Shown: piece by piece, positions 1 through 64,000 of the stretch
How the letters are laid out: every line of letters begins with the position of its first letter
Numbering within the stretch: the stretch's first letter is position 1
Assembly (NCBI RefSeq): GCF_039566955.1
Contig: NZ_CP154796.1
Span: 6,076,001-6,140,000 of the forward strand
Direction of reading: 5' to 3'
Length of the DNA: 64,000 nucleotides
Source: Micromonospora sp. DSM 45708
Lineage (GTDB): Bacteria; Actinomycetota; Actinomycetes; Mycobacteriales; Micromonosporaceae
Notes under the pieces: model-generated
Told to the model about the DNA's origin: nothing
Databases searched by the model: none
What the model saw: only the letters and a program-made list of their open reading frames with translations
Translations under genes and position numbers: made by a program

Positions 1-677
1 GGCTGACCTATCTGGTGGACGACGTGGCCCGCAAGCACGGCGGGCTGCGGGTCGGCTCGGCCGGTGGCTACGTGCGCAGCGACGACGAGGCGCTGCTCAC
101 CGAGGTGCAGGCGGACCGGCGGCTGGAGGCGCTGGCGTTCCGCCGGCTGGCCCCGACCGTGCTGGTCACCCCGTACCAGGTGAACCGGATGCTGCTCGCG
201 CTGCGCGACGCGGGATACGCGCCGGTGCCCGAGGACGCCAGCGGCGCGACGGTGCTGTCCCGGCCGAAGAACCGGCGGGCGCCGGCCCGGACGCCACTCG
301 CCGGCCGGGCCGTGGACCCGCTGGCCACCCCGAAGCTGCCGATGCCCCGCCTGCTGGGCGTGGTGGAGCAGATCCGCCGGGGCGAGGCGGCGGCCCGGGC
401 GGCGCGGCGGGCCCCGGCGGTGGTCCGCGGCGGACCGGCGGCCAGCGGCCCCACTCCGGTGCCCGGGCACGGCGACGCGCTGGCCGTGCTCCAGCAGGCG
501 GTACGGGACAAGGCGCTGGTCTGGGTGGGTTACGTCGACGCGCACGGGGCGACCGCGTCCCGGCTGGTCCGGCCGGTCTCGATCGGCGCCGGCTACCTGC
601 GCGCCGAGGACGAGCGCACCGAGATACTGCACACGTTCGCGCTGCACCGGATCACGGCCGCCGTGCTGGAGGAGTGA
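1..677 (+). CDS. Helicase-associated domain protein, C-terminal part (5' end outside window)
   Basis: The reading frame is open from the window edge (first full codon at base 3) to a TGA at 675-677, so only the C-terminal ~225 residues are visible. The opening LTYLVDDVARKHG and the C-terminal WYL-like stretch (VRPVSIGAGYLRAEDE) match the actinobacterial helicase-associated proteins encoded just before XPB-type helicases. An Ala/Arg/Pro-rich linker lies in the middle. The XPB-type helicase at 2087 supports the assignment. The molecular role is not established; a DNA-binding or helicase-partner function is inferred. Confidence 0.8.
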   Translation, partial: LTYLVDDVARKHGGLRVGSAGGYVRSDDEALLTEVQADRRLEALAFRRLAPTVLVTPYQVNRMLLALRDAGYAPVPEDASGATVLSRPKNRRAPARTPLAGRAVDPLATPKLPMPRLLGVVEQIRRGEAAARAARRAPAVVRGGPAASGPTPVPGHGDALAVLQQAVRDKALVWVGYVDAHGATASRLVRPVSIGAGYLRAEDERTEILHTFALHRITAAVLEE

Positions 678-678
678 G

Positions 679-912
679 TCACTCCCCGTTGCGGCGCAAC
701 GTGCCGATCACCGAGATCGCCAGCAGCAGCGCGAACGCCGCGCCGGCCGACTCGCCGAACGAGTCGACGAAGCCCTGCCGCTGCACCAGCAGCCCGAACA
801 GGAACCAACCGAACACGCCCGCGGCGGCGGTCGCGTAACCGACCATCACCGCGGTGGAGACCTGCTGTGGCGTCCGCTCGCCCTCGGGAAGCACGTCCTG
901 ATCGACGGTCAT
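679..912 (-). CDS. Small membrane protein, hypothetical
   Basis: A 77-aa protein with an ATG start at 912. Its stop directly abuts the convergent helicase-associated gene, with one base between them. Two hydrophobic segments (about residues 22-44 and 52-70) are separated by a short polar loop (QRQGFVDSFGE), and the protein ends RRNGE, consistent with a two-helix inner-membrane protein. A Gly/Ala-rich first helix and a charged N-terminus are visible. I recognise no family beyond uncharacterised actinobacterial small membrane proteins. Confidence 0.7.
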   Translation of the reverse strand: MTVDQDVLPEGERTPQQVSTAVMVGYATAAAGVFGWFLFGLLVQRQGFVDSFGESAGAAFALLLAISVIGTLRRNGE

Positions 913-1038
913 GCCAGTCCCTCCCCGCCCCGTGGTGGACCCGGCTTCCAGAGTGGCACCGACCGAACGGCGCGGACAGGGGTTAAAACCCTGATCCGGA
1001 CGGTCCGGTCACGGGTACGGGCGGGACCGCGGTCGGGC

Positions 1039-1914
1039 TCAGGTGCCGGGACGGCGGCCGATCACCACCACGCGGGTGCCGATCGAGCCCAGCTCCCAGA
1101 GGCGGACCGCGTCGCGGTGCAGCAGGTTGACGCAGCCGTGCGAGCCGATCGCGCCGTTGTGCAGGTAGGTGGTGGTCTCGTGGAAGCCGATCCCGCCGTT
1201 GAACTGCTGCCAGTACGGCAGCCACACCTCGTACGGGTTGGACCACTCGCGCAGGTTCCGACCGCCGACCGAGTAGGTGCCGGCCGGCGTGGCGTACCCG
1301 GACATGCCGGTGCGGGTGACGGTCGGGCCCAGCACCACCGTGCCGCCACGCATCGCCCACACGGTCTGCCGGGTCAGGTCGACGCAGAACGTGAGCCGGG
1401 CACCGGCCCGGCAGCGGGACACGTCGGTGTCGGCCAGCCGCTTCGCCACGTCGTACGTGGTGGGGCCGGCGCGACCGGAGGCCGGGCTGATGCCGTACCG
1501 GGTCTGGAACTTCTTGATCGCGACGCAGTCGGCGGCGGACTGCGCACCGTCCACGGTCAGCGTCCCGAAACCGCCCAGCCGGCTCAGGTAGCGCTCCACG
1601 GCCCGTTGGTGCTCGCCCTGCGGGCACCCGGCGGACCGGCTCGGCTTCGGCTTCGGCTTCGGGGAGGCGGTCGCCGACGGCGACCGGGCGGGTTTCGGCG
1701 TGGCCGTCCGGCTCGGCTGCGCCGACGGGGACGTGGCCGACCGTTCGGGCGTGGGCGGCGCGCTCGCCCCCGATGCTTGTTCCGTCAGCCCGACCGGCGC
1801 GGGGGTGGTGGTCCCGGCGCCCTCCGTCTGCGGATCGAGCGCGCACGCGCCGACGCCGACCAGCACGACCACCGCCAGGCCGACGACCCGGGCGAGAAAC
1901 CGGACACGCTGCAT
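1039..1914 (-). CDS. L,D-transpeptidase lipoprotein with peptidoglycan-binding domain
   Basis: A 291-aa secreted enzyme expected to form 3-3 cross-links in peptidoglycan or attach proteins to it. The N-terminus is a signal peptide ending in lipobox VGAC. A Ser/Thr/Pro/Lys-rich wall-spanning linker follows, then a peptidoglycan-binding-like domain (FQTRYGISP region), then the YkuD catalytic domain. The catalytic signature is GFHETTTYLH...SHGCVNL, with the catalytic Cys in SHGC. I chose ATG at 1914 because GGGAGGG lies just upstream and the signal peptide begins there; the frame stays open further upstream without signal-peptide character. It is divergent from the helicase gene. Confidence 0.93.
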   Translation of the reverse strand: MQRVRFLARVVGLAVVVLVGVGACALDPQTEGAGTTTPAPVGLTEQASGASAPPTPERSATSPSAQPSRTATPKPARSPSATASPKPKPKPSRSAGCPQGEHQRAVERYLSRLGGFGTLTVDGAQSAADCVAIKKFQTRYGISPASGRAGPTTYDVAKRLADTDVSRCRAGARLTFCVDLTRQTVWAMRGGTVVLGPTVTRTGMSGYATPAGTYSVGGRNLREWSNPYEVWLPYWQQFNGGIGFHETTTYLHNGAIGSHGCVNLLHRDAVRLWELGSIGTRVVVIGRRPGT

Positions 1915-2086
1915 GGGCCCTCCCTGGACAGTTGTCCCGCTTGCTAGACGTGTGAGAGGAGTATGACGTTGCCTGTCCAGCGGGACTTTTTTCCGACATT
2001 CCCCGGCGTGCAACACTGGATGGTCCGCCTCCGGCAGGTCAGCCGCCGTGCGGGGAGGTTTCCGGGCGAGTCGAGGAGGACGCGGC

Positions 2087-3766
2087 GTGAGCGGTGGACC
2101 ACTGATCGTGCAGTCGGACAAGACGCTGCTGCTGGAGATCGACCACCCGGACGCGCAGGCCTGCCGGATGGCCATCGCGCCCTTCGCCGAGTTGGAGCGC
2201 TCCCCCGAGCACGTGCACACCTACCGGCTGACCCCGCTGGGCCTGTGGAACGCGCGGGCGGCGGGCCACGACGCGGAGGGCGTGGTCGACTCCCTGATCA
2301 AGTATTCGCGCTACCCGGTGCCGCACGGGCTGCTGGTCGACGTGGCCGAGACGATGGACCGGTACGGCCGGCTCCAGCTCGCCAACGACCCGGTGCACGG
2401 GCTGGTGCTGCGCGCCCTGGACCGGTTGGTGCTGATCGAGGTGGCGAAGAGCAAGAAGCTCGCCGGCATGCTCGGCGCGAAGCTCGACGACGACACCATC
2501 GCGGTGCACCCGTCCGAGCGGGGCCGGCTCAAGCAGGCGCTGCTGAAGCTCGGCTGGCCGGCGGAGGACCTGGCCGGTTACGTGGACGGCGAGGCGCACC
2601 CGATCGAGCTGGCCGAGTCCGGCTCCGACGGCGGCCGGCCGTGGACGCTGCGGTCGTACCAGCGGGAGGCGGTGGAGGCGTTCTGGGCCGGCGGGTCGGG
2701 CGTGGTGGTGCTGCCCTGCGGCGCCGGCAAGACGCTGGTCGGGGCCGCGGCGATGGCGGAGGCGAAGGCGACCACGCTGATCCTGGTGACCAACACGGTG
2801 GCGGGCCGGCAGTGGAAGCGGGAGCTGATCGCCCGCACGTCGCTGACCGAGGAGGAGATCGGCGAGTACTCGGGCGAGCGCAAGGAGATCCGCCCGGTCA
2901 CCATCGCCACGTACCAGGTGCTCACCTCGCGGCGCGGCGGCGCGTTCACCCACCTGGACCTGTTCTCCGCCCGCGACTGGGGCCTGGTCGTCTACGACGA
3001 GGTGCACCTGCTGCCCGCGCCGATCTTCCGCTTCACGGCGGACCTCCAGGCCCGCCGCCGGCTGGGCCTCACCGCGACGCTGGTACGCGAGGACGGCCGG
3101 GAGGGCGACGTGTTCAGCCTGATCGGCCCGAAGCGGTACGACGCGCCGTGGAAGGACATCGAGCAGCAGGGCTGGATCGCGCCGGCGGAGTGCACCGAGG
3201 TACGGGTGACGCTCACCGACGCGGAGCGGATGGCGTACGCGACGGCGGAGGCGGAGGAGCGCTACCGGATGGCGGCGACCGCCCGCACCAAGCTGCCGGT
3301 GGTCCGCGCGCTGGTGGAGCGGCACCCGCAGGAGCAGGTGCTGGTGATCGGTGGTTTCCTCGACCAGTTGCACCAGCTCGGCGAGTACCTGGACGCGCCG
3401 ATCGTGCAGGGGTCCACCACGAACAAGGAGCGCGAGCGGCTGTTCGACGCGTTCCGCTCCGGTGAGGTCCGCACGCTGGTGATCTCGAAGGTGGGCAACT
3501 TCTCCATCGACCTGCCGGAGGCGGCGGTGGCGATCCAGGTGTCCGGCACGTTCGGGTCGCGGCAGGAGGAGGCGCAGCGGCTGGGCCGGGTGCTCCGCCC
3601 GAAGGCCGACGGCCGGCAGGCGCACTTCTACACGGTGGTCTCGCGGGACACCATCGACACCGAGTACGCCGCGCACCGGCAGCGGTTCCTCGCCGAACAG
3701 GGGTACGCGTACACGATCGTGGACGCCGACGACGTGCTCGGCCCGTCGCTGCCGTCGTTCGAGTAG
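2087..3766 (+). CDS. XPB/Ssl2-type DEAD/DEAH-box DNA helicase
   Basis: A 559-aa superfamily 2 helicase. The N-terminal ~190 residues are the XPB-type helicase-associated domain. Walker A is CGAGKT near residue 212 and Walker B is DEVH near 303. Later motifs include the SAT-like LTATL and a C-terminal RecA fold with QEEAQRLGRVLRPK (motif VI). Bacterial XPB homologues unwind 3'-5' and are linked to repair. GTG at 2087 is preferred over the open frame from 2048 because GAGGAGGA lies 6 nt upstream. It is the likely partner of the helicase-associated protein at the window start. Confidence 0.95.
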   Translation: MSGGPLIVQSDKTLLLEIDHPDAQACRMAIAPFAELERSPEHVHTYRLTPLGLWNARAAGHDAEGVVDSLIKYSRYPVPHGLLVDVAETMDRYGRLQLANDPVHGLVLRALDRLVLIEVAKSKKLAGMLGAKLDDDTIAVHPSERGRLKQALLKLGWPAEDLAGYVDGEAHPIELAESGSDGGRPWTLRSYQREAVEAFWAGGSGVVVLPCGAGKTLVGAAAMAEAKATTLILVTNTVAGRQWKRELIARTSLTEEEIGEYSGERKEIRPVTIATYQVLTSRRGGAFTHLDLFSARDWGLVVYDEVHLLPAPIFRFTADLQARRRLGLTATLVREDGREGDVFSLIGPKRYDAPWKDIEQQGWIAPAECTEVRVTLTDAERMAYATAEAEERYRMAATARTKLPVVRALVERHPQEQVLVIGGFLDQLHQLGEYLDAPIVQGSTTNKERERLFDAFRSGEVRTLVISKVGNFSIDLPEAAVAIQVSGTFGSRQEEAQRLGRVLRPKADGRQAHFYTVVSRDTIDTEYAAHRQRFLAEQGYAYTIVDADDVLGPSLPSFE

Positions 3767-3843
3767 GCGGACCGGGTTCCGCCCGACTGTCGGTCCACAG
3801 TGGCACAATCGTGGCCGTCACTGGAACACCGGAAGGGACCCGA

Positions 3844-4137
3844 GTGAAACGCCGTATTCTCTCCGCACTGACGGTCGCCACCGTCGGCCTCGCCGGCGCG
3901 GCCGTGGCGCCCACGCCTGCCTCGGCGAGCGACGCGCCCGGCTTCGTCTGCAACCTCACGCAGAACACCTGGCTGCGGGCCGCACCGCACGGCATGGTGC
4001 TGCGCACCCTGACCGCCGGGCGTGGCTTCCGGGCGCACGGGGGCTGGGCCGAGGACGACGACGCCTGGGTGTACGGCCACGGCGCCGAGGACCCGTCGCT
4101 GGACGGCTGGGTGCCGCTGGGCAACACCACCTGCTGA
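3844..4137 (+). CDS. Small secreted SH3-like protein
   Basis: A 97-aa exported protein. GTG at 3844 follows GGAAGGGA. A KRR-positive N-terminus, hydrophobic core and ASASD cleavage region form a Sec signal peptide of ~30 residues. The mature ~67 residues carry two Cys (FVCNLT near its start, C-terminal TTC) that could form a disulfide. The pattern WLRAAPHGMVLRTL...GWVPLGNTTC resembles bacterial SH3-type repeats of secreted actinobacterial proteins. Its target is unknown; cell-wall association is inferred. A strong hairpin follows the stop. Confidence 0.8.
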   Translation: MKRRILSALTVATVGLAGAAVAPTPASASDAPGFVCNLTQNTWLRAAPHGMVLRTLTAGRGFRAHGGWAEDDDAWVYGHGAEDPSLDGWVPLGNTTC

Positions 4138-4160
4138 TTCGGGCTGCTGATTCGGGCAGC

Positions 4161-4198
4161 GGAGGGGACGGCCGAGGTGCGAGGCGGCCGTCCCCTCC
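4161..4198. terminator. Bidirectional hairpin between convergent genes
   Basis: A perfect 13-bp stem (4161-4173 with 4186-4198) and a 12-nt loop sit between the SH3-like gene (+) and the metalloprotease gene (-). There is no T-run, as is common for actinobacterial terminators. Confidence 0.75.
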
Positions 4199-4204
4199 GA
4201 CGCG

Positions 4205-5155
4205 TCAGCCCTGGCCGCCGGCGCGGAACGCGACCCAGGCGTCGCTCATCCGGTCGGCCTGGCCGGGGGTGAACATGTTCATGCAGGAGTCCTGCGTGTA
4301 GTCCATGAAGTTGTGGATCGGGTCGAGGCCGGGCGCGGTGCAGGTGTCCGCGCCGACCGGGCAGTTGAACTGCGGCGCCGCCTCACGAGGCGTGTCGGCG
4401 ACGAAGTCGCCGGAGGCGGAGCAGCCGTGCGCGAACGTGTGCTCCAGCATCAGCCAGTGCCCCACCTCGTGGGTGAGCGTGTCGCCGAGCGCGTACTTGC
4501 CGGCCGTGCCGCCCGGCATCGACTCGTCGAGCATCACCACGCCGTCGATGTAGTCGCGGCCGTTGTTGTAGCCCTTCGGGAAGTACGCCCAGCCGAGCAG
4601 CCCGCCGCCGATGTTCGCCGCGTAGACGTTGAGCGTGCGGGAGTCGCCGGTGTAGAGCGCCTTCTTCATGTCCCGCTCGTTCTTGCCCGGCACCACCGTG
4701 TACCAGGCGCTGTTCACGGTCCAGGTGGTGTCGACGAGCGAGAACCGGAACGGCGTGTCCGAGGCGTCGGCGGCGGTGCGACCCGCGTACGAGTCGTTGA
4801 GCACGGTCATCTGCGCCGCGATCAGCGTGTTCCACCGGGCCTTCTCGGCCGCGCTCAGCTCGTGGTCGGAAACCATGTGGAAGATCGTCGGCACGGTGAC
4901 GCTGCCGTTGGCCAGGCGCGGCACGTCCTTGATCACGCCGTACGCGTTGGCCTCGTTCTTCGAGTAGAGCTCCGGCTCCTGGGCGGTGGCGCCCTCGCGG
5001 ACCCGGGCGGCGCTGTGCGGGTCGGCGCCCGGCTGGCAGGCGGCGACCTGGGCGGAGGCGGTCACGGGTGCGGCCGTGGCGTGCGCTCCGCCGGTCAGGA
5101 ACGTGGCGGCGGCCGTGGCGAGCACCGCCAGGTGGATGGTCGGTTTCCTGTGCAT
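4205..5155 (-). CDS. Secreted zinc metalloprotease, M43 (pappalysin-like) family
   Basis: A 316-aa extracellular protease. It has a Sec signal peptide (MHRKPTIHLAVLATAAATFL, ending near ATAAPV) and a short pro-region. The metzincin zinc motif HEVGHWLMLEH (HExxHxxxxxH) lies near residue 228. The Met-turn region NFMDYTQDSCMNMFTP and paired Cys residues are typical of M43 enzymes. ATG at 5155 is chosen because AAAGGTG precedes it and the signal peptide begins there, although the frame extends to 5188. It stands alone between a terminator and the restriction module. Confidence 0.93.
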   Translation of the reverse strand: MHRKPTIHLAVLATAAATFLTGGAHATAAPVTASAQVAACQPGADPHSAARVREGATAQEPELYSKNEANAYGVIKDVPRLANGSVTVPTIFHMVSDHELSAAEKARWNTLIAAQMTVLNDSYAGRTAADASDTPFRFSLVDTTWTVNSAWYTVVPGKNERDMKKALYTGDSRTLNVYAANIGGGLLGWAYFPKGYNNGRDYIDGVVMLDESMPGGTAGKYALGDTLTHEVGHWLMLEHTFAHGCSASGDFVADTPREAAPQFNCPVGADTCTAPGLDPIHNFMDYTQDSCMNMFTPGQADRMSDAWVAFRAGGQG

Positions 5156-5386
5156 CGCTGCACCTTTCGAGAGGCATGAAAGGAACACGGAACCGACGCG
5201 GGGTTGTCAAAGCTGCGGGTCGATGACGTCGTCGTTCCGACATAAGACCACGTCAGCGGCGTCCGCAACAGTCCCCGACCGCCCGGCGCGGCACCGCTTC
5301 CCGGCCCCTTCTCTGACCGACGCGGAGGTTGAACTTGCCCGAGTAGGTGCGACGGGAACTCGGCGCAGGTGGCGACGAACCTCGGT

Positions 5387-6106
5387 TCAATTCTGCCTGG
5401 GGTGACGGAGGCCGACCTCCTCGGTCCGCGCCATGATGGCGCTCACGAGGGCGGCGAAGCCGATCTCCGGGTCGGGTTGCCGGATGTGGGCATCGGCTTC
5501 TCGGGCGGAGGTGAGGAGACAGGTGGCGTCGTAAAGGCCGGCGCTGCGCAGCCGCTTGCACAGAATCACGTAGCGATCGACATACGAGGTCTCGGCGAAG
5601 GACGGGTCGACCGGGAAGGTGCCGCTCCGAGGCCTACCCGGACGGATGGAGGCCGGCGCCTCCTCTACGAGCAGCAGATAACCGAGCCATGGCCTGAGTC
5701 GGCCGAGTAGGCCGTGGTCATAGGCATGCCGCAGGTCGACTGCGCTGCCGATCGCTTCCTCGTTCCGGTTGTTGAAGTTGTTGCCGAACGATGGGCCAGC
5801 GTGCGACTTCAACTCGACGGCAGCGACCAGTTCGCCCTCGTGAAGCACCACCAAGTCCCACTTCTTGGTGGGTCGGAAGTAACCGGGTAGCTCAACACCG
5901 GACTTGGAGCGCACGGTGTCGGGCGGGAAGCCGGCATCACGGAACACCTGGGCGAGCAATTCCGTCAGCGCGTCGAGGTGGGCTCCGCCGGTGACCGCGC
6001 CACGTCCTCCGGTATCGGTCTTGCCGCCCAGCAGCTTTTTCGCGACCTGTGACTCGCGAACAGCCCAGGAGCTACGAACCGCCTCTTCCAACGAGTGCTG
6101 ATCCAC
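5387..6106 (-). CDS. Type II restriction endonuclease, PaeR7I/XhoI type
   Basis: A ~239-aa endonuclease of the PaeR7I family, expected to cut CTCGAG. Recognisable blocks are KSGVELPGYFRPTKKWDLVV followed by LVAAVELKSHAGPSFGNNFN, which form the metal-binding PD-(D/E)xK core (WDLV with VELK), and the RNEEAIGSAVDL segment. It follows the methylase on the same strand and overlaps its 3' end. GTG at 6106 has a GGGGGA element 8 nt upstream; an ATG at 6136 gives a 249-aa version closer to PaeR7I in length, so the start is uncertain. Codon use is less G+C-rich than in the flanks, suggesting acquisition. Specificity is inferred from family only. Confidence 0.92.
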   Translation of the reverse strand: MDQHSLEEAVRSSWAVRESQVAKKLLGGKTDTGGRGAVTGGAHLDALTELLAQVFRDAGFPPDTVRSKSGVELPGYFRPTKKWDLVVLHEGELVAAVELKSHAGPSFGNNFNNRNEEAIGSAVDLRHAYDHGLLGRLRPWLGYLLLVEEAPASIRPGRPRSGTFPVDPSFAETSYVDRYVILCKRLRSAGLYDATCLLTSAREADAHIRQPDPEIGFAALVSAIMARTEEVGLRHPRQN

Positions 6107-7802
6107 CGACCAGATCCCCCATCGCCTCGATCCCATACACACGTAGCGCAGCCTTCGTCGCCGCTTGCGGGTTCCGCTCATCGAAGGCCGCGGCTAGCGC
6201 AGCACGGTCGGCGGACGAGATGGCCTCGGGCCTGGGTACGCGGATTCGACGCAGATACTGAGCCTGGAATCGAAGGGTGCCGCCTCGCATCCTAACGGCA
6301 TAAGCCTCCACAAAGGCCTGTGCCACACCCGACAACAACAATCCGCCCAGTACCCGCAGATCCCAGGTGTCGGAGACGATGTAGTACAGGTTGTGGTGCG
6401 GGTAGAAGCCACCCTCATCCAGCACCGGATGGATCATGGTCTTCATGTCTGGTAGGAGCAGTTTCGGGCGATCAATCAGGGTGTGGTCCACCTTGTCGAT
6501 GGTCCGGTACCAGTGCGCCGGCCGCCTGCCCGCCACGTGCCGGCCCTTGAGGGCCGCCGCGTGCCGCTGGTAGTACTCCCGCAGGCGCGGCAGCGCAGCC
6601 AAGTCGACGAGGGCACCTTCCACGTCCCAAGGATTGACGAGGTAGTGACCTGACCAGGAAAAAGTCCCCGAAGTGGTGTCCTTGACCATTGACAGCGGCA
6701 GCAGTCGCCGTGGCTCGACGTCGGCATGCGTGGTGACAAAAACCTTGTCAGCGCCCGTTGCCACACCGATGCCGACCCGAGTTCCGGTGCTTTGATCCTC
6801 GAGTGGGGGAAAGCGGTCGTTCAATGTCTCGATCAGCGCGAGCCTCGATGGTGAGCCAGCCGGCCAGGAGTCGCCCCCGGTGAACCAGTGGGGCAACCGG
6901 GCCACCTCGAAACTGCCGTTCGCCGCTGCCCTCTGCTCTGCGGCGTGGATCAACTCCACCAGTTCTGGTGCGTCCTGCGGCCCGAAGCCTCGTCGCGTAT
7001 CCGCGACCACGGCTGCACCCTGCCGGGCTCGGCGCAGCACAGTGATGGCCGGGTACGCCGACACCTGCTCCTCGAAAGCGTCGACATCATGCATGCTGAT
7101 GGTGGCGTCGACGCTGTAACCCTCGGCGACAAGCTCTCGCAACTGACGCCCGTACTGGTTGCGCATCCAACGGTCGGCACAGATGAATGCGAGGACTCCT
7201 CCCACACGCAGGGATCGCAGCGCGCGTTCGTAGAAGCCGACGTAGAGATCGGACCGACCCGTCATGGTGGGGCATGCCGCCCGGTAGGCCTGCATACGGT
7301 CCGGAGGCACATCCTCAAGACGGACGTAGGGTGGGTTACCTACGACGAAGTCCACCTCAGTCGGCAGATGCGGATCGAGCAGAAAGTCGCCTTGGCGCAC
7401 CCACGCCGTTGCCACCTCGCGTGCTTCGGGAAGCGACCAACCCTCGTCAACCAGCACGTTTCGGATGAGCGCCCTACTGTTAGCCGCGCTCGGGGCGAGC
7501 AGGTCGAAGGCACGCAGAGCTGACTTGGCGTCGAGGAGCGGTCGGTCGTGCTTGCGGCACGAGGCGCTGACGCGCGACGCCATCACAGCCAGGAAGGCAC
7601 CGCCGCCACACGCCGGCTCAACCGCCACCAGCTCAGCAAGATCACGATCGGCGGTGTACCCAGCAAGGTCGAGGATCAACTCGACGACCCAACGACGGGT
7701 GAACACCTCGCCGTGCTGAACCGACTCCGCAGGGATGGCCGTCAGCAACGGCAACGCCTCGCCTGACACAAGCTGCCGTGTCTGTGCTGCTCCCGCCTTC
7801 AC
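6072..7802 (-). CDS. Type II N6-adenine DNA methyltransferase, PaeR7I type
   Basis: A ~576-aa gamma-class adenine methyltransferase expected to protect the adenine of CTCGAG. Motif X/I region: GEVFTRRWVVELIL, then VEPACGGGAFLAV (AdoMet binding). Catalytic motif IV is NPPYVRLED. The C-terminal half (from about residue 330) is a target-recognition region with SWSGHYLVNP and PHHNLYYIVSD. The start is GTG at 7802 or an in-frame GTG at 7847; neither has a strong ribosome binding site. It lies between the GntR gene and the endonuclease, and its 3' end overlaps the endonuclease start. Confidence 0.94.
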   Translation of the reverse strand: MKAGAAQTRQLVSGEALPLLTAIPAESVQHGEVFTRRWVVELILDLAGYTADRDLAELVAVEPACGGGAFLAVMASRVSASCRKHDRPLLDAKSALRAFDLLAPSAANSRALIRNVLVDEGWSLPEAREVATAWVRQGDFLLDPHLPTEVDFVVGNPPYVRLEDVPPDRMQAYRAACPTMTGRSDLYVGFYERALRSLRVGGVLAFICADRWMRNQYGRQLRELVAEGYSVDATISMHDVDAFEEQVSAYPAITVLRRARQGAAVVADTRRGFGPQDAPELVELIHAAEQRAAANGSFEVARLPHWFTGGDSWPAGSPSRLALIETLNDRFPPLEDQSTGTRVGIGVATGADKVFVTTHADVEPRRLLPLSMVKDTTSGTFSWSGHYLVNPWDVEGALVDLAALPRLREYYQRHAAALKGRHVAGRRPAHWYRTIDKVDHTLIDRPKLLLPDMKTMIHPVLDEGGFYPHHNLYYIVSDTWDLRVLGGLLLSGVAQAFVEAYAVRMRGGTLRFQAQYLRRIRVPRPEAISSADRAALAAAFDERNPQAATKAALRVYGIEAMGDLVGGSALVGRGGS

Positions 7803-7884
7803 TCGACGAGCATAGGGCAGTGGAGTGCCCGCAACTCGGCCCCGCACGCCGTCAACGCCGATCCCATCGCGACCACCTCAGCCA

Positions 7885-8112
7885 TCAGTGCCGTGGGGAC
7901 TCGGCGACGAAGACGCCTCGGCCGGGGCGGCCCACCAGCACGCCCTGCTCCCGCAGCCGCGCCACGGCCCGGCTGATCGTCGACTGCGACACGTCGTAGT
8001 CATCGGCCAGCTTGCGCCCGGATGGAAGTTGAGAACCAGGCGGATAGGTGCCGTCCTTGATCTTCTTCGAAAGGTCGGCGAGCAGCTCATCCATCGTGGG
8101 CGGGATAGGCAC
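7885..8112 (-). CDS. Small GntR-type winged-helix regulator of the restriction module
   Basis: A 75-aa protein that is almost only a GntR winged helix: PTMDELLADLSKKIKDGTYP, PPGSQLPSGRKLADDYDVSQ, STISRAVARLREQGVL, GRPGRGVFV. No ligand-binding domain follows. It lies upstream of the methylase on the same strand, in the position that controller proteins often occupy in restriction-modification systems, so a role in timing methylase and endonuclease expression is inferred. GTG at 8112 is the start; an in-frame ATG six codons later is possible. Confidence 0.88.
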   Translation of the reverse strand: MPIPPTMDELLADLSKKIKDGTYPPGSQLPSGRKLADDYDVSQSTISRAVARLREQGVLVGRPGRGVFVAESPRH

Positions 8113-8221
8113 GTCGGGCCCCTTGCAGTCGGTTGGCCCGCCCAGTATCGATCAACGAACTCGACAGAGGCAACGCATGTAGCAGCGGTGAACCAGGTGG
8201 GTAAATGACTCAGCGACATGC

Positions 8222-8250
8222 TTGACATAGGTGACTCGGTGGCAATACCG
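8222..8250 (+). promoter_or_regulatory. Candidate promoter in the 248-bp gap 8113-8360
   Basis: TTGACA at 8222-8227 is a consensus -35, followed about 16-17 nt later by a weak -10 (AATACC/ATACCG). It could drive the DivIVA-like gene. The gap also holds several GGTGA-type half sites (8187-8237) that could bind the GntR protein. Nothing else is evident in the gap. Confidence 0.25.
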
Positions 8251-8360
8251 TCGCTCTCGGTGATGCGGGCTGTTGCGGTCGGTTGGCGCCTCTCGTACCG
8301 GTCTCGCATCGCCGTCGAGACCACGCGACCAAGCGACCCGCACCGAAGGGCGTTCACCTC

Positions 8361-8636
8361 GTGCGCAACCCGTTCCACCGGCCGACGCGCCGGCCCGACG
8401 AACCCCCGCCGCCGTACCGCTCCCCGCTGCGCCCGGCCCAGGTGCGGGAGCGCTGCTTCTCGGTCCGCCGGCACGGCCTCGACCCGGCCGAGATCCGCGC
8501 CTTCCTGCACCGCGTCGCCGACGAGCTGGCCGTCGCACAGAGCACGGTGGTCGCGCTGCGGGAGGAGAACGTCCGCGTCAAGAACGCGCTGCGCGCCTGG
8601 CAGAGCGCCCAGTCGGCACAGCACCGGTACCGATGA
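8361..8636 (+). CDS. Short DivIVA-domain protein
   Basis: A 91-aa protein starting with GTG at 8361 after GAAGGGC. A Pro/Arg-rich N-terminus leads into FSVRRHGLDPAEIRAFLHRV, the DivIVA N-terminal signature (F..RR.GxD..EVxxFL). A coiled coil follows (ADELAVAQSTVVALREEN). Full-length DivIVA/Wag31 is far longer, so this is one of the short actinobacterial DivIVA-domain proteins. It is translationally coupled to the next gene by an ATGA overlap. A polar or membrane-curvature role is inferred. Confidence 0.85.
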   Translation: MRNPFHRPTRRPDEPPPPYRSPLRPAQVRERCFSVRRHGLDPAEIRAFLHRVADELAVAQSTVVALREENVRVKNALRAWQSAQSAQHRYR

Positions 8637-8902
8637 CCGAGCGTTGGGTGATCCACCTGCCGGTGACCGCGCCGGACCTGCACCGGGCGCGCATCTTCGC
8701 CCGTACCGCCGCCCGGGTGCTGGCCCAGCTCAGCGCCCGGGTCGAGCCGGGCGGGGTGACCGTGTCGGCGGAGGACGCGCAGCGCGTACACCATTGGGTC
8801 TTCTGCGACCGGCCGCTGCCGGACGGCGGCGGGCGGTGTGTGCTACCGGCGGATCACGTCTCGGCGTGCGCCCGTCGCGCGCCCTGGCTCCGGCGGCGCT
8901 GA
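8633..8902 (+). CDS. Hypothetical protein coupled to the DivIVA-like gene
   Basis: An 89-aa protein whose ATG overlaps the DivIVA-like stop (ATGA at 8633-8636), implying coupled translation. It reads TERWVIHLPVTAPDLHRARI, has an amphipathic N-terminal helix, and then HHWVFCDRPLPDGGGRCVLP with two Cys and two His that might bind metal. I do not recognise the family. The tight coupling suggests it works with the DivIVA-domain protein. Confidence 0.75.
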   Translation: MTERWVIHLPVTAPDLHRARIFARTAARVLAQLSARVEPGGVTVSAEDAQRVHHWVFCDRPLPDGGGRCVLPADHVSACARRAPWLRRR

Positions 8903-9021
8903 CCCGTCCACGCCATCAAGTTCGTAGGCGCGGTAAGAGCACCAGCGACGGCGTTGCGCCCGGCGACCGCCCGGCCCGGCACCCGTGGTCGCGCACCAGC
9001 GGCTCCGCGTCGCACCGTCCG

Positions 9022-9879
9022 TCATCGGCGCAGGTAGCGCGCGCGACAGCCGGCCTCGCCGAAGCCGAGCCGACGGTACAGCCCGGCCGCCGGATTGTCG
9101 TCGTTGACGCACAGCCACGCGGCGTCCGCGCCCGCCTCGGCGAGCCCGCGCAGCACGCGCGCCACCAGGTACGCGCCGATCCGCCGGCCACGCCGGCCGG
9201 GCACCACGCCGACCTGGTCGATCCAGGTGTCGAGCACGGTGACGAAGCCGGCCGCGCCGCCGTCCGGCCCACGCGCGACCATCGACAACTCCGGTCGGTA
9301 GTCCTCGTCGTCGCGCAGGTCACCCAACCACTCCTCGGCCGCCGGCTCGACGAAGCCGGGCCGGTCGGCGAACGACGACCGGTAGGCGTCGAACAGCTCG
9401 GGCCCGAGCGTCGCCGGTTCCAGGGTGACACCGTCCGGCGCGGCCACGTCGGGCAGCGTGTCGAGATCGTGCCGCAGCACCCGTTCCAGGAACGTGCGGG
9501 TGAAGCCGCGCGACGCGAACAGCGCCTCCGCCTCGGCGGTCCACGTCTCGGTGGTGAGCAGCAGGCCGCCGTCGCCCGCCTGCTCGCCGGCCCAGTCCAG
9601 CAGCGTGCCGCCGAGGCCGCGTCCGCGCCAGGCCGGATGCACCAGGCCGGTGGCGGTGGCCGGCGTCCGCCCGGTGCCGACCCCGACGGCCGCGACCGGG
9701 CCGCCGTCGTGCCAGGCGGCGAGGGTACGCGTCTGGAGCAGCCGCGCCCGCGTCAACGGGGTACGCGCGAACAGCGGCAACCCGCCGTCGACAGCGAGGC
9801 ACGCCTCGACCAGCCCGGTCAGCGCGGCGAGGTCGTCCTCCCCGTACGCCCGCCAGACCAGCTCTTCCGTCCCGCCCAC
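9022..9879 (-). CDS. Tandem GNAT N-acetyltransferase (mycothiol-synthase-like architecture)
   Basis: A 285-aa protein with two GNAT folds. The N-terminal domain has the acetyl-CoA motif region VHPAWRGRGLGGTLLDW (Q/RxxGxG/A) near residue 80. The C-terminal domain has VVPGRRGRRIGAYLVARVL and ends with NDDNPAAGLYRRLGFGEAG. The double-GNAT layout matches mycothiol synthase and related proteins, but there is no genomic context for mycothiol, so the substrate is unassigned. The start is GTG at 9879. Confidence 0.9.
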   Translation of the reverse strand: MGGTEELVWRAYGEDDLAALTGLVEACLAVDGGLPLFARTPLTRARLLQTRTLAAWHDGGPVAAVGVGTGRTPATATGLVHPAWRGRGLGGTLLDWAGEQAGDGGLLLTTETWTAEAEALFASRGFTRTFLERVLRHDLDTLPDVAAPDGVTLEPATLGPELFDAYRSSFADRPGFVEPAAEEWLGDLRDDEDYRPELSMVARGPDGGAAGFVTVLDTWIDQVGVVPGRRGRRIGAYLVARVLRGLAEAGADAAWLCVNDDNPAAGLYRRLGFGEAGCRARYLRR

Positions 9880-9982
9880 CGCCCACCCCCTCGCGAGCAG
9901 TAGGCCCCGACCCCACTCGCCCCGTCAACCGGATTCCCCCACCCGCGTCTTCCCAACGCGGAGCCGGGGCGGGGGCGGCGGG

Positions 9983-10699
9983 TCAGAGGCGACGGGTGTG
10001 GGGTGGGGCGGGGTGGGTGGGGTTGGCATGGATCACGAGGGTGGCGCGGGCGGCGAGCGGGGCGAGCAGCCACTTCAAAGGCTGCTCGTGTTCGGTCGGG
10101 TCGACCAGGAGGCGGTCGCCGGGGCGCAGGTCGAGCTGGGCGGCGATCTCCGCGGCCAGCCGCCGCCACGCGCCGAAGCTGGTGCCGTCCGGCGTGGCCG
10201 GGTCGGCCGGGTCCACGGCGGCGTAGTCCGGCGGGTCGGCGGGGTGCCGCAGCACCTCGGCCGACCAGTCCAGCCAGCCCGGCGGCACCTCGTCGAGCGC
10301 GCCGGAACGCACGCCGACCAGGTAGCGGTGGGTCCCCTCGGGGACGTCCTCCAGCCAGTCGTCCAGGCGTTCCGGGGTCACGAACACCGCGTCGAAGGGC
10401 CGGTCCGCGCCCGGCTCCAGCGTCGGCAGCCCGGCCAGCGCCCGGGGCCGGAAGGAGACCGTCAGCCCGACCGACCACGCGCCGAGCAGCACCGCCGCGG
10501 TGCGCCAGTGCGGCGGCAGCAGCACCGCCACCCGGTCACCGGGGCGCAGCCCGCAGCCGTCCCGCAGCAGCCCGGCGCTCCGGGCCGCCCACGCCCCCAG
10601 CTCCGGCGCGGTCAGGTCGGTGCGTTCGCCGGTGGCGTCGTCGAGATAACTGAGCAGCGGCTCGTCGGTCGCGACGGAAGCGGATGCGGATGCTGCCAT
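9983..10699 (-). CDS. TIGR03089 family (AMP-binding-like) protein
   Basis: A 238-aa actinobacterial protein resembling the N-terminal part of acyl-CoA synthetases: LTAPELGAWAARSAGLLRDG, then CGLRPGDRVAVLLPPHWRTA. The usual P-loop (YTSGTTG-type) and the C-terminal adenylation lid are absent, so it is probably not a full ligase. This is typical of the TIGR03089 family, whose function is unknown. The C-terminus LVIHANPTHPAPPHTRRL is followed by a G-rich intergenic stretch. Confidence 0.85.
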   Translation of the reverse strand: MAASASASVATDEPLLSYLDDATGERTDLTAPELGAWAARSAGLLRDGCGLRPGDRVAVLLPPHWRTAAVLLGAWSVGLTVSFRPRALAGLPTLEPGADRPFDAVFVTPERLDDWLEDVPEGTHRYLVGVRSGALDEVPPGWLDWSAEVLRHPADPPDYAAVDPADPATPDGTSFGAWRRLAAEIAAQLDLRPGDRLLVDPTEHEQPLKWLLAPLAARATLVIHANPTHPAPPHTRRL

Positions 10700-10857
10700 C
10701 GGATGTGCTCCTTCCGGGCGGTCGGCTCAGCCTAGCGGCACGAACCGGTCCCCCGGGAGCGCCGACAGACGGCCCGAAGCGGCCGTCGACTTTGGTCGCG
10801 GACGCCCTCGGCCGATGGCCGTATCGACGGGCCGGACGGCTGCGGCACGGTGCGGAC

Positions 10858-11934
10858 ATGACGACCGAACCCCTGCGCCGGCGACTCGCGCCGGCCGTCG
10901 CGCTGCTGCTGCTCGCGCCCTGGACCGCCGAGTGCTCCTGGGGCGGATTCACGCTCGCCGGCATGCCGTTCGTGGTGCTGGTGCTCGCCCCGATGTACGG
11001 CGGCGCCGCGCTGCTGATCCGGGAGACCGCCCGCCGGCTCGGGCTGGGCTGGCCGGGGATCGTGCTGCTCGCCGCCGCCTTCGGCGTGGTCCAGGCCGGT
11101 CTGGTCGACCAGTCGCTGTTCAACCCGGCCTACCTCGACGACACCCAGTTCGCCGACGCCCGCACCGTCGCCGAGGCGACGCTCGTGCCCGGCCTCGGGT
11201 TCAGCGCCCGGCAGGCGGTCGACTACGTGGGCAACCACGTGGCGTTGACCATCTGCGCGTCGATCGCGTTCGTCGAGTCGTACCTCGGGGCGGGTCGCCG
11301 GTCGCGGCCCTGGCTGGGTCGTCCGGGCCTGGTCGTGGCCGCGCTGATCTGGCTCGGCGGCAGCCTGCTGGTCTTCGCCGACGACGGTGGACGCAAGGGC
11401 TTCCTGGCCTCGCCGGTCCAGCTCACGTTCGCCGCCGGCGTGGCGCTGGTCCTGATCGCCGCCGCCCTGCTGCGCGTCGGCCGCGCCCCCGACGCACACA
11501 TCGGCGCGCCCGCCGACGCGTCCGTCGACCGGACCGCCATGGCCGCGCCACGGCCGGTCCGGCCGGGCCTGGTGGTGCTGGTCGCCTACGCCGGGGCCGG
11601 AGCCGTGGCGGGATGGACCGGGATCGGCGTCGCGCTCGCGCTCGCCGTGGTCACCGCCGTACTGCTGACACGGTGGTCCCGGCGGGCCGGCTGGGGGCAA
11701 CGCCACGTGCTCGCCGCCGGCTCGGCCGCCGTGGTCGTCGCGGCCGTCTTCGCGTACGGCGTGCCGACCTACACCCCGGCGGGCCCGGTGGCCGACCTGG
11801 TGGGCGACGTGGCGATCAGCGTGATCGTGCTGCTGCTGGTCGGTGGCGCGTGGTGGCGGGTCAGCGGGCGGGCAGCTCGGGACCGGCGTCGAGCAGCGGA
11901 GCCAGCAGGTCGCCCTGCTTCGCCACCCGCCTGA
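10858..11934 (+). CDS. Polytopic membrane protein, hypothetical
   Basis: A 358-aa integral membrane protein with about nine hydrophobic segments, starting at ATG 10858. Conserved-looking elements are APMYGGAALLIRETARRLG, FGVVQAGLVDQSLFNPAYLD and NHVALTICASIAFVE, seen in an uncharacterised actinobacterial membrane family. A Pro/Ala/Asp linker (about residues 215-235) splits the helices into two bundles. Its last 74 nt overlap, in antisense, the 3' end of the LigD polymerase gene. Function is unknown. Confidence 0.85.
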   Translation: MTTEPLRRRLAPAVALLLLAPWTAECSWGGFTLAGMPFVVLVLAPMYGGAALLIRETARRLGLGWPGIVLLAAAFGVVQAGLVDQSLFNPAYLDDTQFADARTVAEATLVPGLGFSARQAVDYVGNHVALTICASIAFVESYLGAGRRSRPWLGRPGLVVAALIWLGGSLLVFADDGGRKGFLASPVQLTFAAGVALVLIAAALLRVGRAPDAHIGAPADASVDRTAMAAPRPVRPGLVVLVAYAGAGAVAGWTGIGVALALAVVTAVLLTRWSRRAGWGQRHVLAAGSAAVVVAAVFAYGVPTYTPAGPVADLVGDVAISVIVLLLVGGAWWRVSGRAARDRRRAAEPAGRPASPPA

Positions 11935-12775
11935 GGACCTCGGTCGCCGTGTAGGGCCGCGTCGCCGGCCGCTTCCCGGCCGCGCCGGCCTCCACCTCGT
12001 CCCAGGTCAGCGGCGTGGAGGCGGCCGGGACGGGCTGGGCGCGCAGCGAATAGGGCGCCACCGTCGTCTTCGCCGCGCTGTTCTGGCTCCAGTCGATGAA
12101 GATCTTGCCGGGACGCAGGTTCTTCGCCATCCTCGACACGATCAGCTTCGGATGCGCCTGCTCCAGTTCCTGCGCGATCCGCTTGGCGTAGCCGGAGACG
12201 ACCTCGGCGTCCTGCGTGCCGGCGATCGGGCAGCAGAGCTGCATGCCCTTCTTCCCGGACGTCTTCGGGTACGCCGCCACGCCGTCAAGAGCCAGCCGGT
12301 CGCGCATCAGCAGCGCCACCTGGCAACACTGCCGCAGCGCCGCCGGGGCGCCCGGATCCAGGTCGACCACCATCATGTCCGGGTGTGCACCGATCCTCCA
12401 CTGCGGCGTGTGCAGCTCCAGCGCGGCCAGGTTCGCCAGCCAGACCAGCGTGGGCAGCTCGTCGCAGACCACGAAGTCGATGGTCTCCCGCCCCTTGCTC
12501 GACCCGGGGACGGGCAGGTTCTCGGTGCGTACCCAACCGGGCGTCGCGGCCGGCGCGTTCTTCTCGAAGAACGAGCCGCCGTCGACGCCGTTGGGGAAGC
12601 GGATCCGGGTGAGCGCGCGGTCGCGCAGGTGCGGCAGCAGCACCGGGGCGATCCGGGTGTAGTAGTCGATCACCTCGCCCTTGGTGAAGCCGGCCTGCGG
12701 GAAGAGCACCTTGTCCAGGTTGGACAGCTCCAGGGAGCGCCCCTCGACCTCGACCTTGAACCGGTCAGCCGGCAT
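11861..12775 (-). CDS. ligD: LigD-type NHEJ polymerase/primase
   Basis: A 304-aa stand-alone polymerase domain (archaeo-eukaryotic primase superfamily) of bacterial non-homologous end joining; it fills ends and adds ribonucleotides. Visible motifs are MMVVDLDPG (metal-binding DxD), YPKTSGKKGMQLCCPI and KIFIDWSQN. ATG at 12775 follows GAGGAGG. It overlaps the end of the ligase gene by 11 nt, so the two form an operon. The 3' end overlaps the convergent membrane-protein gene by 74 nt. Confidence 0.93.
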   Translation of the reverse strand: MPADRFKVEVEGRSLELSNLDKVLFPQAGFTKGEVIDYYTRIAPVLLPHLRDRALTRIRFPNGVDGGSFFEKNAPAATPGWVRTENLPVPGSSKGRETIDFVVCDELPTLVWLANLAALELHTPQWRIGAHPDMMVVDLDPGAPAALRQCCQVALLMRDRLALDGVAAYPKTSGKKGMQLCCPIAGTQDAEVVSGYAKRIAQELEQAHPKLIVSRMAKNLRPGKIFIDWSQNSAAKTTVAPYSLRAQPVPAASTPLTWDEVEAGAAGKRPATRPYTATEVLRRVAKQGDLLAPLLDAGPELPAR

Positions 12776-13724
12776 CCTCGACCTCCTCGGGCGGCTTGTC
12801 CGGGCGCAGGCGCAGGACCCGGGGGAAGCGCAGCCGCCCGTCCGGGGTGCGTTGGCCGTACTTGACCTCCACCACCACCCGGGGTGATACCCAGATCGCG
12901 CCCCGCGCATCCTCGCGCGGCACGCCCCCGGCGAACGGCGACACGCCGGCACGCAGCGGCTCCAGCTCGCGCAGCAGCTCCCGTTCGATGGCCGCGCCGA
13001 TGCCGCCGCCGACCCGCCCCCGGTAGACCAACCGCCCGTCCGGGCCGGGCACGCCGACCAGCAGCCCGCCGACCCGGCGCGCGCCCGGCCGCCAACCGCC
13101 GACCACGAAGTCGCCGGTGACCTCCAGCTTGACCTTCACCCAGTCCGGCGAGCGCACCCCGGGCCGGTAGACCGAGTCGGCCCGTTTGGCCAGCACGCCC
13201 TCCAGCCCGTGCTCGCCGGCCGCCTCGTAGGTGGCCGGCCCGTCGGTGAAGACCGGCGGCACCGCCCACCGGGCGGCGCCGAGCCCGAGCGCCTCCAGCG
13301 CCGCCCGCCGCTCGTGCCACGGCCGGGCGGTCAGGTCCTCGCCGTCGAGCCGCAACAGGTCGAAGATCATGTACGTGACCGGCGCGGTCGCCGCCAGCCG
13401 GGCCGCCTTGGCCGGGTTGCGCACGTGCATCCGCTCGGCCAGCGCGGTGAACGACGGCTGCCCGTCCGTGAAGATCACCACCTCGCCGTCGAGCAGCGCG
13501 TCGTCGACCTGCTCGGCCAGGTTGAGCAGTTCCGGGTACGCGGTGGTGATCTCGACGCCGGAGCGGGCGTAGAAGTGCCGGTCGCCGTGGGAGATGTCGG
13601 CGAGCGCGCGGATGCCGTCCCACTTGAACTCGTACGCCCATGCGGCACCGGCCGGGAGCTGCCCGGTCATCGCGAGCATCGGCTTCAACGGCGCGCCGGA
13701 CACCATCTGACTGTAGTAGGGCAC
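12765..13724 (-). CDS. ATP-dependent DNA ligase, LigD ligase component
   Basis: A 319-aa ATP-dependent ligase for NHEJ. Motif I is EFKWDGIR near residue 32, with the adenylated Lys. Further motifs are LLDGEVV (III), EGVLAKR (IV) and WVKVKLE (V). A C-terminal OB fold follows (RPPDGRLRFPRVLRLR-like end). No nuclease or polymerase domain is fused, so LigD is split into two genes. The start is GTG 13724 or ATG 13706; neither has a strong ribosome binding site. It is divergent from ku, with a 66-bp shared promoter gap. Confidence 0.93.
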   Translation of the reverse strand: MPYYSQMVSGAPLKPMLAMTGQLPAGAAWAYEFKWDGIRALADISHGDRHFYARSGVEITTAYPELLNLAEQVDDALLDGEVVIFTDGQPSFTALAERMHVRNPAKAARLAATAPVTYMIFDLLRLDGEDLTARPWHERRAALEALGLGAARWAVPPVFTDGPATYEAAGEHGLEGVLAKRADSVYRPGVRSPDWVKVKLEVTGDFVVGGWRPGARRVGGLLVGVPGPDGRLVYRGRVGGGIGAAIERELLRELEPLRAGVSPFAGGVPREDARGAIWVSPRVVVEVKYGQRTPDGRLRFPRVLRLRPDKPPEEVEDAG

Positions 13725-13790
13725 GGAAGGGCGTGCGGCCCGTTCGATCGTTTGCGATTCTGGTCTTCAACCGGGGAGAGGAGCGCGGGT

Positions 13791-14789
13791 ATGCGGGCCA
13801 TCTGGAAAGGAGCGGTGTCGTTCGGCCTGGTGTCGATCGGGGTGAAGGTCTACTCGGCCACCGAGGAGAAGGACATCCGGTTTCATCAGGTGCACCGCGA
13901 GGACGGCGGCCGTATCCGTTACAAGCGCACCTGCTCGGTCTGCGGCGAGGAGGTCACCTACGACGACATCGCCAAGGGCTACGACCTCGGCGGCGGCGAA
14001 ATGGTCATCCTGACCGACGAGGACTTCGCCGAACTACCGCTGAGCACCTCGCACGCGATCGACGTGCTGGAGTTCGTGCCGGCCGAGCAGGTCGACCCGA
14101 TCCTCTACAACAAGGCCTACTTCCTGGAGCCGGAGGGCACCGCCACCAAGCCGTACGTGCTGCTGCGGGACGCGCTGACCGACTCGGAGCGGGTGGCGAT
14201 CGTCAAGGTGGCGCTGCGCCAGCGGGAGCAGTTGGCGACGCTGCGGGTCCGCGAGGGCGTGCTGCTGCTCAACACCATGCTCTGGCCGGACGAGATCCGG
14301 CAGCCCGACTTCGGCTTCCTGGACGAGGACCTGAAGGTCCGCCCGCCGGAGCTGGCGATGGCCAGCTCGTTGATCGACTCGATGGCCGGCGAGTTCGAGC
14401 CGGACGCCTTCACCGACGACTACCGGGCCGCGTTGCAGGAGGTCATCGACGCGAAGGTGGAGGGCCGCGAGGTGGTGCAGCCGGAGGAGGAAGAGGCCGC
14501 GCCGGCCGCGGCGGTGGACCTGATGGCCGCGTTGAAGGCGTCGGTCGAGCGGGCCCGGACGGCCCGGGGCGAGGCGCCGTCCGGCGGCGGGGCCGAGCCG
14601 ACTCCGATCTCGTCGGCCCGCTCCGCGAAGAAGGCCGCCGCGAAGAAGACCCCGGCCAAGAAGGCCGAGCCGGCGAAGAAGGCCACACCGGCGAAGAAGA
14701 CCGCCGCGAAGAAGACAGCGGCGAAGAAGGCCGAGCCGGCGAAGAAGACCGCCGCCAAGAAGACCGCCGCGAAGAAGAAGACCGCCTGA
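13791..14789 (+). CDS. ku: Ku DNA end-binding protein with Lys/Ala-rich tail
   Basis: A 332-aa bacterial Ku, the DNA-end clamp that recruits LigD. It begins MRAIWKGAVSFGLVSIGVKV, the family's hallmark, and includes RIRYKRTCSVCGEEV and FLEPEGTATKPYVLLRDAL. The last ~65 residues are a run of AKK/TPAKKA repeats resembling histone H1 tails. Such basic C-terminal extensions in actinobacterial Ku proteins add DNA affinity. ATG at 13791 follows GGGGAGAGG. It is divergent from the ligase/polymerase operon, completing a two-component NHEJ locus. Confidence 0.96.
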   Translation: MRAIWKGAVSFGLVSIGVKVYSATEEKDIRFHQVHREDGGRIRYKRTCSVCGEEVTYDDIAKGYDLGGGEMVILTDEDFAELPLSTSHAIDVLEFVPAEQVDPILYNKAYFLEPEGTATKPYVLLRDALTDSERVAIVKVALRQREQLATLRVREGVLLLNTMLWPDEIRQPDFGFLDEDLKVRPPELAMASSLIDSMAGEFEPDAFTDDYRAALQEVIDAKVEGREVVQPEEEEAAPAAAVDLMAALKASVERARTARGEAPSGGGAEPTPISSARSAKKAAAKKTPAKKAEPAKKATPAKKTAAKKTAAKKAEPAKKTAAKKTAAKKKTA

Positions 14790-14801
14790 GGGGTACGGCG
14801 A

Positions 14802-14837
14802 GGGCCCCGCCCGACGTGTTCGGTGTGGGCGGGGCCC
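14802..14837. terminator. Hairpin between ku and the convergent oxidoreductase gene
   Basis: A perfect 11-bp stem (14802-14812 with 14827-14837) and a 14-nt loop, located between two converging stop codons. It probably terminates both transcripts. Confidence 0.75.
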
Positions 14838-14844
14838 CCGTTCG

Positions 14845-15237
14845 TCACCCGCGGCCGAGCTTCTCCGTCGGGGTGACGCGGACGATGACCCGCTCCTCGC
14901 CCGCGCGGCGCCACGGGTAGGTGTCCTGGCCGAGATACTTCTTCGCCATCCGGTCGATGTGCTCGTCGGCACCCTCGGTGACGAACTCGACAGTGCCCTT
15001 CACCCAGAGCGTGCGGTAGTCGTCCGCCTTGTCCACCACCGACACCGCGACCACCGGGTTGCGGGCCATGTTGAGGTACTTCTGCCGGCCCTTGGCGGTG
15101 TTGAACACGATGTGCTTCCCGTCGGTGTCCACCCACACCGGGGTGACGTGCGGGGTGCCGTCGGCCTCGATCGTGGCCACGTGCGCGAGCTGCGGCTCGC
15201 CGAGCAGGGTCAGGTCTTCTTCGGTGAGGATCGCCAT
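14845..15237 (-). CDS. PPOX-class F420/FMN-dependent oxidoreductase
   Basis: A 130-aa split-barrel flavin/deazaflavin oxidoreductase. It starts MAILTEEDLTLLGEPQLAHV and has HVTPVWVDTDGKHIVFNT and GRQKYLNMARNPVVAVSV, the cofactor-binding segments of the PPOX family. The size is normal for single-domain members. The substrate cannot be read from sequence. ATG at 15237 is preferred over a longer frame to 15399, which lacks domain similarity. Confidence 0.88.
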   Translation of the reverse strand: MAILTEEDLTLLGEPQLAHVATIEADGTPHVTPVWVDTDGKHIVFNTAKGRQKYLNMARNPVVAVSVVDKADDYRTLWVKGTVEFVTEGADEHIDRMAKKYLGQDTYPWRRAGEERVIVRVTPTEKLGRG

Positions 15238-15425
15238 GTTCGAGAACGTACCCGCTCGGTGTCCGCTCCGGCCCGGGGTGTGAAGAACGAGCCCCGCCCA
15301 TACCGAATGCGTTAAGAAGGGCCCCGGCCTTTCGTCGCTGTGGGGGTGCGGGCGGGTACCGTGTGCGCTGGCCTCGGCGGCGGCCCGCCGGGGGCGCACC
15401 CACCCCCCATTTGCAGGGAGTCGAC

Positions 15426-16097
15426 GTGAGCGAGCGTGTGGAGAACCGGTCGGAGGACCAGGCCGCCCCGGCCACCAAGGCCGGGCGGCGGCTGGCCGCC
15501 CAGCTGGCCGAGAAGAAGGCCGCCGAGGCGCGACGGCGCCGGCAGTCGATGCTGGGCGCAGCAGCCGGTGTGCTCGCCGTGGTGGCCCTGGTCGGTGGTC
15601 TCGTCTGGCTGAACAGCGGGGACGACGACAAGCCGGCCGCCGCCGGCTCCTCGGCCAGCCCCAGCGCCCCGAGCGAGCCGGTCGAGCCCACCGCGCCGCC
15701 CGCGCCGGAGCTGCCCGCCAACATCGACCCGGCGCTGAAGACCAAGCCGGCGGTCAAGGCCGGCTCCGGCGAGCTGAAGAAGCTGACCGTCACCACGCTG
15801 GTCAAGGGCAAGGGAGCGGCGGTGAAGGCCGGGCAGACGATCACCACGAACTACGTGGGCGTCTTCTACAAGGACGGGAAGCAGTTCGACGCGTCCTGGG
15901 ACAACGGCCAGCCGGCCACCTTCCAGATCGGCGTGGGGCAGGTCATCAAGGGTTGGGACCAGGGCCTGGTCGGCGTGCCGGTGGGCAGCCGCGTGCAGCT
16001 CGACCTCCCGGCCGACCTGGCGTACGGCGACAAGGCCGAGGGCGGCCGTCCGGCCGGGCCGCTGCGCTTCGTCGTCGACGTGCTGGCTGCGCAGTAG
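15426..16097 (+). CDS. Membrane-anchored FKBP-type peptidyl-prolyl isomerase
   Basis: A 223-aa protein. A Lys/Arg-rich cytoplasmic N-terminus is followed by one transmembrane helix (about residues 42-60, LGAAAGVLAVVALVGGLVWL), an extracytoplasmic Ser/Pro/Glu linker, and a C-terminal FKBP domain (about 118-223). That domain shows NYVGVFYKDGKQFDASWDNG, VIKGWDQGLVG and DLAYGDKAEGG. It assists folding of exported proteins. GTG at 15426 follows GCAGGGA. A strong hairpin lies downstream. Confidence 0.94.
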   Translation: MSERVENRSEDQAAPATKAGRRLAAQLAEKKAAEARRRRQSMLGAAAGVLAVVALVGGLVWLNSGDDDKPAAAGSSASPSAPSEPVEPTAPPAPELPANIDPALKTKPAVKAGSGELKKLTVTTLVKGKGAAVKAGQTITTNYVGVFYKDGKQFDASWDNGQPATFQIGVGQVIKGWDQGLVGVPVGSRVQLDLPADLAYGDKAEGGRPAGPLRFVVDVLAAQ

Positions 16098-16142
16098 ATC
16101 ACTCCAGGCTTCCGTCCGGTCACCCAACGGCAGTAGGTTCGT

Positions 16143-16177
16143 GGTCACCACGGGCGGCCCGTCCGCCCGTGGTGACC
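16143..16177 (+). terminator. Perfect 15-bp hairpin after the FKBP gene
   Basis: Arms 16143-16157 and 16163-16177 are perfectly complementary around a 5-nt loop (CCCGT). It lies 45 bp after the FKBP stop and 24 bp before the next start, so it probably ends the FKBP transcript. Confidence 0.75.
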
Positions 16178-16200
16178 TGACCACCGACGCGGAGGTGCAC

Positions 16201-17085
16201 GTGGCGGCGCTGGACGACCCCGGGGTGGCCCGGCAGATGTGGACGCTGTTCGAGCCGGTCCACGCGGTGACCTACTTCCACCCGCGCGCCCGCGCCGCCT
16301 TCGAGGCGGTCGGGCTGCGCGGCTACTGGCGTGGCTACTTCGCCGGCCGGGCCGCGCCGCTCGGGCCGGTCGACGCCCCGACGGTGACGGCCGCTTTCTT
16401 CAGCTTCGCGCCGCCGATGGTGGCCCGCGCGTTGCCGTCGGTGTGGCGGCTGGCCACGCCGGAGGAGGTGCTGCGCGCCCGGCTCACCGGCGCGGTGCAG
16501 GCACTCGCCGAGTTCACCTACGAGCTGCCCGAGTCGCACCTCGTCGAGGCCGCCGAGCTGCTGGAGGAGGCGGCCGGCCGGGTGGACACCGCCGGGCGGG
16601 TGCTCGGCGCGGTCAACGCCGCCCTGCCGCGCGGGGAGTACCCGCTGGCCCGGCTCTGGCAGGCCGCCGCCACGCTGCGCGAGCACCGGGGCGACGGGCA
16701 CGTGGCCGCGCTGGTCGGCACCGGGCTGGATCCGCTCGAGGTGGTGGCCTGGCGGTGCCGGGTCGACCAGTCGCGCGAGTTCCACCAGCCGGCCCGGGGC
16801 TGGACCGACGAGGAGTGGTCCGCCGCCGAGGAGCGGCTGGTCGACAAGGGCTGGCTGACCGACGACCGGCGTCCCGCCCCGGAAGCCACCGCCACGTTCC
16901 GGGCCGTCGAGGAGGCCACCGACCGGGCCGCGGCGGGCCCGTGGCGGGCCCTGGGCGCGGAGCGTACGGGGCGACTGCGGGAGCTGCTCGAACCAATCGC
17001 GACGCGCTGCCGCACGATCATCCCGTCGCAGGCCCCGATCGGGCTGCCGGCGCAGCGCTCCACCGGAGCGGCGCTGCCGGGGTGA
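16201..17085 (+). CDS. SCO6745 family protein
   Basis: A 294-aa all-helical protein of the actinobacterial SCO6745 family, with MWTLFEPVHAVTYFHPRARA and GLRGYWRGYFAGRAAPLGPV near the start. The C-terminal part (GWTDEEWSAAEERLVDKGWL) looks like a winged helix. Function is unknown; members are often described as helix-turn-helix-like. GTG 16201 is chosen because GGAGG lies 5 nt upstream. The frame is also open from 16141, but that stretch is the hairpin. Confidence 0.87.
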   Translation: MAALDDPGVARQMWTLFEPVHAVTYFHPRARAAFEAVGLRGYWRGYFAGRAAPLGPVDAPTVTAAFFSFAPPMVARALPSVWRLATPEEVLRARLTGAVQALAEFTYELPESHLVEAAELLEEAAGRVDTAGRVLGAVNAALPRGEYPLARLWQAAATLREHRGDGHVAALVGTGLDPLEVVAWRCRVDQSREFHQPARGWTDEEWSAAEERLVDKGWLTDDRRPAPEATATFRAVEEATDRAAAGPWRALGAERTGRLRELLEPIATRCRTIIPSQAPIGLPAQRSTGAALPG

Positions 17086-17116
17086 GCCGGGCCGCCGGCT
17101 GGGGCAGGATGGCGAC

Positions 17117-17770
17117 ATGGTAGACGCGGTGCTCTTCGACCTGGACGGCGTGATCGTGGACTCGGAGCCGGTGTGGGAGGAGGTCCGGCGGGCGTACGTG
17201 GCCGAGCACGGGGGCGTCTGGCAGCCGGACACGCAGCGCCGGCTGATGGGCATGAGCACCGGCGAGTGGGCCGCCTACCTGAGCGGCGAGCTGGGCGTCG
17301 ACCGGTCGGCCGAGCAGGTCGCCGACGAGGTGGTGGCGGAGATGACCCGGCGGTACGCGCAGCGCGTACCGCTGATCGACGACGCCGACGCGGTGGTGCG
17401 CCGGACGGCCGCGCGGTGGCCGCTGGGGCTGGCCAGTTCCTCACCGACCCGGCTGATCGCGGCGGCGCTGGCGGCGACGGGCCTGGCCGACTCGTTCGGC
17501 GCGACGCTGTCGACGGAGGAGACCGCCCGGGGCAAGCCGGCGCCGGACGTCTGGCTGGCGGTGGCGGCCCGGTTGGGCGTCGACCCGGCCCGGTGCGTGG
17601 CGGTGGAGGACTCGTCAAACGGGGTCCGGTCGGCGGCAGCCGCCGGGTGCCGGGTGGTGGCGGTGCCGCACCTGTCGTACCCGCTGGATCCGGACGCGGC
17701 GGCGCTCGCCGCCGTGCTGCTGCCCTCGATCGACGCGCTCACCCCGGAGCTGCTGGCCGGGCTGGGCTGA
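17117..17770 (+). CDS. HAD-superfamily phosphatase/phosphomutase (beta-PGM-like)
   Basis: A 217-aa HAD hydrolase. Motif I is FDLDGVIVDSEP (nucleophile Asp and acid/base Asp), motif II is LASSSP, motif III Lys is in RGKPAPDVW, and motif IV is VEDSSNGV. A helical cap lies between residues ~17 and 85. The DGVxxDSE pattern fits beta-phosphoglucomutase-like and sugar-phosphate phosphatases. It lies 31 bp after the SCO6745 gene, possibly co-transcribed. Confidence 0.92.
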   Translation: MVDAVLFDLDGVIVDSEPVWEEVRRAYVAEHGGVWQPDTQRRLMGMSTGEWAAYLSGELGVDRSAEQVADEVVAEMTRRYAQRVPLIDDADAVVRRTAARWPLGLASSSPTRLIAAALAATGLADSFGATLSTEETARGKPAPDVWLAVAARLGVDPARCVAVEDSSNGVRSAAAAGCRVVAVPHLSYPLDPDAAALAAVLLPSIDALTPELLAGLG

Positions 17771-17837
17771 GGCGGGGCCCGGCATGTTCGGCCGGGGTTC
17801 GGGTAGCGCATCGGACGACGACGGCGGAGGGACGACG

Positions 17838-18851
17838 ATGAGGGCGATCGTGTACGAGCGCAGCGGGGACGCCTCGGTGCTCCAGGTGGTGGAGCGCCCG
17901 GTGCCGGAGCCCGGCCCGGGTGAGGTGCTGGTGCGGATGGCCGTCTCGGGGGTGAATCCGACGGACTGGAAGGCGCGTGAGGCGTGGCCGCTGCCGGCCG
18001 GCTGGCAGATCCCGCACCAGGACGGCGCCGGTGTGGTGGAGGCGGTCGGTGAGGGCGTCGACCGGATCCTCATCGGCGAGCGGGTCTGGCTGTGGGAGGC
18101 GGCGTGGCAGCGCCCCTGGGGCACCGCGGCGGAATACACCGTGGTCCCGGTCCGGCACGCGGTGCCGCTCGGTTCGGCGTCGTTCGATCTGGGCGCGTCG
18201 CTGGGCATCCCGTTCATGACCGCGCACCGCTGCCTGACCGCCGGCGAGTTCGTGCCGGACACGCTGCACGCCGGCGCGTTGAGCGACCACGTGGTGCTGG
18301 TGCAGGGCGGGGCGGGCGCGGTGGGCAACGCGGCGATCCAGCTCGCCCGCTGGGCCGACGCCTGCGTGATCACCACGGTGAGTACCCCGGAGAAGGCGCA
18401 GCTCGCCGCCGCGGCCGGGGCCGACTTCGTGATCAACTATCGCGAGCAGGACGTGGTCGAGGAGGTCCGCAAGATCGCGCCCGACGGTGTGCACACGATC
18501 GTCGAGGTCTCCGCCGCCCGCAACGCCGCCGCGGACGTGCGGATCCTGCGTACCGGCGGCGCGGTCTGCGTCTACGCCGACGACGGCGGCGACGAGGTGA
18601 CGCTGCCGATCCGGCCGTTGATGGGTCCGAACGCGCGCTGGCAGTTCGTGCTGGTCTACACCGCGCCGAAGGTGGCCAAGGCCCAGGCGGTGACCGACAT
18701 CGCGGCGGCGGTGGCGCAGGGCGCGATCCGGGTCGGCGCGGAGGCCGGGCTGCCGCTGCACCGGTATCCGCTGGCCGGGACCGCGTCGGCGCAGCAGGCG
18801 GTACGGGACGGTGCGGTGGGCAAGGTGCTGGTCAGCACCGCCGACGAGTAG
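17838..18851 (+). CDS. NADPH:quinone reductase-like MDR oxidoreductase
   Basis: A 337-aa medium-chain dehydrogenase/reductase. It begins MRAIVYERSGDASVLQVVER, has an N-terminal GroES-like fold (GVNPTDWKAREAW) and the NADPH-binding motif VQGGAGAVGNAAIQLARWAD near residue 153. Zinc-binding Cys ligands are absent, as in quinone oxidoreductases. ATG 17838 follows GGAGGGA. It probably reduces quinones or enones; the substrate is unknown. A hairpin follows downstream. Confidence 0.92.
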   Translation: MRAIVYERSGDASVLQVVERPVPEPGPGEVLVRMAVSGVNPTDWKAREAWPLPAGWQIPHQDGAGVVEAVGEGVDRILIGERVWLWEAAWQRPWGTAAEYTVVPVRHAVPLGSASFDLGASLGIPFMTAHRCLTAGEFVPDTLHAGALSDHVVLVQGGAGAVGNAAIQLARWADACVITTVSTPEKAQLAAAAGADFVINYREQDVVEEVRKIAPDGVHTIVEVSAARNAAADVRILRTGGAVCVYADDGGDEVTLPIRPLMGPNARWQFVLVYTAPKVAKAQAVTDIAAAVAQGAIRVGAEAGLPLHRYPLAGTASAQQAVRDGAVGKVLVSTADE

Positions 18852-18925
18852 GGATTTCCCCGACACCGGGACAGAGGCGAACAAGTTTCGCAACAATGAC
18901 GGTGCGGGTCACCCCGTAACGGACG

Positions 18926-18960
18926 GGCGGCCCCGGCGCGGTGCGAACGCCGGGGCCGCC
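18926..18960. terminator. Hairpin between convergent reductase and acyl-CoA ligase genes
   Basis: A perfect 13-bp stem (18926-18938 with 18948-18960) and a 9-nt loop lie in the 174-bp gap between two converging genes. Nothing else is evident in that gap. Confidence 0.75.
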
Positions 18961-19025
18961 CTCTGGGAGGAATGTCCGTGGAAACCGTGGTCCTACCTGT
19001 GTAGGCGACGGTACGCCGGAAAGCG

Positions 19026-20675
19026 TTACGGCGCGGACAGTTCCCGCACCTCAAGCCCGCCGTCGGCGTACCGCGAGCGCACCACCTTCTTGTCGAACTT
19101 GCCGACGCTCGTCTTCGGCACCGCGTCGATGAACGCCCAGCGCTCGGGCAACTGCCAGCGGGCCACCGAGCCGGCCAGGAAGTCCCGCAGTTCCTCCGCG
19201 GTGACCGAGGCGCCCTCGCGGACCACCACGGTGGCCAGCGGGCGCTCGTCCCAGCGCTCGTCCGGCACGCCCACCACGCACGCCTCCAGCACGGCCGGGT
19301 GCGCCATCAACGCGTTCTCCAGCTCCACCGACGAGATCCACTCCCCGCCGGACTTGATCACGTCCTTGGCGCGGTCGGTGAGCGTGATGTACCCGTCCGG
19401 CGAGAGCGTGCCGACGTCGCCGGTCCGCAGCCAGCCGTCCCGGAACTTCTCGGCGTCCGGCACGTCGTCGCCGACGTACCGGGCGGTCACCCACGGCCCC
19501 CGGACCTCCAGCTCGCCCACGGACGTGCCGTCGGCGGGCAGCGGCTCACCCAGCGGGCCGACGATCCGCGCCGCCACCCCGGCCGGGACACGGCCCTGGG
19601 TGTAGCGGTAGCGCCAGGCGTCGTCACCGGTCGCGCCGGCCGGCGCGCGGGACACCGAACCCAGCGGCGACATCTCGGTCATCCCCCAGGCGTGGATGAC
19701 CTCGATGCCGTGCCGGTCGTGGAACGCGTGCATCAGCGCCGGCGGGCACGCCGAGCCGCCGACGATCACCTCGGTCAGCGAGGAGGTGTCCACGTCATGG
19801 CTGTCCAGGTAGGCCAGCAGATCGTTCCAGATGGTCGGCACCGCGCCGGCCAGCGTGGGCCGCTCGGCGGCGATCATCGCGGCGATCGGCTCGGCCTGGA
19901 GGAAGCGGTCCGGCATGATCAGCGAGGCGCCGGAGAGGAACGCCGCGTACGGCAGGCCCCACGACATGGCGTGGAACATCGGCACGATGGCCAGTTCCCG
20001 GTCGTTCGGGCCGAGGCCGAAGCCCTCCGGCATGCACACCTGGAGCGAGTGCAGGTAGATCGAGCGGTGCGAGTAGGCCACGCCCTTGGGGTGACCGGTG
20101 GTCCCGGACGTGTAGCAGAGCGCCGCCGCGTCCCGCTCGTCCACCTCCGGCCAGTCGAACGTGTCCGGCCGGTCGGCCAGCAGCGCGTCCCAGTGGTGCA
20201 CGGTGATCCGGTCACCGGCGGCGGCCACCAGCGGGGCCGGGTCGCCGCCACCGACCACCACCACGTGCCGCACCGTGGCCAGCTCGCCGATCACGCGGGC
20301 CAGCAGCGGAATGAGCGTGCTGTCGACGAGCACCACCCGGTCCTGCGCGTGGTTGGCGATGTAGGCGACCTGGTCCGGGAAGAGCCGCAGGTTGAGCGTG
20401 TGCAGCACCGCGCCCATGCTCGGCACCGCGAAGTAGGCCACCAGGTGTTCGTTGTTGTTCCACATGAAGGTGGCGACCCGTTCGTCGCCGGTCACGCCGC
20501 ACTCGTCGCGCAGCGCGTGGGCCAGCCGGGCGGCGGCACGCCCCACCTCCGCGTACGTCATCCGGCGGGGTTCGGCACCGGTCCAGGTGACCGCCTCCGC
20601 CGCGCCGTGCACGGTGGCGCCGTGTTCGAGGATCCGGGCCACCTGGAGCGGGGCGTCCATCATCGTGCTACGCAT
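19026..20675 (-). CDS. Long-chain acyl-CoA synthetase
   Basis: A 549-aa ATP-dependent fatty acyl-CoA ligase of the ANL superfamily. The P-loop YTSGTTGHPKGVAYSHRS lies near residue 190. HAWGMTEMSPLGSVS is the adenylate-binding A5 motif, GWLRTGDVGTLSPDGYI the hinge region, and DRAKDVIKSGGEWIS the C-terminal lid. The catalytic Lys is in KTSVGKFDKK. It is expected to activate medium- or long-chain fatty acids. ATG 20675 is taken; ATGs at 20663 and 20660 are alternatives and none has a clear ribosome binding site. Confidence 0.93.
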   Translation of the reverse strand: MRSTMMDAPLQVARILEHGATVHGAAEAVTWTGAEPRRMTYAEVGRAAARLAHALRDECGVTGDERVATFMWNNNEHLVAYFAVPSMGAVLHTLNLRLFPDQVAYIANHAQDRVVLVDSTLIPLLARVIGELATVRHVVVVGGGDPAPLVAAAGDRITVHHWDALLADRPDTFDWPEVDERDAAALCYTSGTTGHPKGVAYSHRSIYLHSLQVCMPEGFGLGPNDRELAIVPMFHAMSWGLPYAAFLSGASLIMPDRFLQAEPIAAMIAAERPTLAGAVPTIWNDLLAYLDSHDVDTSSLTEVIVGGSACPPALMHAFHDRHGIEVIHAWGMTEMSPLGSVSRAPAGATGDDAWRYRYTQGRVPAGVAARIVGPLGEPLPADGTSVGELEVRGPWVTARYVGDDVPDAEKFRDGWLRTGDVGTLSPDGYITLTDRAKDVIKSGGEWISSVELENALMAHPAVLEACVVGVPDERWDERPLATVVVREGASVTAEELRDFLAGSVARWQLPERWAFIDAVPKTSVGKFDKKVVRSRYADGGLEVRELSAP

Positions 20676-20748
20676 GGGTGACAACGTAGTGTCGCCGTTC
20701 ACACCAGCGGAACCCCCCGGAACGGTCGAGCCGACCCGGAATGCTGCG

Positions 20749-20761
20749 TAGATTGTCCGGG
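20749..20761 (+). promoter_or_regulatory. Candidate -10 box for a leaderless NUDIX transcript
   Basis: TAGATT at 20749-20754 places transcription initiation at or next to the GTG at 20761. No ribosome binding site precedes that GTG, so the mRNA may be leaderless, which is common in actinobacteria. The -35 region is weak. Confidence 0.35.
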
Positions 20762-21252
20762 TGAGCATCTCCTGGGCCGACTCGTACGTCGGGCAGCTCC
20801 GTGCGCTGGCCGGTGACCGCACGCTGATGTTCGTCGGCGCCCGCGCCGTGGTGCGCGACAACGCCGCCCGGGTGCTGCTGATCCAGCGCTCCGACAACGG
20901 TCAGTGGGCGCTGCCGGCCGGCGCCATGGAGCTGGGCGAGTCGATCGCCGACTGCGCGGTCCGCGAGGTCCGCGAGGAAACCGGCCTGCGCGCGCTGCGG
21001 GTCAGCGCGTTCGCGCTCTACACCGGCCCGGACCGCATCCACACCAACATGTACGGGCACACCTACCAGGTCTTCACCGCCGCGTTCCGGGTCGACGAGT
21101 GGGACGGCGAGCTGTCCCGGTTCACCGACGAGACCACCGACGCCGGCTTCTTCCCCCCGGGGGAGTTCCCCACCCCGCTCTCGACCAGCGTCCACGAGAC
21201 GCTCGCCGACCTGGACGTCTTCGAGCAGACCAACCGCCTGATCCTGAAGTAG
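20761..21252 (+). CDS. NUDIX hydrolase
   Basis: A 163-aa NUDIX enzyme. The NUDIX box GAMELGESIADCAVREVREE, followed by TGL, fits GX5EX7REUXEEXGU and lies near residues 57-79. The N-terminal beta strands (FVGARAVVRDNAARVLLIQR) and the segment NGQWALPAG are standard. It should hydrolyse a nucleoside diphosphate linked to another moiety; the substrate is unassigned. The start is GTG, probably leaderless. Confidence 0.93.
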   Translation: MSISWADSYVGQLRALAGDRTLMFVGARAVVRDNAARVLLIQRSDNGQWALPAGAMELGESIADCAVREVREETGLRALRVSAFALYTGPDRIHTNMYGHTYQVFTAAFRVDEWDGELSRFTDETTDAGFFPPGEFPTPLSTSVHETLADLDVFEQTNRLILK

Positions 21253-21280
21253 GCCGGGCCGGCTCCCCCAGCGGGCCCGC

Positions 21281-22954
21281 TCAGAGCATCGTCTGCGACT
21301 TCGCCTCCATCTCGGCGGCGGACTCGTCCTTCGACTCCTTCGGCAGCGGCTTGCCACCCGGCGCGGCGGCCTTCCCGCCCAGCGGGTCCGCCCCGCCGGT
21401 GGCGCCCTGCGGGCCGGCGCCCCGGAGCTGGAGGTTCGGCATCGCCAGGGTGACCAGCACCGCCAGCACCGCGATCAGCCCGGTGGTCAGGAAGACCAGG
21501 TGCAGCGCGTCGACGAACGAGGACTGGATCGCGGCGCGTACCGGGCCGGGCAGCGCGAGGATGGTGGCCGGATCGTTGATCGAGATGTTCTCCGCGCCGC
21601 CGGCCGCCACCGCCGCCCGCTGCTGCGGCGGGAGCTGGGCGAGCGCGCCCGGCAGCCGGTCGGCCAGCGCGGTGGCGAGCCGCGTCGACAGCACCGCGCC
21701 CAGGATGGCCACCCCGAACGAGCCGCCCAGCGAGCGGAAGAACGTGGCCGAGGAGGTGCCCGCACCCAGGTCCCGGACGTTCACCGCGTTCTGCACGGCC
21801 AGGATCAGTGACTGCATGCACAGCCCCAGCCCGACGCCGATCACCACCATGTAGCCGAACGCGGCCCACAGCGACGTACCCACCTGGAGCTGACGGAACA
21901 ACAACATGCCGACCACCAGCACGGCGGCGCCCGTCACCGGGAACCACTTGTACCGGCCGATCCGGCTCATCGCCCGGCCGGTCAGGATCGACGTGACGAT
22001 GATGCCGGCCATCATCGGCAGCATCAGCAGACCACTGCGGGTCGGCGAGGCGCCCTTGACGATCTGGAGGTAGAGCGGGATGAAGATGATCGACCCGAAC
22101 ATCACCAGGCCGAGCACGAAGCCGGCGGCGTTGGCCAGCGCGAACGTGCGGCTGCGGAACAGCCGCAGCGGCAGGATCGGCTCCCGGGTCCGGGCCTCCT
22201 GGAGCAGGAACGCCACGCCCAGCACCGCGCCGGCCACGAACAGCCCGACGATCACGCCGGAGCCCCAGGCGTACGAGTTGCCGCCCCAGCTCAACGCCAG
22301 CAGCAGGCAGCTCACGCCGGCGACCAGCAGCGCCGCGCCGAGCCAGTCGACCGTGTGCTCCCGGCGCTGGAACGGCACCAGCCGCATCACGTGCCAGCAG
22401 ACCACGATGGCGAGGATCGCCAGCGGCACGTTGAGGTAGAAGATCCACCGCCAGTTGGTCTCCGCGAAGTAGCCGCCGACCAGCGGGCCGGCCACCGACG
22501 ACACGCCGAAGACGGCGCCGAACAGACCCTGGTAGCGGCCCCGCTCCCGGGGCGGCACCACGTCCGAGATGATGACGAACGCCAGCGTCATCAGGCCGCC
22601 CGCGCCGAGACCCTGCACGCCCCGGGTGACGATCAACTGGGTCATGTCCCGCGACAGCCCGGCCAGCAGCGAGCCGACCAGGAACGTGCCGATCGAGAAG
22701 AGGAAGACCGGCCGTCGCCCGTACAGGTCGGCCATCTTGCCGTAGAGCGGCGTCGAGGCGGTCGACGCCAGCAGGTACGCCGTGACCACCCACGAGTAGT
22801 GGTCGATGCCGCCCAACTCGCCCACGATGGTGGGCAGCGCGGTGCCGACGATGGTCTGGTCGAGAGCGGCCAGCAGCATGCCGGTCATCAGACCGAACAT
22901 CAGCAGGCGGATCTGGCGGGCGGGCAACGCGGGTGCAGCGGCCTGGGCGTTCAT
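21281..22954 (-). CDS. DHA2-type (EmrB/QacA) MFS drug exporter
   Basis: A 557-aa proton-driven exporter with 14 predicted transmembrane segments. Family motifs are LDQTIVGTALPTIVGELGG at TM1, KMADLYGRRPVF (motif A) and the TM5 motif C region GVSSVAGPLVGGYFAETNWR. An extracytoplasmic loop occurs near residues 430-470. The C-terminal tail is charged and cytoplasmic (KPLPKESKDESAAEMEAKSQ). It is likely to efflux hydrophobic compounds; specificity is not readable. ATG at 22954. Confidence 0.94.
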   Translation of the reverse strand: MNAQAAAPALPARQIRLLMFGLMTGMLLAALDQTIVGTALPTIVGELGGIDHYSWVVTAYLLASTASTPLYGKMADLYGRRPVFLFSIGTFLVGSLLAGLSRDMTQLIVTRGVQGLGAGGLMTLAFVIISDVVPPRERGRYQGLFGAVFGVSSVAGPLVGGYFAETNWRWIFYLNVPLAILAIVVCWHVMRLVPFQRREHTVDWLGAALLVAGVSCLLLALSWGGNSYAWGSGVIVGLFVAGAVLGVAFLLQEARTREPILPLRLFRSRTFALANAAGFVLGLVMFGSIIFIPLYLQIVKGASPTRSGLLMLPMMAGIIVTSILTGRAMSRIGRYKWFPVTGAAVLVVGMLLFRQLQVGTSLWAAFGYMVVIGVGLGLCMQSLILAVQNAVNVRDLGAGTSSATFFRSLGGSFGVAILGAVLSTRLATALADRLPGALAQLPPQQRAAVAAGGAENISINDPATILALPGPVRAAIQSSFVDALHLVFLTTGLIAVLAVLVTLAMPNLQLRGAGPQGATGGADPLGGKAAAPGGKPLPKESKDESAAEMEAKSQTML

Positions 22955-22966
22955 CCCGCTTCCTAT

Positions 22967-22997
22967 CCCACCGGGGGCGGATCATGCCCCCGGTGGG
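22967..22997 (-). terminator. 12-bp hairpin between the DJ-1/PfpI and exporter genes
   Basis: Arms 22967-22978 and 22986-22997 are perfectly complementary around a 7-nt loop, just after the DJ-1/PfpI stop and before the exporter start. It probably terminates the DJ-1 transcript. Because it sits within 15 bp of the exporter ATG, it could also hinder exporter translation. Confidence 0.6.
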
Positions 22998-23010
22998 CGG
23001 ATGAGTTTTT

Positions 23011-23568
23011 CTAGCCGGCGGTGTGCCGGCCCTCGGCGAACTCCTCGATGATCTTGGCGCAGAACGCCGGCAGGTCGTCCGGCTTACGGCTGCTGACCAG
23101 CCCGTTGTCGGTGACGACCTCCTCGTCGACCCAGGTGGCGCCGGCGTTCGTGAGGTCGGTGCGCAGGCTCGGCCAGGAGGTGATCCGACGACCGCGCACC
23201 ACGTCCGCCTCGACCAGCGTCCACGGGCCGTGGCAGATCACCCCGACCGGCTTGCCGGCGTCGAAGAACGACTTCACGAACCGGACCGCGTCCGGGTCGG
23301 TCCGCAGGAAGTCCGGGTTCGCCACGCCGCCGGGCAGCACCAACCCGTCGTACGCGCCGGCGTCCGCCTCCTTGGTGGTGACGTCGACCGGGTACTGCTT
23401 GCCGTGGTCCAGGTGGTTGAACGCCTGGATCGAGCCGGACTCGATGGAGACCAGCTCCACCCGGGCGCCGGCGTTCTCCACCGCCTCGCGCGGCTTGGTG
23501 TACTCGACCTCCTCGACGCCGTCGGCGGCCAGGAACGCGATCCGCTTGCCCTGAAGTGTCGCTGTCAT
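23011..23568 (-). CDS. DJ-1/PfpI family type 1 glutamine amidotransferase-like protein
   Basis: A 185-aa PfpI/YhbO-like protein. The nucleophile elbow is GVICHGPWTLVEADVV with the catalytic Cys in CHG near residue 105. ADGVEEVEYTKPREAVENAG and LVLPGGVANPDFLR carry the conserved Glu and Gly residues. Members act as proteases, glyoxalases or deglycases under stress. ATG 23568 follows AGGAGAA. It is divergent from hldE. Confidence 0.93.
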   Translation of the reverse strand: MTATLQGKRIAFLAADGVEEVEYTKPREAVENAGARVELVSIESGSIQAFNHLDHGKQYPVDVTTKEADAGAYDGLVLPGGVANPDFLRTDPDAVRFVKSFFDAGKPVGVICHGPWTLVEADVVRGRRITSWPSLRTDLTNAGATWVDEEVVTDNGLVSSRKPDDLPAFCAKIIEEFAEGRHTAG

Positions 23569-23708
23569 GCTGCTTCTCCTCTCCGGGGGGTATCTGGACG
23601 ATTCCCCCGGCCGATGCCCGGAAACCGGACACACCGGGTGGGCCGCGTCGCAGCCCGGTCGCGGGGCGGCCAGGTTTGGCCGGTCGGCGCCGGGGGACCC
23701 GGGGAGGC

Positions 23709-25748
23709 ATGGCAGGAGCAGCAGCGGAAGAGCGCCGGCTGGCCACCGTGGTGGCGAGCTGGCAGGGGCGTCCCGTGCTGGTCGTCGGCGACGCCATGCT
23801 GGACGAGTGGCGGTTCGCCGAGTCGGAACGGCTCTGCCGGGAGGCGCCCGCGCCGGTCCTCACCCTGCGCCGCCGGATCTCCGCCGCCGGCGGCGCCGCG
23901 AACACCGCGGTCAACGTCGCCGCGCTCGGCGGCCGGGCCGCGCTCGTCGCCCCGGTCGGCGCCGACGTCGCCGGCGACGAGCTGCACGACTGCCTGGACC
24001 GGGCGGCGGTCTGGGACCGGACGGTGAGCCAGCCCGGCCGCCCCACCCCGGTCAAGCGTCGGATGCTCGCCGGCAACCAGATCCTGCTCCGGGAGGACTC
24101 CGGCGGCCCGGAGGACGCACTCGACGACGACGGGGTGGCCCGCCTGCTGACCGCGCTGCACTGCGCCACCGAGGAGCTGCGGGCGGTGGCCGGCGGGCAG
24201 CCACTCACGCTGGTGGTCTGCGACTACGGCCTGGGCGCGCTGCCGTCGGCGGTGCGCGCCTGGCTGGTCGCCAACCGTGACCGCTACGGCACGGTGGCGT
24301 TGGACGCGCACGACCTGGCCGACTGGCGCGGGCTCAACCCGACCGTGGTGACGCCGAGCTTCGCCGAGGCGACCCGGCTGCTGGCCCGCGCCGCCGCCGG
24401 TTTCGCCCACGCCGAGCGCGGCGTCGTCCGCACCGGTGACCTGCACCTGGACCATCCGGCGGCGTCCGACGGCCCGTCCGAGCTGGTGGTCGGCGCCGCA
24501 CCCGGCGGAGCCGGCGAACGCACGGTGGCCGCCGCGACCGGCGAGGTCGACGCACGGACGGTGGCCGCGGCCGGTGGGGCCGGCGCACCGGGCGCCGCGA
24601 CCGGCGCGCGTACGCCCGGCAGCCCACATCCGGCCTCCGGCGCACCCGTGCACGGCTCCACCGCGGGCCCGTCCGGGCCGACCGGCGAGCCGACGCCCGG
24701 CGAGGAGCGGGTGGCGCTGACCGGCAACGGGCTCAGCGTCACCGGCACCGGGGTGACCGTGAACGCGACAGTCGGCGAGGGCGTCGACCGGGCCGTGCTG
24801 GCCGAGTCGCGCCTGTCCGAGCTGCGCGCGCACACCGGCGCGGACGTGGTCGCGGTGACCCTGGACACCGAGGGCGCGGTGGTCGGCGGCGCCGACGGCT
24901 CGCCCCGGCGCAGTCACAGCACCCCGGTCCCGGCCAGCCACGCGGTCGGCGCCGGGGACGCGTACCTGGCGGCCATGACGCTGGCGCTGGCCGCCGAGGC
25001 GGGCCTGCCGACCGCCGCGCAGCTCGCCCAGCTCGCCGCCACCATCACGGTCGCCGACACCGGCACCTGCGTGTGCCGTCGGGAAGACCTGCTCACCGCG
25101 CTGGGCACCGGCGGTGAGGAGGCCGGGCACCCGGCCCTGGTCGGCGCCGACGAGCTGGCCGCGCTCGTCGACGAGCACCGGCGGTCGGGACGGTCGGTGG
25201 TGTTCACCAACGGCTGCTTCGACGTGTTGCACCCGGGGCACGTCCGCTACCTGACCCAGGCCCGCGCGCTCGGCGACCTGCTGATCGTGGCGGTCAACTC
25301 GGACGGCAGCGTACGGCGGCTCAAGGGCCCGGACCGGCCGGTCAACCCGGTCGAGGACCGCACCGCGCTGCTGGCGGCGCTGGCCTGCGTGGACCACGTG
25401 GTGGTCTTCGAGGAGGACTCGCCGGCCCGGCTGATCGAGGCGGTCCGCCCGGACGTCTACGTCAAGGGCGGCGACTACCCGCCGGAGATGGTGCCGGAGG
25501 CGCCGCTGGTCCGCCGGCTCGGCGGCCAGGTACGCACGCTCGGCTACGTGCCGGACCGCTCCACCTCGGCCATCATCGACCGGATCCGCGCCCAGGCGGT
25601 CAGCATGAGCGAACGCACCGAGCGAAGCGAGGGCCGTGAGGCCATGCCCAACCAGCACAGCATGAGCGAACGCACCGAGCGAAGCGAGGGCCGTGAGGCC
25701 ATGCCCGACCGGCACAGCCCCACGGTGGGCGAGAGCAGGCCGGCGTGA
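23709..25748 (+). CDS. hldE: HldE/RfaE-like bifunctional heptose-phosphate kinase and nucleotidyltransferase
   Basis: A 679-aa fusion. The N-terminal ribokinase fold has AGGAANTAVNVAALGG near residue 57 and catalytic GAGDAYLA near 415. The C-terminal cytidylyltransferase fold starts near 475 with NGCFDVLHPGHVRYL (HxGH) and SDGSVRRLKGPDRPVNP. By family it makes ADP-D-glycero-beta-D-manno-heptose. It is about 200 aa longer than E. coli HldE for two reasons: a Gly/Ala/Thr/Pro-rich insert (roughly residues 235-360) splits the kinase, and a 19-aa unit repeats twice near the C-terminus (MSERTERSEGREAMP). The ATG 23709 ribosome binding site spacing is short. GTGA overlap with the glycosyltransferase gene indicates an operon. 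gmhA and gmhB are not nearby. Confidence 0.9.
   Translation: MAGAAAEERRLATVVASWQGRPVLVVGDAMLDEWRFAESERLCREAPAPVLTLRRRISAAGGAANTAVNVAALGGRAALVAPVGADVAGDELHDCLDRAAVWDRTVSQPGRPTPVKRRMLAGNQILLREDSGGPEDALDDDGVARLLTALHCATEELRAVAGGQPLTLVVCDYGLGALPSAVRAWLVANRDRYGTVALDAHDLADWRGLNPTVVTPSFAEATRLLARAAAGFAHAERGVVRTGDLHLDHPAASDGPSELVVGAAPGGAGERTVAAATGEVDARTVAAAGGAGAPGAATGARTPGSPHPASGAPVHGSTAGPSGPTGEPTPGEERVALTGNGLSVTGTGVTVNATVGEGVDRAVLAESRLSELRAHTGADVVAVTLDTEGAVVGGADGSPRRSHSTPVPASHAVGAGDAYLAAMTLALAAEAGLPTAAQLAQLAATITVADTGTCVCRREDLLTALGTGGEEAGHPALVGADELAALVDEHRRSGRSVVFTNGCFDVLHPGHVRYLTQARALGDLLIVAVNSDGSVRRLKGPDRPVNPVEDRTALLAALACVDHVVVFEEDSPARLIEAVRPDVYVKGGDYPPEMVPEAPLVRRLGGQVRTLGYVPDRSTSAIIDRIRAQAVSMSERTERSEGREAMPNQHSMSERTERSEGREAMPDRHSPTVGESRPA
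25601..25714 (+). repeat. 57-bp tandem direct repeat (two units) at the hldE 3' end
   Basis: Units 25601-25657 and 25658-25714 differ by about two bases, and a third copy starts but stops after four bases. The unit contains GAGCGAAGCGAGG and a GGCCGTGAGGCC palindrome. Because 57 is divisible by 3, it adds two 19-residue blocks in frame. It looks like a mobile or dispersed short element that has extended the gene. Confidence 0.9.
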
Positions 25749-26617
25749 CCCGACCGCTCGACCCGGGCGCACCCGGGCAGTTCCGTCACCCCCGACGGCT
25801 CGACGTGCTGATCCCCACCCGCAACCGGCCGGCCGAGCTGGCGGTCACGCTCTCCGGGCTGGCCGCCCAGGAGGGTGTGCCCGGGTTCGGGGTGGTGGTC
25901 AGCGACCAGTCCGACGGCGAGCCCGCGTACGCGCACCCGGCGGCGGCCACCATGGTCCGGGCGCTGCGCCACCGGGGGCACCCGGTGCTGCTGACCCGGC
26001 GGCTGCCCCGGCGCGGGCTGGCCGAACACCGCTGCTACCTGCTGTCCCGCTCGGCGGCCGACGCCGTGCTCTGCCTCGACGACGACGTGTGGCTGGAGCC
26101 GGGCACGCTGTCCCGGCTGGTCACCGCGTTGTACGAGCTGGGCTGCGGGTTCGTCGGCAACGCGGTGCACGGGCTCTCCTACACCGAGGACGTCCGCCCG
26201 GACACGCACCGGCACTACGAGGAGTGGCCGGGCCGGCCGGAACCGGAACGGATCCGGCCGGGCACGCCGGAGTGGCACCGGTCGTCGATCCACCCGGCGG
26301 CGAACCTGCTGCACGTCACCGAGAAGCTCGACCTGCCGGCGGGCGCCTGGCGGGCGTACAAGGTGTCCTGGATCGGTGGCTGCGTGCTCTACGACCGGGC
26401 GAAGCTGGTCGACGCCGGCGGCTTCGACTTCTGGGAGCGGCTGCCCGAGCGGCACCAGGGCGAGGACGTGGCCGCGCAGCTCGCGGTGCTGGAGCGCCAC
26501 GGCGGCGCCGGCGTGCTGCCCAGCGGGGCCTACCACCTGGAGTCGCCGACCACCGTCACCGAGCGCGACGTGGAGGCGTGGGAGGTCGTGCTCAACGAGT
26601 CGGGCGCGGAGGTGTGA
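25745..26617 (+). CDS. GT2-type glycosyltransferase
   Basis: A 290-aa GT-A glycosyltransferase. LDVLIPTRNRPAELAVTLSG is the GT2 N-terminus and CLDDDVWLEPG the metal-binding DxD. SWIGGCVLYDRAKLVDAGGF and ERHQGEDVAAQLAVLERHGG cover the acceptor region and catalytic base (GED). There is no transmembrane segment. The GTG start overlaps the hldE stop (GTGA), so it likely uses an activated sugar from the same pathway. Its end overlaps the convergent GT9 gene by 26 nt. Confidence 0.92.
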   Translation: MTRPLDPGAPGQFRHPRRLDVLIPTRNRPAELAVTLSGLAAQEGVPGFGVVVSDQSDGEPAYAHPAAATMVRALRHRGHPVLLTRRLPRRGLAEHRCYLLSRSAADAVLCLDDDVWLEPGTLSRLVTALYELGCGFVGNAVHGLSYTEDVRPDTHRHYEEWPGRPEPERIRPGTPEWHRSSIHPAANLLHVTEKLDLPAGAWRAYKVSWIGGCVLYDRAKLVDAGGFDFWERLPERHQGEDVAAQLAVLERHGGAGVLPSGAYHLESPTTVTERDVEAWEVVLNESGAEV

Positions 26618-27821
26618 GCAGCTCGCGGGCCGCCTCCACCACCTCGGCGACCGGCACGTCGGCCACGAACGACACCCGGTGCGGGCAGTCGCCGTCACCC
26701 GGGCGGTGCGGATAGATCCCGGGCGTGCAGTCGACGCCGCAGACCGGGCAGCGGGTGGTCCAGGCGGCGATCGGGCGGTGCCGGCCGCGCAGCGGGGACG
26801 CGCCGTTGATCAGGTTGCCGACCCAGAAGACGCCCACCGTGGGCGCGCCCACCGCGGCGGCCAGGTGCAGCGGGCCGGTGTCGTTGGAGATCACCAGCGC
26901 GCAGTCGGCGTAGGCGGCGGCGAGCGCGCCGAGACTCAGCGTGCCGACCTGCGGGCGGACCGGCACGCTGGCCGCCGTGACCACCGCGTCGACCGTCTCC
27001 CGCTCGGCGGGCGTGCCGGTGACCAGCACCTCGTAGCCGTCCGCGACCAGCTCGCGGGCGACCTCGGCGAAGCTCTCCGCCGGCCAGCGCCGCCGGGTGT
27101 CGGTGGCGCCCGGGTGCAGCGCCACCCGGGGGCGGGTGGGCACGCCGAGCACCGCCGTCGCCTCGGCCCGGTCCGCGTCGGTCACCGCCAGCGTCGGGGT
27201 GACAGTGGTGGCCGCTGCCCCGACCAGCGCCGCCACCTCCAGGTAACGGATCACCTCGTGCTGGTAGTAGACGTACCGCAACCAGCGGTCCAGCGGCGGC
27301 GCGTCCTCGGCGCGCAGCCCGGCGGTGACCCGGGCGCCGAGCCCGGCGACGAACGGGTTGGAGTTGGCGCCGCCGCCGTGCACCTGCAACGCCAGGTCGA
27401 ACCGTTCGGCGCGGGCGGCGGCCAGGAAGTCCGCCGGCTCGACCGGCGACTCGTCCGGGCCGGCGTCGCGGATGCCCGGCCCGGGCGGCACCACCAGCAC
27501 CCGGTCCACCGGGCCGGCCCGGTCGCGCCAGAGCGTCGCGTGCCACGGCGCGCCGAGCAGCACGATCTCCGCCGACGGGTACGCGGCCCGCACCGCCTCC
27601 AGCGCCGGCAGCACGAAGATGAAGTCGCCGAGCGCGTTGGCCCGGAGCACGGCGATCCGCTCGACGTCCGGCACGAGTGCGCCGACCGGACCGAGCACGG
27701 ACGACGGCTCCAGGTCGCGGCGCGGCAACGGACGCGCCGAGCTGGCGTCGTCGGACGACGGCTCCAGGTCGCGGCGCGGCAACGGACGCGCCGAGCTGGA
27801 GTCGTCGGAGAGGCTGGCCAC
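26592..27821 (-). CDS. GT9-family (heptosyltransferase-like) glycosyltransferase
   Basis: A 409-aa GT-B enzyme of the ADP-heptose transferase family. IAVLRANALGDFIFVLPALE near residue 55 is the N-terminal signature. HPGATDTRRRWPAESFAEVA, VISNDTGPLHLAAAVG and a Cys-rich C-terminus (RCPVCGVDCTPGIYPHRPGD) follow. The first ~45 residues include an 18-aa unit repeated in tandem (SSARPLPRRDLEPSS). GTG 27821 has AGGGG upstream and lies 7 nt after hsp20. An HldE-like enzyme lies next to it but on the opposite strand, consistent with transfer of heptose to a surface glycan; this is inference. Confidence 0.9.
   Translation of the reverse strand: MASLSDDSSSARPLPRRDLEPSSDDASSARPLPRRDLEPSSVLGPVGALVPDVERIAVLRANALGDFIFVLPALEAVRAAYPSAEIVLLGAPWHATLWRDRAGPVDRVLVVPPGPGIRDAGPDESPVEPADFLAAARAERFDLALQVHGGGANSNPFVAGLGARVTAGLRAEDAPPLDRWLRYVYYQHEVIRYLEVAALVGAAATTVTPTLAVTDADRAEATAVLGVPTRPRVALHPGATDTRRRWPAESFAEVARELVADGYEVLVTGTPAERETVDAVVTAASVPVRPQVGTLSLGALAAAYADCALVISNDTGPLHLAAAVGAPTVGVFWVGNLINGASPLRGRHRPIAAWTTRCPVCGVDCTPGIYPHRPGDGDCPHRVSFVADVPVAEVVEAARELLTPPRPTR
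27699..27806 (-). repeat. 54-bp tandem duplication near the GT9 start
   Basis: Units 27699-27752 and 27753-27806 are almost identical, differing by one base in the core. The duplication is in frame and doubles the segment SSARPLPRRDLEPSS. It precedes the conserved GT9 domain, so the catalytic fold is not disturbed. Confidence 0.9.
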
Positions 27822-27828
27822 GCCGCCC

Positions 27829-28365
27829 CTACGGCCGGTCGGTCTCGTCGAGTCCGGTGTCCGGGTGGTGCAGTTCCCGGTCCGCGGCCGGGTCGGCCGG
27901 GGTCGGCGTACGGCCGACGGTGTCGCGCGGGCCGGTGCGGCCGACGGTGATGGTGCGCGGCGCGGGCCGGGCCGCCCGGGGCAGTCGCACCCGGAGCAGG
28001 CCGTGGTCCATGACCGCGTCGATCCGCTCGGGGTCGACGCGCGACGGCAGGTCGACGTGGTACTCGAAGCCCCGGGTGGTGAACCCGCCCGGGATGCCCT
28101 GGTCGGCGTTGACCTCGGCCTCCGACCGGGCCCGGACGCACAGCTCCCGCTCGTCCAGCTCGACGGCCACCTCCTCCGGCGCCACGCCGGGCAGCCGGAC
28201 CGACACCTCCCAGCCGTCCGCCACCTCGGTGACGTCCACGTCCGGCGTGGCGGGACGGCCACCGACCAGGCGGCTCAGCTCGGCGCGCAGCGCCTGCAAC
28301 TCGCCCATCGGGTCCCAGCCCTGCTGCCGGCCCCGCCAGCCCCGACCGCCGTCCTGCTCGGTCAT
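27829..28365 (-). CDS. Hsp20/alpha-crystallin small heat-shock protein
   Basis: A 178-aa small heat-shock chaperone. The alpha-crystallin domain (about residues 40-140) includes DVTEVADGWEVSVRLPGVAP, FEYHVDLPSRVDPERIDAVM and HGLLRVRLPRA, the last containing the GxLxVxxP signature. The Pro/Arg-rich C-terminal tail is long. ATG 28365 overlaps the stop of the DUF2231 gene (ATGA), so translation is coupled. GT9 follows 7 nt downstream. Confidence 0.93.
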   Translation of the reverse strand: MTEQDGGRGWRGRQQGWDPMGELQALRAELSRLVGGRPATPDVDVTEVADGWEVSVRLPGVAPEEVAVELDERELCVRARSEAEVNADQGIPGGFTTRGFEYHVDLPSRVDPERIDAVMDHGLLRVRLPRAARPAPRTITVGRTGPRDTVGRTPTPADPAADRELHHPDTGLDETDRP

Positions 28366-28868
28366 CGCACGTCTCCGATCCGGCGGGCCGTCGAGGTGGG
28401 CCGCAGCGAGCTGGACGCGTTCAGGTCGTGCTCCGGGTCGACGCCGACGCCGAGCCGGTCCACCAGCTCGCCGCCCAGCCAGGCGCTGATCCCGAGGATC
28501 GCCACGGCGACCACCTCGATCGCGATCAGCGCGCCGCCGGCGGTCCGCGATTCGGCGTTGAGCCGGACCGCCCAGACGGCGGCGAAGAGCAGGATCACCG
28601 CGATGTTGGCGGCGGCGTGCAGGAGCCCGACCCGCTTGGCCCGGGTGCCGGTCGGCAGGGCGAGCAGGTCGAACGCGCCGGCCACGGCGGCGAGCAGGCC
28701 GCCGATCAGGCCGACCGTGATGTTCCAGTAGGCGACCTCGCCGAGGAAGTCCGGCCCGCCCACGGTGTCGACCACGTCGAAGATCACCGCGGTCACCAGG
28801 AGCGCCACCGGGAACATCACCAGCATCGGGTGCACGGGATGGCCGAGCACCTTCAGTCGGCTCTCCAT
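28362..28868 (-). CDS. DUF2231 membrane protein
   Basis: A 168-aa membrane protein with four hydrophobic helices. LKVLGHPVHPMLVMFPVALL is the DUF2231 hallmark (GHPxHP). Elements FDVVDTVGG and AFDLLALPTGTRAKRVGLLH follow. The family's function is unknown. ATG 28868 is preferred because GGAGG lies 6 nt upstream; GTG 28898 and ATG 28877 are in-frame alternatives. It is first in the DUF2231-hsp20-GT9 operon. Confidence 0.9.
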   Translation of the reverse strand: MESRLKVLGHPVHPMLVMFPVALLVTAVIFDVVDTVGGPDFLGEVAYWNITVGLIGGLLAAVAGAFDLLALPTGTRAKRVGLLHAAANIAVILLFAAVWAVRLNAESRTAGGALIAIEVVAVAILGISAWLGGELVDRLGVGVDPEHDLNASSSLRPTSTARRIGDVR

Positions 28869-29034
28869 CGCGGCCTCCATCCGTCGCGTTCCGGACACGC
28901 GCTGTGTTCCGGTCCCTACCCGTCGACCCCGGGAGCAAACCCGGCGGCCGACGCGCTCCTAGACTGACGATGACGGATCCCGGCCCGTCGCGGGCCGGAA
29001 CCGTCATCAAGGTCAACGGACGGGGGAGGAAGAC

Positions 29035-29655
29035 GTGACGACGCGGGAGATCACCGACGAGGCGGAGCTACGCGAGCTGATCGGGGTGCCGACGCCGCGG
29101 GCGGCCGCCAAGGACCGCCGAACGCTGCACTCACGCGACCGGGAGTGGCTGGCCGCCTCCCCGTTCTGCCTGATCGCCACCGCCGGCGCGGACGGCACCT
29201 GTGACGTCTCGCCGAAGGGCGACCCGCCCGGCTTCGCGCTGGTGCGGGACGACACCACCATCGCCATTCCGGAACGGCCCGGCAACCGGCGCGCCGACGG
29301 CTACCGCAACATCCTGGCCAACCCGCACGTCGGGCTGATCTTCCTGATCCCGGGGCGCACCGACACGCTGCGGATCAACGGACGGGCCCGGCTGATCCGC
29401 GACGCCCCGTGGTTCGCCGAGATGGAGGTCCAGGGCCACCGGCCGCTGCTCGCCGTGGAGGTGGCGATCGAGCAGATCTTCTACCACTGCGCGAAGGCGT
29501 TCCTCCGGTCCGAGCTGTGGCAGCCGGAGACCTGGCAGCCGGACGCGCTGCCGTCCCGGGCCAAGCTGATCAAGGAGGTGGAGGCGCCGGCGGAGAGCCT
29601 GGCCGACCTGGAACGTCACTACGGCCCGGAATACGCCCGGAAGCTCTACGCCTGA
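29035..29655 (+). CDS. MSMEG_1061-type FMN-dependent PPOX flavoprotein
   Basis: A 206-aa split-barrel flavoprotein. CLIATAGADGTCDVSPKGDP, IPERPGNRRADGYRNILANP and RINGRARLIRDAPWF are the FMN- and substrate-site segments of the MSMEG_1061 subfamily. The C-terminus has FYHCAKAFLRSELWQPETW, typical of the family. The start is GTG 29035 after GGGGAGGA. A TAGACT box near 28962 may be its -10. Substrate is unknown. Confidence 0.92.
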   Translation: MTTREITDEAELRELIGVPTPRAAAKDRRTLHSRDREWLAASPFCLIATAGADGTCDVSPKGDPPGFALVRDDTTIAIPERPGNRRADGYRNILANPHVGLIFLIPGRTDTLRINGRARLIRDAPWFAEMEVQGHRPLLAVEVAIEQIFYHCAKAFLRSELWQPETWQPDALPSRAKLIKEVEAPAESLADLERHYGPEYARKLYA

Positions 29656-29656
29656 G

Positions 29657-31807
29657 TCACTTCTGCGGCGCGTACACCGCCGGCACGCCCACGTCGGACA
29701 GGGCGCGGGCGAGGTGCGGGGCGGTGGTCTTCACGTAGGCGGCGCCGATGTGCGAACCGCCGCGGTAGATCAGCACGTTGCCGAACACCACCGGGCACCG
29801 CTCGGTCGGGCAGACGGCGTCGAACAGATCGATCATCCTGACCTCGGGCACCCCGGCCACCGCCCGACGCTGCATCCGATAGGCCTCGTCCCGGTCGTGG
29901 AGCACGCGGTCGAACGCGCAGACGGAGAGGTGCTTCCGGTTCTCGTCGGCGCACGCCACCGGCGCCCCGGGGGGCAGCGGGTTGTTGGCCATGACGACGA
30001 CCTGCGAACCGGCCGAGTCGAGCTTCTTCCAGGAGGACCGCACGCCCGCGACCATCGCGTCGACCGAGACCCCGTCGCCGGTGCGGTTGAGGGCGGTCGG
30101 CGCCGACTGCGAGGTGACCACGTAGTCGGGGCGCTCCCGCAGCAGCCGGCTCAGCAGCGCCCGGTTCCACTCGATGCAGTCGGTGTACGGCTTACCGGAC
30201 TTGTCGCCCTTGAGCACCCGGGCGCTGGTGAACGCGCATCCCGCCTTGGCGGCGATCACCAGCTTCCAGTCGTTCTGCTCGGCGAGCACCTGGAACGCCG
30301 GCAACCACTGGTCCATCTTGGAGTCACCCACCAGGGCGACAGTGGTGGCGCCCGCCGGGTTGCCGTACGTGCACCACAGCACCTCGGCGCCCTCGACCTG
30401 CTGGAAGCACCGGTCCCGTTTCGTGTCGGGCACGTCCAGGAACCCCTGCCGGATCTGGAGGGGATCCGGCGTGATCACGTCGAACCGCTCCGGCACCGGG
30501 CCGATCGGTGCGGTGCCGGGCGTGGTGGACAGCAGCGCCGCGCCCGGCGCGTACCGGCCCTTGGTGGGTGTCGCGGCGGCTGCCCAGGCACCGAACAGCA
30601 CCAGCGCCAGGCCGGCGCAGATCCCGGCCATGGTGAAGTTGCCGCCGAGGCTCAACGCGAGCCGCGGCGACGTGGCGATCTTCCGGGAGTACCGCAGCGG
30701 GTTCTCCACCAGCCGGAACGTGAGCCAGGCGGGCACCACCGAGGCGAGCGCCACGGCCAGCCCCTCGGCCGGCGACAGCTCACCGAAGCGGGCGGCGGCC
30801 ACGATGAGCATCGGCCAGTGCCACAGGTAGAGCGAGTACGACAGGTCACCGACCCAGCGGAACGGGCGCGTGCCGAGCAGCAGCACCGGCCCCCGGGACC
30901 CCGCCGCCGCGCCGGCCGCGATGACCGCGGCGGCACCGAGCGTGGGCAGCGCGGCAGCGTACCCGGGCCAGGCCGTCTTGCCGCTCACCAGCACCGCCGC
31001 CGCCACGATCGCGGCCAGCCCGAGCCACCCGAGGACGACCGCCACCGCCCGTGGCATCCGCGCGGCCCGGGTCGCGATCAGCGCGACGCCGGCCCCGACG
31101 GCGAGTTCCCACAACCGCGTCGTCGAGACGAAGAACGCGCGCGCCGGCGAGTCGGCCGTCTCGACGATCGACCAGACGAACGACGGCACCGCCAGGACCG
31201 CGAGACCCACCCACAGGACCGGCCGCACGTTCGTCCGCCGCAACGTCCGCGCGGCGAGGAGCGCCAGCACGATCAACAACGGCCAGATCAGGTAGAACTG
31301 CTCCTCGACGGCGAGCGACCAGAAGTGCTGCACCGGCGAGTCCACCGCGTTGTCGGCGGCGAGGTAGTCGACCGCCCGGTCGGCGAACCGCCAGTTCACC
31401 ACGTAGACCGCCGCGGCGGCGATGTCGCCCCCGATGGCCTGCCAGTCGCCGCGGGGCACGAAGAGCCGGACCGCCACCGCGGTCGCCGCGAGCACCACCG
31501 TCGCGGCGGGCAGGATCCGCTTGGCCCGGCGCGCGTAGAAACCGACGAGGGAGAGACGACCGGTGCGCTCGATCTCGGCGACGATCTGCCCGGTGATGAG
31601 GAAGCCGGAGATCACGAAGAAGACGTCGACCCCGACGAAACCGCCGGGCAGGAACGACAGCCCGCCGTGGTAGAGCAGCACCACCGCGACGGCCACGGCG
31701 CGGAGCCCGGCGACGTCACCCCGGAACCGGCTCGGGCCGCGCCCGATCGCCTCGTCGGTGCGGGAGCCGTCCCGGGCAACCTGGTTCGTCAACTCCGGGG
31801 AAGTCAC
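29657..31807 (-). CDS. OafA/YrhL-type acyltransferase with SGNH domain
   Basis: A 716-aa membrane O-acyltransferase. The N-terminal acyltransferase-3 domain has about ten or eleven helices; its catalytic His is in VVLLYHGGLSFLPGGFVGVD, followed by FFVISGFLITGQI. After residue ~420 comes an extracytoplasmic SGNH hydrolase-like domain with VALVGDSKMDQWLPAF (block I) and the distal GGSHIGAAYVKTT His. Such fusions acetylate cell-surface glycans or peptidoglycan. The start is GTG 31807. Its stop is 1 bp from the convergent flavoprotein gene. Confidence 0.93.
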   Translation of the reverse strand: MTSPELTNQVARDGSRTDEAIGRGPSRFRGDVAGLRAVAVAVVLLYHGGLSFLPGGFVGVDVFFVISGFLITGQIVAEIERTGRLSLVGFYARRAKRILPAATVVLAATAVAVRLFVPRGDWQAIGGDIAAAAVYVVNWRFADRAVDYLAADNAVDSPVQHFWSLAVEEQFYLIWPLLIVLALLAARTLRRTNVRPVLWVGLAVLAVPSFVWSIVETADSPARAFFVSTTRLWELAVGAGVALIATRAARMPRAVAVVLGWLGLAAIVAAAVLVSGKTAWPGYAAALPTLGAAAVIAAGAAAGSRGPVLLLGTRPFRWVGDLSYSLYLWHWPMLIVAAARFGELSPAEGLAVALASVVPAWLTFRLVENPLRYSRKIATSPRLALSLGGNFTMAGICAGLALVLFGAWAAAATPTKGRYAPGAALLSTTPGTAPIGPVPERFDVITPDPLQIRQGFLDVPDTKRDRCFQQVEGAEVLWCTYGNPAGATTVALVGDSKMDQWLPAFQVLAEQNDWKLVIAAKAGCAFTSARVLKGDKSGKPYTDCIEWNRALLSRLLRERPDYVVTSQSAPTALNRTGDGVSVDAMVAGVRSSWKKLDSAGSQVVVMANNPLPPGAPVACADENRKHLSVCAFDRVLHDRDEAYRMQRRAVAGVPEVRMIDLFDAVCPTERCPVVFGNVLIYRGGSHIGAAYVKTTAPHLARALSDVGVPAVYAPQK

Positions 31808-31968
31808 CGCGATCCTCGAACTCTGGGGCGTCTGGCCAGGGAACGATAGCGGCTCTCACGGATGCGGGCAATGCCGTACGGGCCGGTCGGGCCGCCACCG
31901 GGAACGTTCCGGTGGCCCGTCGGACCCTCGTCCTTGCCGGATACGAGCGCCGGGTTCCGGACCGTGCG

Positions 31969-32163
31969 TCAGGACGCCGTCACCATCCACAGGTGGCCGT
32001 CCGGGTCGGCGAACGTGGCGGTGTAACCCCACGGCTGCTCAGCCGGCGGCGTCACGACGCGGGCACCCGCGGCCCGGGCCCGGTCGACGACCCGCCGCAC
32101 CTCGGCGGGATCTCCGGCGGCCCAGCCCAGCACGCACTCGCTGAACCCGAACACCGGAGACCT
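31969..32163 (-). pseudogene. VOC (glyoxalase/bleomycin-resistance) gene, 5' end lost
   Basis: The frame encodes only the C-terminal ~63 residues of a VOC-fold protein (VFGFSECVLGWAAGDPAEVR, ending PWGYTATFADPDGHLWMVTA) and ends at TCA 31969. Upstream, on its strand, the frame runs into the transposase, where similarity to VOC proteins stops. It is therefore a gene truncated at about 32160-32170 by the insertion element. The encoded half barrel lacks the N-terminal module, so it is probably inactive. Confidence 0.85.
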
Positions 32164-32164
32164 C

Positions 32165-32997
32165 GTGGACACCCTAGCGGTGGCGAGGCGGCACGACTTG
32201 ACCGACGCACAGTGGGTGGCGCTGAAGCCGTTGCTGCCTGTGGGGCGTCGGCCAGGTCGGCCGTCGACATGGACGGAACGGCAGCTCATTGATGGGATCC
32301 GGTGGCGGACCCGGGTCGGTGCCCCGTGGCGGGATGTTCCGCAGTGCTACGGATCCTGGGCCGCGGCGTATGGGCTGTTCCGGCGTTGGCAGCGTGACGG
32401 GACGTGGGCGAAGATCCTGACCGTGTTGCAGGCCCTGGCTGACGCGGCCGGACGTGTGGTCTGGGATGTGTCGGTGGACTCGACGGTCGCCCGGGCGCAC
32501 CAGCACGCCGCTGGGGCGCGTAAAAGGGGGATCTGCAGGCCGAGCCGCCGGGCGGGGTCGCGGTCGAGCCGACCGATCACGCGCTCGGTCGGTCGCGGGG
32601 TGGGCTGACCACGAAGCTGCACCTGGCCTGTGAGCAGGGGCAGAAGCCGTTGTCGATCGTGTTGACCGCTGGGCAGCGCGGGGACAGCCCGCAGTTCAGG
32701 GCCGTGCTCGACGGCATCCGGGTGCCTCGCTTGGGCTCGGGTCGGCCCCGGACTCGCCCTGACCGGGTCTTGGCCGACAAGGCGTACACGTCGAAGGCCG
32801 ACCAAGACGCCAACCGGAGAAAGCTGGGGTCCAAGGGCGGCCGACCACCGGCCTTCGACCCCGAGCGGTACAAGCAGCGTCACGCCGTGGAGTGCGGCAT
32901 TAACCGGCTCAAGGGCAACCGGGCCGTAGCGACCCGGTTCGACAAACTCGCCGTCCGCTACGAAGCCACCGTTCACATCGCCGCGATCAACGAGTGA
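32165..32997 (+). pseudogene. IS5-family DDE transposase in two frames with an internal deletion
   Basis: The first frame (from GTG 32165 or 32180, to 32608) encodes ARRHDLTDAQWVALKPLLPV and the first catalytic Asp (WDVSVDSTVARAHQ). The second (open from 32524 to 32997) encodes [20 protein letters not shown], the second Asp ([12 protein letters not shown]) and the Glu region ([12 protein letters not shown]). The frames meet at AAAAGGGGG (32522-32530), where a -1 shift joins them; this could be programmed frameshifting or a mutation. From my knowledge of the family, about 18 residues are missing after DKAYTSKA, apparently an in-frame deletion between short AAGGCC repeats. It is probably inactive. 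Confidence 0.82.
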
Positions 32998-33021
32998 CTG
33001 TAACCGACTTCGACACAGGCC
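32165..33021 (+). mobile_element. Decayed IS5-family insertion sequence
   Basis: The element holds a broken transposase. A recognisable right end (about 33003-33021, reading GGCCTGTGTCGAAGTCGG on the minus strand) lies just past the transposase stop. No matching inverted repeat exists at the left, where the element abuts the truncated VOC gene, so the left end is lost or rearranged. It marks the left edge of the accessory island. Confidence 0.8.
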
Positions 33022-33077
33022 CTAATGGAAAGGCTCGATGGCCTGACATCCGATGAGCCGTCCTTGATCCCACCTAC

Positions 33078-33213
33078 GGTAGCGTGCGCACGCCGTTCAA
33101 ACGGCGCCGCTTCCGGCCGAACTCTCACGCCAGCGGAAGGCCGTGAACCGGGCCCATGCAAAGATCCGCGCCCGCGGAGAACGAGCGATCGCCACACTCA
33201 AGACCTGGAAGAT
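33078..33213 (+). pseudogene. Remnant of a second transposase (C-terminal fragment)
   Basis: Translation gives FKRRRFRP, then after a one-base frameshift at 33120-33121 LSRQRKAVNRAHAKIRARGE and RAIATLKTWKI. This is the C-terminal block of actinobacterial DDE_Tnp_4-type transposases. The 5' part is absent, the frame is shifted once, and similarity ends at 33213. It is an old relic lying 18 bp from the stop of the M16 peptidase gene. Confidence 0.75.
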
Positions 33214-33231
33214 CGAACCGGAAAAGGCTAC

Positions 33232-34377
33232 TTAGAATGGCTCGCAGCGCATCAAGTTCGCGCCTACCAGGACGGCACGCTTCCAGCCGGCGTGCATGGT
33301 CTGGCTCACTGGCTTGTTGCCGGGCGGCTCGGTGGCGGTCGGGTCGATGCCGTAACCGGACTGCCAGCCGTCGACCGCCGCCGCCAGCGTCGCCGAAGTG
33401 GTTGCTGCGGCGGCCCGCATCGGCGGCAGTGCCTCCGCCTGCGCCGCAATTAGTCCGTCGCCCACACAGCCGTCGTGCTGGCTCATCGCGAAACCGATGG
33501 CTTCTCGTTGCCGGGCGTCATCAGTCAGCCAACTGACGGCCACGACCGCACCCGTGGCGGTCGGGATGACGGATCCACCCCGGAAACGAGCACCGGCGAT
33601 ACGCCCAACTTCTGCGAGGGGGCCTCGCTCGTGCACCATGACCCGCGCCGCGAGCCACGCCGTCTCGGCGTCGGTCGCGGGAAGCGGAATGCCCGCGTAG
33701 ACCCGGCCATCCTGGGCGGTTAGGCCAGCGCGTGAACCGCCGGTTGCCGAAAGCGAGGAGACGGTGCTACGGGCGGCGAGACCTTCCAACAACTGCTGCC
33801 ACTCTTGCGCCGATGACGGACCCGCTACCACAATCTGCCGGGGCCACAGAAGCTCCGCGCATTTGGCATGGCGGAGTAAATCTTCTGGCGTCAGACGAGC
33901 ACTGTCACCCGGCCGGCACTCGTCGAACCGGCCCAGTTTGGGCCGCCGGGCGGCGAGTGCCGCAAGTTTGTGACCCGCGACCAGCAGCGGGCTGCCAAAC
34001 CACTCGGCCAGTTCGACGTCAATTGCCCGGCATTCCCGCTGCCGCATCTGCTCAGCCACCGGCGAGGAGGCCAGCCAGTGGGCCGTTGTGGCCAATGCCT
34101 GGACCAACTGCCGCTCCGCTCCGGCCCGGACGGTCACCGTAATTCGCATCGACTCGGCGTGGGTCTGTGCGTGTGCCACCAGTGGTTCGTGCACCACCGT
34201 GCGCAGGGTTGCTAGAAACAGATGCTCGTGCAGGTGGGCGACGCCCGGTGTGATCGCGGGATCGTCGCCGAAGCCCCGCCCATACGTCGCCACCAGCGAG
34301 GTGGTCGGCGACCCGGGCCGGTACACGGCGATCACTTGGCACTCGCCCTCGGAAAACCGCCAGACTTCACCAGTCAT
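33232..34377 (-). CDS. M16 (insulinase-like) zinc peptidase, putative leader peptidase
   Basis: A 381-aa M16-fold protein with an intact inverted zinc motif HLHEH (HxxEH, residues 48-52) and a candidate distal Glu at 122 (AIDVELAEW), so it should be the catalytic member of a pair. No signal peptide is present, hence cytoplasmic. ATG 34377 overlaps the previous gene by 11 nt. It is last in the putative peptide operon, and the 3' end abuts a transposase relic, so the C-terminus may be altered. PqqF-like and related M16 pairs process ribosomal peptide precursors, and that is the inferred role here. Confidence 0.82.
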   Translation of the reverse strand: MTGEVWRFSEGECQVIAVYRPGSPTTSLVATYGRGFGDDPAITPGVAHLHEHLFLATLRTVVHEPLVAHAQTHAESMRITVTVRAGAERQLVQALATTAHWLASSPVAEQMRQRECRAIDVELAEWFGSPLLVAGHKLAALAARRPKLGRFDECRPGDSARLTPEDLLRHAKCAELLWPRQIVVAGPSSAQEWQQLLEGLAARSTVSSLSATGGSRAGLTAQDGRVYAGIPLPATDAETAWLAARVMVHERGPLAEVGRIAGARFRGGSVIPTATGAVVAVSWLTDDARQREAIGFAMSQHDGCVGDGLIAAQAEALPPMRAAAATTSATLAAAVDGWQSGYGIDPTATEPPGNKPVSQTMHAGWKRAVLVGANLMRCEPF

Positions 34378-35305
34378 GCAGGGCAGCTCGCATCTCTGTC
34401 ACAGTCTGCTCTCGAAGTCGTCCAACTACTGCAACCGCTGGTGCCCCCGTCGCGGGAGTCGGCCCATTGCCGAGTTGGTCGAAAGGGCCAGTCGACGGGT
34501 GGATCGCCTCGTGGAGCGCGGCGCTCGCTTGCAGGAACGGCAGTCGGTAAGCGGGAATGTAGAGGGTGCGCAACACTTCGCGGACCGTCTCCAGCAGCGC
34601 CACCACATGCTCGGCTGTGGTGCTCAGACCCAAGCCGAGACAGGGCGTCGCGTGTTCCCACACGGGTGCTGCCGCCGCGGCGTAGTACGGCACCTGCCGC
34701 TGCGCGAGCGTGCTGACCAGCGCTCCGGGTGCACCCACCCGACCCAGATGCGAGGCGACGACGCCCACGTCGAGCGGCCCGGGCCACGGCACCCGCACGC
34801 CCACGGTCAGGCGCTGTTGGTTGCCCACTCCGTAGTAAAGGCCTCCGCGCCAGTCGAGCGGGTCGGGCGGTGAATCCCGGACACCCCCGTCGCGTACGCA
34901 ATCGGCAATTTCCCGCGCCCGGCACAGGATCTGCTCGTCGGTTAACGCCATGGCCATTGTCGGGGAGGGTAGGTCGTCCACACATGCCTCGCCCCAGGCC
35001 GCGAGGTGAATAGCGCGCTCTGCCTGCCAGACGCGGTCACCCAACAGTTGAGTTCGCCGCGCGGCTAGCATACGCCGGAGCGCAGCAAGCGCACCCCTAT
35101 CCGGCAGCGATACGTCCACCGTGATCACCGACCGGCGATGCCCGACGCGGAAGTTCTCCGGGCCGGCCAAAGCAGCGCAGGCTAGAGCGGTGAGGCCGGA
35201 CTCCCCGGGCGCCTCGGTAGCTTTGCCCCAGGGGACCCACACAGTCGGGCGGCGTGCGGGCTGCTCTACGGCGAAGCGGCCCAGCAGACTAAGCACCGTC
35301 GTCAC
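34367..35305 (-). CDS. M16 peptidase-like partner subunit lacking the zinc motif
   Basis: A 312-aa protein with M16-like alpha/beta character (HRRSVITVDVSLPDRGALAA, RRMLAARRTQLLGDRVWQAE) but no HxxEH motif. M16 enzymes often work as a catalytic plus a non-catalytic subunit, and this gene overlaps the catalytic one by 11 nt. It begins at GTG 35305, overlapping the exporter gene by 17 nt. Family assignment rests on fold-like pattern and pairing, so it is less certain than for its neighbour. Confidence 0.65.
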   Translation of the reverse strand: MTTVLSLLGRFAVEQPARRPTVWVPWGKATEAPGESGLTALACAALAGPENFRVGHRRSVITVDVSLPDRGALAALRRMLAARRTQLLGDRVWQAERAIHLAAWGEACVDDLPSPTMAMALTDEQILCRAREIADCVRDGGVRDSPPDPLDWRGGLYYGVGNQQRLTVGVRVPWPGPLDVGVVASHLGRVGAPGALVSTLAQRQVPYYAAAAAPVWEHATPCLGLGLSTTAEHVVALLETVREVLRTLYIPAYRLPFLQASAALHEAIHPSTGPFDQLGNGPTPATGAPAVAVVGRLREQTVTEMRAALHDW

Positions 35306-36545
35306 GGGTTCTCCCTAACAGGGTGCGAGCCAGCAGCGACGTGGTGATCACCAGGTTCGTTGCCCCGGCGAGCATTAGGATCAACACCGGATGGTGGGTT
35401 ATGTCAGCGATCAGCGGCACGGTGACGTAGGACACCGTCATGAGCAGGTTCAGCACAGCCCGGCGGAAGGCGAAAACCCGGCCGATAACCGCGTTGTCGG
35501 TCAGCGTCTGGTAGACCACCGTGGCCGCACCGGCAATCATCACGTTGCCGGCCCCGCCGAGTAGCCCTACCACCACGACGGCGACCCAACTCCATCCGTG
35601 GCCATTGAGCACGAGCATGGCCGCAGCCACCGCTGACAGGGCGGCTCCGAGCCACACAGTCCATGCCGGCCGGGTAGACCGGCGTACGAAGATGTACGAC
35701 CCTGCGATCCAGCCCAAGCCGGACAGGGTCTGGTAGACGGCCGCCGCCGCAATACCGATCGACTCCTCGAAGACCGCTAGTGCGACGACGACCTCCGAAC
35801 CCAGGAACAGAAAATACGACGCCTCGGCGACGGCGACCCGGCGCAGTCGCGCATCGATGCTCCGCCAACGCACCGGCTCCAGCCTGCTAGATATCCCGTC
35901 TCCGCTGGTTGAAGGCGCGGTGCGGGACACCTCTGCCCGGGAGGGGCGCAGCAACGTACCCAGCAGACCGGCCACGACGAACGAGCCGAGGTTCACCCAC
36001 AGCGCCACCTCAATGCCCAGGCCCGCAGAGAGCGCCGCGCCGATGAGCGGCCCGAGGCTCAACGCAGTGCCAAAGGCAATCTCGAACAGGGCGATGACCG
36101 GACGGATTGCCTCCGGATCGAGCCGTTCCTTTAGGAGTGCCTGCGCAGCCGGGACGGAGACGCTTCCGACTGCCTTGAGCAATCCCACCAGGAGGTAGAC
36201 AGCCGTGAGGTTCTCGGCGCGGACCGCGAATACCAGGGCTATCACTAGCAGAGCGCAGACCAGTTCGCAGACGACGAACACCCACCGCCGGTTCCAGCGG
36301 TCGACGATACGCCCGGCGACTGGCGCACAGAAGACGACCGGCAGCGTCCCGACGGCGAAGGCGATGCCGGTGGCGGTGTAAGAACCGGTCACCGACAGCA
36401 CCCAAAGCGGCAGGGCCAGATTTTGGACGTAGTTGCCGATCAGCGAACAGGCGTTGGCGAGGAGCAGGATGCGCCACGCCTGCCAGGGCCCGGCCATCCG
36501 TTCCGGCGCCTCGGCCGTGGAGACTGTCGAGCTGTCAGTGACCAC
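35289..36545 (-). CDS. MFS exporter of the putative peptide cluster
   Basis: A 418-aa major facilitator with 12 predicted helices, resembling MFS_3/enterobactin-exporter-like proteins. NYVQNLALPLWVLSVTGSYT is at TM1 and AGRIVDRWNRRWVFVV (motif A) follows. The middle loop is at about residues 205-230. GTG 36545 overlaps the CYTH-like gene by 11 nt, and its stop overlaps the M16-partner start. Its place inside the operon suggests export of the mature product or self-protection. Confidence 0.88.
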   Translation of the reverse strand: MVTDSSTVSTAEAPERMAGPWQAWRILLLANACSLIGNYVQNLALPLWVLSVTGSYTATGIAFAVGTLPVVFCAPVAGRIVDRWNRRWVFVVCELVCALLVIALVFAVRAENLTAVYLLVGLLKAVGSVSVPAAQALLKERLDPEAIRPVIALFEIAFGTALSLGPLIGAALSAGLGIEVALWVNLGSFVVAGLLGTLLRPSRAEVSRTAPSTSGDGISSRLEPVRWRSIDARLRRVAVAEASYFLFLGSEVVVALAVFEESIGIAAAAVYQTLSGLGWIAGSYIFVRRSTRPAWTVWLGAALSAVAAAMLVLNGHGWSWVAVVVVGLLGGAGNVMIAGAATVVYQTLTDNAVIGRVFAFRRAVLNLLMTVSYVTVPLIADITHHPVLILMLAGATNLVITTSLLARTLLGRTRDDGA

Positions 36546-37251
36546 GTTGCGAACCCCAGCCAAGGTGGGTGGCGGCGATCTGCGGTTTGGTGGTGTCCGC
36601 GGGCGCCCGTCCGACCAACGCGGAGAACTTCCCGGCGACCCGCGACAAAAGGTCAAGGTTGGCACGGCTGGCCTGGTTCACTTCCAACTCCAGGATGGCG
36701 AATGTATTGACCAGTCGAGAGCACGCGTCGCGCAACTCAACGGCGTCGCAGCTGAGGGCAAGGACCGCATTGTCATCGGTCCGCAACGTGGCCTTGGTGC
36801 GCCGCTGGGACAGATAGCCGAAGACGCTCAACCCGCAAAGGCCACTTGCTCGGCGGGCCAGATACTGCCCCGGCCGGGAGGCGATCAGGTCCGCGCCGGA
36901 GAGGGCCACGAGATCAGCGACATACTCAGTCAGCTCAAGAACGTCGCGGCGGCCGTCAACCCACTGTACGGTCTCCTTCGCTACCAGCCAGGACGGTCCC
37001 GCCCCGCGGTTGACCAGTGCGGTTAGAGAGCAGCCGACGGACGTCAGAGACCAGTCCGGGCTGTCGAAGCAGAGGGTGTGCTGCGAAATCCTCGCTTGCT
37101 CGTGGAGCCGCAGCCCGGAGGCCTGGATCAGCTGCTCCCGCAATTCCTCGCTCGCTTCCGGCGCGGCCAGAGCGCCCTTGCCCAGGTGCCACCGGTATTC
37201 GTGCTCCACGCCCACCCGTGGTACACGCAGGACCTGTTCCGTCACTGTCAC
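36535..37251 (-). CDS. CYTH-like (triphosphate tunnel fold) protein
   Basis: A ~238-aa protein that I read as CYTH-like. VGVEHEYRWHL holds an ExExR (ExExK-like) motif at about residues 16-20. Next come FDSPDWSLTSVGCSLTALVN, where CYTH proteins have yyDTxxxxLxxxGxxLR, and a Lys-bearing strand (LVAKETV). A late AILELEVN carries the paired Glu. CYTH enzymes act on triphosphates with metal ions (ThiT-ase, class IV adenylate cyclase). GTG 37251 follows GGGAGG; ATG 37278 is an alternative. It may modify or energise peptide maturation; that is conjecture. Confidence 0.6.
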   Translation of the reverse strand: MTVTEQVLRVPRVGVEHEYRWHLGKGALAAPEASEELREQLIQASGLRLHEQARISQHTLCFDSPDWSLTSVGCSLTALVNRGAGPSWLVAKETVQWVDGRRDVLELTEYVADLVALSGADLIASRPGQYLARRASGLCGLSVFGYLSQRRTKATLRTDDNAVLALSCDAVELRDACSRLVNTFAILELEVNQASRANLDLLSRVAGKFSALVGRAPADTTKPQIAATHLGWGSQRGH

Positions 37252-37342
37252 TGCTGAGCCTCCCTCGTCACCTGCCATGCCCTTCCCGCCCTCGCCTACG
37301 AACAGGCGCGACGCCGCGGCCCGCACAACTCGGTGCAGACGG

Positions 37343-38116
37343 TCACGAGGTTGCCCCCGCCAGGCGATGGGTAAATCCCGAATACTCCACGTCCGAAAGA
37401 CCGCCCACAGTGAAAACGTCGATCCGCTCGGCTGGCACATCGAAGAGCCGCTCGCACACCCGTCGGACGACGGCACCGGTCGAGGGCGGCGGCCGGAAGT
37501 GCCCGGACTTGGTGTTGGCCACGATTGCGAAGACGCGCGGGGCACCGATCAGCACAATCTCGCCCGCAGCGCGGACTCGCAGGCGATCCGGTACCAGCAT
37601 CGGGTGCGCCACGGGCACGCCCACGACCTTCGACTTGGCCCGGCCGAAGATTAACTCCCGAAAGGTGAATCGGCGGCGCCAGATGAGCAAACGATCTTCG
37701 TCGTCGATGACGAACATGTGCGGAGCACCGGAGACAATGCCCTCCGGCAGCTCGGCCGCACCGACCTTCCAGATCTGCTCGACCGCAGTGCGCGCGGCAC
37801 CGGCGTAACGTTCGTCGAACACCTTCCGGTCGAATTGGATGACCAGCGGATCCTCGTTTATCACTCGAGTCGGGTGATCGTGCCGCACTGCCAACTCCCG
37901 CGAGTACGCCTCGCGAAGCGCCTCGCCAACCTCGGCGATCCGGCCAGCGAGCGTGGGACGCGGATCCATCGTCAGCTCCGCGTGCCGTAGCCGGACTAGT
38001 TCCTCGTACTTGAGGAAGACCACCGCTTGGGAAAACGGGCCGTACTTGACCGCCGCCCGGCGGGCTGCGGCCCGCAAGCGGTCCGCCTCGGTGAGGTAGT
38101 CGGGTTCGGCAGCCAT
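37343..38116 (-). CDS. SGHFRP-motif protein, first gene after the putative precursor
   Basis: A 257-aa cytoplasmic protein. The C-terminal half has HMFVIDDEDRLLIWRRRFTF, then HPMLVPDRLRVRAAGEIVLI and NTKSGHFRPPP. This order (H...AGEI...N+SGHY+P) recalls a domain known from plant IQM proteins and bacterial relatives, in which SGHYxP is the signature. The N-terminal ~100 residues are helical and Arg/Glu-rich (FLKYEELVRLRHAELTMDPR). ATG 38116 has GGGAG upstream. It directly follows the precursor and hairpin, so I infer a maturation role. No enzymatic activity can be assigned. Confidence 0.6.
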   Translation of the reverse strand: MAAEPDYLTEADRLRAAARRAAVKYGPFSQAVVFLKYEELVRLRHAELTMDPRPTLAGRIAEVGEALREAYSRELAVRHDHPTRVINEDPLVIQFDRKVFDERYAGAARTAVEQIWKVGAAELPEGIVSGAPHMFVIDDEDRLLIWRRRFTFRELIFGRAKSKVVGVPVAHPMLVPDRLRVRAAGEIVLIGAPRVFAIVANTKSGHFRPPPSTGAVVRRVCERLFDVPAERIDVFTVGGLSDVEYSGFTHRLAGATS

Positions 38117-38140
38117 CGGCGGGTCTCCCTCGCAAGTAGG

Positions 38141-38168
38141 GGCGCTCGGCCCGTATGGGCCGAGCGCC
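38141..38168 (-). terminator. Attenuator-like hairpin between precursor and biosynthetic genes
   Basis: A perfect 12-bp stem (38141-38152 with 38157-38168) and a 4-nt loop (GTAT on the plus strand) lie 26 bp after the precursor stop and 24 bp before the next start. Partial termination here would keep precursor mRNA in excess over enzyme mRNA, as in many ribosomal peptide operons. Confidence 0.7.
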
Positions 38169-38194
38169 TCGTCATACTTTGATCCGGCCGTGGA

Positions 38195-38299
38195 TCAGTA
38201 CCAGGTCTCACCGGCCTGCACCGAGGCCAGCGCGTCCAGGCCCTCCTCGGTCTCCTCGAGCGCCTCGATAACCTCGATGATTTCGACGACCTGTTCCAT
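38195..38299 (-). CDS. Putative ribosomal precursor peptide, 34 aa
   Basis: A short ORF with ATG 38299 and a strong ribosome binding site (GGGAGAG, 6 nt upstream), ending TGA at 38195. It starts MEQVVEIIEVIEAL, is very Glu-rich and amphipathic through the leader-like part, and ends LASVQAGETWY. It has no Cys, one Ser and two Thr, so a lanthipeptide is unlikely. A plausible core is the C-terminal 5-10 residues; Trp-Tyr at the C-terminus is notable. Position between a SARP gene and the biosynthetic operon, behind SARP-type repeats and before an attenuator, supports the call. Confidence 0.75.
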   Translation of the reverse strand: MEQVVEIIEVIEALEETEEGLDALASVQAGETWY

Positions 38300-38413
38300 G
38301 GCATCTCTCCCTTGATCATGGACCGGAGGATTCCTCCAGGACGTCCCCGGCCCGGCGCTGTACCGCCCCGTTCGGTTCGGCAGCTAAAGCTTGCAGGAAC
38401 GCTGCACTGCGCC

Positions 38414-38432
38414 TTCATCCGACTTTCATCCG
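38414..38432 (-). promoter_or_regulatory. SARP-type direct repeats upstream of the precursor gene
   Basis: On the minus strand CGGATGAA occurs twice with exactly 11-bp periodicity (38425-38432 and 38414-38421). SARP regulators bind heptameric direct repeats at 11-bp spacing, usually just upstream of the -10. The repeats lie 115-133 bp before the precursor ATG and immediately after the SARP gene's stop. The spacing rule is established; binding here is inferred. Confidence 0.6.
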
Positions 38433-38436
38433 CCCG

Positions 38437-41265
38437 CTATCGGCTTGCCGTGCGCGAAAGGCGATCGGCGGCGAACTCGCCCATCAGCCGCGTCATCGCC
38501 GCCTCACCCGCCACGTCGTTGTTCTGCCGATACACTTCCTGTGCCTTGCGGAACCAATCGGCGGCACCGTCGCGGTCGCCGGACCCCAGTACCGCGTGGC
38601 CGACGCGGCTGAGCGTTGTGGCCTCGGCCGTGCGGAACCCGGAGCGCCGCATCAGGGCAAGGCCCTCGTGCAGGTACTCCAGGGCCTTCGCATACTCGCC
38701 GTGGCGCAGGAACAACGCACCAACACTGCTCAGGATCGCCGCTTCGTGGTGGCGCAGGCCACCGTCGCGGGCAAGTTCCCGCCCGGCTTCCAGTCGCCGC
38801 AACGCGGCGTCACTGCCGCCGAGGGCAACCAGGATGTCCGCCGAATTGTTGAGCGCGTGCACCTCAAGAGTAGTGTTGCGCGCCGCGCGAGCGAGGTTAA
38901 GCGCACCTTCGGTTTCCTCCAGCGCGTCCTGGTACTTGCCTTGGGCGTCGAGACCGGCGCCGATGCCGAGCCGCGCGCCCGCAGCGCCCGCGAGGTCGCC
39001 CGCCCGCTCGTACAGCACGGCTGAGAGGTACAGGCTGTCCAGAGCGGCCTCGGGCTCGTTCGTGACGCCTAACGCGCCGCCTAGCGCGTGGTGCAGATGG
39101 GCGAGCAGGCGAGGTTCCCCGATCCGCCCGCTCTGCTGCTCGCATTCCCGCCAGGCGGCCACGATTGCATTCGGAAAGCCAGAGCGGATGAAATAACTGT
39201 GCAGGTAGTACACGAGTTCCACGGCACCCTCGATGCGGTGCCGGACGGCAAGGAGCACCACCGGGGCGAGATTATCTCGTTCGGCATTGAAAAACTTGAT
39301 CGCCTCGATGTCCTTGGTGAATGGCTGGACGAACGGGTTGGTGCCGGCTGCCGGTGGACCGAAGGCGTCGCGGTCCGGCCGCAAAACGCCGTTTGCCCGG
39401 GCCGCCAGCGCCAGGTACCACGCCAGCAGGCGGCATGCGGCCTCCTGCCGGCTTGCCGGCTCCTCGGCAAGGCGCTCCGCCGCGTATGAGCGAATAAGAT
39501 CGTGCATGGTGAGGTATCCGTCGCCGCCGTCGGCGAGCAGGTGCAGTGCGATGAGGCTGTTCGCGGCGGCCTGGGCCCGCGGCAGCGGCACGGCGGCCAG
39601 CGCGGCAGCGGCTTCGCGTCGGATCCGTCGTCCGGGGTGGACGGCGAGCAACCGCAGCAGCCGCGCCTCCTCCGGTGAGAGGGCCGCGTACACGTTCGCC
39701 AGGACAGATCGGACGCTGCGCGCGTCACCGTCGATCGTGAACCCATCGAGTGACGCGTTGTGGTGCGGGAGGCCGGTGGCGAGTTCCTCGATGGTCAACG
39801 CCGACTCTGACAGGAGCCGCGCTGCGAGGATCCGCAGGGCAAGCGGCATCCCTCCGCAAAGGTCGAGAAGGCTCTCGAGCGCGGGGCTGGAGGCTTGCGG
39901 CGCCAAGCCGGCGGCCTCGGTCAGTAAGGTTCGGCTGACCGGCCGGCTGAGCCCGTCCAGCGCGATCATCTTGACGGCGACGTGAGCGTGCAAGGCAGCT
40001 TGCGTGTTACGGCTCGTGACGATCAGTTGCGAGCCACCCGCTGTTGGCACCGCCGGGAGCACCTGCTCGATGCTGCCCGCGTTATCGAGCACGATTAGAA
40101 GCTTCTTGTCCGCAGTTATCGACCGGTATAGAGCGATCTGCTTTTCCAGCGCCCCGGGAATCGTGTTCGCTGGCAGGTTTAAGCTTTCCAGCAGGTGTGC
40201 CAGCACGCCGGTGGGTGGGCGGTTGGTCGCCGCGCTGTGCGCGCCGAGGTCGAGGAACAGGTGGCCGTCGGGGAAGCGGTCGCCGACCTGATGCGCCGCC
40301 TGCACGGCAAGCGAGGTCTTACCCATGCCCGCCCCGCCGACGATGACAATCACTTGGGCTTGCCCGCAGTGCCCGACCACGGCCTCCAATTCCTTCCCAC
40401 GGCCGGTGAAGTGACCGTCTGCCGGGGGTATCTGACGCGGTATCCGCGGGTACGGATCCACGGGAGCGGCCGGGTGCGCGACCGCCATGGTTTCGTGCAC
40501 AGCCGGCCCAAGTAGTGTGAGGTCGCTATGCAAGATCCGTTGGTGCAGCTGGCGCAACTCCGGCCCTGGGTCGATGCCCAGTTCGGTGGAGAGCAGGGCC
40601 CGCGTTTTCTGGTAGGTGATCAGGGCGTCGCTCTGCCGGCCGGAGCGGTAGAGAGCGACCATCAGCAGCCCAGTCAGCTGCTCTCGGAACGGAAATTCGG
40701 CGACTAGCGCGGCCATCTCGGCGATCACCCGGCCGTGCAGCCCCGCCTGGAGTTCCAGCCGCATGCAGTCCTCCCAGGCGGCGGGGCGCTCCTCATCGAG
40801 CAGCAGTGCGTGCTCGCGGATGAACCGACTGTCGACGCTCGCGAAGGCCGGTGCCCGCCACAGGGCCAGCGCTTGCCGCAGTGTCCTGGCCGCGCCGCGC
40901 AGCTCACCTGTCTCGATGATCGCTGCCGCGTCGGCGACCATACCGCGGAACTGGTAGAGGTCGATCTGGTCGCGGTCAATGTCTAGGACATAGCCCGCCC
41001 GGGCCGTCCGCAGCACCTGCCTCGCCTCGGTGACTCCGGCGCCCAGCCACACCTGGCGCAGTTGCGAGGCCGTGTTCTGGACCTGGCGCTCCGCCGACGC
41101 TGGAGGGTCCCCATCCCATAGGGTCTCCGCCAGCGCTCCGATGGAGACGAGCGTGTGTGGGCTCAGTAGCAGCCGCGCGAGGAACCTCTGCTGTCGCGGT
41201 CGCAAAGGCGGTAGCCGAAGCCCGGCCTCCCAAACCTCAAGGTCACCGAGCAAGCAAAACTTCAT
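38437..41265 (-). CDS. AfsR/SARP-family pathway regulator with NB-ARC and TPR domains
   Basis: A 942-aa regulator. Residues 1-95 are an OmpR-like winged helix (MKFCLLGDLEVW start). Residues 98-245 are the BTAD domain (VDSRFIREHALLLDEERPAA). The P-loop is GGAGMGKTS at 310-318 with a Walker B-like KLLIVLDN; an NB-ARC module runs to ~620. The C-terminal ~300 residues are TPR repeats (ALDSLYLSAVLYERAGDLAG). This is the architecture of large SARPs that activate secondary-metabolite clusters. It lies 39 bp after the MBL gene and 137 bp before the precursor, on the same strand. Confidence 0.95.
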   Translation of the reverse strand: MKFCLLGDLEVWEAGLRLPPLRPRQQRFLARLLLSPHTLVSIGALAETLWDGDPPASAERQVQNTASQLRQVWLGAGVTEARQVLRTARAGYVLDIDRDQIDLYQFRGMVADAAAIIETGELRGAARTLRQALALWRAPAFASVDSRFIREHALLLDEERPAAWEDCMRLELQAGLHGRVIAEMAALVAEFPFREQLTGLLMVALYRSGRQSDALITYQKTRALLSTELGIDPGPELRQLHQRILHSDLTLLGPAVHETMAVAHPAAPVDPYPRIPRQIPPADGHFTGRGKELEAVVGHCGQAQVIVIVGGAGMGKTSLAVQAAHQVGDRFPDGHLFLDLGAHSAATNRPPTGVLAHLLESLNLPANTIPGALEKQIALYRSITADKKLLIVLDNAGSIEQVLPAVPTAGGSQLIVTSRNTQAALHAHVAVKMIALDGLSRPVSRTLLTEAAGLAPQASSPALESLLDLCGGMPLALRILAARLLSESALTIEELATGLPHHNASLDGFTIDGDARSVRSVLANVYAALSPEEARLLRLLAVHPGRRIRREAAAALAAVPLPRAQAAANSLIALHLLADGGDGYLTMHDLIRSYAAERLAEEPASRQEAACRLLAWYLALAARANGVLRPDRDAFGPPAAGTNPFVQPFTKDIEAIKFFNAERDNLAPVVLLAVRHRIEGAVELVYYLHSYFIRSGFPNAIVAAWRECEQQSGRIGEPRLLAHLHHALGGALGVTNEPEAALDSLYLSAVLYERAGDLAGAAGARLGIGAGLDAQGKYQDALEETEGALNLARAARNTTLEVHALNNSADILVALGGSDAALRRLEAGRELARDGGLRHHEAAILSSVGALFLRHGEYAKALEYLHEGLALMRRSGFRTAEATTLSRVGHAVLGSGDRDGAADWFRKAQEVYRQNNDVAGEAAMTRLMGEFAADRLSRTASR

Positions 41266-41304
41266 CTCTGAGCTCCCCGTCGATTCCCGCTACGCGCAGG
41301 ATGG

Positions 41305-41949
41305 TCACCAGCCGCGTGAGCGCCACTCCGGCAGCGCCGGCCGCTCGGCACCGAGCGTGGTGTCGCGGCCATGTCCCGGGTAGACCCATGTCTCGTCCGG
41401 CAGCACACCGAAGATCCTTATCTCTACGTCCCCCAGGAGCGAGGAGAACGCCTCTGCGTCACCGAACGTATTCCCCACACCGCCTGGGAACAGCGAGTCA
41501 CCCGTGAACAGGTGCGGGTTGCCCGCAAGATCGTCGTAGAGCAGAGCGACGCCGCCTGGAGTGTGTCCAGTAAGCCGGATCACGCGCAGCTTCGCCTCAC
41601 CGCATCGAATAATGTCACCGTGAGTGAGAGCGACGTCTGTGGGCACGTCGATTCCCGCGACGTCCGGCTCACCGGCGTACGTGCGAGCGCCGGTGGCCTC
41701 GACCACCTGGGGAAGTGCACGTTGCCAATGGTCCCAGTGCCGGTGCGTCGTCACGACACCGGCGAGTTGGTGATCGCACAACTCGAGCAGAGTCAGCGGC
41801 TCCGCGGCCGCGTCGATCAGCACCTGCTCGCCGGTCGATCGGCACCGCAGAAGGTAACAGTTGTTGTCGCCGCGGCCCACGGACACCTTGCTGATGGTCA
41901 GTCCGTCCAACTCACGCACCCCCGGGGCGACACCTGTATATTCGTCCAC
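41305..41949 (-). CDS. MBL-fold metallo-hydrolase (glyoxalase II-like)
   Basis: A 214-aa metallo-beta-lactamase fold protein. The zinc motif is THRHWDH (HxHxDH) near residue 70. Further ligands are in LTGHTPGGVALLYDD and LFTGDSLFPGGVGNTFGDAE, and the C-terminal His is in WVYPGHGRDTTLG. It resembles hydroxyacylglutathione hydrolase-like enzymes. The start is GTG 41949 with a weak ribosome binding site. Same strand and close spacing to the SARP gene suggest membership in the peptide cluster. Confidence 0.92.
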   Translation of the reverse strand: MDEYTGVAPGVRELDGLTISKVSVGRGDNNCYLLRCRSTGEQVLIDAAAEPLTLLELCDHQLAGVVTTHRHWDHWQRALPQVVEATGARTYAGEPDVAGIDVPTDVALTHGDIIRCGEAKLRVIRLTGHTPGGVALLYDDLAGNPHLFTGDSLFPGGVGNTFGDAEAFSSLLGDVEIRIFGVLPDETWVYPGHGRDTTLGAERPALPEWRSRGW

Positions 41950-41962
41950 GTCGCTAATACTC

Positions 41963-42166
41963 TCATGATCGCCATTGCGGATCGGCGACGGTGGGCAGCA
42001 AGTCCGCCTCGGGCAAGGACCAGACAGTGTGTTGCCAGTCGAGCCAGACAGGCCACCAACCGGCCGATGGGCACGGACAGTAACGATTCTGACGCGTCGC
42101 TCGAACGCCCTGCGGCAGATCCGTGCGTCGAAGGAAAAACAGCCAGTAGGGTTTCGGGATGCTCAC
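41963..42166 (-). CDS. Small aromatic-rich ORF, hypothetical
   Basis: A 67-codon frame from GTG 42166 to TGA 41963, 13 bp upstream of the MBL gene on the same strand. It is unusually rich in Trp and Pro: PYWLFFLRRTDLP, then RYCPCPSAGWWPVWLDWQH and VWSLPEADLLPTVADPQW. Such composition is unlike noise from an overlapping frame, and it overlaps its divergent neighbour by only 8 nt. The CPCP pair could bind metal. No strong ribosome binding site is seen and I recognise no family. Confidence 0.45.
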   Translation of the reverse strand: MSIPKPYWLFFLRRTDLPQGVRATRQNRYCPCPSAGWWPVWLDWQHTVWSLPEADLLPTVADPQWRS

Positions 42167-42698
42167 TGGAGTGATCGTCCCCGGGCTCGGTTACGGTCCG
42201 CAAGCGCCGCTACTCAACCTTGCCAACGAGGCACTGGCCGACCTCGACGCCACCATCGAGACCATCACGTGGGCCGTTCCCGACGGCCTCATTGATATCG
42301 GCCCGGAGCCATTTGTCAGAGCACACGTCGCGGCCGCGCTACACCGGCTCGGCACGGCAACGCCAGGGCCAAAGCCCGTGATCATCGCCAAGTCGCTCGG
42401 CACCCACGCCGCTGCACTGGCTGCCGAACGGCAGCTTCCCGCTATCTGGCTGACGCCGCTGTTAAATGACCACGCCGTCGCCGAGGCGATCACTCACAAC
42501 CCCGCACCGGCCCTGCTCGTCGGCGGTACGCGCGACTCGAGCTGGATCTCCGAAACCGCGGCGAGAACTGGGAAAACGGTAGTCACCGTCGACAGCGCCA
42601 ACCATGCCCTGCGGCCGCCCGGATCACTTCGTGCCTACACCGATGCCCTTGGCGCCATCGCTACCGCCATGGAACAGTTTCTCTCCCGACTGAGCTGA
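42159..42698 (+). CDS. Small alpha/beta-hydrolase-like protein
   Basis: A 179-aa alpha/beta-hydrolase fold without an obvious lid. It begins MLTGVIVPGLGYGPQAPLLN. The nucleophile is in IAKSLGTHAAAL (Ser near residue 79). The acid is likely in GGTRDSSW and the catalytic His in SANHALRP. ATG 42159 follows GTAGGG. It is divergent from the small aromatic-rich ORF and lies inside the island. Codon use is less G+C-rich than in the flanks. Substrate is unknown. Confidence 0.8.
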   Translation: MLTGVIVPGLGYGPQAPLLNLANEALADLDATIETITWAVPDGLIDIGPEPFVRAHVAAALHRLGTATPGPKPVIIAKSLGTHAAALAAERQLPAIWLTPLLNDHAVAEAITHNPAPALLVGGTRDSSWISETAARTGKTVVTVDSANHALRPPGSLRAYTDALGAIATAMEQFLSRLS

Positions 42699-42805
42699 GA
42701 GAGGTCCAATTCACGCATTTTGTTTGTTTTGTGTTTATAGCCTTGATCGTTCATGACTGGCGCGGACACCTCAATCCCGCTCAACTTCGACGAGCCGGAA
42801 TCTCG

Positions 42806-42949
42806 CTACACCAAGCGGCGGGAGGACGCGTCGCGAGCCAGCCGGTCGAGTTCATCGCCGACCAGGGCGATCAGCGTTGCGGCGCGGTCGACCCCGACCC
42901 CGACCAGTGAGATCGGATTAAGTCGCACCAGGCGACCTTCAGGGGTCAT
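42806..42949 (-). CDS. Possible 47-aa small ORF
   Basis: ATG 42949 is preceded by AGGAA at about 4-5 nt. The product starts MTPEGRLVRLNPISLVGVGV and ends LARDASSRRLV. It is short, has no recognised domain and may be a gene fragment or chance frame. I list it because it has a plausible ribosome binding site in an otherwise empty gap. Confidence 0.2.
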   Translation of the reverse strand: MTPEGRLVRLNPISLVGVGVDRAATLIALVGDELDRLARDASSRRLV

Positions 42950-43045
42950 GGCGTTCCTGGGCTACCTCGACACCCAGCCGGGCGGCTCCGCTCGGGCGGC
43001 GCGCGGGAGGTTTTCGGGGAGTGAATCAAATCTTCATCGATGCAA

Positions 43046-43085
43046 ATGATGCCCTGACCTGCGTCTCCGCTGGTCAGGGCATCAT
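43046..43085 (-). terminator. tRNA-Thr terminator hairpin
   Basis: A perfect 14-bp stem (43046-43059 with 43072-43085) and a 12-nt loop begin 5 bp after the tRNA 3' end. On the minus strand a short T-run (TTT) follows the stem. Confidence 0.8.
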
Positions 43086-43089
43086 CCTG

Positions 43090-43163
43090 AGCCGCCTGAC
43101 GGAATCGAACCGTCGACCTACGCATTACGAGTGCGTCGCTCTAGCCGACTGAGCTAAGGCGGC
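43090..43163 (-). tRNA. tRNA-Thr (anticodon CGT)
   Basis: A 74-nt cloverleaf on the minus strand. The acceptor stem GCCGCCT pairs with AGGCGGC. The D-stem is GCTC/GAGC, and the anticodon stem ACGCA/TGCGT encloses the loop CTCGTAA, giving anticodon CGT. The T-stem is GACGG/CCGTC with the loop TTCGATT. CCA is not encoded. It sits at the right edge of the accessory island; tRNA genes are common integration sites. Confidence 0.97.
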
Positions 43164-43295
43164 AACGACCGCCAAGTGTACGGCACGCGCCGCCGGACGC
43201 CGAACCGGATCCCCCTCGTCCGGAACCGGACAACCGGACACCTCGGCCCCGGCACGGGAGAGACTTCCCGCCCGGTCCGGACTACCCTGCGGCGG

Positions 43296-45032
43296 GTGAC
43301 CGACGACCACGTACCGCCGCGACAGCCGGATCCGGAGACGCGCCCGGGCGAGCGGGCCAGCCGTCGGCCGCACAGCCTGGACCCGCAGGAGCTGGGTTTC
43401 ACCCCGCGCCGGCCGGTGCCGTGGCTCGCGCCGCTGCTGCTGATCAGCACCGGCCTGCGGACGCTGCTGGCCATGCTGTTCGGGGCGTACCTGGACAAGC
43501 GGGAGTTGCAGAACGCGTTCGGCGACGGCACGTTCCGGCAGGTCGGGCCGGACGGCGGGCTCTGGCTGGACTACGTGGCCGACCTGGGCGACGGCTTCGA
43601 CGCCACGTACTCGATCGCCTACCTGCTCGCCCAGCCGGAGCTGACCGTGGACGGGCACCGGCTGCCCCGGGCACAGACCCTGGTGATGGGCGGCGACCAG
43701 GTCTATCCGTCGGCCGGCTACGAGGCGTACGAGGACCGGTGCAAGGGCCCGTACCAGGCGGCGCTGCCGGTCGCCCCGCCGGAGCGGCCGACGCTCTTCG
43801 CGGTCCCCGGCAACCACGACTGGTACGACGGCCTGACCGCGTTCCTGCGGCTGTTCGTGCGCTCCCGGGACCGCCACTTCGCCGGTTGGGGCACCGGCCA
43901 GTCCCGCTCCTACTTCGCGGTGGAGCTGCCGGCCGGATGGTGGCTGTTGGGCCTCGACGACCAGTCCGGTTCGTACCTGGACGATCCGCAGCTCACCTAC
44001 TTCGACGCGGTGGCCCGCAAGCTCACCCCGCGGTCGAGGGTGATCCTGGCGGTGCCGGCGCCGACGTGGATCAAGGCCGCCGACCACCCCAACGCGTACG
44101 ACTCGGTCGACTACTTCATCCGCACCATCGTGGCGCCCACCGGGGCCCAGGTCCGGGTGCTGGTCTCCGGCGACCTGCACCACTACGCCCGGTACGCCGG
44201 CCCGGAGCGGCAGCTCATCACCTGCGGTGGCGGTGGCGCGTACCTCTATCCGACGCACCAGCTTCCGGAGCGGCTGGAGGTGCCGCCGCGGGACACGCTG
44301 ACCCGCCGGGCCAGCCGCACCCGCGAGTACGAGCTGGCCGCCCGCTACCCGGACCGGGCGCGTTCCCGCCGGTACGGGTGGGGGATCTTCGGCCGGCTGC
44401 CGTTCCGCAACCCGGGCTTCACCACGCTGCTCGGCACCGTGCACACGCTGCTGATGCTCGCCATGGCCGGCGTGACGGCGCAGCGGGCCGACTCCACCGC
44501 GCAGCGGCTGTTCAGCGTCCCGTTGGTGGCGATGCTCGCGGTGACGGTGCTGGGCGCGGCGTTCTTCGCGAAGCCGCCCAGCGCGGGCGGCAAGCGGCAC
44601 GCCCGGCACTGGATCCTCGGGGTGGCGCACGGGGCGGCCCAGGTGGCGCTGGCGGCGGGCGGCACCTGGCTCTGGCTGCACCTGCCGTTCTACGACTGGC
44701 CGTGGCCGCTGCCGGCGGTCGCGGCGGCGGTGCTCTACGGCCCGGCCAGCGGGCTGGCCGCCAGTCAGCTCGTGGCGCTCTACCTGCTGGTGGCGGGCGC
44801 GTTCGGGGTGAACCTGAACGAGTTGTTCGCCGGCCAGGGCATCGAGGACTCGAAGGCGTTCCTCCGGTTCCGGTTCGACCCCGACGGCACGCTGACGATC
44901 TACCCCATCGCGCTGGACCGCGTGTCGCACGCCTGGCAGCTCAACCCGGACCAGTCCCCCACGGCCCCGTGGCTGACCCCGAAGACCCCCCTGACGCCCC
45001 GCCTGGCCGAACCCCCCATCACCCTCCGCTGA
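43296..45032 (+). CDS. Membrane-associated metallophosphoesterase
   Basis: A 578-aa protein. An N-terminal hydrophobic segment (PWLAPLLLISTGLRTLLAML) precedes a calcineurin-like phosphoesterase domain with LVMGGDQVYPS, VPGNHDWYDGL (GNHD) and VLVSGDLHHYARY (GDxHH). Four or five hydrophobic segments occupy residues ~405-520, so the enzyme is membrane-bound. GTG 43296 is chosen because the longer frame to 43176 runs towards the tRNA. The substrate is not predictable. Confidence 0.9.
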   Translation: MTDDHVPPRQPDPETRPGERASRRPHSLDPQELGFTPRRPVPWLAPLLLISTGLRTLLAMLFGAYLDKRELQNAFGDGTFRQVGPDGGLWLDYVADLGDGFDATYSIAYLLAQPELTVDGHRLPRAQTLVMGGDQVYPSAGYEAYEDRCKGPYQAALPVAPPERPTLFAVPGNHDWYDGLTAFLRLFVRSRDRHFAGWGTGQSRSYFAVELPAGWWLLGLDDQSGSYLDDPQLTYFDAVARKLTPRSRVILAVPAPTWIKAADHPNAYDSVDYFIRTIVAPTGAQVRVLVSGDLHHYARYAGPERQLITCGGGGAYLYPTHQLPERLEVPPRDTLTRRASRTREYELAARYPDRARSRRYGWGIFGRLPFRNPGFTTLLGTVHTLLMLAMAGVTAQRADSTAQRLFSVPLVAMLAVTVLGAAFFAKPPSAGGKRHARHWILGVAHGAAQVALAAGGTWLWLHLPFYDWPWPLPAVAAAVLYGPASGLAASQLVALYLLVAGAFGVNLNELFAGQGIEDSKAFLRFRFDPDGTLTIYPIALDRVSHAWQLNPDQSPTAPWLTPKTPLTPRLAEPPITLR

Positions 45033-45070
45033 CCGCCCCACGGCCCGCCCCGCCCGCAGGCCCCGCCCGG

Positions 45071-45116
45071 TTGATCATGAAGTTGGCGGCGCGAACAGCC
45101 GACCTCTCATGATCGA
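45071..45116. repeat. Imperfect intergenic palindrome (GATCATGA arms)
   Basis: TTGATCATGAAGTTGGCGGC (45071-45090) and a largely complementary arm (45098-45116) flank a 7-nt centre. Arms share GATCATGA and CGGC with mismatches between. From memory, similar GATCATGA palindromes are scattered between genes in Micromonospora genomes. It lies between the phosphoesterase gene and the ricT remnant. Confidence 0.55.
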
Positions 45117-45129
45117 CGCGGGGAAGGGG

Positions 45130-45370
45130 TCAGGTGGCGGGGTTGTAGTGCTGGTCGTGGGACTGGCGGGGGCGCAGACGGAGGCGCGGCTGCACTGGCA
45201 GCGGGAGCCGTCGGCGTCCAGCCGGACCGTGACGGCGTCGCGCGGGACGCTGTGGCCGACCACCTTGCCCTCGCCCTGCGGCGTCTCCACCCGGGTGCCG
45301 ACCGCCGGCGCGGACTCCTGAAACCGCTGGTACAGCGGATGCCCTCTCTTCGCCGCAGGCAGCACTTCAG
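45130..45370 (-). pseudogene. Displaced 3' end of ricT (PSP1 gene) fragment
   Basis: This segment closely matches the 3' end of the intact ricT gene at 46173-46411 (about 90% identical over the best 80 bp by eye). It encodes HPLYQRFQESAPAVGTRVET and GKVVGHSVPRDAVTVRLDAD. One C appears to be missing in a C-run near 45170; restoring it gives a tail like CAPRQSHDQHYNPAT ending at TGA 45130. No start or upstream domain remains, so it is a fragment. Confidence 0.85.
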
Positions 45371-45438
45371 GGTGAGAAATATGACTTGCGACTATTAGCT
45401 ACCCTTCGGTCGAACTCGACAGATGGGGGGTCGGCTCA

Positions 45439-46137
45439 ATGGGCACGCGACGCCGCAAGAACCCGCCACGCAAATCTCAAGCAGCAACGAATACCTCAAC
45501 CCCTGAACTTGACCGCTCGAAAGAATATACTAATGCACCCAGGTCGACCACCTGGGCAACTCTCGGCCGCGACCACAGGCGGCCGATTCCAATTCCGCTT
45601 GTCGCTGCAATCACCCTTCCGGCCACCATCCTCCTGGGGTTGAAATTCTCCAACTACATTGCCTGCCCTCAACAGACCCAAGGGGAAGCTCATGTAATTA
45701 CGTCAATCGCAGTAGGCTTGGCAATCGGCGGAGGAGTAACGGCCATCCTCATGATTGCTGTCACCCTGGGCGTCATGGTCGAGCGCTTGGAGAACAGCGT
45801 GAGCGCCGTACGCGTGGCCCTCGAGAGAGCTGGCATCGGTGCGATCTACGGAACATCGATTTCTACGCTCGCAACCTTGCACCTCGAGCCTGGCGACGGA
45901 TGCGAACCCCAACTCCTGTCGAACATCAGCAACGGAGCCACCTGGGGCTCAATGCTGGGCTTTGCACTGTCGATCTTAACTCTACGGAAGCAGATGATCG
46001 CAGATTCTAAGATCGCCAAGAGTGCAAGAGACCGGTTCTATTTAAGGTCCCTGTCCGCCTCTGCCATTCTATTCGGCGCCACTATCACGTTGAGCGTCAC
46101 TTCGAAACTTCTGAGCGGTGACGTTTTCCCATCTTGA
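45439..46137 (+). CDS. Low-G+C membrane protein, hypothetical
   Basis: A 232-aa protein starting at ATG 45439. After a polar Arg/Lys/Thr-rich N-terminus (~50 residues) it has hydrophobic segments near residues 53-70, 88-114, 162-180 and 205-222. Examples are PIPLVAAITLPATILLGLKF and AVGLAIGGGVTAILMIAVTL. Codons such as AAT, ATA and TTA are frequent, unlike the neighbours, so it is probably foreign. It lies between the ricT remnant and intact ricT. I recognise no family. Confidence 0.7.
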   Translation: MGTRRRKNPPRKSQAATNTSTPELDRSKEYTNAPRSTTWATLGRDHRRPIPIPLVAAITLPATILLGLKFSNYIACPQQTQGEAHVITSIAVGLAIGGGVTAILMIAVTLGVMVERLENSVSAVRVALERAGIGAIYGTSISTLATLHLEPGDGCEPQLLSNISNGATWGSMLGFALSILTLRKQMIADSKIAKSARDRFYLRSLSASAILFGATITLSVTSKLLSGDVFPS

Positions 46138-46172
46138 CCAGGGCAGGGATTCCCCATCAGCGAAGTCAGCGC

Positions 46173-47015
46173 TCACTCCTCACTGTATCGCTCTTCATGC
46201 GCCTGCCTCGGCGCACAGACGGATGCTCGCGAGCAGGAGCACCGAGAGCCGTCGGCGTCCAGGCGGACAGTGACCGCGTCGCGCGGAACGCTGTGGCCGA
46301 CCACCTTGCCCTCGCCTTGCGGCGTGGACACCCGGCTGCCGACCGCCGGGGCCGTCTCCTGGAATTTTTGATACAGAGGATGCTCGTACTTCAGGCAACA
46401 CATCAGCCGGCCGCACGCGCCCGAGATGCGCAGCGGGTTGAGCGGCAGGTCCTGGTCCTTCGCCATCCGGATCGTCACCGGCTCGAAGTCGGTGAGGAAC
46501 GTGGCACAGCACAGGTCACGGCCGCACGAGCCGATGCCGCCCTGCACGCGCGCCGAGTCGCGGGCGGAGAGCTGCCGCAGCTCGACCCGGCAGTGCAGCG
46601 TCGCGCCCAGATCGCGGACCAGGGAACGGAAGTCCACCCGGTGCGGCGCGGTGAAGTAGATGGTCGTGCGGTCGCTGCCGGTCTCCGGCGTGGCCAGGAC
46701 GTGGTCGACGGCCACCACCTTCATCGGCAGGCCGTGCTCGCGGATCAGCCGCTTGGCGGCCACCTTCGCGTCGGCCTTGCGCCGGCGCAGCAGCTCGTCG
46801 CGGTGCAGGTCGTCCTCGCCGGCCAGCCCGGCCAGCTTCGGGAAACCGTCGGTGTCCTCGCTGACCCACTGCGCGGCCCAGACGCACTCGGCCACCTCGG
46901 GACCCTCGTCGGTGGGCACCAGCACCCGCTGCCCCACCTGCGGACGGAACTCACCCGGATCGAGGTAGTAGAGGCGCCCGTACCGGTTGAAACTGACCGC
47001 GCAGAGCATGCCCAT
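46173..47015 (-). CDS. ricT: RicT/PSP1-domain protein
   Basis: A 280-aa PSP1-domain protein, the YaaT/RicT family that in Bacillus binds RicA/RicF and affects RNA turnover and development. LDPGEFRPQVGQRVLVPTDE is in the N-terminus. IYFTAPHRVDFRSLVRDLGA and the Cys cluster SCGRDLCCATF, ISGACGRLMCCLKYEHPLYQ are diagnostic. ATG 47015 follows AGGGTAGG. The last ~65 codons use low-G+C choices (for example TAT CAA AAA) unlike the rest of the gene. The displaced native-looking end lies at 45130-45370. Confidence 0.93.
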   Translation of the reverse strand: MGMLCAVSFNRYGRLYYLDPGEFRPQVGQRVLVPTDEGPEVAECVWAAQWVSEDTDGFPKLAGLAGEDDLHRDELLRRRKADAKVAAKRLIREHGLPMKVVAVDHVLATPETGSDRTTIYFTAPHRVDFRSLVRDLGATLHCRVELRQLSARDSARVQGGIGSCGRDLCCATFLTDFEPVTIRMAKDQDLPLNPLRISGACGRLMCCLKYEHPLYQKFQETAPAVGSRVSTPQGEGKVVGHSVPRDAVTVRLDADGSRCSCSRASVCAPRQAHEERYSEE

Positions 47016-47215
47016 GCGCCTACCCTACGCGGACCCGTGTGACCGGATGGCCCACCGCTCGCCGTCCGGTCACACCGCGCGGCGATCCATCCCGGTCGAC
47101 CCGACCGAACCGGCCCCGTCCCTCGCCCGGACGGTTGAAACCTGGGCCGGCCCCGGGACAAACGCCCATCCACCGCGTTGAGTGAAGGCATACCTGCGGG
47201 GGGTGCAGGGGAAGG

Positions 47216-47271
47216 CCACGGCGTCGCACGCCGGTGCCCGGCCACGGTCGGAGCGGCGTGCGACGCCGTGG
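47216..47271 (-). terminator. 18-bp hairpin after the hypothetical secretion-like operon
   Basis: Arms 47216-47233 and 47254-47271 are perfectly complementary with a 20-nt loop, beginning 4 bp after the stop of the 47276-47944 gene. It likely ends the minus-strand operon 48580-47276. Confidence 0.75.
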
Positions 47272-47275
47272 GCCG

Positions 47276-47944
47276 TCAGTAGCCGATCCGGGTGGTGCCG
47301 CCGTAGCGCGGCGCGGAGACGGCACGGTCCCGCCAGGTCGTCTCCGCCAGGCTCGGCCCCCACTGACGCAGCAGCGTCTCGGCCCCGTCGTAGGCCACCC
47401 CGAGCACCCCCAGCACCCGGGTGGCGATCTCGGCCGCCGCCGACGCGCCGGCCGGGCCGGCCTCGACCCCGGGCCGGGACGCGGCGTGCACGGTGACCGC
47501 CTCGGCCGAGCCGACCACCTCGGCGAGCGCCCGCGCCAGGGCGGCGCGGCTGCTCTCCACCCAGCCGGCCAGCGCGTCCGCGTAGCCGGCGGTCGACTCC
47601 AGCCGCCCGACCAGGCTCTCCGGCCCTTCGTCGAGGTGCCGGAGCAGGGCGGTGCGCGCCTCGTCGTACGCCGACGCGGCAGATCCGGACCAGGCGACCG
47701 GGTCGGTGAGCACGGCGCAGGTGTCGTCGTACCCCCGGACGAGCCGGCGCACGGCGTGGCCGGCACCGGTCAGCGGCGCCGGGTGCAGGTCGAGGAACTC
47801 CCGCACGGCCGCACCGGGGAGCACCTGCATCCGGCGCAGCAGCGGCCAGAGCCGGTGCCCCTCGGGCGCTCCGGCGGCGAGCAGCGCGTCGACGCGGGTG
47901 AGCAGGTCGAGGCCCGGCTCGGCGAGGCGGTCCAGCGCGTCCAT
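47276..47944 (-). CDS. WXG-like helical protein, hypothetical
   Basis: A 222-aa protein rich in Ala and helix-forming residues, with VAWSGSAASAYDEARTALLR near residue 85. That WxG..A..Y pattern resembles WXG100/ESX substrates. No signal peptide is present. Its start overlaps the preceding 101-aa gene stop (47944), so the two are coupled. Together with the YbaB gene it forms a three-gene operon. Secretion by a type VII system is an inference, since no secretion genes are in the window. Confidence 0.72.
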   Translation of the reverse strand: MDALDRLAEPGLDLLTRVDALLAAGAPEGHRLWPLLRRMQVLPGAAVREFLDLHPAPLTGAGHAVRRLVRGYDDTCAVLTDPVAWSGSAASAYDEARTALLRHLDEGPESLVGRLESTAGYADALAGWVESSRAALARALAEVVGSAEAVTVHAASRPGVEAGPAGASAAAEIATRVLGVLGVAYDGAETLLRQWGPSLAETTWRDRAVSAPRYGGTTRIGY

Positions 47945-48249
47945 CAGGCCTCCCGGGCCAGCCGGCGCGCGACCGCCTCGTCGGCCGCCGCGTAACGCTC
48001 GGCGGCGCTGCGCAGCGCCGCCGCGGCGGCGGCCAGCCGGTTCGCGGCGGCCTGCGCCTCACGTGCCCGGTCGGCGGTGGCCGCGGTCCACTGCCGGTGC
48101 AGCGCGCGCCCGACCTCGCCGGGTCGGCCGGCGGCGTGGGCACCGAACGCCGGGTGCGGCGGGTCGGTGGCGGGCACGGTGCGGGCCAGCGTGGCCAGGC
48201 CGGCGGCGGCCTCGTCGAGGCGGGCGGCCAGCGCACGCAGCGATTCCAT
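47944..48249 (-). CDS. EspC-like small helical protein, hypothetical
   Basis: A 101-aa, almost wholly alpha-helical protein (MESLRALAARLDEAAAGLAT, then heptad-like EAQAAANRLAAAAAALRSAA). It resembles small ESX-associated coiled-coil proteins such as the EspC/WXG group, though no WxG is present. Its stop overlaps the start of the next gene and it lies 1 bp after the YbaB gene, so all three are co-transcribed. Confidence 0.7.
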   Translation of the reverse strand: MESLRALAARLDEAAAGLATLARTVPATDPPHPAFGAHAAGRPGEVGRALHRQWTAATADRAREAQAAANRLAAAAAALRSAAERYAAADEAVARRLAREA

Positions 48250-48250
48250 G

Positions 48251-48580
48251 TCAGGCTCCCGCCAGCGGCCGGTAGGCCGCGAACGTCTCGTTGTGCAGCT
48301 TCTCCCGGGCCCACTGCGCCGCGTCCGCGGCGGCGCTCACCGCGGCCTGCACCGAACCCGCCACGTCGCGCGGGTTGCGCTGGTGCAGCGGGCCGAGGAA
48401 GCGGACGTCGGTGATCCGCCCACCGGCCGTGACCACCACCTCGACCAGCCCGTCGGGTGAACGGACGGTGACCTCCACCGTGGCGACCGCCTGGTCGAAC
48501 TCGGCCTGGAGCGTCTCGATGCGGCGGTAACGCCGCACCGCCTCCTCGATCCAGGCCTCGTCGATCTCCCCCCGCGCCAT
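48251..48580 (-). CDS. YbaB/EbfC-family DNA-binding protein
   Basis: A 109-aa YbaB/EbfC-like protein, a nucleoid-associated dimer. It has a helical N-terminus (WIEEAVRRYRRIETLQAEFD), the beta strand region VEVTVRSPDGLVEVVVTAGG and a C-terminal helix. ATG 48580 follows GGAGGAG. It heads an operon with two secretion-like helical proteins, an arrangement typical of the actinobacterial YbaB members found beside ESX-like genes rather than recR. Confidence 0.85.
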   Translation of the reverse strand: MARGEIDEAWIEEAVRRYRRIETLQAEFDQAVATVEVTVRSPDGLVEVVVTAGGRITDVRFLGPLHQRNPRDVAGSVQAAVSAAADAAQWAREKLHNETFAAYRPLAGA

Positions 48581-48729
48581 CGGCGGACTCCTCCCCGGTC
48601 GGCGCCGCCGCCCCACCCCGACGCCACCCTCACTGAGCGTGCCGCCTCCGTCACCACGGCTTTCACGGACCGTACCGCACGTCAATCGCACGTGTCGATG
48701 CCCTGTGGACAGTGTGGGGTGGGGTGGGG

Positions 48730-50058
48730 TCAGCCCCGCCAGAGCGACAGCATCATCGCCTCGACCGCGATCCGCGGCTTGACGTTCGCCTCGATCGCCG
48801 CCCGGCACTCCAGCACCGCCTCCAGGCGGCGCAGTGAGCCCTCGGCGTCCCACTTCTCTGCGCCGGCGGCGGCCAGCGTGGCGGTGTCGGTGTGCACCGG
48901 GGCGACCGGTGCCCGCAGCGCCACGGTGAGCGCGTCCCGGTAGAAGCCGGCCAGGTCGACCAGCGCCCGGTCCAGCGCGTCCCGCTGGGCCCGGGTGGCC
49001 CGCGACTTCTGCCGCTTCTCCAGATCCTTGAGCTGGCCGGCGGCGCCCCGCATGGCACCGGCCGCGCCCCGGCCGGTGCCGCCGGCGCCGAGCGCGGTCT
49101 GCAACGCCGCCCGCTCCGCCTCGTCGACCTCGGCGACCGCGGCGGCAGCCTCCGCCTCGGCGGCCTCGATCAGCGCCGACGCGGCGTCGAACGCGGCGCC
49201 CACGCCGGTGAGCCGGCGCGGCACGGCCAGCACGGCGTCCCGCCGCTGCCGGGCCTCCGGGTCGCGGGCCAGCCGCCGGGCCCGGCCCACGTGCCCCTGC
49301 GCGGCGGCGGCGGCCCACTCGGCCACGTCCGGGGCGATGCCGTCCCGACGGACCAGCACCTCGGCCACCGCGCCGGCCGGCGGCTGGCGCAGCGGCACGA
49401 CCCGGCACCGCGACCGGATGGTCACCGACACGTCGTCCGGATGGGTGGACGGGGCACAGAGCAGGAAGACGGTACGCGGTGGCGGCTCCTCGACCGCCTT
49501 GAGCAGCGCGTTGCCGGCCGCCTCGGTGAGCCGGTCGGCATCCTCGATGATCACGATCTGCCAGCGACCGCCGGAGGGCGTGCTCGCCGCCCGCAGCACC
49601 AGCGCCCGCATCTCGCCGACGCCGATGGAGAGCCCCTCGGGCACCACGAGCCGCACGTCGGCGTGGGTGCCGGCGAGCGTGGTGTGGCAGCCGGGGCAGC
49701 GACCGCAGCCGGTGCCGTGCACGCACTGGAGGGCGGCGGCGAAGGCACGCGCGGCCACCGACCGGCCGGAACCGGGTGGCCCGGTGAAGATCCACGCGTG
49801 CGTCATGCCAGCACCGGGCACCGTCGCGCCCGGGTCGCCGGTCGCGCCGGGCCCGTCCGGATCGCCCGGCTCGTCGAACTGCTCGGCGAGCGCGTCGAGA
49901 TCGTCGTACCCGTCGGGGTCTCCGCCGCCGGTCGGGGCGCCCGCGCCGGCCGGCACGAGGGTGGCGGCGCGCAGCAGCGCGGCGGCCGAGGCGGCGGCCC
50001 GCCGCAGCGTGGCCACCGCCTCGTCCTGCCCGACCAGATCGCCGAAGACGTCCGTCAT
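48730..50058 (-). CDS. holB: DNA polymerase III delta' subunit
   Basis: A 442-aa clamp-loader subunit. The P-loop is degenerate (GPPGSGRS, Arg in place of Lys), as expected for a non-ATP-binding delta'. The zinc module CVHGTGCGRCPGCH follows. IVIIEDADRLTEAAGNALLK, VEEPPPRTVFLL and SVTIRSRCRVVPL are classic. A Gly/Asp-rich insert lies at residues ~40-85. ATG 50058 overlaps the tmk fusion stop (ATGA), so translation is coupled. Confidence 0.95.
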   Translation of the reverse strand: MTDVFGDLVGQDEAVATLRRAAASAAALLRAATLVPAGAGAPTGGGDPDGYDDLDALAEQFDEPGDPDGPGATGDPGATVPGAGMTHAWIFTGPPGSGRSVAARAFAAALQCVHGTGCGRCPGCHTTLAGTHADVRLVVPEGLSIGVGEMRALVLRAASTPSGGRWQIVIIEDADRLTEAAGNALLKAVEEPPPRTVFLLCAPSTHPDDVSVTIRSRCRVVPLRQPPAGAVAEVLVRRDGIAPDVAEWAAAAAQGHVGRARRLARDPEARQRRDAVLAVPRRLTGVGAAFDAASALIEAAEAEAAAAVAEVDEAERAALQTALGAGGTGRGAAGAMRGAAGQLKDLEKRQKSRATRAQRDALDRALVDLAGFYRDALTVALRAPVAPVHTDTATLAAAGAEKWDAEGSLRRLEAVLECRAAIEANVKPRIAVEAMMLSLWRG

Positions 50059-52280
50059 CGTCGGCGTTGCTCCATCGTCACCAGCTCCGATTCGGATAAC
50101 TCGGGCTGGACCGAGGTGTCCGGGCCCTGGGCCGGGCGCGGGTGCACGATGCCGGCCGGGTCGACGAGGAACTCGTCCACCCGGCGCGCGATCGCGTCGG
50201 TGATCTCCTCGGCCGGGCGGGACGCGTCGAGGACCAGGTAGCGCTTCGGGTCGCCGGCGGCCAGGTCGAGGAACGCGTACCGGACCCGCTCGTGGAACGC
50301 CAGCGACTCGGCCTCCAGCCGGTCGGCGTCCTCCCGGCGGGCCGCCACCCGGCCCAGCCCGGTGTGCGGCTCGACGTCGAGCAGGACCACCAGGTCGGGC
50401 TTGAGCCCACCGGTGGCCCAGGAGGAGAGCCACGACACCTCGTCCACCGGCAGCGTCCGGCCGGCGCCCTGGTACGCCAGCGACGAGTCGACGTACCGGT
50501 CACTGATCACCACCGCGCCCCGGACCAGCGCCGGACGGACCACGGTGGCCACGTGGTGGGCCCGGTCGGCGGCGTAGAGCAGCGCCTCGGCACGCGGCGA
50601 CGGCGCGTCGTCGGAGGTGGTGCCCAGCACCAGCGAGCGGATCCGCTCGCCGACCCCGGTGGCGCCCGGCTCCCGGGTGACCACCACGTCCCGACCGTCG
50701 CCGCGCAGCCGCTCGGCGAGCGCGGCGAGCTGGGTGGACTTGCCGGCGCCCTCGCCGCCCTCGAAGACCACGAAGAGGCCGGAGGAGACGAACGGCTCGG
50801 CCGGCATCAGCGGGCGGCCCCGGATCGAGCCCCAGAGGTCGGCCAGGACCGGCACGCCCTTCTTGTCGTCCATCTGGCCGAACGCGCTGATCCCGGCGAA
50901 GATGCCGGCCGCGCCGGCGGCGAGCAGCAGCAGGCGGGTCGAGGAGATGGAGATGCCCAGGTCGGCGATGGTGAGCTGGCGGGAGCCGCCGACGCCGACC
51001 AGGAGGCTGCTGAGCGCGATGGCCAGGATCAGCACCAGCCGGGTGCCGATCTGCACCACCGCGAAGACCCGGCCGCGCACCTCGTCGGCGACCTCGCCGC
51101 CGAGCAACGTGGTGCCGGCCAGGAACGCCATGCCGGCGCCGGCGCCGACCAGGATCGCACCGAGGATGGCCATGGACAGGTGGATCGCGAACGCGAGCAC
51201 CAGCACGGAGGCGCTGGCCAGCACGATGCTCATGCCGAACCAGCGGCGCCGGGACATGTCCCGCACGATCATCGGCCCGAGCCCGATACCGAGCGCCAGA
51301 CCGACGAAGATCGCGCCGAAGAGCAGCGAGAACGCGGCGTCACCGGCGCCGAGCGAGTTGGCGAAGAACTTGCCCGTGCCGACCACGATGCCGCCGCCGG
51401 CGAACGCGCCGAAGATGCCCAGCACCAGACCGCGGACCAGCGGTGTCTGGCCGATGAACTTCCAGCCGTCGGCGAACTGGCGGAACATGCTCTGCTCGGT
51501 GCGCTGGGCCTCGCCGCGCTGGGCCTCGCTGATCTCCTTGATCCCGAACGCCACCACCAGCGCGGTGGCCAGCCGGGAGAAGGCGTTGAACCAGAGCGCG
51601 AGCTGGGCCGGCTGGGCCCAGTCGGGCAGGTTGCCGCCGACCGCGCTGGGCAGGCCTCGGGTCAGCACGGCCAGCGCGACGGCGGCGGCCACCGGGGTCA
51701 GGCCGTACGTGGTGATCAGGGTGAGCTGGTTGGCGGCCTCCAGCCGGGTACGCGGGATCAGGTTGGGGACCGCCGCCTCCTTGGCCGGGATCCACAGCAA
51801 CGTGATCGACTCGATCAGGAAGGTGGCGATCAACGCCCAGCCGACCACCAGGCCGCCCGCCGCGCCGGTGAGCGCGTAGAGCGGGATCGAGGCGAACAGC
51901 ACGAAGCGCAGCAGGTCGCAGATGACCATCGTCCACCGGCGGTCGAACCGGTCGGCGAAGACGCCCGCCACCGGGCCGAGCACCAGCGCCGGCAGCAGCC
52001 GGATCGCGGTCACGCCGCCGAACGCCGCGCCCTGGGCGGTGCTGCCGGAGACCTGCGAGGCGGCGAAGAGAGCGGTGGCGAGCAGGCCGAGCCAGTCGCC
52101 GAAGGAGGCAGCGCTGAGCACGATCCACAGCCGGCGGAACGGCCGGATGCGCAGCACCGAGCGGATGGCGGCGAACCCGGACCGGTCGGCGGCTGTGCCG
52201 GGCGACGACACGCCGGACGACTCGCCGTTCTTCTGGCTTTCGATGGCCGTACCTCCACGTGCCGGCCCAGGTCTGGGCAT
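50055..52280 (-). CDS. tmk: MFS transporter-thymidylate kinase fusion
   Basis: A 741-aa fusion. Residues ~40-480 are a 12-helix MFS_3-type transporter (LWIVLSAASFGDWLGLLATA, GPVAGVFADRFDRRWTMV). From ~500 comes dTMP kinase: FVVFEGGEGAGKSTQLAALA (P-loop), TREPGATGVGERIRSL and ISDRYVDSSLAYQGAG (DRY). The kinase makes dTDP from dTMP. ATG 52280 has only a weak CCGGGG ahead. It is coupled to holB, the usual tmk-holB order. The transporter's substrate is unknown. Confidence 0.93.
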   Translation of the reverse strand: MPRPGPARGGTAIESQKNGESSGVSSPGTAADRSGFAAIRSVLRIRPFRRLWIVLSAASFGDWLGLLATALFAASQVSGSTAQGAAFGGVTAIRLLPALVLGPVAGVFADRFDRRWTMVICDLLRFVLFASIPLYALTGAAGGLVVGWALIATFLIESITLLWIPAKEAAVPNLIPRTRLEAANQLTLITTYGLTPVAAAVALAVLTRGLPSAVGGNLPDWAQPAQLALWFNAFSRLATALVVAFGIKEISEAQRGEAQRTEQSMFRQFADGWKFIGQTPLVRGLVLGIFGAFAGGGIVVGTGKFFANSLGAGDAAFSLLFGAIFVGLALGIGLGPMIVRDMSRRRWFGMSIVLASASVLVLAFAIHLSMAILGAILVGAGAGMAFLAGTTLLGGEVADEVRGRVFAVVQIGTRLVLILAIALSSLLVGVGGSRQLTIADLGISISSTRLLLLAAGAAGIFAGISAFGQMDDKKGVPVLADLWGSIRGRPLMPAEPFVSSGLFVVFEGGEGAGKSTQLAALAERLRGDGRDVVVTREPGATGVGERIRSLVLGTTSDDAPSPRAEALLYAADRAHHVATVVRPALVRGAVVISDRYVDSSLAYQGAGRTLPVDEVSWLSSWATGGLKPDLVVLLDVEPHTGLGRVAARREDADRLEAESLAFHERVRYAFLDLAAGDPKRYLVLDASRPAEEITDAIARRVDEFLVDPAGIVHPRPAQGPDTSVQPELSESELVTMEQRRR

Positions 52281-52427
52281 CCCCGGTGGAACACTCTAGC
52301 CGCGCGGAGGGCCTCGCCCCCCGTGACATCGCCTGTTCGCCGAGCCTAGGCCGCCGGGACCACCGCCCGCAGCCCGGACAGACGCGAGGGTATTTCGCAT
52401 TGCCGTCCGGACAGTTAGCGTGCAGAC

Positions 52428-53636
52428 GTGGCCATCGACCGTGCCGAACTTCGCGATCGTCTCGACCGGGCGACCGCCCACCTCGACCCGCCGTACGCGG
52501 TGGTCGACCTCTCCGCGTTCGACGACAACGCCGACGCGCTGGCCGGCCGGGCCGGCGGCAAGCCGCTGCGGGTGGCGAGCAAGTCGGTGCGGGTCCGCGA
52601 GCTGCTCACCCGCGCGCTCAAGCGGCCCGGCTGGCGCGGTGTGATGGCCTTCACGCTGCCCGAGGCGCTCTGGCTCGCCCGCACCGGCGTCGCCGACGAC
52701 GTGCTGGTCGCGTACCCGACCGCGCACCGGGGGGCGCTCGCCGAGCTGGCCGCCGACCGGGCGCTCGCCGACGCGGTCACGCTGATGGTCGACGACGCCG
52801 GGCAGCTCGACCTGATCGACCGGGTGTGCCCACCCGGCGGCCGGCCCGCGCTACGGATCTGCCTGGACCTGGACGCCTCCTGGCGACCGCTGCGGGGCCG
52901 GGTGCACGTCGGCGTGCGCCGCTCCCCGGTGCACAGCGCCCGGGCGGCCGGCGCGCTCGCCGCCGCCGTCGCCGGCCGGCCCGGCTTCCGGCTGGTCGGC
53001 CTGATGTCGTACGAGGCACAGATCGCCGGCCTCGGGGACGCCCCGCCCGGGCAGGCGGCGCTCGGCTCGGCGATCCGGGTCGCCCAGCGCGGGTCGTACC
53101 GGGAACTGCTGGCCCGCCGCTCGGCCGCGGTCGCCGCGGTACGCGAGCACGCCGACCTGGAGTTCGTCAACGGCGGCGGCACCGGCAGCGTGGCCGCCAC
53201 CAGCGCCGACCCGGCGGTCACCGAGGTCACCGCCGGCTCCGGCCTGTACGGCCCGACGCTGTTCGACGCGTACCGCGCCTGGCGGCCCACCCCGGCGGCG
53301 TTCTTCGCCTGCGCGGTGGTCCGCCGGCCGGCGCCCGGGCTGGCCACCGTGCTCGGCGGCGGCTGGATCGCCTCCGGCCCGGCGGCGGAGAGCCGGCTGC
53401 CCCGGCCGTGGCTGCCGGAGGGGCTGAAGCTGCTCGGCGCGGAGGGCGCGGGCGAGGTGCAGACCCCGCTCGCCGGCGACGCCGCAAACGACCTACGGGT
53501 CGGCGACCGGGTGTGGTTCCGCCACGCCAAGGCGGGTGAGGTGTGCGAGCACGTCAACGAGGTGCATCTGGTCGACGGCGACGCCGTGGTGGCGACCGTG
53601 CCCACCTACCGGGGCGAGGGCCACGCGTTCCTCTGA
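52428..53636 (+). CDS. PLP-dependent amino acid deaminase/aldolase (alanine racemase-like fold)
   Basis: A 402-aa fold-type III PLP enzyme related to D-threonine aldolase. PYAVVDLSAFDDNADALAGR is the N-terminus, KPLRVASKSVRVRELL holds the PLP Lys, and LEFVNGGGTGSVAATSAD binds phosphate. The C-terminal domain (VWFRHAKAGEVCEHVNEVHL) has His and Cys ligands for a divalent metal. It begins GTG 52428. It likely cleaves or deaminates beta-hydroxy-D-amino acids; the exact substrate is unassigned. Confidence 0.9.
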   Translation: MAIDRAELRDRLDRATAHLDPPYAVVDLSAFDDNADALAGRAGGKPLRVASKSVRVRELLTRALKRPGWRGVMAFTLPEALWLARTGVADDVLVAYPTAHRGALAELAADRALADAVTLMVDDAGQLDLIDRVCPPGGRPALRICLDLDASWRPLRGRVHVGVRRSPVHSARAAGALAAAVAGRPGFRLVGLMSYEAQIAGLGDAPPGQAALGSAIRVAQRGSYRELLARRSAAVAAVREHADLEFVNGGGTGSVAATSADPAVTEVTAGSGLYGPTLFDAYRAWRPTPAAFFACAVVRRPAPGLATVLGGGWIASGPAAESRLPRPWLPEGLKLLGAEGAGEVQTPLAGDAANDLRVGDRVWFRHAKAGEVCEHVNEVHLVDGDAVVATVPTYRGEGHAFL

Positions 53637-53706
53637 CGTGACGTGACGTGACATGACGACGGCGGGCCCCGGGCGCACTCTCAGAACCCGCCGTTCGGCG
53701 TGCCGC

Positions 53707-54360
53707 TCAGCCCTGGTGGACGGCCTCGGTCGGGGCGTCGACCTGCCGGTGCAGGTACTCCCGGATGAGCGCCTTCGCCTCGACCAGCACCCGCTCGTCG
53801 CCGTCGGCACGGCGGCGGAACGCCAGCTTGATCAGGGCGTCGGCGGCCTCCACCGCGACTTCCAGGTGGAAGCGCAGGTCGGGCACGCCGGCCAGACCGA
53901 ACCGCTCGGTGAGCACGCGGGCGAGCTGCTCCGCGATGACCCCGTTGTTGTCGCGCTGGTCGTCCAGCAGGTGCAGGTCGACCACGTCGCCGAAGTGCAG
54001 GGTACGGAAACCGGGCACCGTGCGGTGCATCGAGATGTACTCGTCGATCGCCGCGTCGACCCCGTCCCACCAGTGGCTCAGGTCGTCCGAGGCGAAGCGC
54101 TCGTCGAGCCGCTGGAGGTAGGACTCCATGGTGCGCAACGTCAACGCCTGCACGATCGCCCGCTTGTCCGGAAAGAACTGGTAGACCGACCCGATCGCCA
54201 CCTCGGCGCGCTCGGCGAGCAGGGTCGTGGTCAAACCCTCGTACCCCACCTCGTCGACGAGCTCGGCGCAGGCGTCCAGCATCCGCTGGACACGCGCGAC
54301 ACTTCGACCCTGCACCGGTACCCGACGCAGCGGCCCGGTCGTGGCGGCTGGTGTGGACAC
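53707..54360 (-). CDS. TetR-family transcriptional regulator
   Basis: A 217-aa regulator. The N-terminal helix-turn-helix is at about residues 15-65 (RMLDACAELVDEVGYEGLTT, VAIGSVYQFFPDKRAIVQAL). The C-terminal ligand domain is helical. GTG 54360 follows GGGGGG at 10 nt; an ATG at 54399 would add 13 residues. It is divergent from the lactone oxidase gene, with a perfect palindrome between them, so it probably represses that gene. Confidence 0.92.
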   Translation of the reverse strand: MSTPAATTGPLRRVPVQGRSVARVQRMLDACAELVDEVGYEGLTTTLLAERAEVAIGSVYQFFPDKRAIVQALTLRTMESYLQRLDERFASDDLSHWWDGVDAAIDEYISMHRTVPGFRTLHFGDVVDLHLLDDQRDNNGVIAEQLARVLTERFGLAGVPDLRFHLEVAVEAADALIKLAFRRRADGDERVLVEAKALIREYLHRQVDAPTEAVHQG

Positions 54361-54470
54361 TCGGCGCCACCCCCCTTCGACGGATGAACATATCTGCACG
54401 TCACGAGTCTGTGACTACCGGTACAACGAGCCGGCCTCGATTGCGGTATTTACCAGGCACAACGTTCCTG

Positions 54471-54489
54471 ATATGAATTCAGTTCATAT
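54471..54489. promoter_or_regulatory. Palindromic operator between tetR and the oxidase gene
   Basis: ATATGAA-TTCAG-TTCATAT is a perfect 7-bp inverted repeat with a 5-nt spacer. It lies 22 bp before the oxidase ATG in an A+T-rich patch, where a promoter would be. This is the size and form of a TetR-family operator. Confidence 0.7.
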
Positions 54490-54510
54490 TCATGTCGAGG
54501 AGCGTCCGCC

Positions 54511-55818
54511 ATGGCCGGTACCCCCGCCGACTGGTCCAACTGGGCCGGCAACCAACGCAGCACGGCACTGGTCACCGTGCGCCCCCGAAGCGTGGCGGAC
54601 ACCGCCGAGGCGGTGCACCGGGCCGCCGCCGCCGGCACGACGATCCGGGCGGTCGGCAGCGGCCACTCCTTCACCGCCACCGCCGTCGCCGACGGGCACC
54701 GGCTCGACCTCACCGAGCTGACGACCGACATCACCGTCGACGTGGCACGCCGCCTGGTCACCGTACCGGCCGGGATGACGCTGCACACGCTCAACGACCT
54801 GCTCGCCGGCCACGGCCTCGCGGTGCCCAACCTCGGCGACATCGACGCGCAGACCATCGCCGGCGCGCTCTCCACCGGCACCCACGGCACCGGCGCGACA
54901 CTCGGCTGCCTCTCCACGTTCGTGGCCGGCCTGACGCTGGTCACCGGCACCGGCGAGGTGCTGCGCTGCTCCGCCGACGAGCACCCCGACGTGTTCGACG
55001 CCGCGCGGGTCGGGCTCGGCGCCCTCGGCATCCTGGTCGAGGTCACACTGCGCTGCGTGGACGCCTTCGTGCTGCACGCGCACGAACGGCCGGCCGCGCT
55101 CGCCGAGGTGCTCGACGACCTGCCCGGCCTCTACGAGGCGCACGACCACGCCGAGTTCTACTGGTTCCCGTACACCGACCGGGTCCAGGTCAAGACCAAC
55201 GACCGGGTGCCCGCCGACGACCGGCCGCTGCCCCGCTGGCGCGGCTGGCTCGACGACGAGTTCCTCGCCAACACCGTCTTCGCCGGTGCCTGCCGCGTCG
55301 GCCGCGCGATGCCCGCCCTGGCCCCCCGGATCAGCGCCGTCTCCGCGCGGGCGCTCACCGAACGCACCTACACCGGCCGCTCCGACCGGGTCTTCTGCAC
55401 CCCGCGCCGGGTCCGGTTCGTGGAGATGGAGTACGGGCTGCCGCGCGACGCGCTGCCCACCGCGCTGGCGGAGCTGCGCCGGATCGTGGACCGGCTGCCG
55501 TTCAAGGTGCTGTTTCCGGTCGAGGTGCGGTTCACCGCCGCCGACGACATCTGGCTCTCCCACTCCTACGGGCGGGACTCCGCGTACCTCGCCGTGCACC
55601 AGTACGTGGGGATGCCGTACGAGCCGTACTTCCGCGCGTTCGAGCAGGTGGCCACCGAGCTGGGCGGTCGCCCGCACTGGGGCAAGCTGCACTGGCGCGA
55701 CGCCGCCTCCCTGGCCACCGCCTACCCGAAGTTCGCCGCGTTCCAGTCCGTCCGGTCCCGCCTGGACCCGCAGCGCCTCTTCACGAACCCGTATCTGAAG
55801 CAGGTCCTCGGTTCCTGA
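54511..55818 (+). CDS. FAD-dependent aldonolactone (D-arabinono-1,4-lactone-type) oxidase
   Basis: A 435-aa VAO-fold flavoprotein. GTTIRAVGSGHSFTATAVAD holds the His usually linked covalently to FAD, and DIDAQTIAGALSTGTHGTGA is the FAD-binding core. The C-terminal ALO domain (from ~residue 170) ends with RPHWGKLHWRDAA and LDPQRLFTNPYLKQVLG. It oxidises a sugar-1,4-lactone or alditol. ATG 54511 follows GAGGAG. It is divergent from the TetR gene and probably controlled by it. Confidence 0.92.
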   Translation: MAGTPADWSNWAGNQRSTALVTVRPRSVADTAEAVHRAAAAGTTIRAVGSGHSFTATAVADGHRLDLTELTTDITVDVARRLVTVPAGMTLHTLNDLLAGHGLAVPNLGDIDAQTIAGALSTGTHGTGATLGCLSTFVAGLTLVTGTGEVLRCSADEHPDVFDAARVGLGALGILVEVTLRCVDAFVLHAHERPAALAEVLDDLPGLYEAHDHAEFYWFPYTDRVQVKTNDRVPADDRPLPRWRGWLDDEFLANTVFAGACRVGRAMPALAPRISAVSARALTERTYTGRSDRVFCTPRRVRFVEMEYGLPRDALPTALAELRRIVDRLPFKVLFPVEVRFTAADDIWLSHSYGRDSAYLAVHQYVGMPYEPYFRAFEQVATELGGRPHWGKLHWRDAASLATAYPKFAAFQSVRSRLDPQRLFTNPYLKQVLGS

Positions 55819-55828
55819 AGGAGATCTC

Positions 55829-55864
55829 GGTACGCGTCCGCCCCCGGAGGGGCGGACGCGTACC
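55829..55864. terminator. Perfect 16-bp bidirectional hairpin
   Basis: Arms 55829-55844 and 55849-55864 are perfectly complementary around CGGA, between the converging oxidase and topA stops. It is one of the strongest hairpins in the window. Confidence 0.85.
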
Positions 55865-55868
55865 AGGA

Positions 55869-58691
55869 TCACTCCTTCGGAGTTGAGGTCGCCTTCCTGG
55901 GGGCGGCCTTCTTCGCCGGAGCCTTCTTCGCCGCCGTCGTCTTCTTGGCCGCCGTCGTGGTCTTCGCCGCCGCCGTGGTCTTCTTCGCCGCGGTCTTCTT
56001 CGCGGGGGCCGCCTTCTTGGCGGCCTTCTTCTTCGGCGCCGGCCCCTTCGCCCGCTTCTCGGCGAGCATCTCGGACGCCTCTTCCAGCGTCAGCGCCTCC
56101 GGCGTCTGCGCGCGCCGCAGCGACGCGTTGGTCTCCCCGTCCGTGACGTACGGACCGAAGCGCCCGTCCTTGATCACCAGCGGCTTCTCGGTGAGCGGGT
56201 CGACGCCCATCTCCCGCAGCGGCGGCGCGGCGGCCCGGCGCTGGCGGGTCTTCGGGGCGGCCAGCAACGCCAGCGCCTCGTCCAGCGTGACGGTGAACAT
56301 CTTGTCTTCCGAGTCCAGCGAGCGGAACTCGTCACCACGCTTGACGTACGGGCCGTAGCGGCCGTTGTTGGCGAAGACCTCCCCGCCGTCCGGGGCCACG
56401 CCCACCAGCCGGGGCAGGCTGAGCAGCCGCAGCGCCTGGTCCAGGGTGAGGTCGTCCGGCGACTGCGAGCGCAGCAGCGACGACTTCCGCTCGCCGCTGG
56501 CCACGTACGGGCCGTAACGGCCGGACTTCAGCACGATCGGCTCACCTGTCGACGGGTCGTCGCCGAGCTTGCGCTCGCCCCCGCCGCCGAGGAACAGCTC
56601 GTGCACCTTCTCCGGGGTCAACTCGTCGGGCGCCAGGCCCTCCGGGATCGGCGCGCGGTCGCCCTGGGAGCCGCCCTCCTCGCCCTCTGCCGGGACGGCC
56701 GGCGACTGCTGCTCGCCGGGCACCGCCCGCTGGAGGTAGGGCCCGTACCGGCCGACCCGGACGACGACCTCGCGCCCCTCGTCGTCGGTGAACAGCGGGA
56801 TGGAGTTGACGCTGCGCGCGTCGATCTCGCTGAGGTTCTCGGTGACCAGCTTCTTCAGCCCACCGGCGTGCGCGATGGCCTGGTCACCGGCGCCGTTGGC
56901 GCTGCCGAAGTAGAACGAGGTGAGGAAGTCGACCGCGGCGTGGTCACCGCCGGCGATCTCGTCCAGCTCGTTCTCCATGCTGGCGGTGAAGTCGTAGTCG
57001 ATCAGGCGCGGATAGTGCCGCTCCATCAGCCCGATCACGGCGAACGCCAGGAACGTCGGGATCATCGCCTGGCCACGCTTGGTCACGTACCCGCGGTCCT
57101 GGATGGTCTGCATGATCGACGCGTACGTGGAGGGTCGGCCGATGCCCAGCTCCTCCAGCGCCTTGACCAGCGACGCCTCCGTGTAGCGCGACGGCGGCTG
57201 GGTGTGGTGGCCCTGCGCGGCCAGCTCGTCGGCGGTCAGCGGCTGGTCCTTGACCAGCGTGGGCAGCCGCCGCTCGGCGTCCTCCGCCTCGGCGTTCTCG
57301 TCGTCGCTCGACTCGACGTACGCCCGCAGGAAGCCCGGGTCGGTGATGGTCTTGCCGGTGGCGCCGAAGTCGGCCTCCTCCTGCGCGGCGGAGACGGCCC
57401 GGATGCGCACCGACACGCTGGAGCCGACCGCGTCGGTCATCTGCGAGGCGATGGTGCGCCGCCAGATCAGCTCGTAGAGCTTGAACTCCTCGCCGGACAG
57501 CTCCTTGGCCACGTCGCCCGGGGTGCGGAAGTTGTCACCCGCCGGGCGGATCGCCTCGTGCGCCTCCTGCGCGTTCTTCACCTTGCCGGTGTAGCGGCGG
57601 GGCTCCGGCGGCACGCTGCGCTCGCCGTACAGCTCGACGATCTGCCGGCGGGCCGCCGCGATGGCGGTCTCCGACAGGTTCACCGAGTCGGTACGCATGT
57701 AGGTGATGTAGCCGTTCTCGTAGAGCCGCTGCGCGGTGCGCATCGTCTGCTGGGACGAGAAGCGCAGCTTGCGGGCCGCCTCCTGCTGGAGCGTGGAGGT
57801 GATGAACGGCGCGTACGGGCGGCGGCGGTAGGGCTTCTCCTCGACCCGGGTGACCGTGAACGGACGGTCCGCCAGCCGGGCGGCCAGCCCCCGGGCCCCG
57901 CCCTCGTCGAGGTGCACGACCCCGGCACCGGCGCGTACGCGGCCCGTGGTCGGTTCGAAGTCCTTGCCGGTGGCGATCCGGTCGCCGTTCAGCGCGACGA
58001 GCGTGGCGTTGAAGGTACGCGGGCCCTCGCCCGGCTTCGCCACCGCCAGGGTGGCCAGGATGTCCCAGTACTCGGCGGTGCGGAACGCCATCCGCTGGCG
58101 CTCCCGCTCGACCACGATCCGGGTCGCCACGGACTGCACCCGGCCCGCCGAGAGCTTCGGCATGACCTTCTTCCACAGCACCGGGGAGACCTCGTAGCCG
58201 TAGAGCCGGTCCAGGATGCGCCGGGCCTCCTGGGCGTCGACCAGGTCGCGGTCGATCTCCCGGGGGTTGGCCACCGCGGCCTGGATGGCCGGCTTGGTGA
58301 TCTCGTGGAAGACCATCCGCTTGACCGGCACCTTGGGCTTGAGCGTCTCCACCAGGTGCCAGGCGATCGCCTCGCCCTCGCGGTCCTCGTCCGTCGCCAG
58401 GAGGATCTCGTCGACCTCCTTGGCCAGCTTCACCAGCTTGTTGATCTGCTGGCGGCGGTCGGCCGAGACCACGTAGAGCGCGTGGAAGCCGTTGTCGACG
58501 TCGACGCCGAGCCGCGCCCACGGCTCGCCCTTGTACTTCGCCGGCACGTCGGCGGCGTTGCGGGGCAGGTCCCGGACGTGGCCGAAGCTGGCCTCCACGA
58601 CGTACCCCGGGCCGAGGTAGCCCGAGATCGTCTTGGCCTTCGCCGGTGACTCGACGATGACCAGACGGGTGGTTCCAGCGTTGCTCGGCAC
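55869..58691 (-). CDS. topA: DNA topoisomerase I with Lys/Ala-rich tail
   Basis: A 940-aa type IA topoisomerase that relaxes negative supercoils. The Toprim domain has LVIVESPAKAKTISGYLGPG and TDEDREGEAIAWHL (DxDxE). The active Tyr is in GYITYMRTDSVNLSE near residue 315. The C-terminus has four GR(Y/F)GPY repeats instead of Cys4 zinc fingers, then a ~50-residue Lys/Ala-rich tail (AKKTAAKKT-type), typical of actinobacterial TopA. GTG 58691 follows GGGGAGA. Confidence 0.97.
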   Translation of the reverse strand: MPSNAGTTRLVIVESPAKAKTISGYLGPGYVVEASFGHVRDLPRNAADVPAKYKGEPWARLGVDVDNGFHALYVVSADRRQQINKLVKLAKEVDEILLATDEDREGEAIAWHLVETLKPKVPVKRMVFHEITKPAIQAAVANPREIDRDLVDAQEARRILDRLYGYEVSPVLWKKVMPKLSAGRVQSVATRIVVERERQRMAFRTAEYWDILATLAVAKPGEGPRTFNATLVALNGDRIATGKDFEPTTGRVRAGAGVVHLDEGGARGLAARLADRPFTVTRVEEKPYRRRPYAPFITSTLQQEAARKLRFSSQQTMRTAQRLYENGYITYMRTDSVNLSETAIAAARRQIVELYGERSVPPEPRRYTGKVKNAQEAHEAIRPAGDNFRTPGDVAKELSGEEFKLYELIWRRTIASQMTDAVGSSVSVRIRAVSAAQEEADFGATGKTITDPGFLRAYVESSDDENAEAEDAERRLPTLVKDQPLTADELAAQGHHTQPPSRYTEASLVKALEELGIGRPSTYASIMQTIQDRGYVTKRGQAMIPTFLAFAVIGLMERHYPRLIDYDFTASMENELDEIAGGDHAAVDFLTSFYFGSANGAGDQAIAHAGGLKKLVTENLSEIDARSVNSIPLFTDDEGREVVVRVGRYGPYLQRAVPGEQQSPAVPAEGEEGGSQGDRAPIPEGLAPDELTPEKVHELFLGGGGERKLGDDPSTGEPIVLKSGRYGPYVASGERKSSLLRSQSPDDLTLDQALRLLSLPRLVGVAPDGGEVFANNGRYGPYVKRGDEFRSLDSEDKMFTVTLDEALALLAAPKTRQRRAAAPPLREMGVDPLTEKPLVIKDGRFGPYVTDGETNASLRRAQTPEALTLEEASEMLAEKRAKGPAPKKKAAKKAAPAKKTAAKKTTAAAKTTTAAKKTTAAKKAPAKKAAPRKATSTPKE

Positions 58692-59005
58692 GTCTCTCCC
58701 CGACCTCACTCCTACGCCATGCCCGCTTCGGGCCGTGTGGCACCGCCCGGGACCACCGCCGGCCCGGACGTCCAACGTAACGCGCCGTCCGCGTCCCGGG
58801 TTTCGTGGGCGGCAGACGGGCCGCCTCCCCGGTGGCGCCGGCCGCACCCTGCCGGACGGCGCCACCGTACACCGTGGGTAGGGCGCCGGGCGGGTCACTG
58901 TGACGATCACACACCCCCCGGCGGAGGTGACTCCAGTCGTTTTCCTGCGCAAACCGCCGCCAGGTCGGTCGGCGATCGGACAGCCGGCGGGGTTGCGCCG
59001 GTGGG

Positions 59006-59620
59006 TCAGCCGTGCAGGCCCGGCCAGTCGGTGGCCGGCGCGGCCGGCGGCCGTTCCCCCACCAGCTCCGCCAACCGGGTCACCCGCCGCCCACCGATCC
59101 GGTACGCGGGCCCGCCCTCACCCGGCTCCACGAACGCGGCCGGCAGCCCCACCGCGGCCAGCGCGGCGCGCACCGCCGGCCAGCACTGCCCGTCGGCCGG
59201 GCCGAGCCCGAGCCGGAACCCGGCCGGTTCGGCGGCCCCGGCGGCGGCGGCCCAGAGCCGCAACCGCCGCCCGTCGAGGTGGAACCGGGCCGGCGGTCGC
59301 TTCGCCGCGCCGTGCAGCCAGCCCCGGGCGAGCGGCGTCAGCGTGCTCGCGTACGCGGTGCGCACCCGGTACCGGCCGTCCCCGGTCGGCTCCCAGCCCG
59401 CCGGCACGCCCCGGGCACCCAGCTCGGCCACCAGCACGTGCACCCGCCAGGCCGCGTCCACCACCACGGAGAGCCGGGCCGTGCCACCCATCCGCACCAC
59501 CTCCCCCGGCCCGGCGAGCAGGCCGGCGAGGTCCGCCAGCGCGGGATCGGCCGCCTCGGTGGAGAACAGCGAGGGCTGGCGGGCCGGGTTCGGATTCGGG
59601 GAGGGTGGCGTCAGCGACAC
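59006..59620 (-). CDS. Hypothetical actinobacterial protein
   Basis: A 204-aa Ala/Gly/Arg-rich protein. It starts near SLTPPSPNPNPARQPSLFST and has ARLSVVVDAAWRVHVLVAEL, RVRTAYASTLTPLARGWLHG and a Pro-rich end. No transmembrane segment or signal peptide is seen. GTG 59620 with GAGGT upstream overlaps the preceding lipoprotein gene by 10 nt, so it is co-transcribed with it. I do not recognise a named domain. Confidence 0.75.
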   Translation of the reverse strand: MSLTPPSPNPNPARQPSLFSTEAADPALADLAGLLAGPGEVVRMGGTARLSVVVDAAWRVHVLVAELGARGVPAGWEPTGDGRYRVRTAYASTLTPLARGWLHGAAKRPPARFHLDGRRLRLWAAAAGAAEPAGFRLGLGPADGQCWPAVRAALAAVGLPAAFVEPGEGGPAYRIGGRRVTRLAELVGERPPAAPATDWPGLHG

Positions 59621-60150
59621 TCCGGGACCTCGTCGAAGGCCTCTTTGAGTTCGGGTGAGTTGAGTTTGCTGGTGTCCAGCGCGCTCGCGTCGTACTCCTG
59701 GTTCAGCGTGTCCACGGCGGCGCGCACGCCGTCGTAGAAGGGGCCGGCCTGGGCCGTGTCGAGCCCCTCGATGGTGGTCCGGGCCCGCCCGTAAGCGTCC
59801 CGCATCTTGCCCAGCGAGCCGCGGAACCCGGCGGAGACCTCGGTGCCGTGGTCGACCTCCGGCACGCCCGCCTCCTCGACCTTGCGCCGCGCCGTCTCGC
59901 TGGCCGCCTCGGCGCCGGCGAACAACCGCACCAGGTTCTCCTTGGCCTGTGGCGGGGTGGTCTGCGCGGTCATCTGCTGCTTGGTGCTGCTGGTCAGCTT
60001 GGAGATCTCCGCGCGCCACGGGGTGAGCGCCTGGCAGACCGACGCGGCCCAGGCCCGTGGGCTGGGGCCGCCGCAGCCGGCGACCACGAGGACCAGCGTG
60101 GCCAGGACCACCGTGAGCTTTCCGGCGGTTGCCGCCCGGCGCGTACGCAT
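59611..60150 (-). CDS. Secreted lipoprotein, hypothetical
   Basis: A 179-aa lipoprotein. The signal peptide (KLTVVLATLVLVVAGCG) has lipobox VAGC near residue 26. The mature part is helical and acidic (LTPWRAEISKLTSSTKQQMT), with Cys residues at SVCQAL and the C-terminal PECR that may pair. It probably sits on the outer face of the membrane. ATG 60150. It overlaps the next gene by 10 nt. Confidence 0.82.
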   Translation of the reverse strand: MRTRRAATAGKLTVVLATLVLVVAGCGGPSPRAWAASVCQALTPWRAEISKLTSSTKQQMTAQTTPPQAKENLVRLFAGAEAASETARRKVEEAGVPEVDHGTEVSAGFRGSLGKMRDAYGRARTTIEGLDTAQAGPFYDGVRAAVDTLNQEYDASALDTSKLNSPELKEAFDEVPECR

Positions 60151-60203
60151 GCGTTGCAGCGTACGACCTCCGGGTGGAACCGCCACCGGTCAGGTTTCGT
60201 GCA

Positions 60204-60247
60204 CGGGACGGTTCCCGGCCGGTCGTGGCCGGCCGGGAACCGTCCCG
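60204..60247. terminator. 19-bp hairpin after hppA
   Basis: Arms 60204-60222 and 60229-60247 are perfectly complementary with a 6-nt loop. It begins 4 bp beyond the hppA stop and lies before the lipoprotein gene start. Confidence 0.85.
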
Positions 60248-60251
60248 CCGG

Positions 60252-62600
60252 TCAGGCGCCCACCGTCTCCGGGTGCTGGTCCGAGGTGCCCGCACCGTGG
60301 TCCGAGCTGTCCATCACGACGCCCTTGCGCTTGCTGAACACCACCGCCGCCGCGATGATCAGCGCGGCCACCACGGCGATCGTGATCCGCAGCGCGGGAT
60401 TCTTGTCGTCGCCCACGCTCCAGGCCACCACGGCCGGGGCGATCAGCAGCGAGACCAGGTTCATCACCTTGATCAGCGGGTTGATCGCCGGGCCGGCGGT
60501 GTCCTTGAACGGGTCGCCGACCGTGTCGCCGATGACCGTGGCGGAGTGCGCCTCGGAGCCCTTGCCGCCGTACGCGCCGTCCTCGACGAGCTTCTTGGCG
60601 TTGTCCCAGGCTCCACCGGAGTTGGACAGGAAGACCGCCATCAGCGTGCCCGCGCCGATCGCGCCGGCCAGGTACGACGCCAGCGCGCCCGGGCCGAGAC
60701 CGAAGCCGACCGCGATCGGGGCCAGGATGGCCAGCAGGCCGGGGGTCAGCAGCTCGCGCTGCGCGTCCCGGGTGCAGATGTCCACGACCTTGCCGTACTC
60801 GGGCCGCTGGGTGCGGTCCATGATGCCGGGCAGCTCGCGGAACTGCCGGCGCACCTCCATCACCACGGCACCGGCCGAGCGGGAGACCGCGTTGATGGCC
60901 AGGCCGGAGAAGAGGAAGACCACGGCCGCGCCGATGATCAGGCCGACCAGGTTGCGCGGGTTGGCCACGTTCAGCGCGTTGAGGATCTCGGTGCCGACGT
61001 CGCCCACGCCCGCGTCCGCGTACGAGGTCCGCAGCGTGTCGGTGTACGAGCCGAACAGCGCGGTCGCGGCCAGCACCGCGGTGGCGATCGCGATGCCCTT
61101 GGTGATCGCCTTGGTGGTGTTGCCGACCGCGTCCAGCTCGGTCAGCGTCCGCGCGCCGTGCTCGTCGATGTCCCCGGACATCTCGGCCACGCCCTGCGCG
61201 TTGTCCGAGATCGGGCCGAACGTGTCCATCGCGACGATGACGCCGACGGTGGTGAGCAGGCCGGTGCCGGCCAGCGCGACCGCGAACAGCGACAGCGTGA
61301 TCGAGCTGCCGCCGAGCAGGAACGCGCCGAAGACGCCGGCGCCGATCAGCAGCGCCGAGTAGACCGCCGACTCCAGGCCGATGCTGATGCCGGCCAGGAT
61401 GACGGTGGCGGCGCCGGTCTGCGAGCTCTTGCCGATGTCCTGCACCGGGCGCCGGTTGGTCTCGGTGAAGTAGCCGGTCAGCGCCTGGATCGCGGCGGCC
61501 AGCACGATGCCGATCACGACCGCGCCGATGGCCACCAGCCGCGGGTTGCGGTCGACGTCGGTCAGCCCGCCCTCCAGCTCGCCGAACGTGGCCGGCAGGT
61601 ACGCGAACGCGGCGATCGCCACCAGCACCGCGGAGATCACCGCGGACAGGTAGAAGGCCCGGTTGATCGCGGTCAGACCGTTGCGGTCGCTGGCGCGCAG
61701 CCGGGTGATGAACACGCCCACGATCGCGACCAGCACACCGATGGTGGAGATGATCAGCGGGAAGACCAGGCCGTCCTCGCCGAACGCGGCCCGGCCCAGG
61801 ATCAGCGCGGCGACCAGCGTGACCGCGTACGACTCGAACAGGTCGGCGGCCATGCCGGCGCAGTCGCCGACGTTGTCGCCCACGTTGTCGGCGATGGTCG
61901 CGGCGTTGCGCGGGTCGTCCTCCGGGATGCCCTGCTCGACCTTGCCGACCAGGTCCGCGCCGACGTCCGCGGCCTTGGTGAAGATGCCGCCACCGACCCG
62001 CATGAACATGGCCAGCAGCGCGGCGCCGAAGCCGAAGCCCTCCAGCACGGTCGGGGCGTCACCGCGGAACAGGATGACGACGAGCGCCGCACCGAACAGG
62101 CCGAGGCCGACGGTGAGGAAGCCGACCACGCCGCCGGTGCGGAAGGCGATCTTCATGGCGCCCTCGCGGCCACCTTCGCGCTCCCGCGCGGCGGCGGCGA
62201 CCCGCAGGTTGGCGCGGGTGGCCAGCCACATGCCGGCGCCGCCGATGAACGCGCTGAACAGCGCGCCCACCACGAAGAACGCCGAGCGGCCGATCTTCAC
62301 CAGCGTCTGGTTGCCGTCGGTGTCGTGCACCGGCAGCAGGAACAGCAGCACGACAGCGATCACCACGAAGATCGCCAGGGTGCGGAACTGCCGCAGCAGG
62401 TACGCCGAGGCGCCCTCCTGCACCGCCCCGGAGATCTCCTGCATGTTGGTGGTTCCCGTACCGGCTGCCAGTACCGCCTTGGTCAAGGCGGCGGCGAAGA
62501 CGAGCGCCACCAGCGCGATGACCGCGGCGATGACGACGTACGTCACGTTGGCTCCGGTAAGGGACAGTGCGCCGCCGTCGGCGGCCAAGGTCCCGGACAT
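60252..62600 (-). CDS. hppA: H+-translocating membrane pyrophosphatase (K+-insensitive type)
   Basis: A 782-aa integral membrane proton pump that uses PPi hydrolysis. About 16 transmembrane helices are expected. The substrate site shows DVGADLVGKVEQGIPEDDPR and NAATIADNVGDNVGDCAG. A second acidic cluster lies near the C-terminus (VIGDTVGDPFKDTAGPAINP). GNTTKAITKG has Lys at the position that is Ala in K+-dependent enzymes, indicating the K+-insensitive subclass. ATG 62600 follows AGGAGG. Confidence 0.96.
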   Translation of the reverse strand: MSGTLAADGGALSLTGANVTYVVIAAVIALVALVFAAALTKAVLAAGTGTTNMQEISGAVQEGASAYLLRQFRTLAIFVVIAVVLLFLLPVHDTDGNQTLVKIGRSAFFVVGALFSAFIGGAGMWLATRANLRVAAAAREREGGREGAMKIAFRTGGVVGFLTVGLGLFGAALVVILFRGDAPTVLEGFGFGAALLAMFMRVGGGIFTKAADVGADLVGKVEQGIPEDDPRNAATIADNVGDNVGDCAGMAADLFESYAVTLVAALILGRAAFGEDGLVFPLIISTIGVLVAIVGVFITRLRASDRNGLTAINRAFYLSAVISAVLVAIAAFAYLPATFGELEGGLTDVDRNPRLVAIGAVVIGIVLAAAIQALTGYFTETNRRPVQDIGKSSQTGAATVILAGISIGLESAVYSALLIGAGVFGAFLLGGSSITLSLFAVALAGTGLLTTVGVIVAMDTFGPISDNAQGVAEMSGDIDEHGARTLTELDAVGNTTKAITKGIAIATAVLAATALFGSYTDTLRTSYADAGVGDVGTEILNALNVANPRNLVGLIIGAAVVFLFSGLAINAVSRSAGAVVMEVRRQFRELPGIMDRTQRPEYGKVVDICTRDAQRELLTPGLLAILAPIAVGFGLGPGALASYLAGAIGAGTLMAVFLSNSGGAWDNAKKLVEDGAYGGKGSEAHSATVIGDTVGDPFKDTAGPAINPLIKVMNLVSLLIAPAVVAWSVGDDKNPALRITIAVVAALIIAAAVVFSKRKGVVMDSSDHGAGTSDQHPETVGA

Positions 62601-62848
62601 CTATGTCCTCCTGTACCGAACACTCGCACCGGCTCGTGGAGACGCACGGGCCGACGCCTGGATGCGAACTCGCCAGCGCGCGCCATCCACCCGTTCCCGC
62701 TGGCTGCGGGGAGCGATCACTTGCTGACAACCCGGGTACTGTAGCCCTCCGGCGTGGTGAGGGTCACATCGAGGGGGCACCGTGTCTCGATGATCTTCGT
62801 AACTGTGTTATGCGAGGAAATCTGATATATAGGCCGGTCAACACGACG

Positions 62849-62880
62849 AGGCCGCGCTCCCCGTGCGGGGAACGCGGCCT
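62849..62880 (-). terminator. Hairpin after the anti-sigma operon
   Basis: A 14-bp stem (62849-62862 with 62867-62880, one G-U pair) and a GTGC loop begin 14 bp after the stop of the anti-sigma factor gene. Confidence 0.75.
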
Positions 62881-62894
62881 GCGTGACGATCGGA

Positions 62895-63332
62895 TCAGAC
62901 GCGGCCGGTCGGCCAGGCCATCCGGACCTCGGTGCCGACGCCCTCGTCGACCGGGCGGACCTGGAGGTCCTCCACGAAACCGGCGAGCAGGGCGAACCCC
63001 ACGCCGGTGGTGAGCGCGTCCTCGCTGAGCGACTCCTTCGCCAACTCGTCCGGGCCGAGCGCGGCCAGCCCCAGACCCGCCTCGATCGGGGCCCGGTCCA
63101 CCACCCGCACCGTGTACGGCCCGCCGTCGGACATCTCCACGTAGACCAGCTCTCCCAGCCCGTACTGCCGGTGCAGCGCCACCGCCCGGGTGCACGCCTC
63201 GCCGATGGCCAGACGCACCTCGTCGAGCAGGTCCTCGCGGACCCCGGCCCGCCGGGCCACCGCGACACCGACCAGGCGGGCGGTGCGCACGTGGACCGGC
63301 GCCGGTGAGAAGGAGAGCTTGACGGTGGCCAT
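62895..63332 (-). CDS. RsbW-like ATP-binding anti-sigma factor
   Basis: A 145-aa HATPase_c (GHKL) protein like RsbW/SpoIIAB serine kinases. VRLAIGEACTRAVALH is the N-box region (the usual Asn is Arg here, which may weaken Mg-ATP binding). VRVVDRAPIE is the G1 region and GVGFALLAGFVEDLQV the G2/lid. ATG 63332 shares one base with the preceding stop (TGATG), so it is coupled to the antagonist gene. The partner sigma factor is not in the window. Confidence 0.9.
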   Translation of the reverse strand: MATVKLSFSPAPVHVRTARLVGVAVARRAGVREDLLDEVRLAIGEACTRAVALHRQYGLGELVYVEMSDGGPYTVRVVDRAPIEAGLGLAALGPDELAKESLSEDALTTGVGFALLAGFVEDLQVRPVDEGVGTEVRMAWPTGRV

Positions 63333-63682
63333 CACGCGCCGGTGGTGTCGGCGGCGATGGCCGCGTCGACCGTCGGATGCAGCGGGAAGACCTGGTCCAG
63401 AGCGGTGATGCGGAAGATCTTGAGCAGCGGCTCCTTGTCGCAGACCAGCGCGAACGAGCCGCCGGCCGACCGGAGCCGCTTGAGCGCGCCGACCAGCACG
63501 CCCAGCCCGGTCGAGTCGAGGAAGTCCACCCGGCCCAGGTCCACCACCACGTGGCGGGCCCCACCGTCGATCAGCTCGATGAGCCGTTCCCGCAGGCGGG
63601 GTGCGGTGTAGACATCCACCTCACCGCCGACCTCGAGCACCGTGTGCTCCCCCACGGCGCGGGTCGCCAGCGACAGCTCCAT
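63332..63682 (-). CDS. STAS-domain anti-sigma factor antagonist
   Basis: A 116-aa RsbV/SpoIIAA-like protein. [20 protein letters not shown] contains the Ser that the kinase partner phosphorylates (DSTG). The start [20 protein letters not shown] is typical. ATG 63682 follows GAGGAGGGG; the frame extends to 63787 without similarity. It forms a partner-switching pair with the next gene. Confidence 0.93.
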
Positions 63683-63816
63683 CGGCCCCTCCTCGGTAAA
63701 CTCTCCTGGGCATCTAACCATCCCCCCGTGCGACCGCTTCGGGTCACCGGCCTGGCCCTCCCCATACCCCCACCCTGCGGTTCCCAATTCCGAACACCAG
63801 TGCGAGAGTGCAGGAC

Positions 63817-64000
63817 GTGACCGACGACAGCCCCGGCCCGCGGCGCACGCCGGACGAGCTGCTGCGCCGGTTGCGGCTGCGCCACGCCACCGACCCGGTC
63901 ACCCACGTCGAGCGGGTGCCGGCCCGCGTCGGCGAGCCCGCGCCCTGGCCCGACTGGGCGCCGGAGGAACTGCGGGCGGCGTTCGCGGAGCGCGGCGTGG
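63817..64000 (+). CDS. DEAD/DEAH-box helicase, N-terminal part (truncated by window end)
   Basis: GTG 63817 (or GTG 63808) opens a frame that runs to the window edge: [20 protein letters not shown], then [18 protein letters not shown]. This matches the N-terminus of actinobacterial YprA/Lhr-like DEAD-box helicases, where a Q-motif region (WxHQ) usually follows. The helicase motifs themselves lie beyond the window. Confidence 0.6.

Follow-up and report, generated by a model that had tools for sequence, protein, structure and literature searches.

The cassette lies in a stretch of 64,000 nt from Micromonospora sp. DSM 45708, referred to here as the window, which is part of a 7.0-Mb single-contig genome. 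Read along the - strand from 41949 to 33232, it holds genes for a metallo-beta-lactamase-fold (MBL) hydrolase, a SARP regulator, a 34-aa ORF, a protein with an SGH motif, a CYTH protein, an MFS exporter and two M16-like proteins (Table 1). All these elements, and the hairpin behind the short ORF, were found where the original prediction had placed them. The genes had also been described as overlapping or nearly touching, which holds for three overlapping pairs (MFS/CYTH, M16a/MFS and M16b/M16a), whereas the SGH stop and the CYTH start are 64 nt apart if the first CYTH ATG is used; in three of the related loci (L001, L002 and L023) SGH and CYTH overlap by 4 nt. Pfam and NCBIfam gave matches only for the MBL, SARP and MFS proteins among the window proteins of the cassette that were scanned. 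The flanking proteins scanned (an AT3/SGNH acyltransferase, a PNPOx-like protein, a DUF2231 protein, two transposase pieces, one protein whose phosphoesterase match was below threshold and one that matched nothing) look unrelated to the cassette. The transposase is of IS4/5 type, and its two pieces (32165-32997) lie directly beyond the M16 end. Next to the other end is a 179-aa ORF on the + strand (42159-42698), hydrolase-like by eye and without a Pfam match, relatives of which occur near the cassette in L002, L023 and L026.

Table 1. Features of the cassette, with positions in the window
Feature	Position	Strand	Basis or description
Precursor peptide gene, 34 aa	38195..38299	-	Acidic leader, then QAGE-TWY; invariant Ser/Thr is T32
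Ribosome binding site of precursor, AAGGGAGAG	38305..38313	-	Sequence; ahead of ATG
12-bp perfect G+C hairpin between precursor and enzyme genes	38141..38168	-	Folding, z -4.2
SGH protein	37343..38116	-	N-terminal three-helix bundle and alpha/beta domain, motif HPML..AGE..N.KSGHF; no curated family
CYTH / triphosphate-tunnel-fold protein	36535..37278	-	E25xE27xR29 at N-terminus
MFS exporter	35289..36545	-	Pfam and tblastn
M16-like subunit (M16a) without HxxEH	34367..35305	-	tblastn, motif check, hhalign
M16-like subunit (M16b) with HLHEH zinc motif	33232..34377	-	tblastn, motif check, hhalign
HLHEH (HxxEH) of catalytic M16 subunit	34222..34236	-	Motif
SARP-type regulator (BTAD, NB-ARC, TPR)	38437..41265	-	Pfam, NCBIfam; 10/17 loci
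MBL-fold hydrolase	41305..41949	-	Pfam, NCBIfam; 6/17 loci

Homologues of the SGH protein numbered 64 at E<=1e-3 among 8000 candidates scored, the window's own included. In genome searches the SGH profile matched 1/394 members of the class (only the window's own genome), 7/250 genomes of the window's family, 4/160 of the genus, 7/394 in the family of Streptomyces CB00316 (4 full length, 3 partial) and 3/249 in that of Amycolatopsis oliviviridis, in genome sets that overlap and include the query genomes and where distant members can be missed because only few candidates per genome were scored. The cassette is rare and patchy, yet spread across families. The closest relatives of the window locus are found in Streptomyces (L001, L002) and in the window's own family (L023, L041), with identities of about 70-73% for SGH, 62-66% for CYTH, 69-75% for MFS, 63-65% for SARP and 48-55% for the M16 pair. 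Horizontal transfer of the cassette is likely.

We compared 18 neighbourhoods (the window, L001-L003, L023-L033, L036, L041 and L042), and gene content was scored by tblastn at E<=1e-4 in 17 canonical loci. SGH and CYTH were present in 17/17, and MFS and the M16 pair each in 16/17, missing from L032 and L027, respectively. SARP was present in ten loci (a partial match in L036 is uncounted) and MBL in six, so the MBL hydrolase is probably accessory. The tailoring-type genes changed from locus to locus: P450 in four (L003, L024, L032 and L033), GNAT in three (L025, L031 and, on the opposite strand, L028; two weak remote matches in L029 and L036 are uncounted), JmjC in two (L030 and L036), a formyl-transferase-C protein in two (L026 and L027), and a LanL-like synthetase only in L032 (638 bits, below the cut-off of 650). 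That synthetase (L032 13265-15784) directly follows the M16 pair, and the precursor there has no Cys. Locus L032 also carries on the opposite strand (5625-9091) two genes of 577-578 aa that resemble each other and that we guess to be an ABC transporter pair in this only locus without MFS. The public plasmid of L036 is annotated, in order, as a 47-aa hypothetical protein, a hypothetical protein (SGH), another (CYTH), MFS and then the M16 genes (insulinase family, hypothetical), followed by a 51-aa hypothetical protein (the second precursor) and a cupin (JmjC). In L042, from the same genus as the window, an SGH protein (E 1.5e-21) is placed in a row (6817-11028) of a 38-aa ORF, a CYTH-like protein, a B12-binding radical SAM protein, SGH and MFS. 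The precursor profile found no peptide in L042 and did not match the 38-aa ORF, and tblastn with five canonical CYTH queries did not match its CYTH-like protein. Its architecture raises the weaker claim that the SGH/CYTH-like pair may be a module serving more than one peptide type. Thus the predicted lack of any known maturase holds for the window cassette but not for the whole family, in view of the LanL-like synthetase, the four P450 loci and the radical SAM protein.

The 34-aa ORF had been described as a Glu-rich peptide with a ribosome binding site, and indeed 9 of its 34 residues are Glu and the site precedes its ATG. It is more than a chance ORF: the peptide is conserved, and variation is greatest at third codon positions, with 7, 5 and 16 sites variable at codon positions 1, 2 and 3 among eight close copies of the 34-codon gene. 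ORFs of this family led by a ribosome site stand ahead of SGH in 14/15 loci, and the 15th (L003) was found via the profile. With a locus left out of the profile the peptide was recovered in 15/15 loci, a test in which each of 14 loci was omitted once, L003 had never been part of the profile and near relatives mostly stayed in the training set. When all four loci of the window clade were left out, the window peptide was found at E 2.6e-6, and among 8284 segments of reversed DNA no score in any round was better than 0.48. A 17-sequence profile found two precursor copies each in L036 and L041, neither of which was in the profile, the L041 copies being nearly those of L023. NCBIfam gave no match for any of eight precursors scanned. 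The layout had originally been read as RiPP-type, a reading made dependent on conservation of the precursor and co-occurrence of its neighbours; the precursor is kept in 17/17 loci, and its neighbours remain grouped and in unchanged order where the flanking regions of the genomes are largely different, which supports the reading.

When 21 distinct precursors from 16 loci were aligned, without L041 and without identical copies, G30 and L34 were present in 21/21, Q38 in 20 and A39 in 19, and column 42 was Ser or Thr in all (12 Thr, 9 Ser). This invariant residue is the strongest new clue to the chemistry, and it is somewhat probable that it is the modified one. However, leader column 27 is likewise Ser/Thr in 21/21, so invariance need not mean modification. 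No Lys or Arg is found in the cores of these precursors. In L029 four near-identical precursor genes stand in tandem, about 212 nt apart, upstream of SGH, and in L030 (5128-5313) and L036 (14472-14627) a further precursor, adjacent to the JmjC protein, is located at the other end of the cluster.

For 16 loci (L041 and L042 excluded) we folded the 75 nt downstream of the final precursor gene ahead of SGH, a stretch that may reach into the SGH gene where the gap is short. The z values ranged from -1.4 to -6.1 and were <= -2.4 in 14/16 loci, being weaker in L030 (-1.8) and L032 (-1.4), as compared to +1.2, +0.9, +0.3, -1.5, -1.5 and -1.7 after six upstream tandem copies and +0.8 after the second precursor of L036. 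The predicted hairpin is thus present, and it suits a leaky terminator or a stabiliser; its role as an attenuator is something we only infer, because no T run follows it in the window.

The naming of the CYTH-like protein was borne out by the fold: the homologue P0067 has the triphosphate tunnel fold, with 14% identity in the best fold match. Pfam PF01928 did not reach its curated cut-off, with 3/25 members listed at all and a best hit of E 0.046 (14.0 bits vs 23.2). In the alignment of 25 rows (two identical) both Glu of the N-terminal ExExK are invariant, and the basic residue that closes the motif is Arg in the window clade, whereas divergent members (L003, L024 and L025, for example) have Lys. 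In triphosphate tunnel metalloenzymes (TTM) the strand-3 arginine pair (RxR) includes Arg-52 of AtTTM3, which is critical for hydrolysis. On visual inspection, the window protein (SLTAL) and most relatives no longer have the pair, one Arg being retained only in L003, L024, L033 and L026, and catalysis could therefore be changed or weak. For SGH, neither Pfam nor NCBIfam has a curated family, and the fold comparison gave 0/378 matches at E<=1e-3 and no match that fixes the chemistry. Two unnamed viral predicted proteins in BFVD (G8DGH9 and E5EQ39) match the SGH model (E 4e-5 and 3.6e-4).

The M16 naming also proved right, as M16b carries HLHEH and both window-clade subunits, neither of which has a Pfam match, align with their M16 counterparts in other loci (hhalign E 1.5e-11 for M16a and 1.6e-14 for M16b, the latter against a profile of 8 of the 11 other M16b). 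Pfam M16 matches were obtained for the L026 proteins. HxxEH is present in 16/16 M16b and 0/16 M16a. In the M16B heteromeric peptidase the partner subunit carries an R/Y substrate-binding pair, and cleavage takes place at Q-A-(A/V)-(D/E) (PMC8960859). By this precedent a cut after QAxx would put the invariant Ser/Thr at the N-terminus of the product, and the predicted products would be TWY, TWS, THPDDV, SDIAL, SPGEHGELG, TDG and others.

The cassette is real and conserved, and a new RiPP class is likely; we consider it highly probable that this is its biosynthetic cluster. A conserved short precursor gene with a constant leader and a variable core stands beside enzyme genes, and a protease pair predicted to remove the leader is encoded together with an exporter. 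Together with copy number, the hairpin and the changing tailoring enzymes, this gives the cassette the look of a RiPP cluster, and we found no non-RiPP reading that explains all features together. In the mechanism we propose, the SARP regulator would switch the cluster on, and the hairpin would keep the peptide in excess over the enzymes. The acidic helical leader would be bound by the enzymes, perhaps via the SGH helix bundle, and the CYTH protein would use a nucleoside triphosphate to activate the invariant core Ser/Thr by phosphoryl or nucleotidyl transfer. SGH would finish the modification, possibly by phosphate elimination to a dehydro-residue. The M16 heterodimer would cut the leader near QAxx, just ahead of the modified residue, and MFS would export a short modified peptide, about Thr*-Trp-Tyr here and up to about a dozen residues elsewhere. 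P450, JmjC or GNAT enzymes may add decoration in some genomes, and a dehydrated N-terminal residue could become a ketoacyl end. Taken as a whole, from SARP to exported peptide, the chances of this mechanism are about even. That CYTH acts on the peptide using a triphosphate is slightly favoured, and dehydration by SGH seems doubtful. In L032 CYTH and SGH stand beside a LanL-like dehydratase/cyclase, which would make a dehydratase role partly redundant; Ser/Thr chemistry fits the family, yet the pair may act otherwise.

Among other readings, the peptide could be a reusable scaffold like that of pearlins and not itself the product: its C-terminus would be elongated or altered, and a small molecule would then be released from it. 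The leader is more conserved than the core, and window-clade cores are tiny (GETWx) with a variable last residue, as such a scaffold would have, but cores of other clades reach 15 residues, tandem copies with different cores suggest product variants and no PEARL-type enzyme was seen among the proteins scanned (not every gene of the 17 loci), which makes this improbable. Similarly improbable is that, within the same RiPP cluster, CYTH and SGH activate the amide before Ser/Thr with NTP to give an oxazoline or methyloxazoline, a YcaO-like outcome from new folds. The NTP use required is plausible and the invariant Ser/Thr is seen, but the conserved genes include no dehydrogenase; the residue before Ser/Thr is unconstrained (F, E, S, T, V, A), an observation that is neutral towards this reading. 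We give a comparably low probability to an unmodified signalling peptide, cut by M16 and exported by MFS, with CYTH and SGH acting elsewhere in immunity or nucleotide signalling. Precursor, peptidase, exporter and SARP would suffice for this, and the SGH motif domain is also found at the C-terminus of RHS proteins with a T7SS signal (L034 2287-6735, L035 6558-11015), where no Pfam model covers it, nor NCBIfam in L034; the C-terminus of T7SS RHS proteins is the usual site of toxin domains. However, SGH-CYTH is the most constant part of the cassette, and it is accompanied by tailoring-type enzymes. A toxin-antitoxin or contact-toxin relic, with SGH as toxin and the peptide as inhibitor, is very improbable, as despite the homology of SGH to the RHS C-terminal domain (L034, hhalign E 4.4e-9) PADLOC gave no match for SGH, CYTH, MFS or M16, and no place is left for the M16 pair, exporter, SARP, tandem peptide copies or invariant core Ser/Thr.

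We return to a RiPP class in which CYTH as the peptide-activating enzyme and SGH act on one invariant Ser/Thr at the N-terminus of a very short exported product, which we regard as an evenly balanced proposition. If it holds, this would be, as far as our searches show, the first protein of the CYTH fold to act on a peptide, and peptide chemistry would be added to the triphosphate hydrolysis and cyclisation for which that fold is known. In the open-access literature, the best matches contained no description of the cassette and no report of SGH or CYTH kinds of protein in peptide maturation, and no paper was found joining a CYTH domain or triphosphate tunnel metalloenzyme with a RiPP. Mining by known maturases would miss such clusters; the L036 record calls precursor, SGH and CYTH all 'hypothetical protein'. 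The small size of the precursor, SGH, CYTH and M16 genes would allow direct reconstitution.

Several known systems resemble the cassette in part. In pearlins a conserved peptide ends in a very short, variable C-terminal tail, and the cassette shares such a tail without a PEARL enzyme among the proteins scanned. Graspetide-like ester or amide crosslinking was rejected, as no ATP-grasp match was obtained among the window proteins and one L030 core has no acidic residue. A lanthipeptide of any class was also rejected, since (methyl)lanthionine requires Cys and none is found in the 21 aligned precursors. Class III lanthipeptides with M16B pairs (PttP1/PttP2) share the heteromeric M16 with one HxxEH subunit, QA before the core and several precursors per cluster, but the cassette has no LanL/LanKC relative in 16/17 loci by tblastn. 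Class V lanthipeptides, among which the pristinin cluster encodes an M16 protease, resemble the cassette in that two small proteins, there the kinase LanK and the lyase LanY, are encoded separately next to the precursor and that the core has Ser/Thr; there was no PF01636 (APH-like LanK) or HopA1 (LanY) match among eight window proteins scanned, and Pfam places neither CYTH among the APH-type kinases nor SGH among the HopA1-like proteins. With the CYTH/triphosphate tunnel metalloenzymes (ygiF, AtTTM3, ThTPase, CyaB, Vtc4) the cassette protein shares the tunnel fold, ExExK/R and ExE, and it differs from them in its low identity, in the mostly lost strand-3 arginines and in the peptide gene that adjoins it in 17/17 loci.
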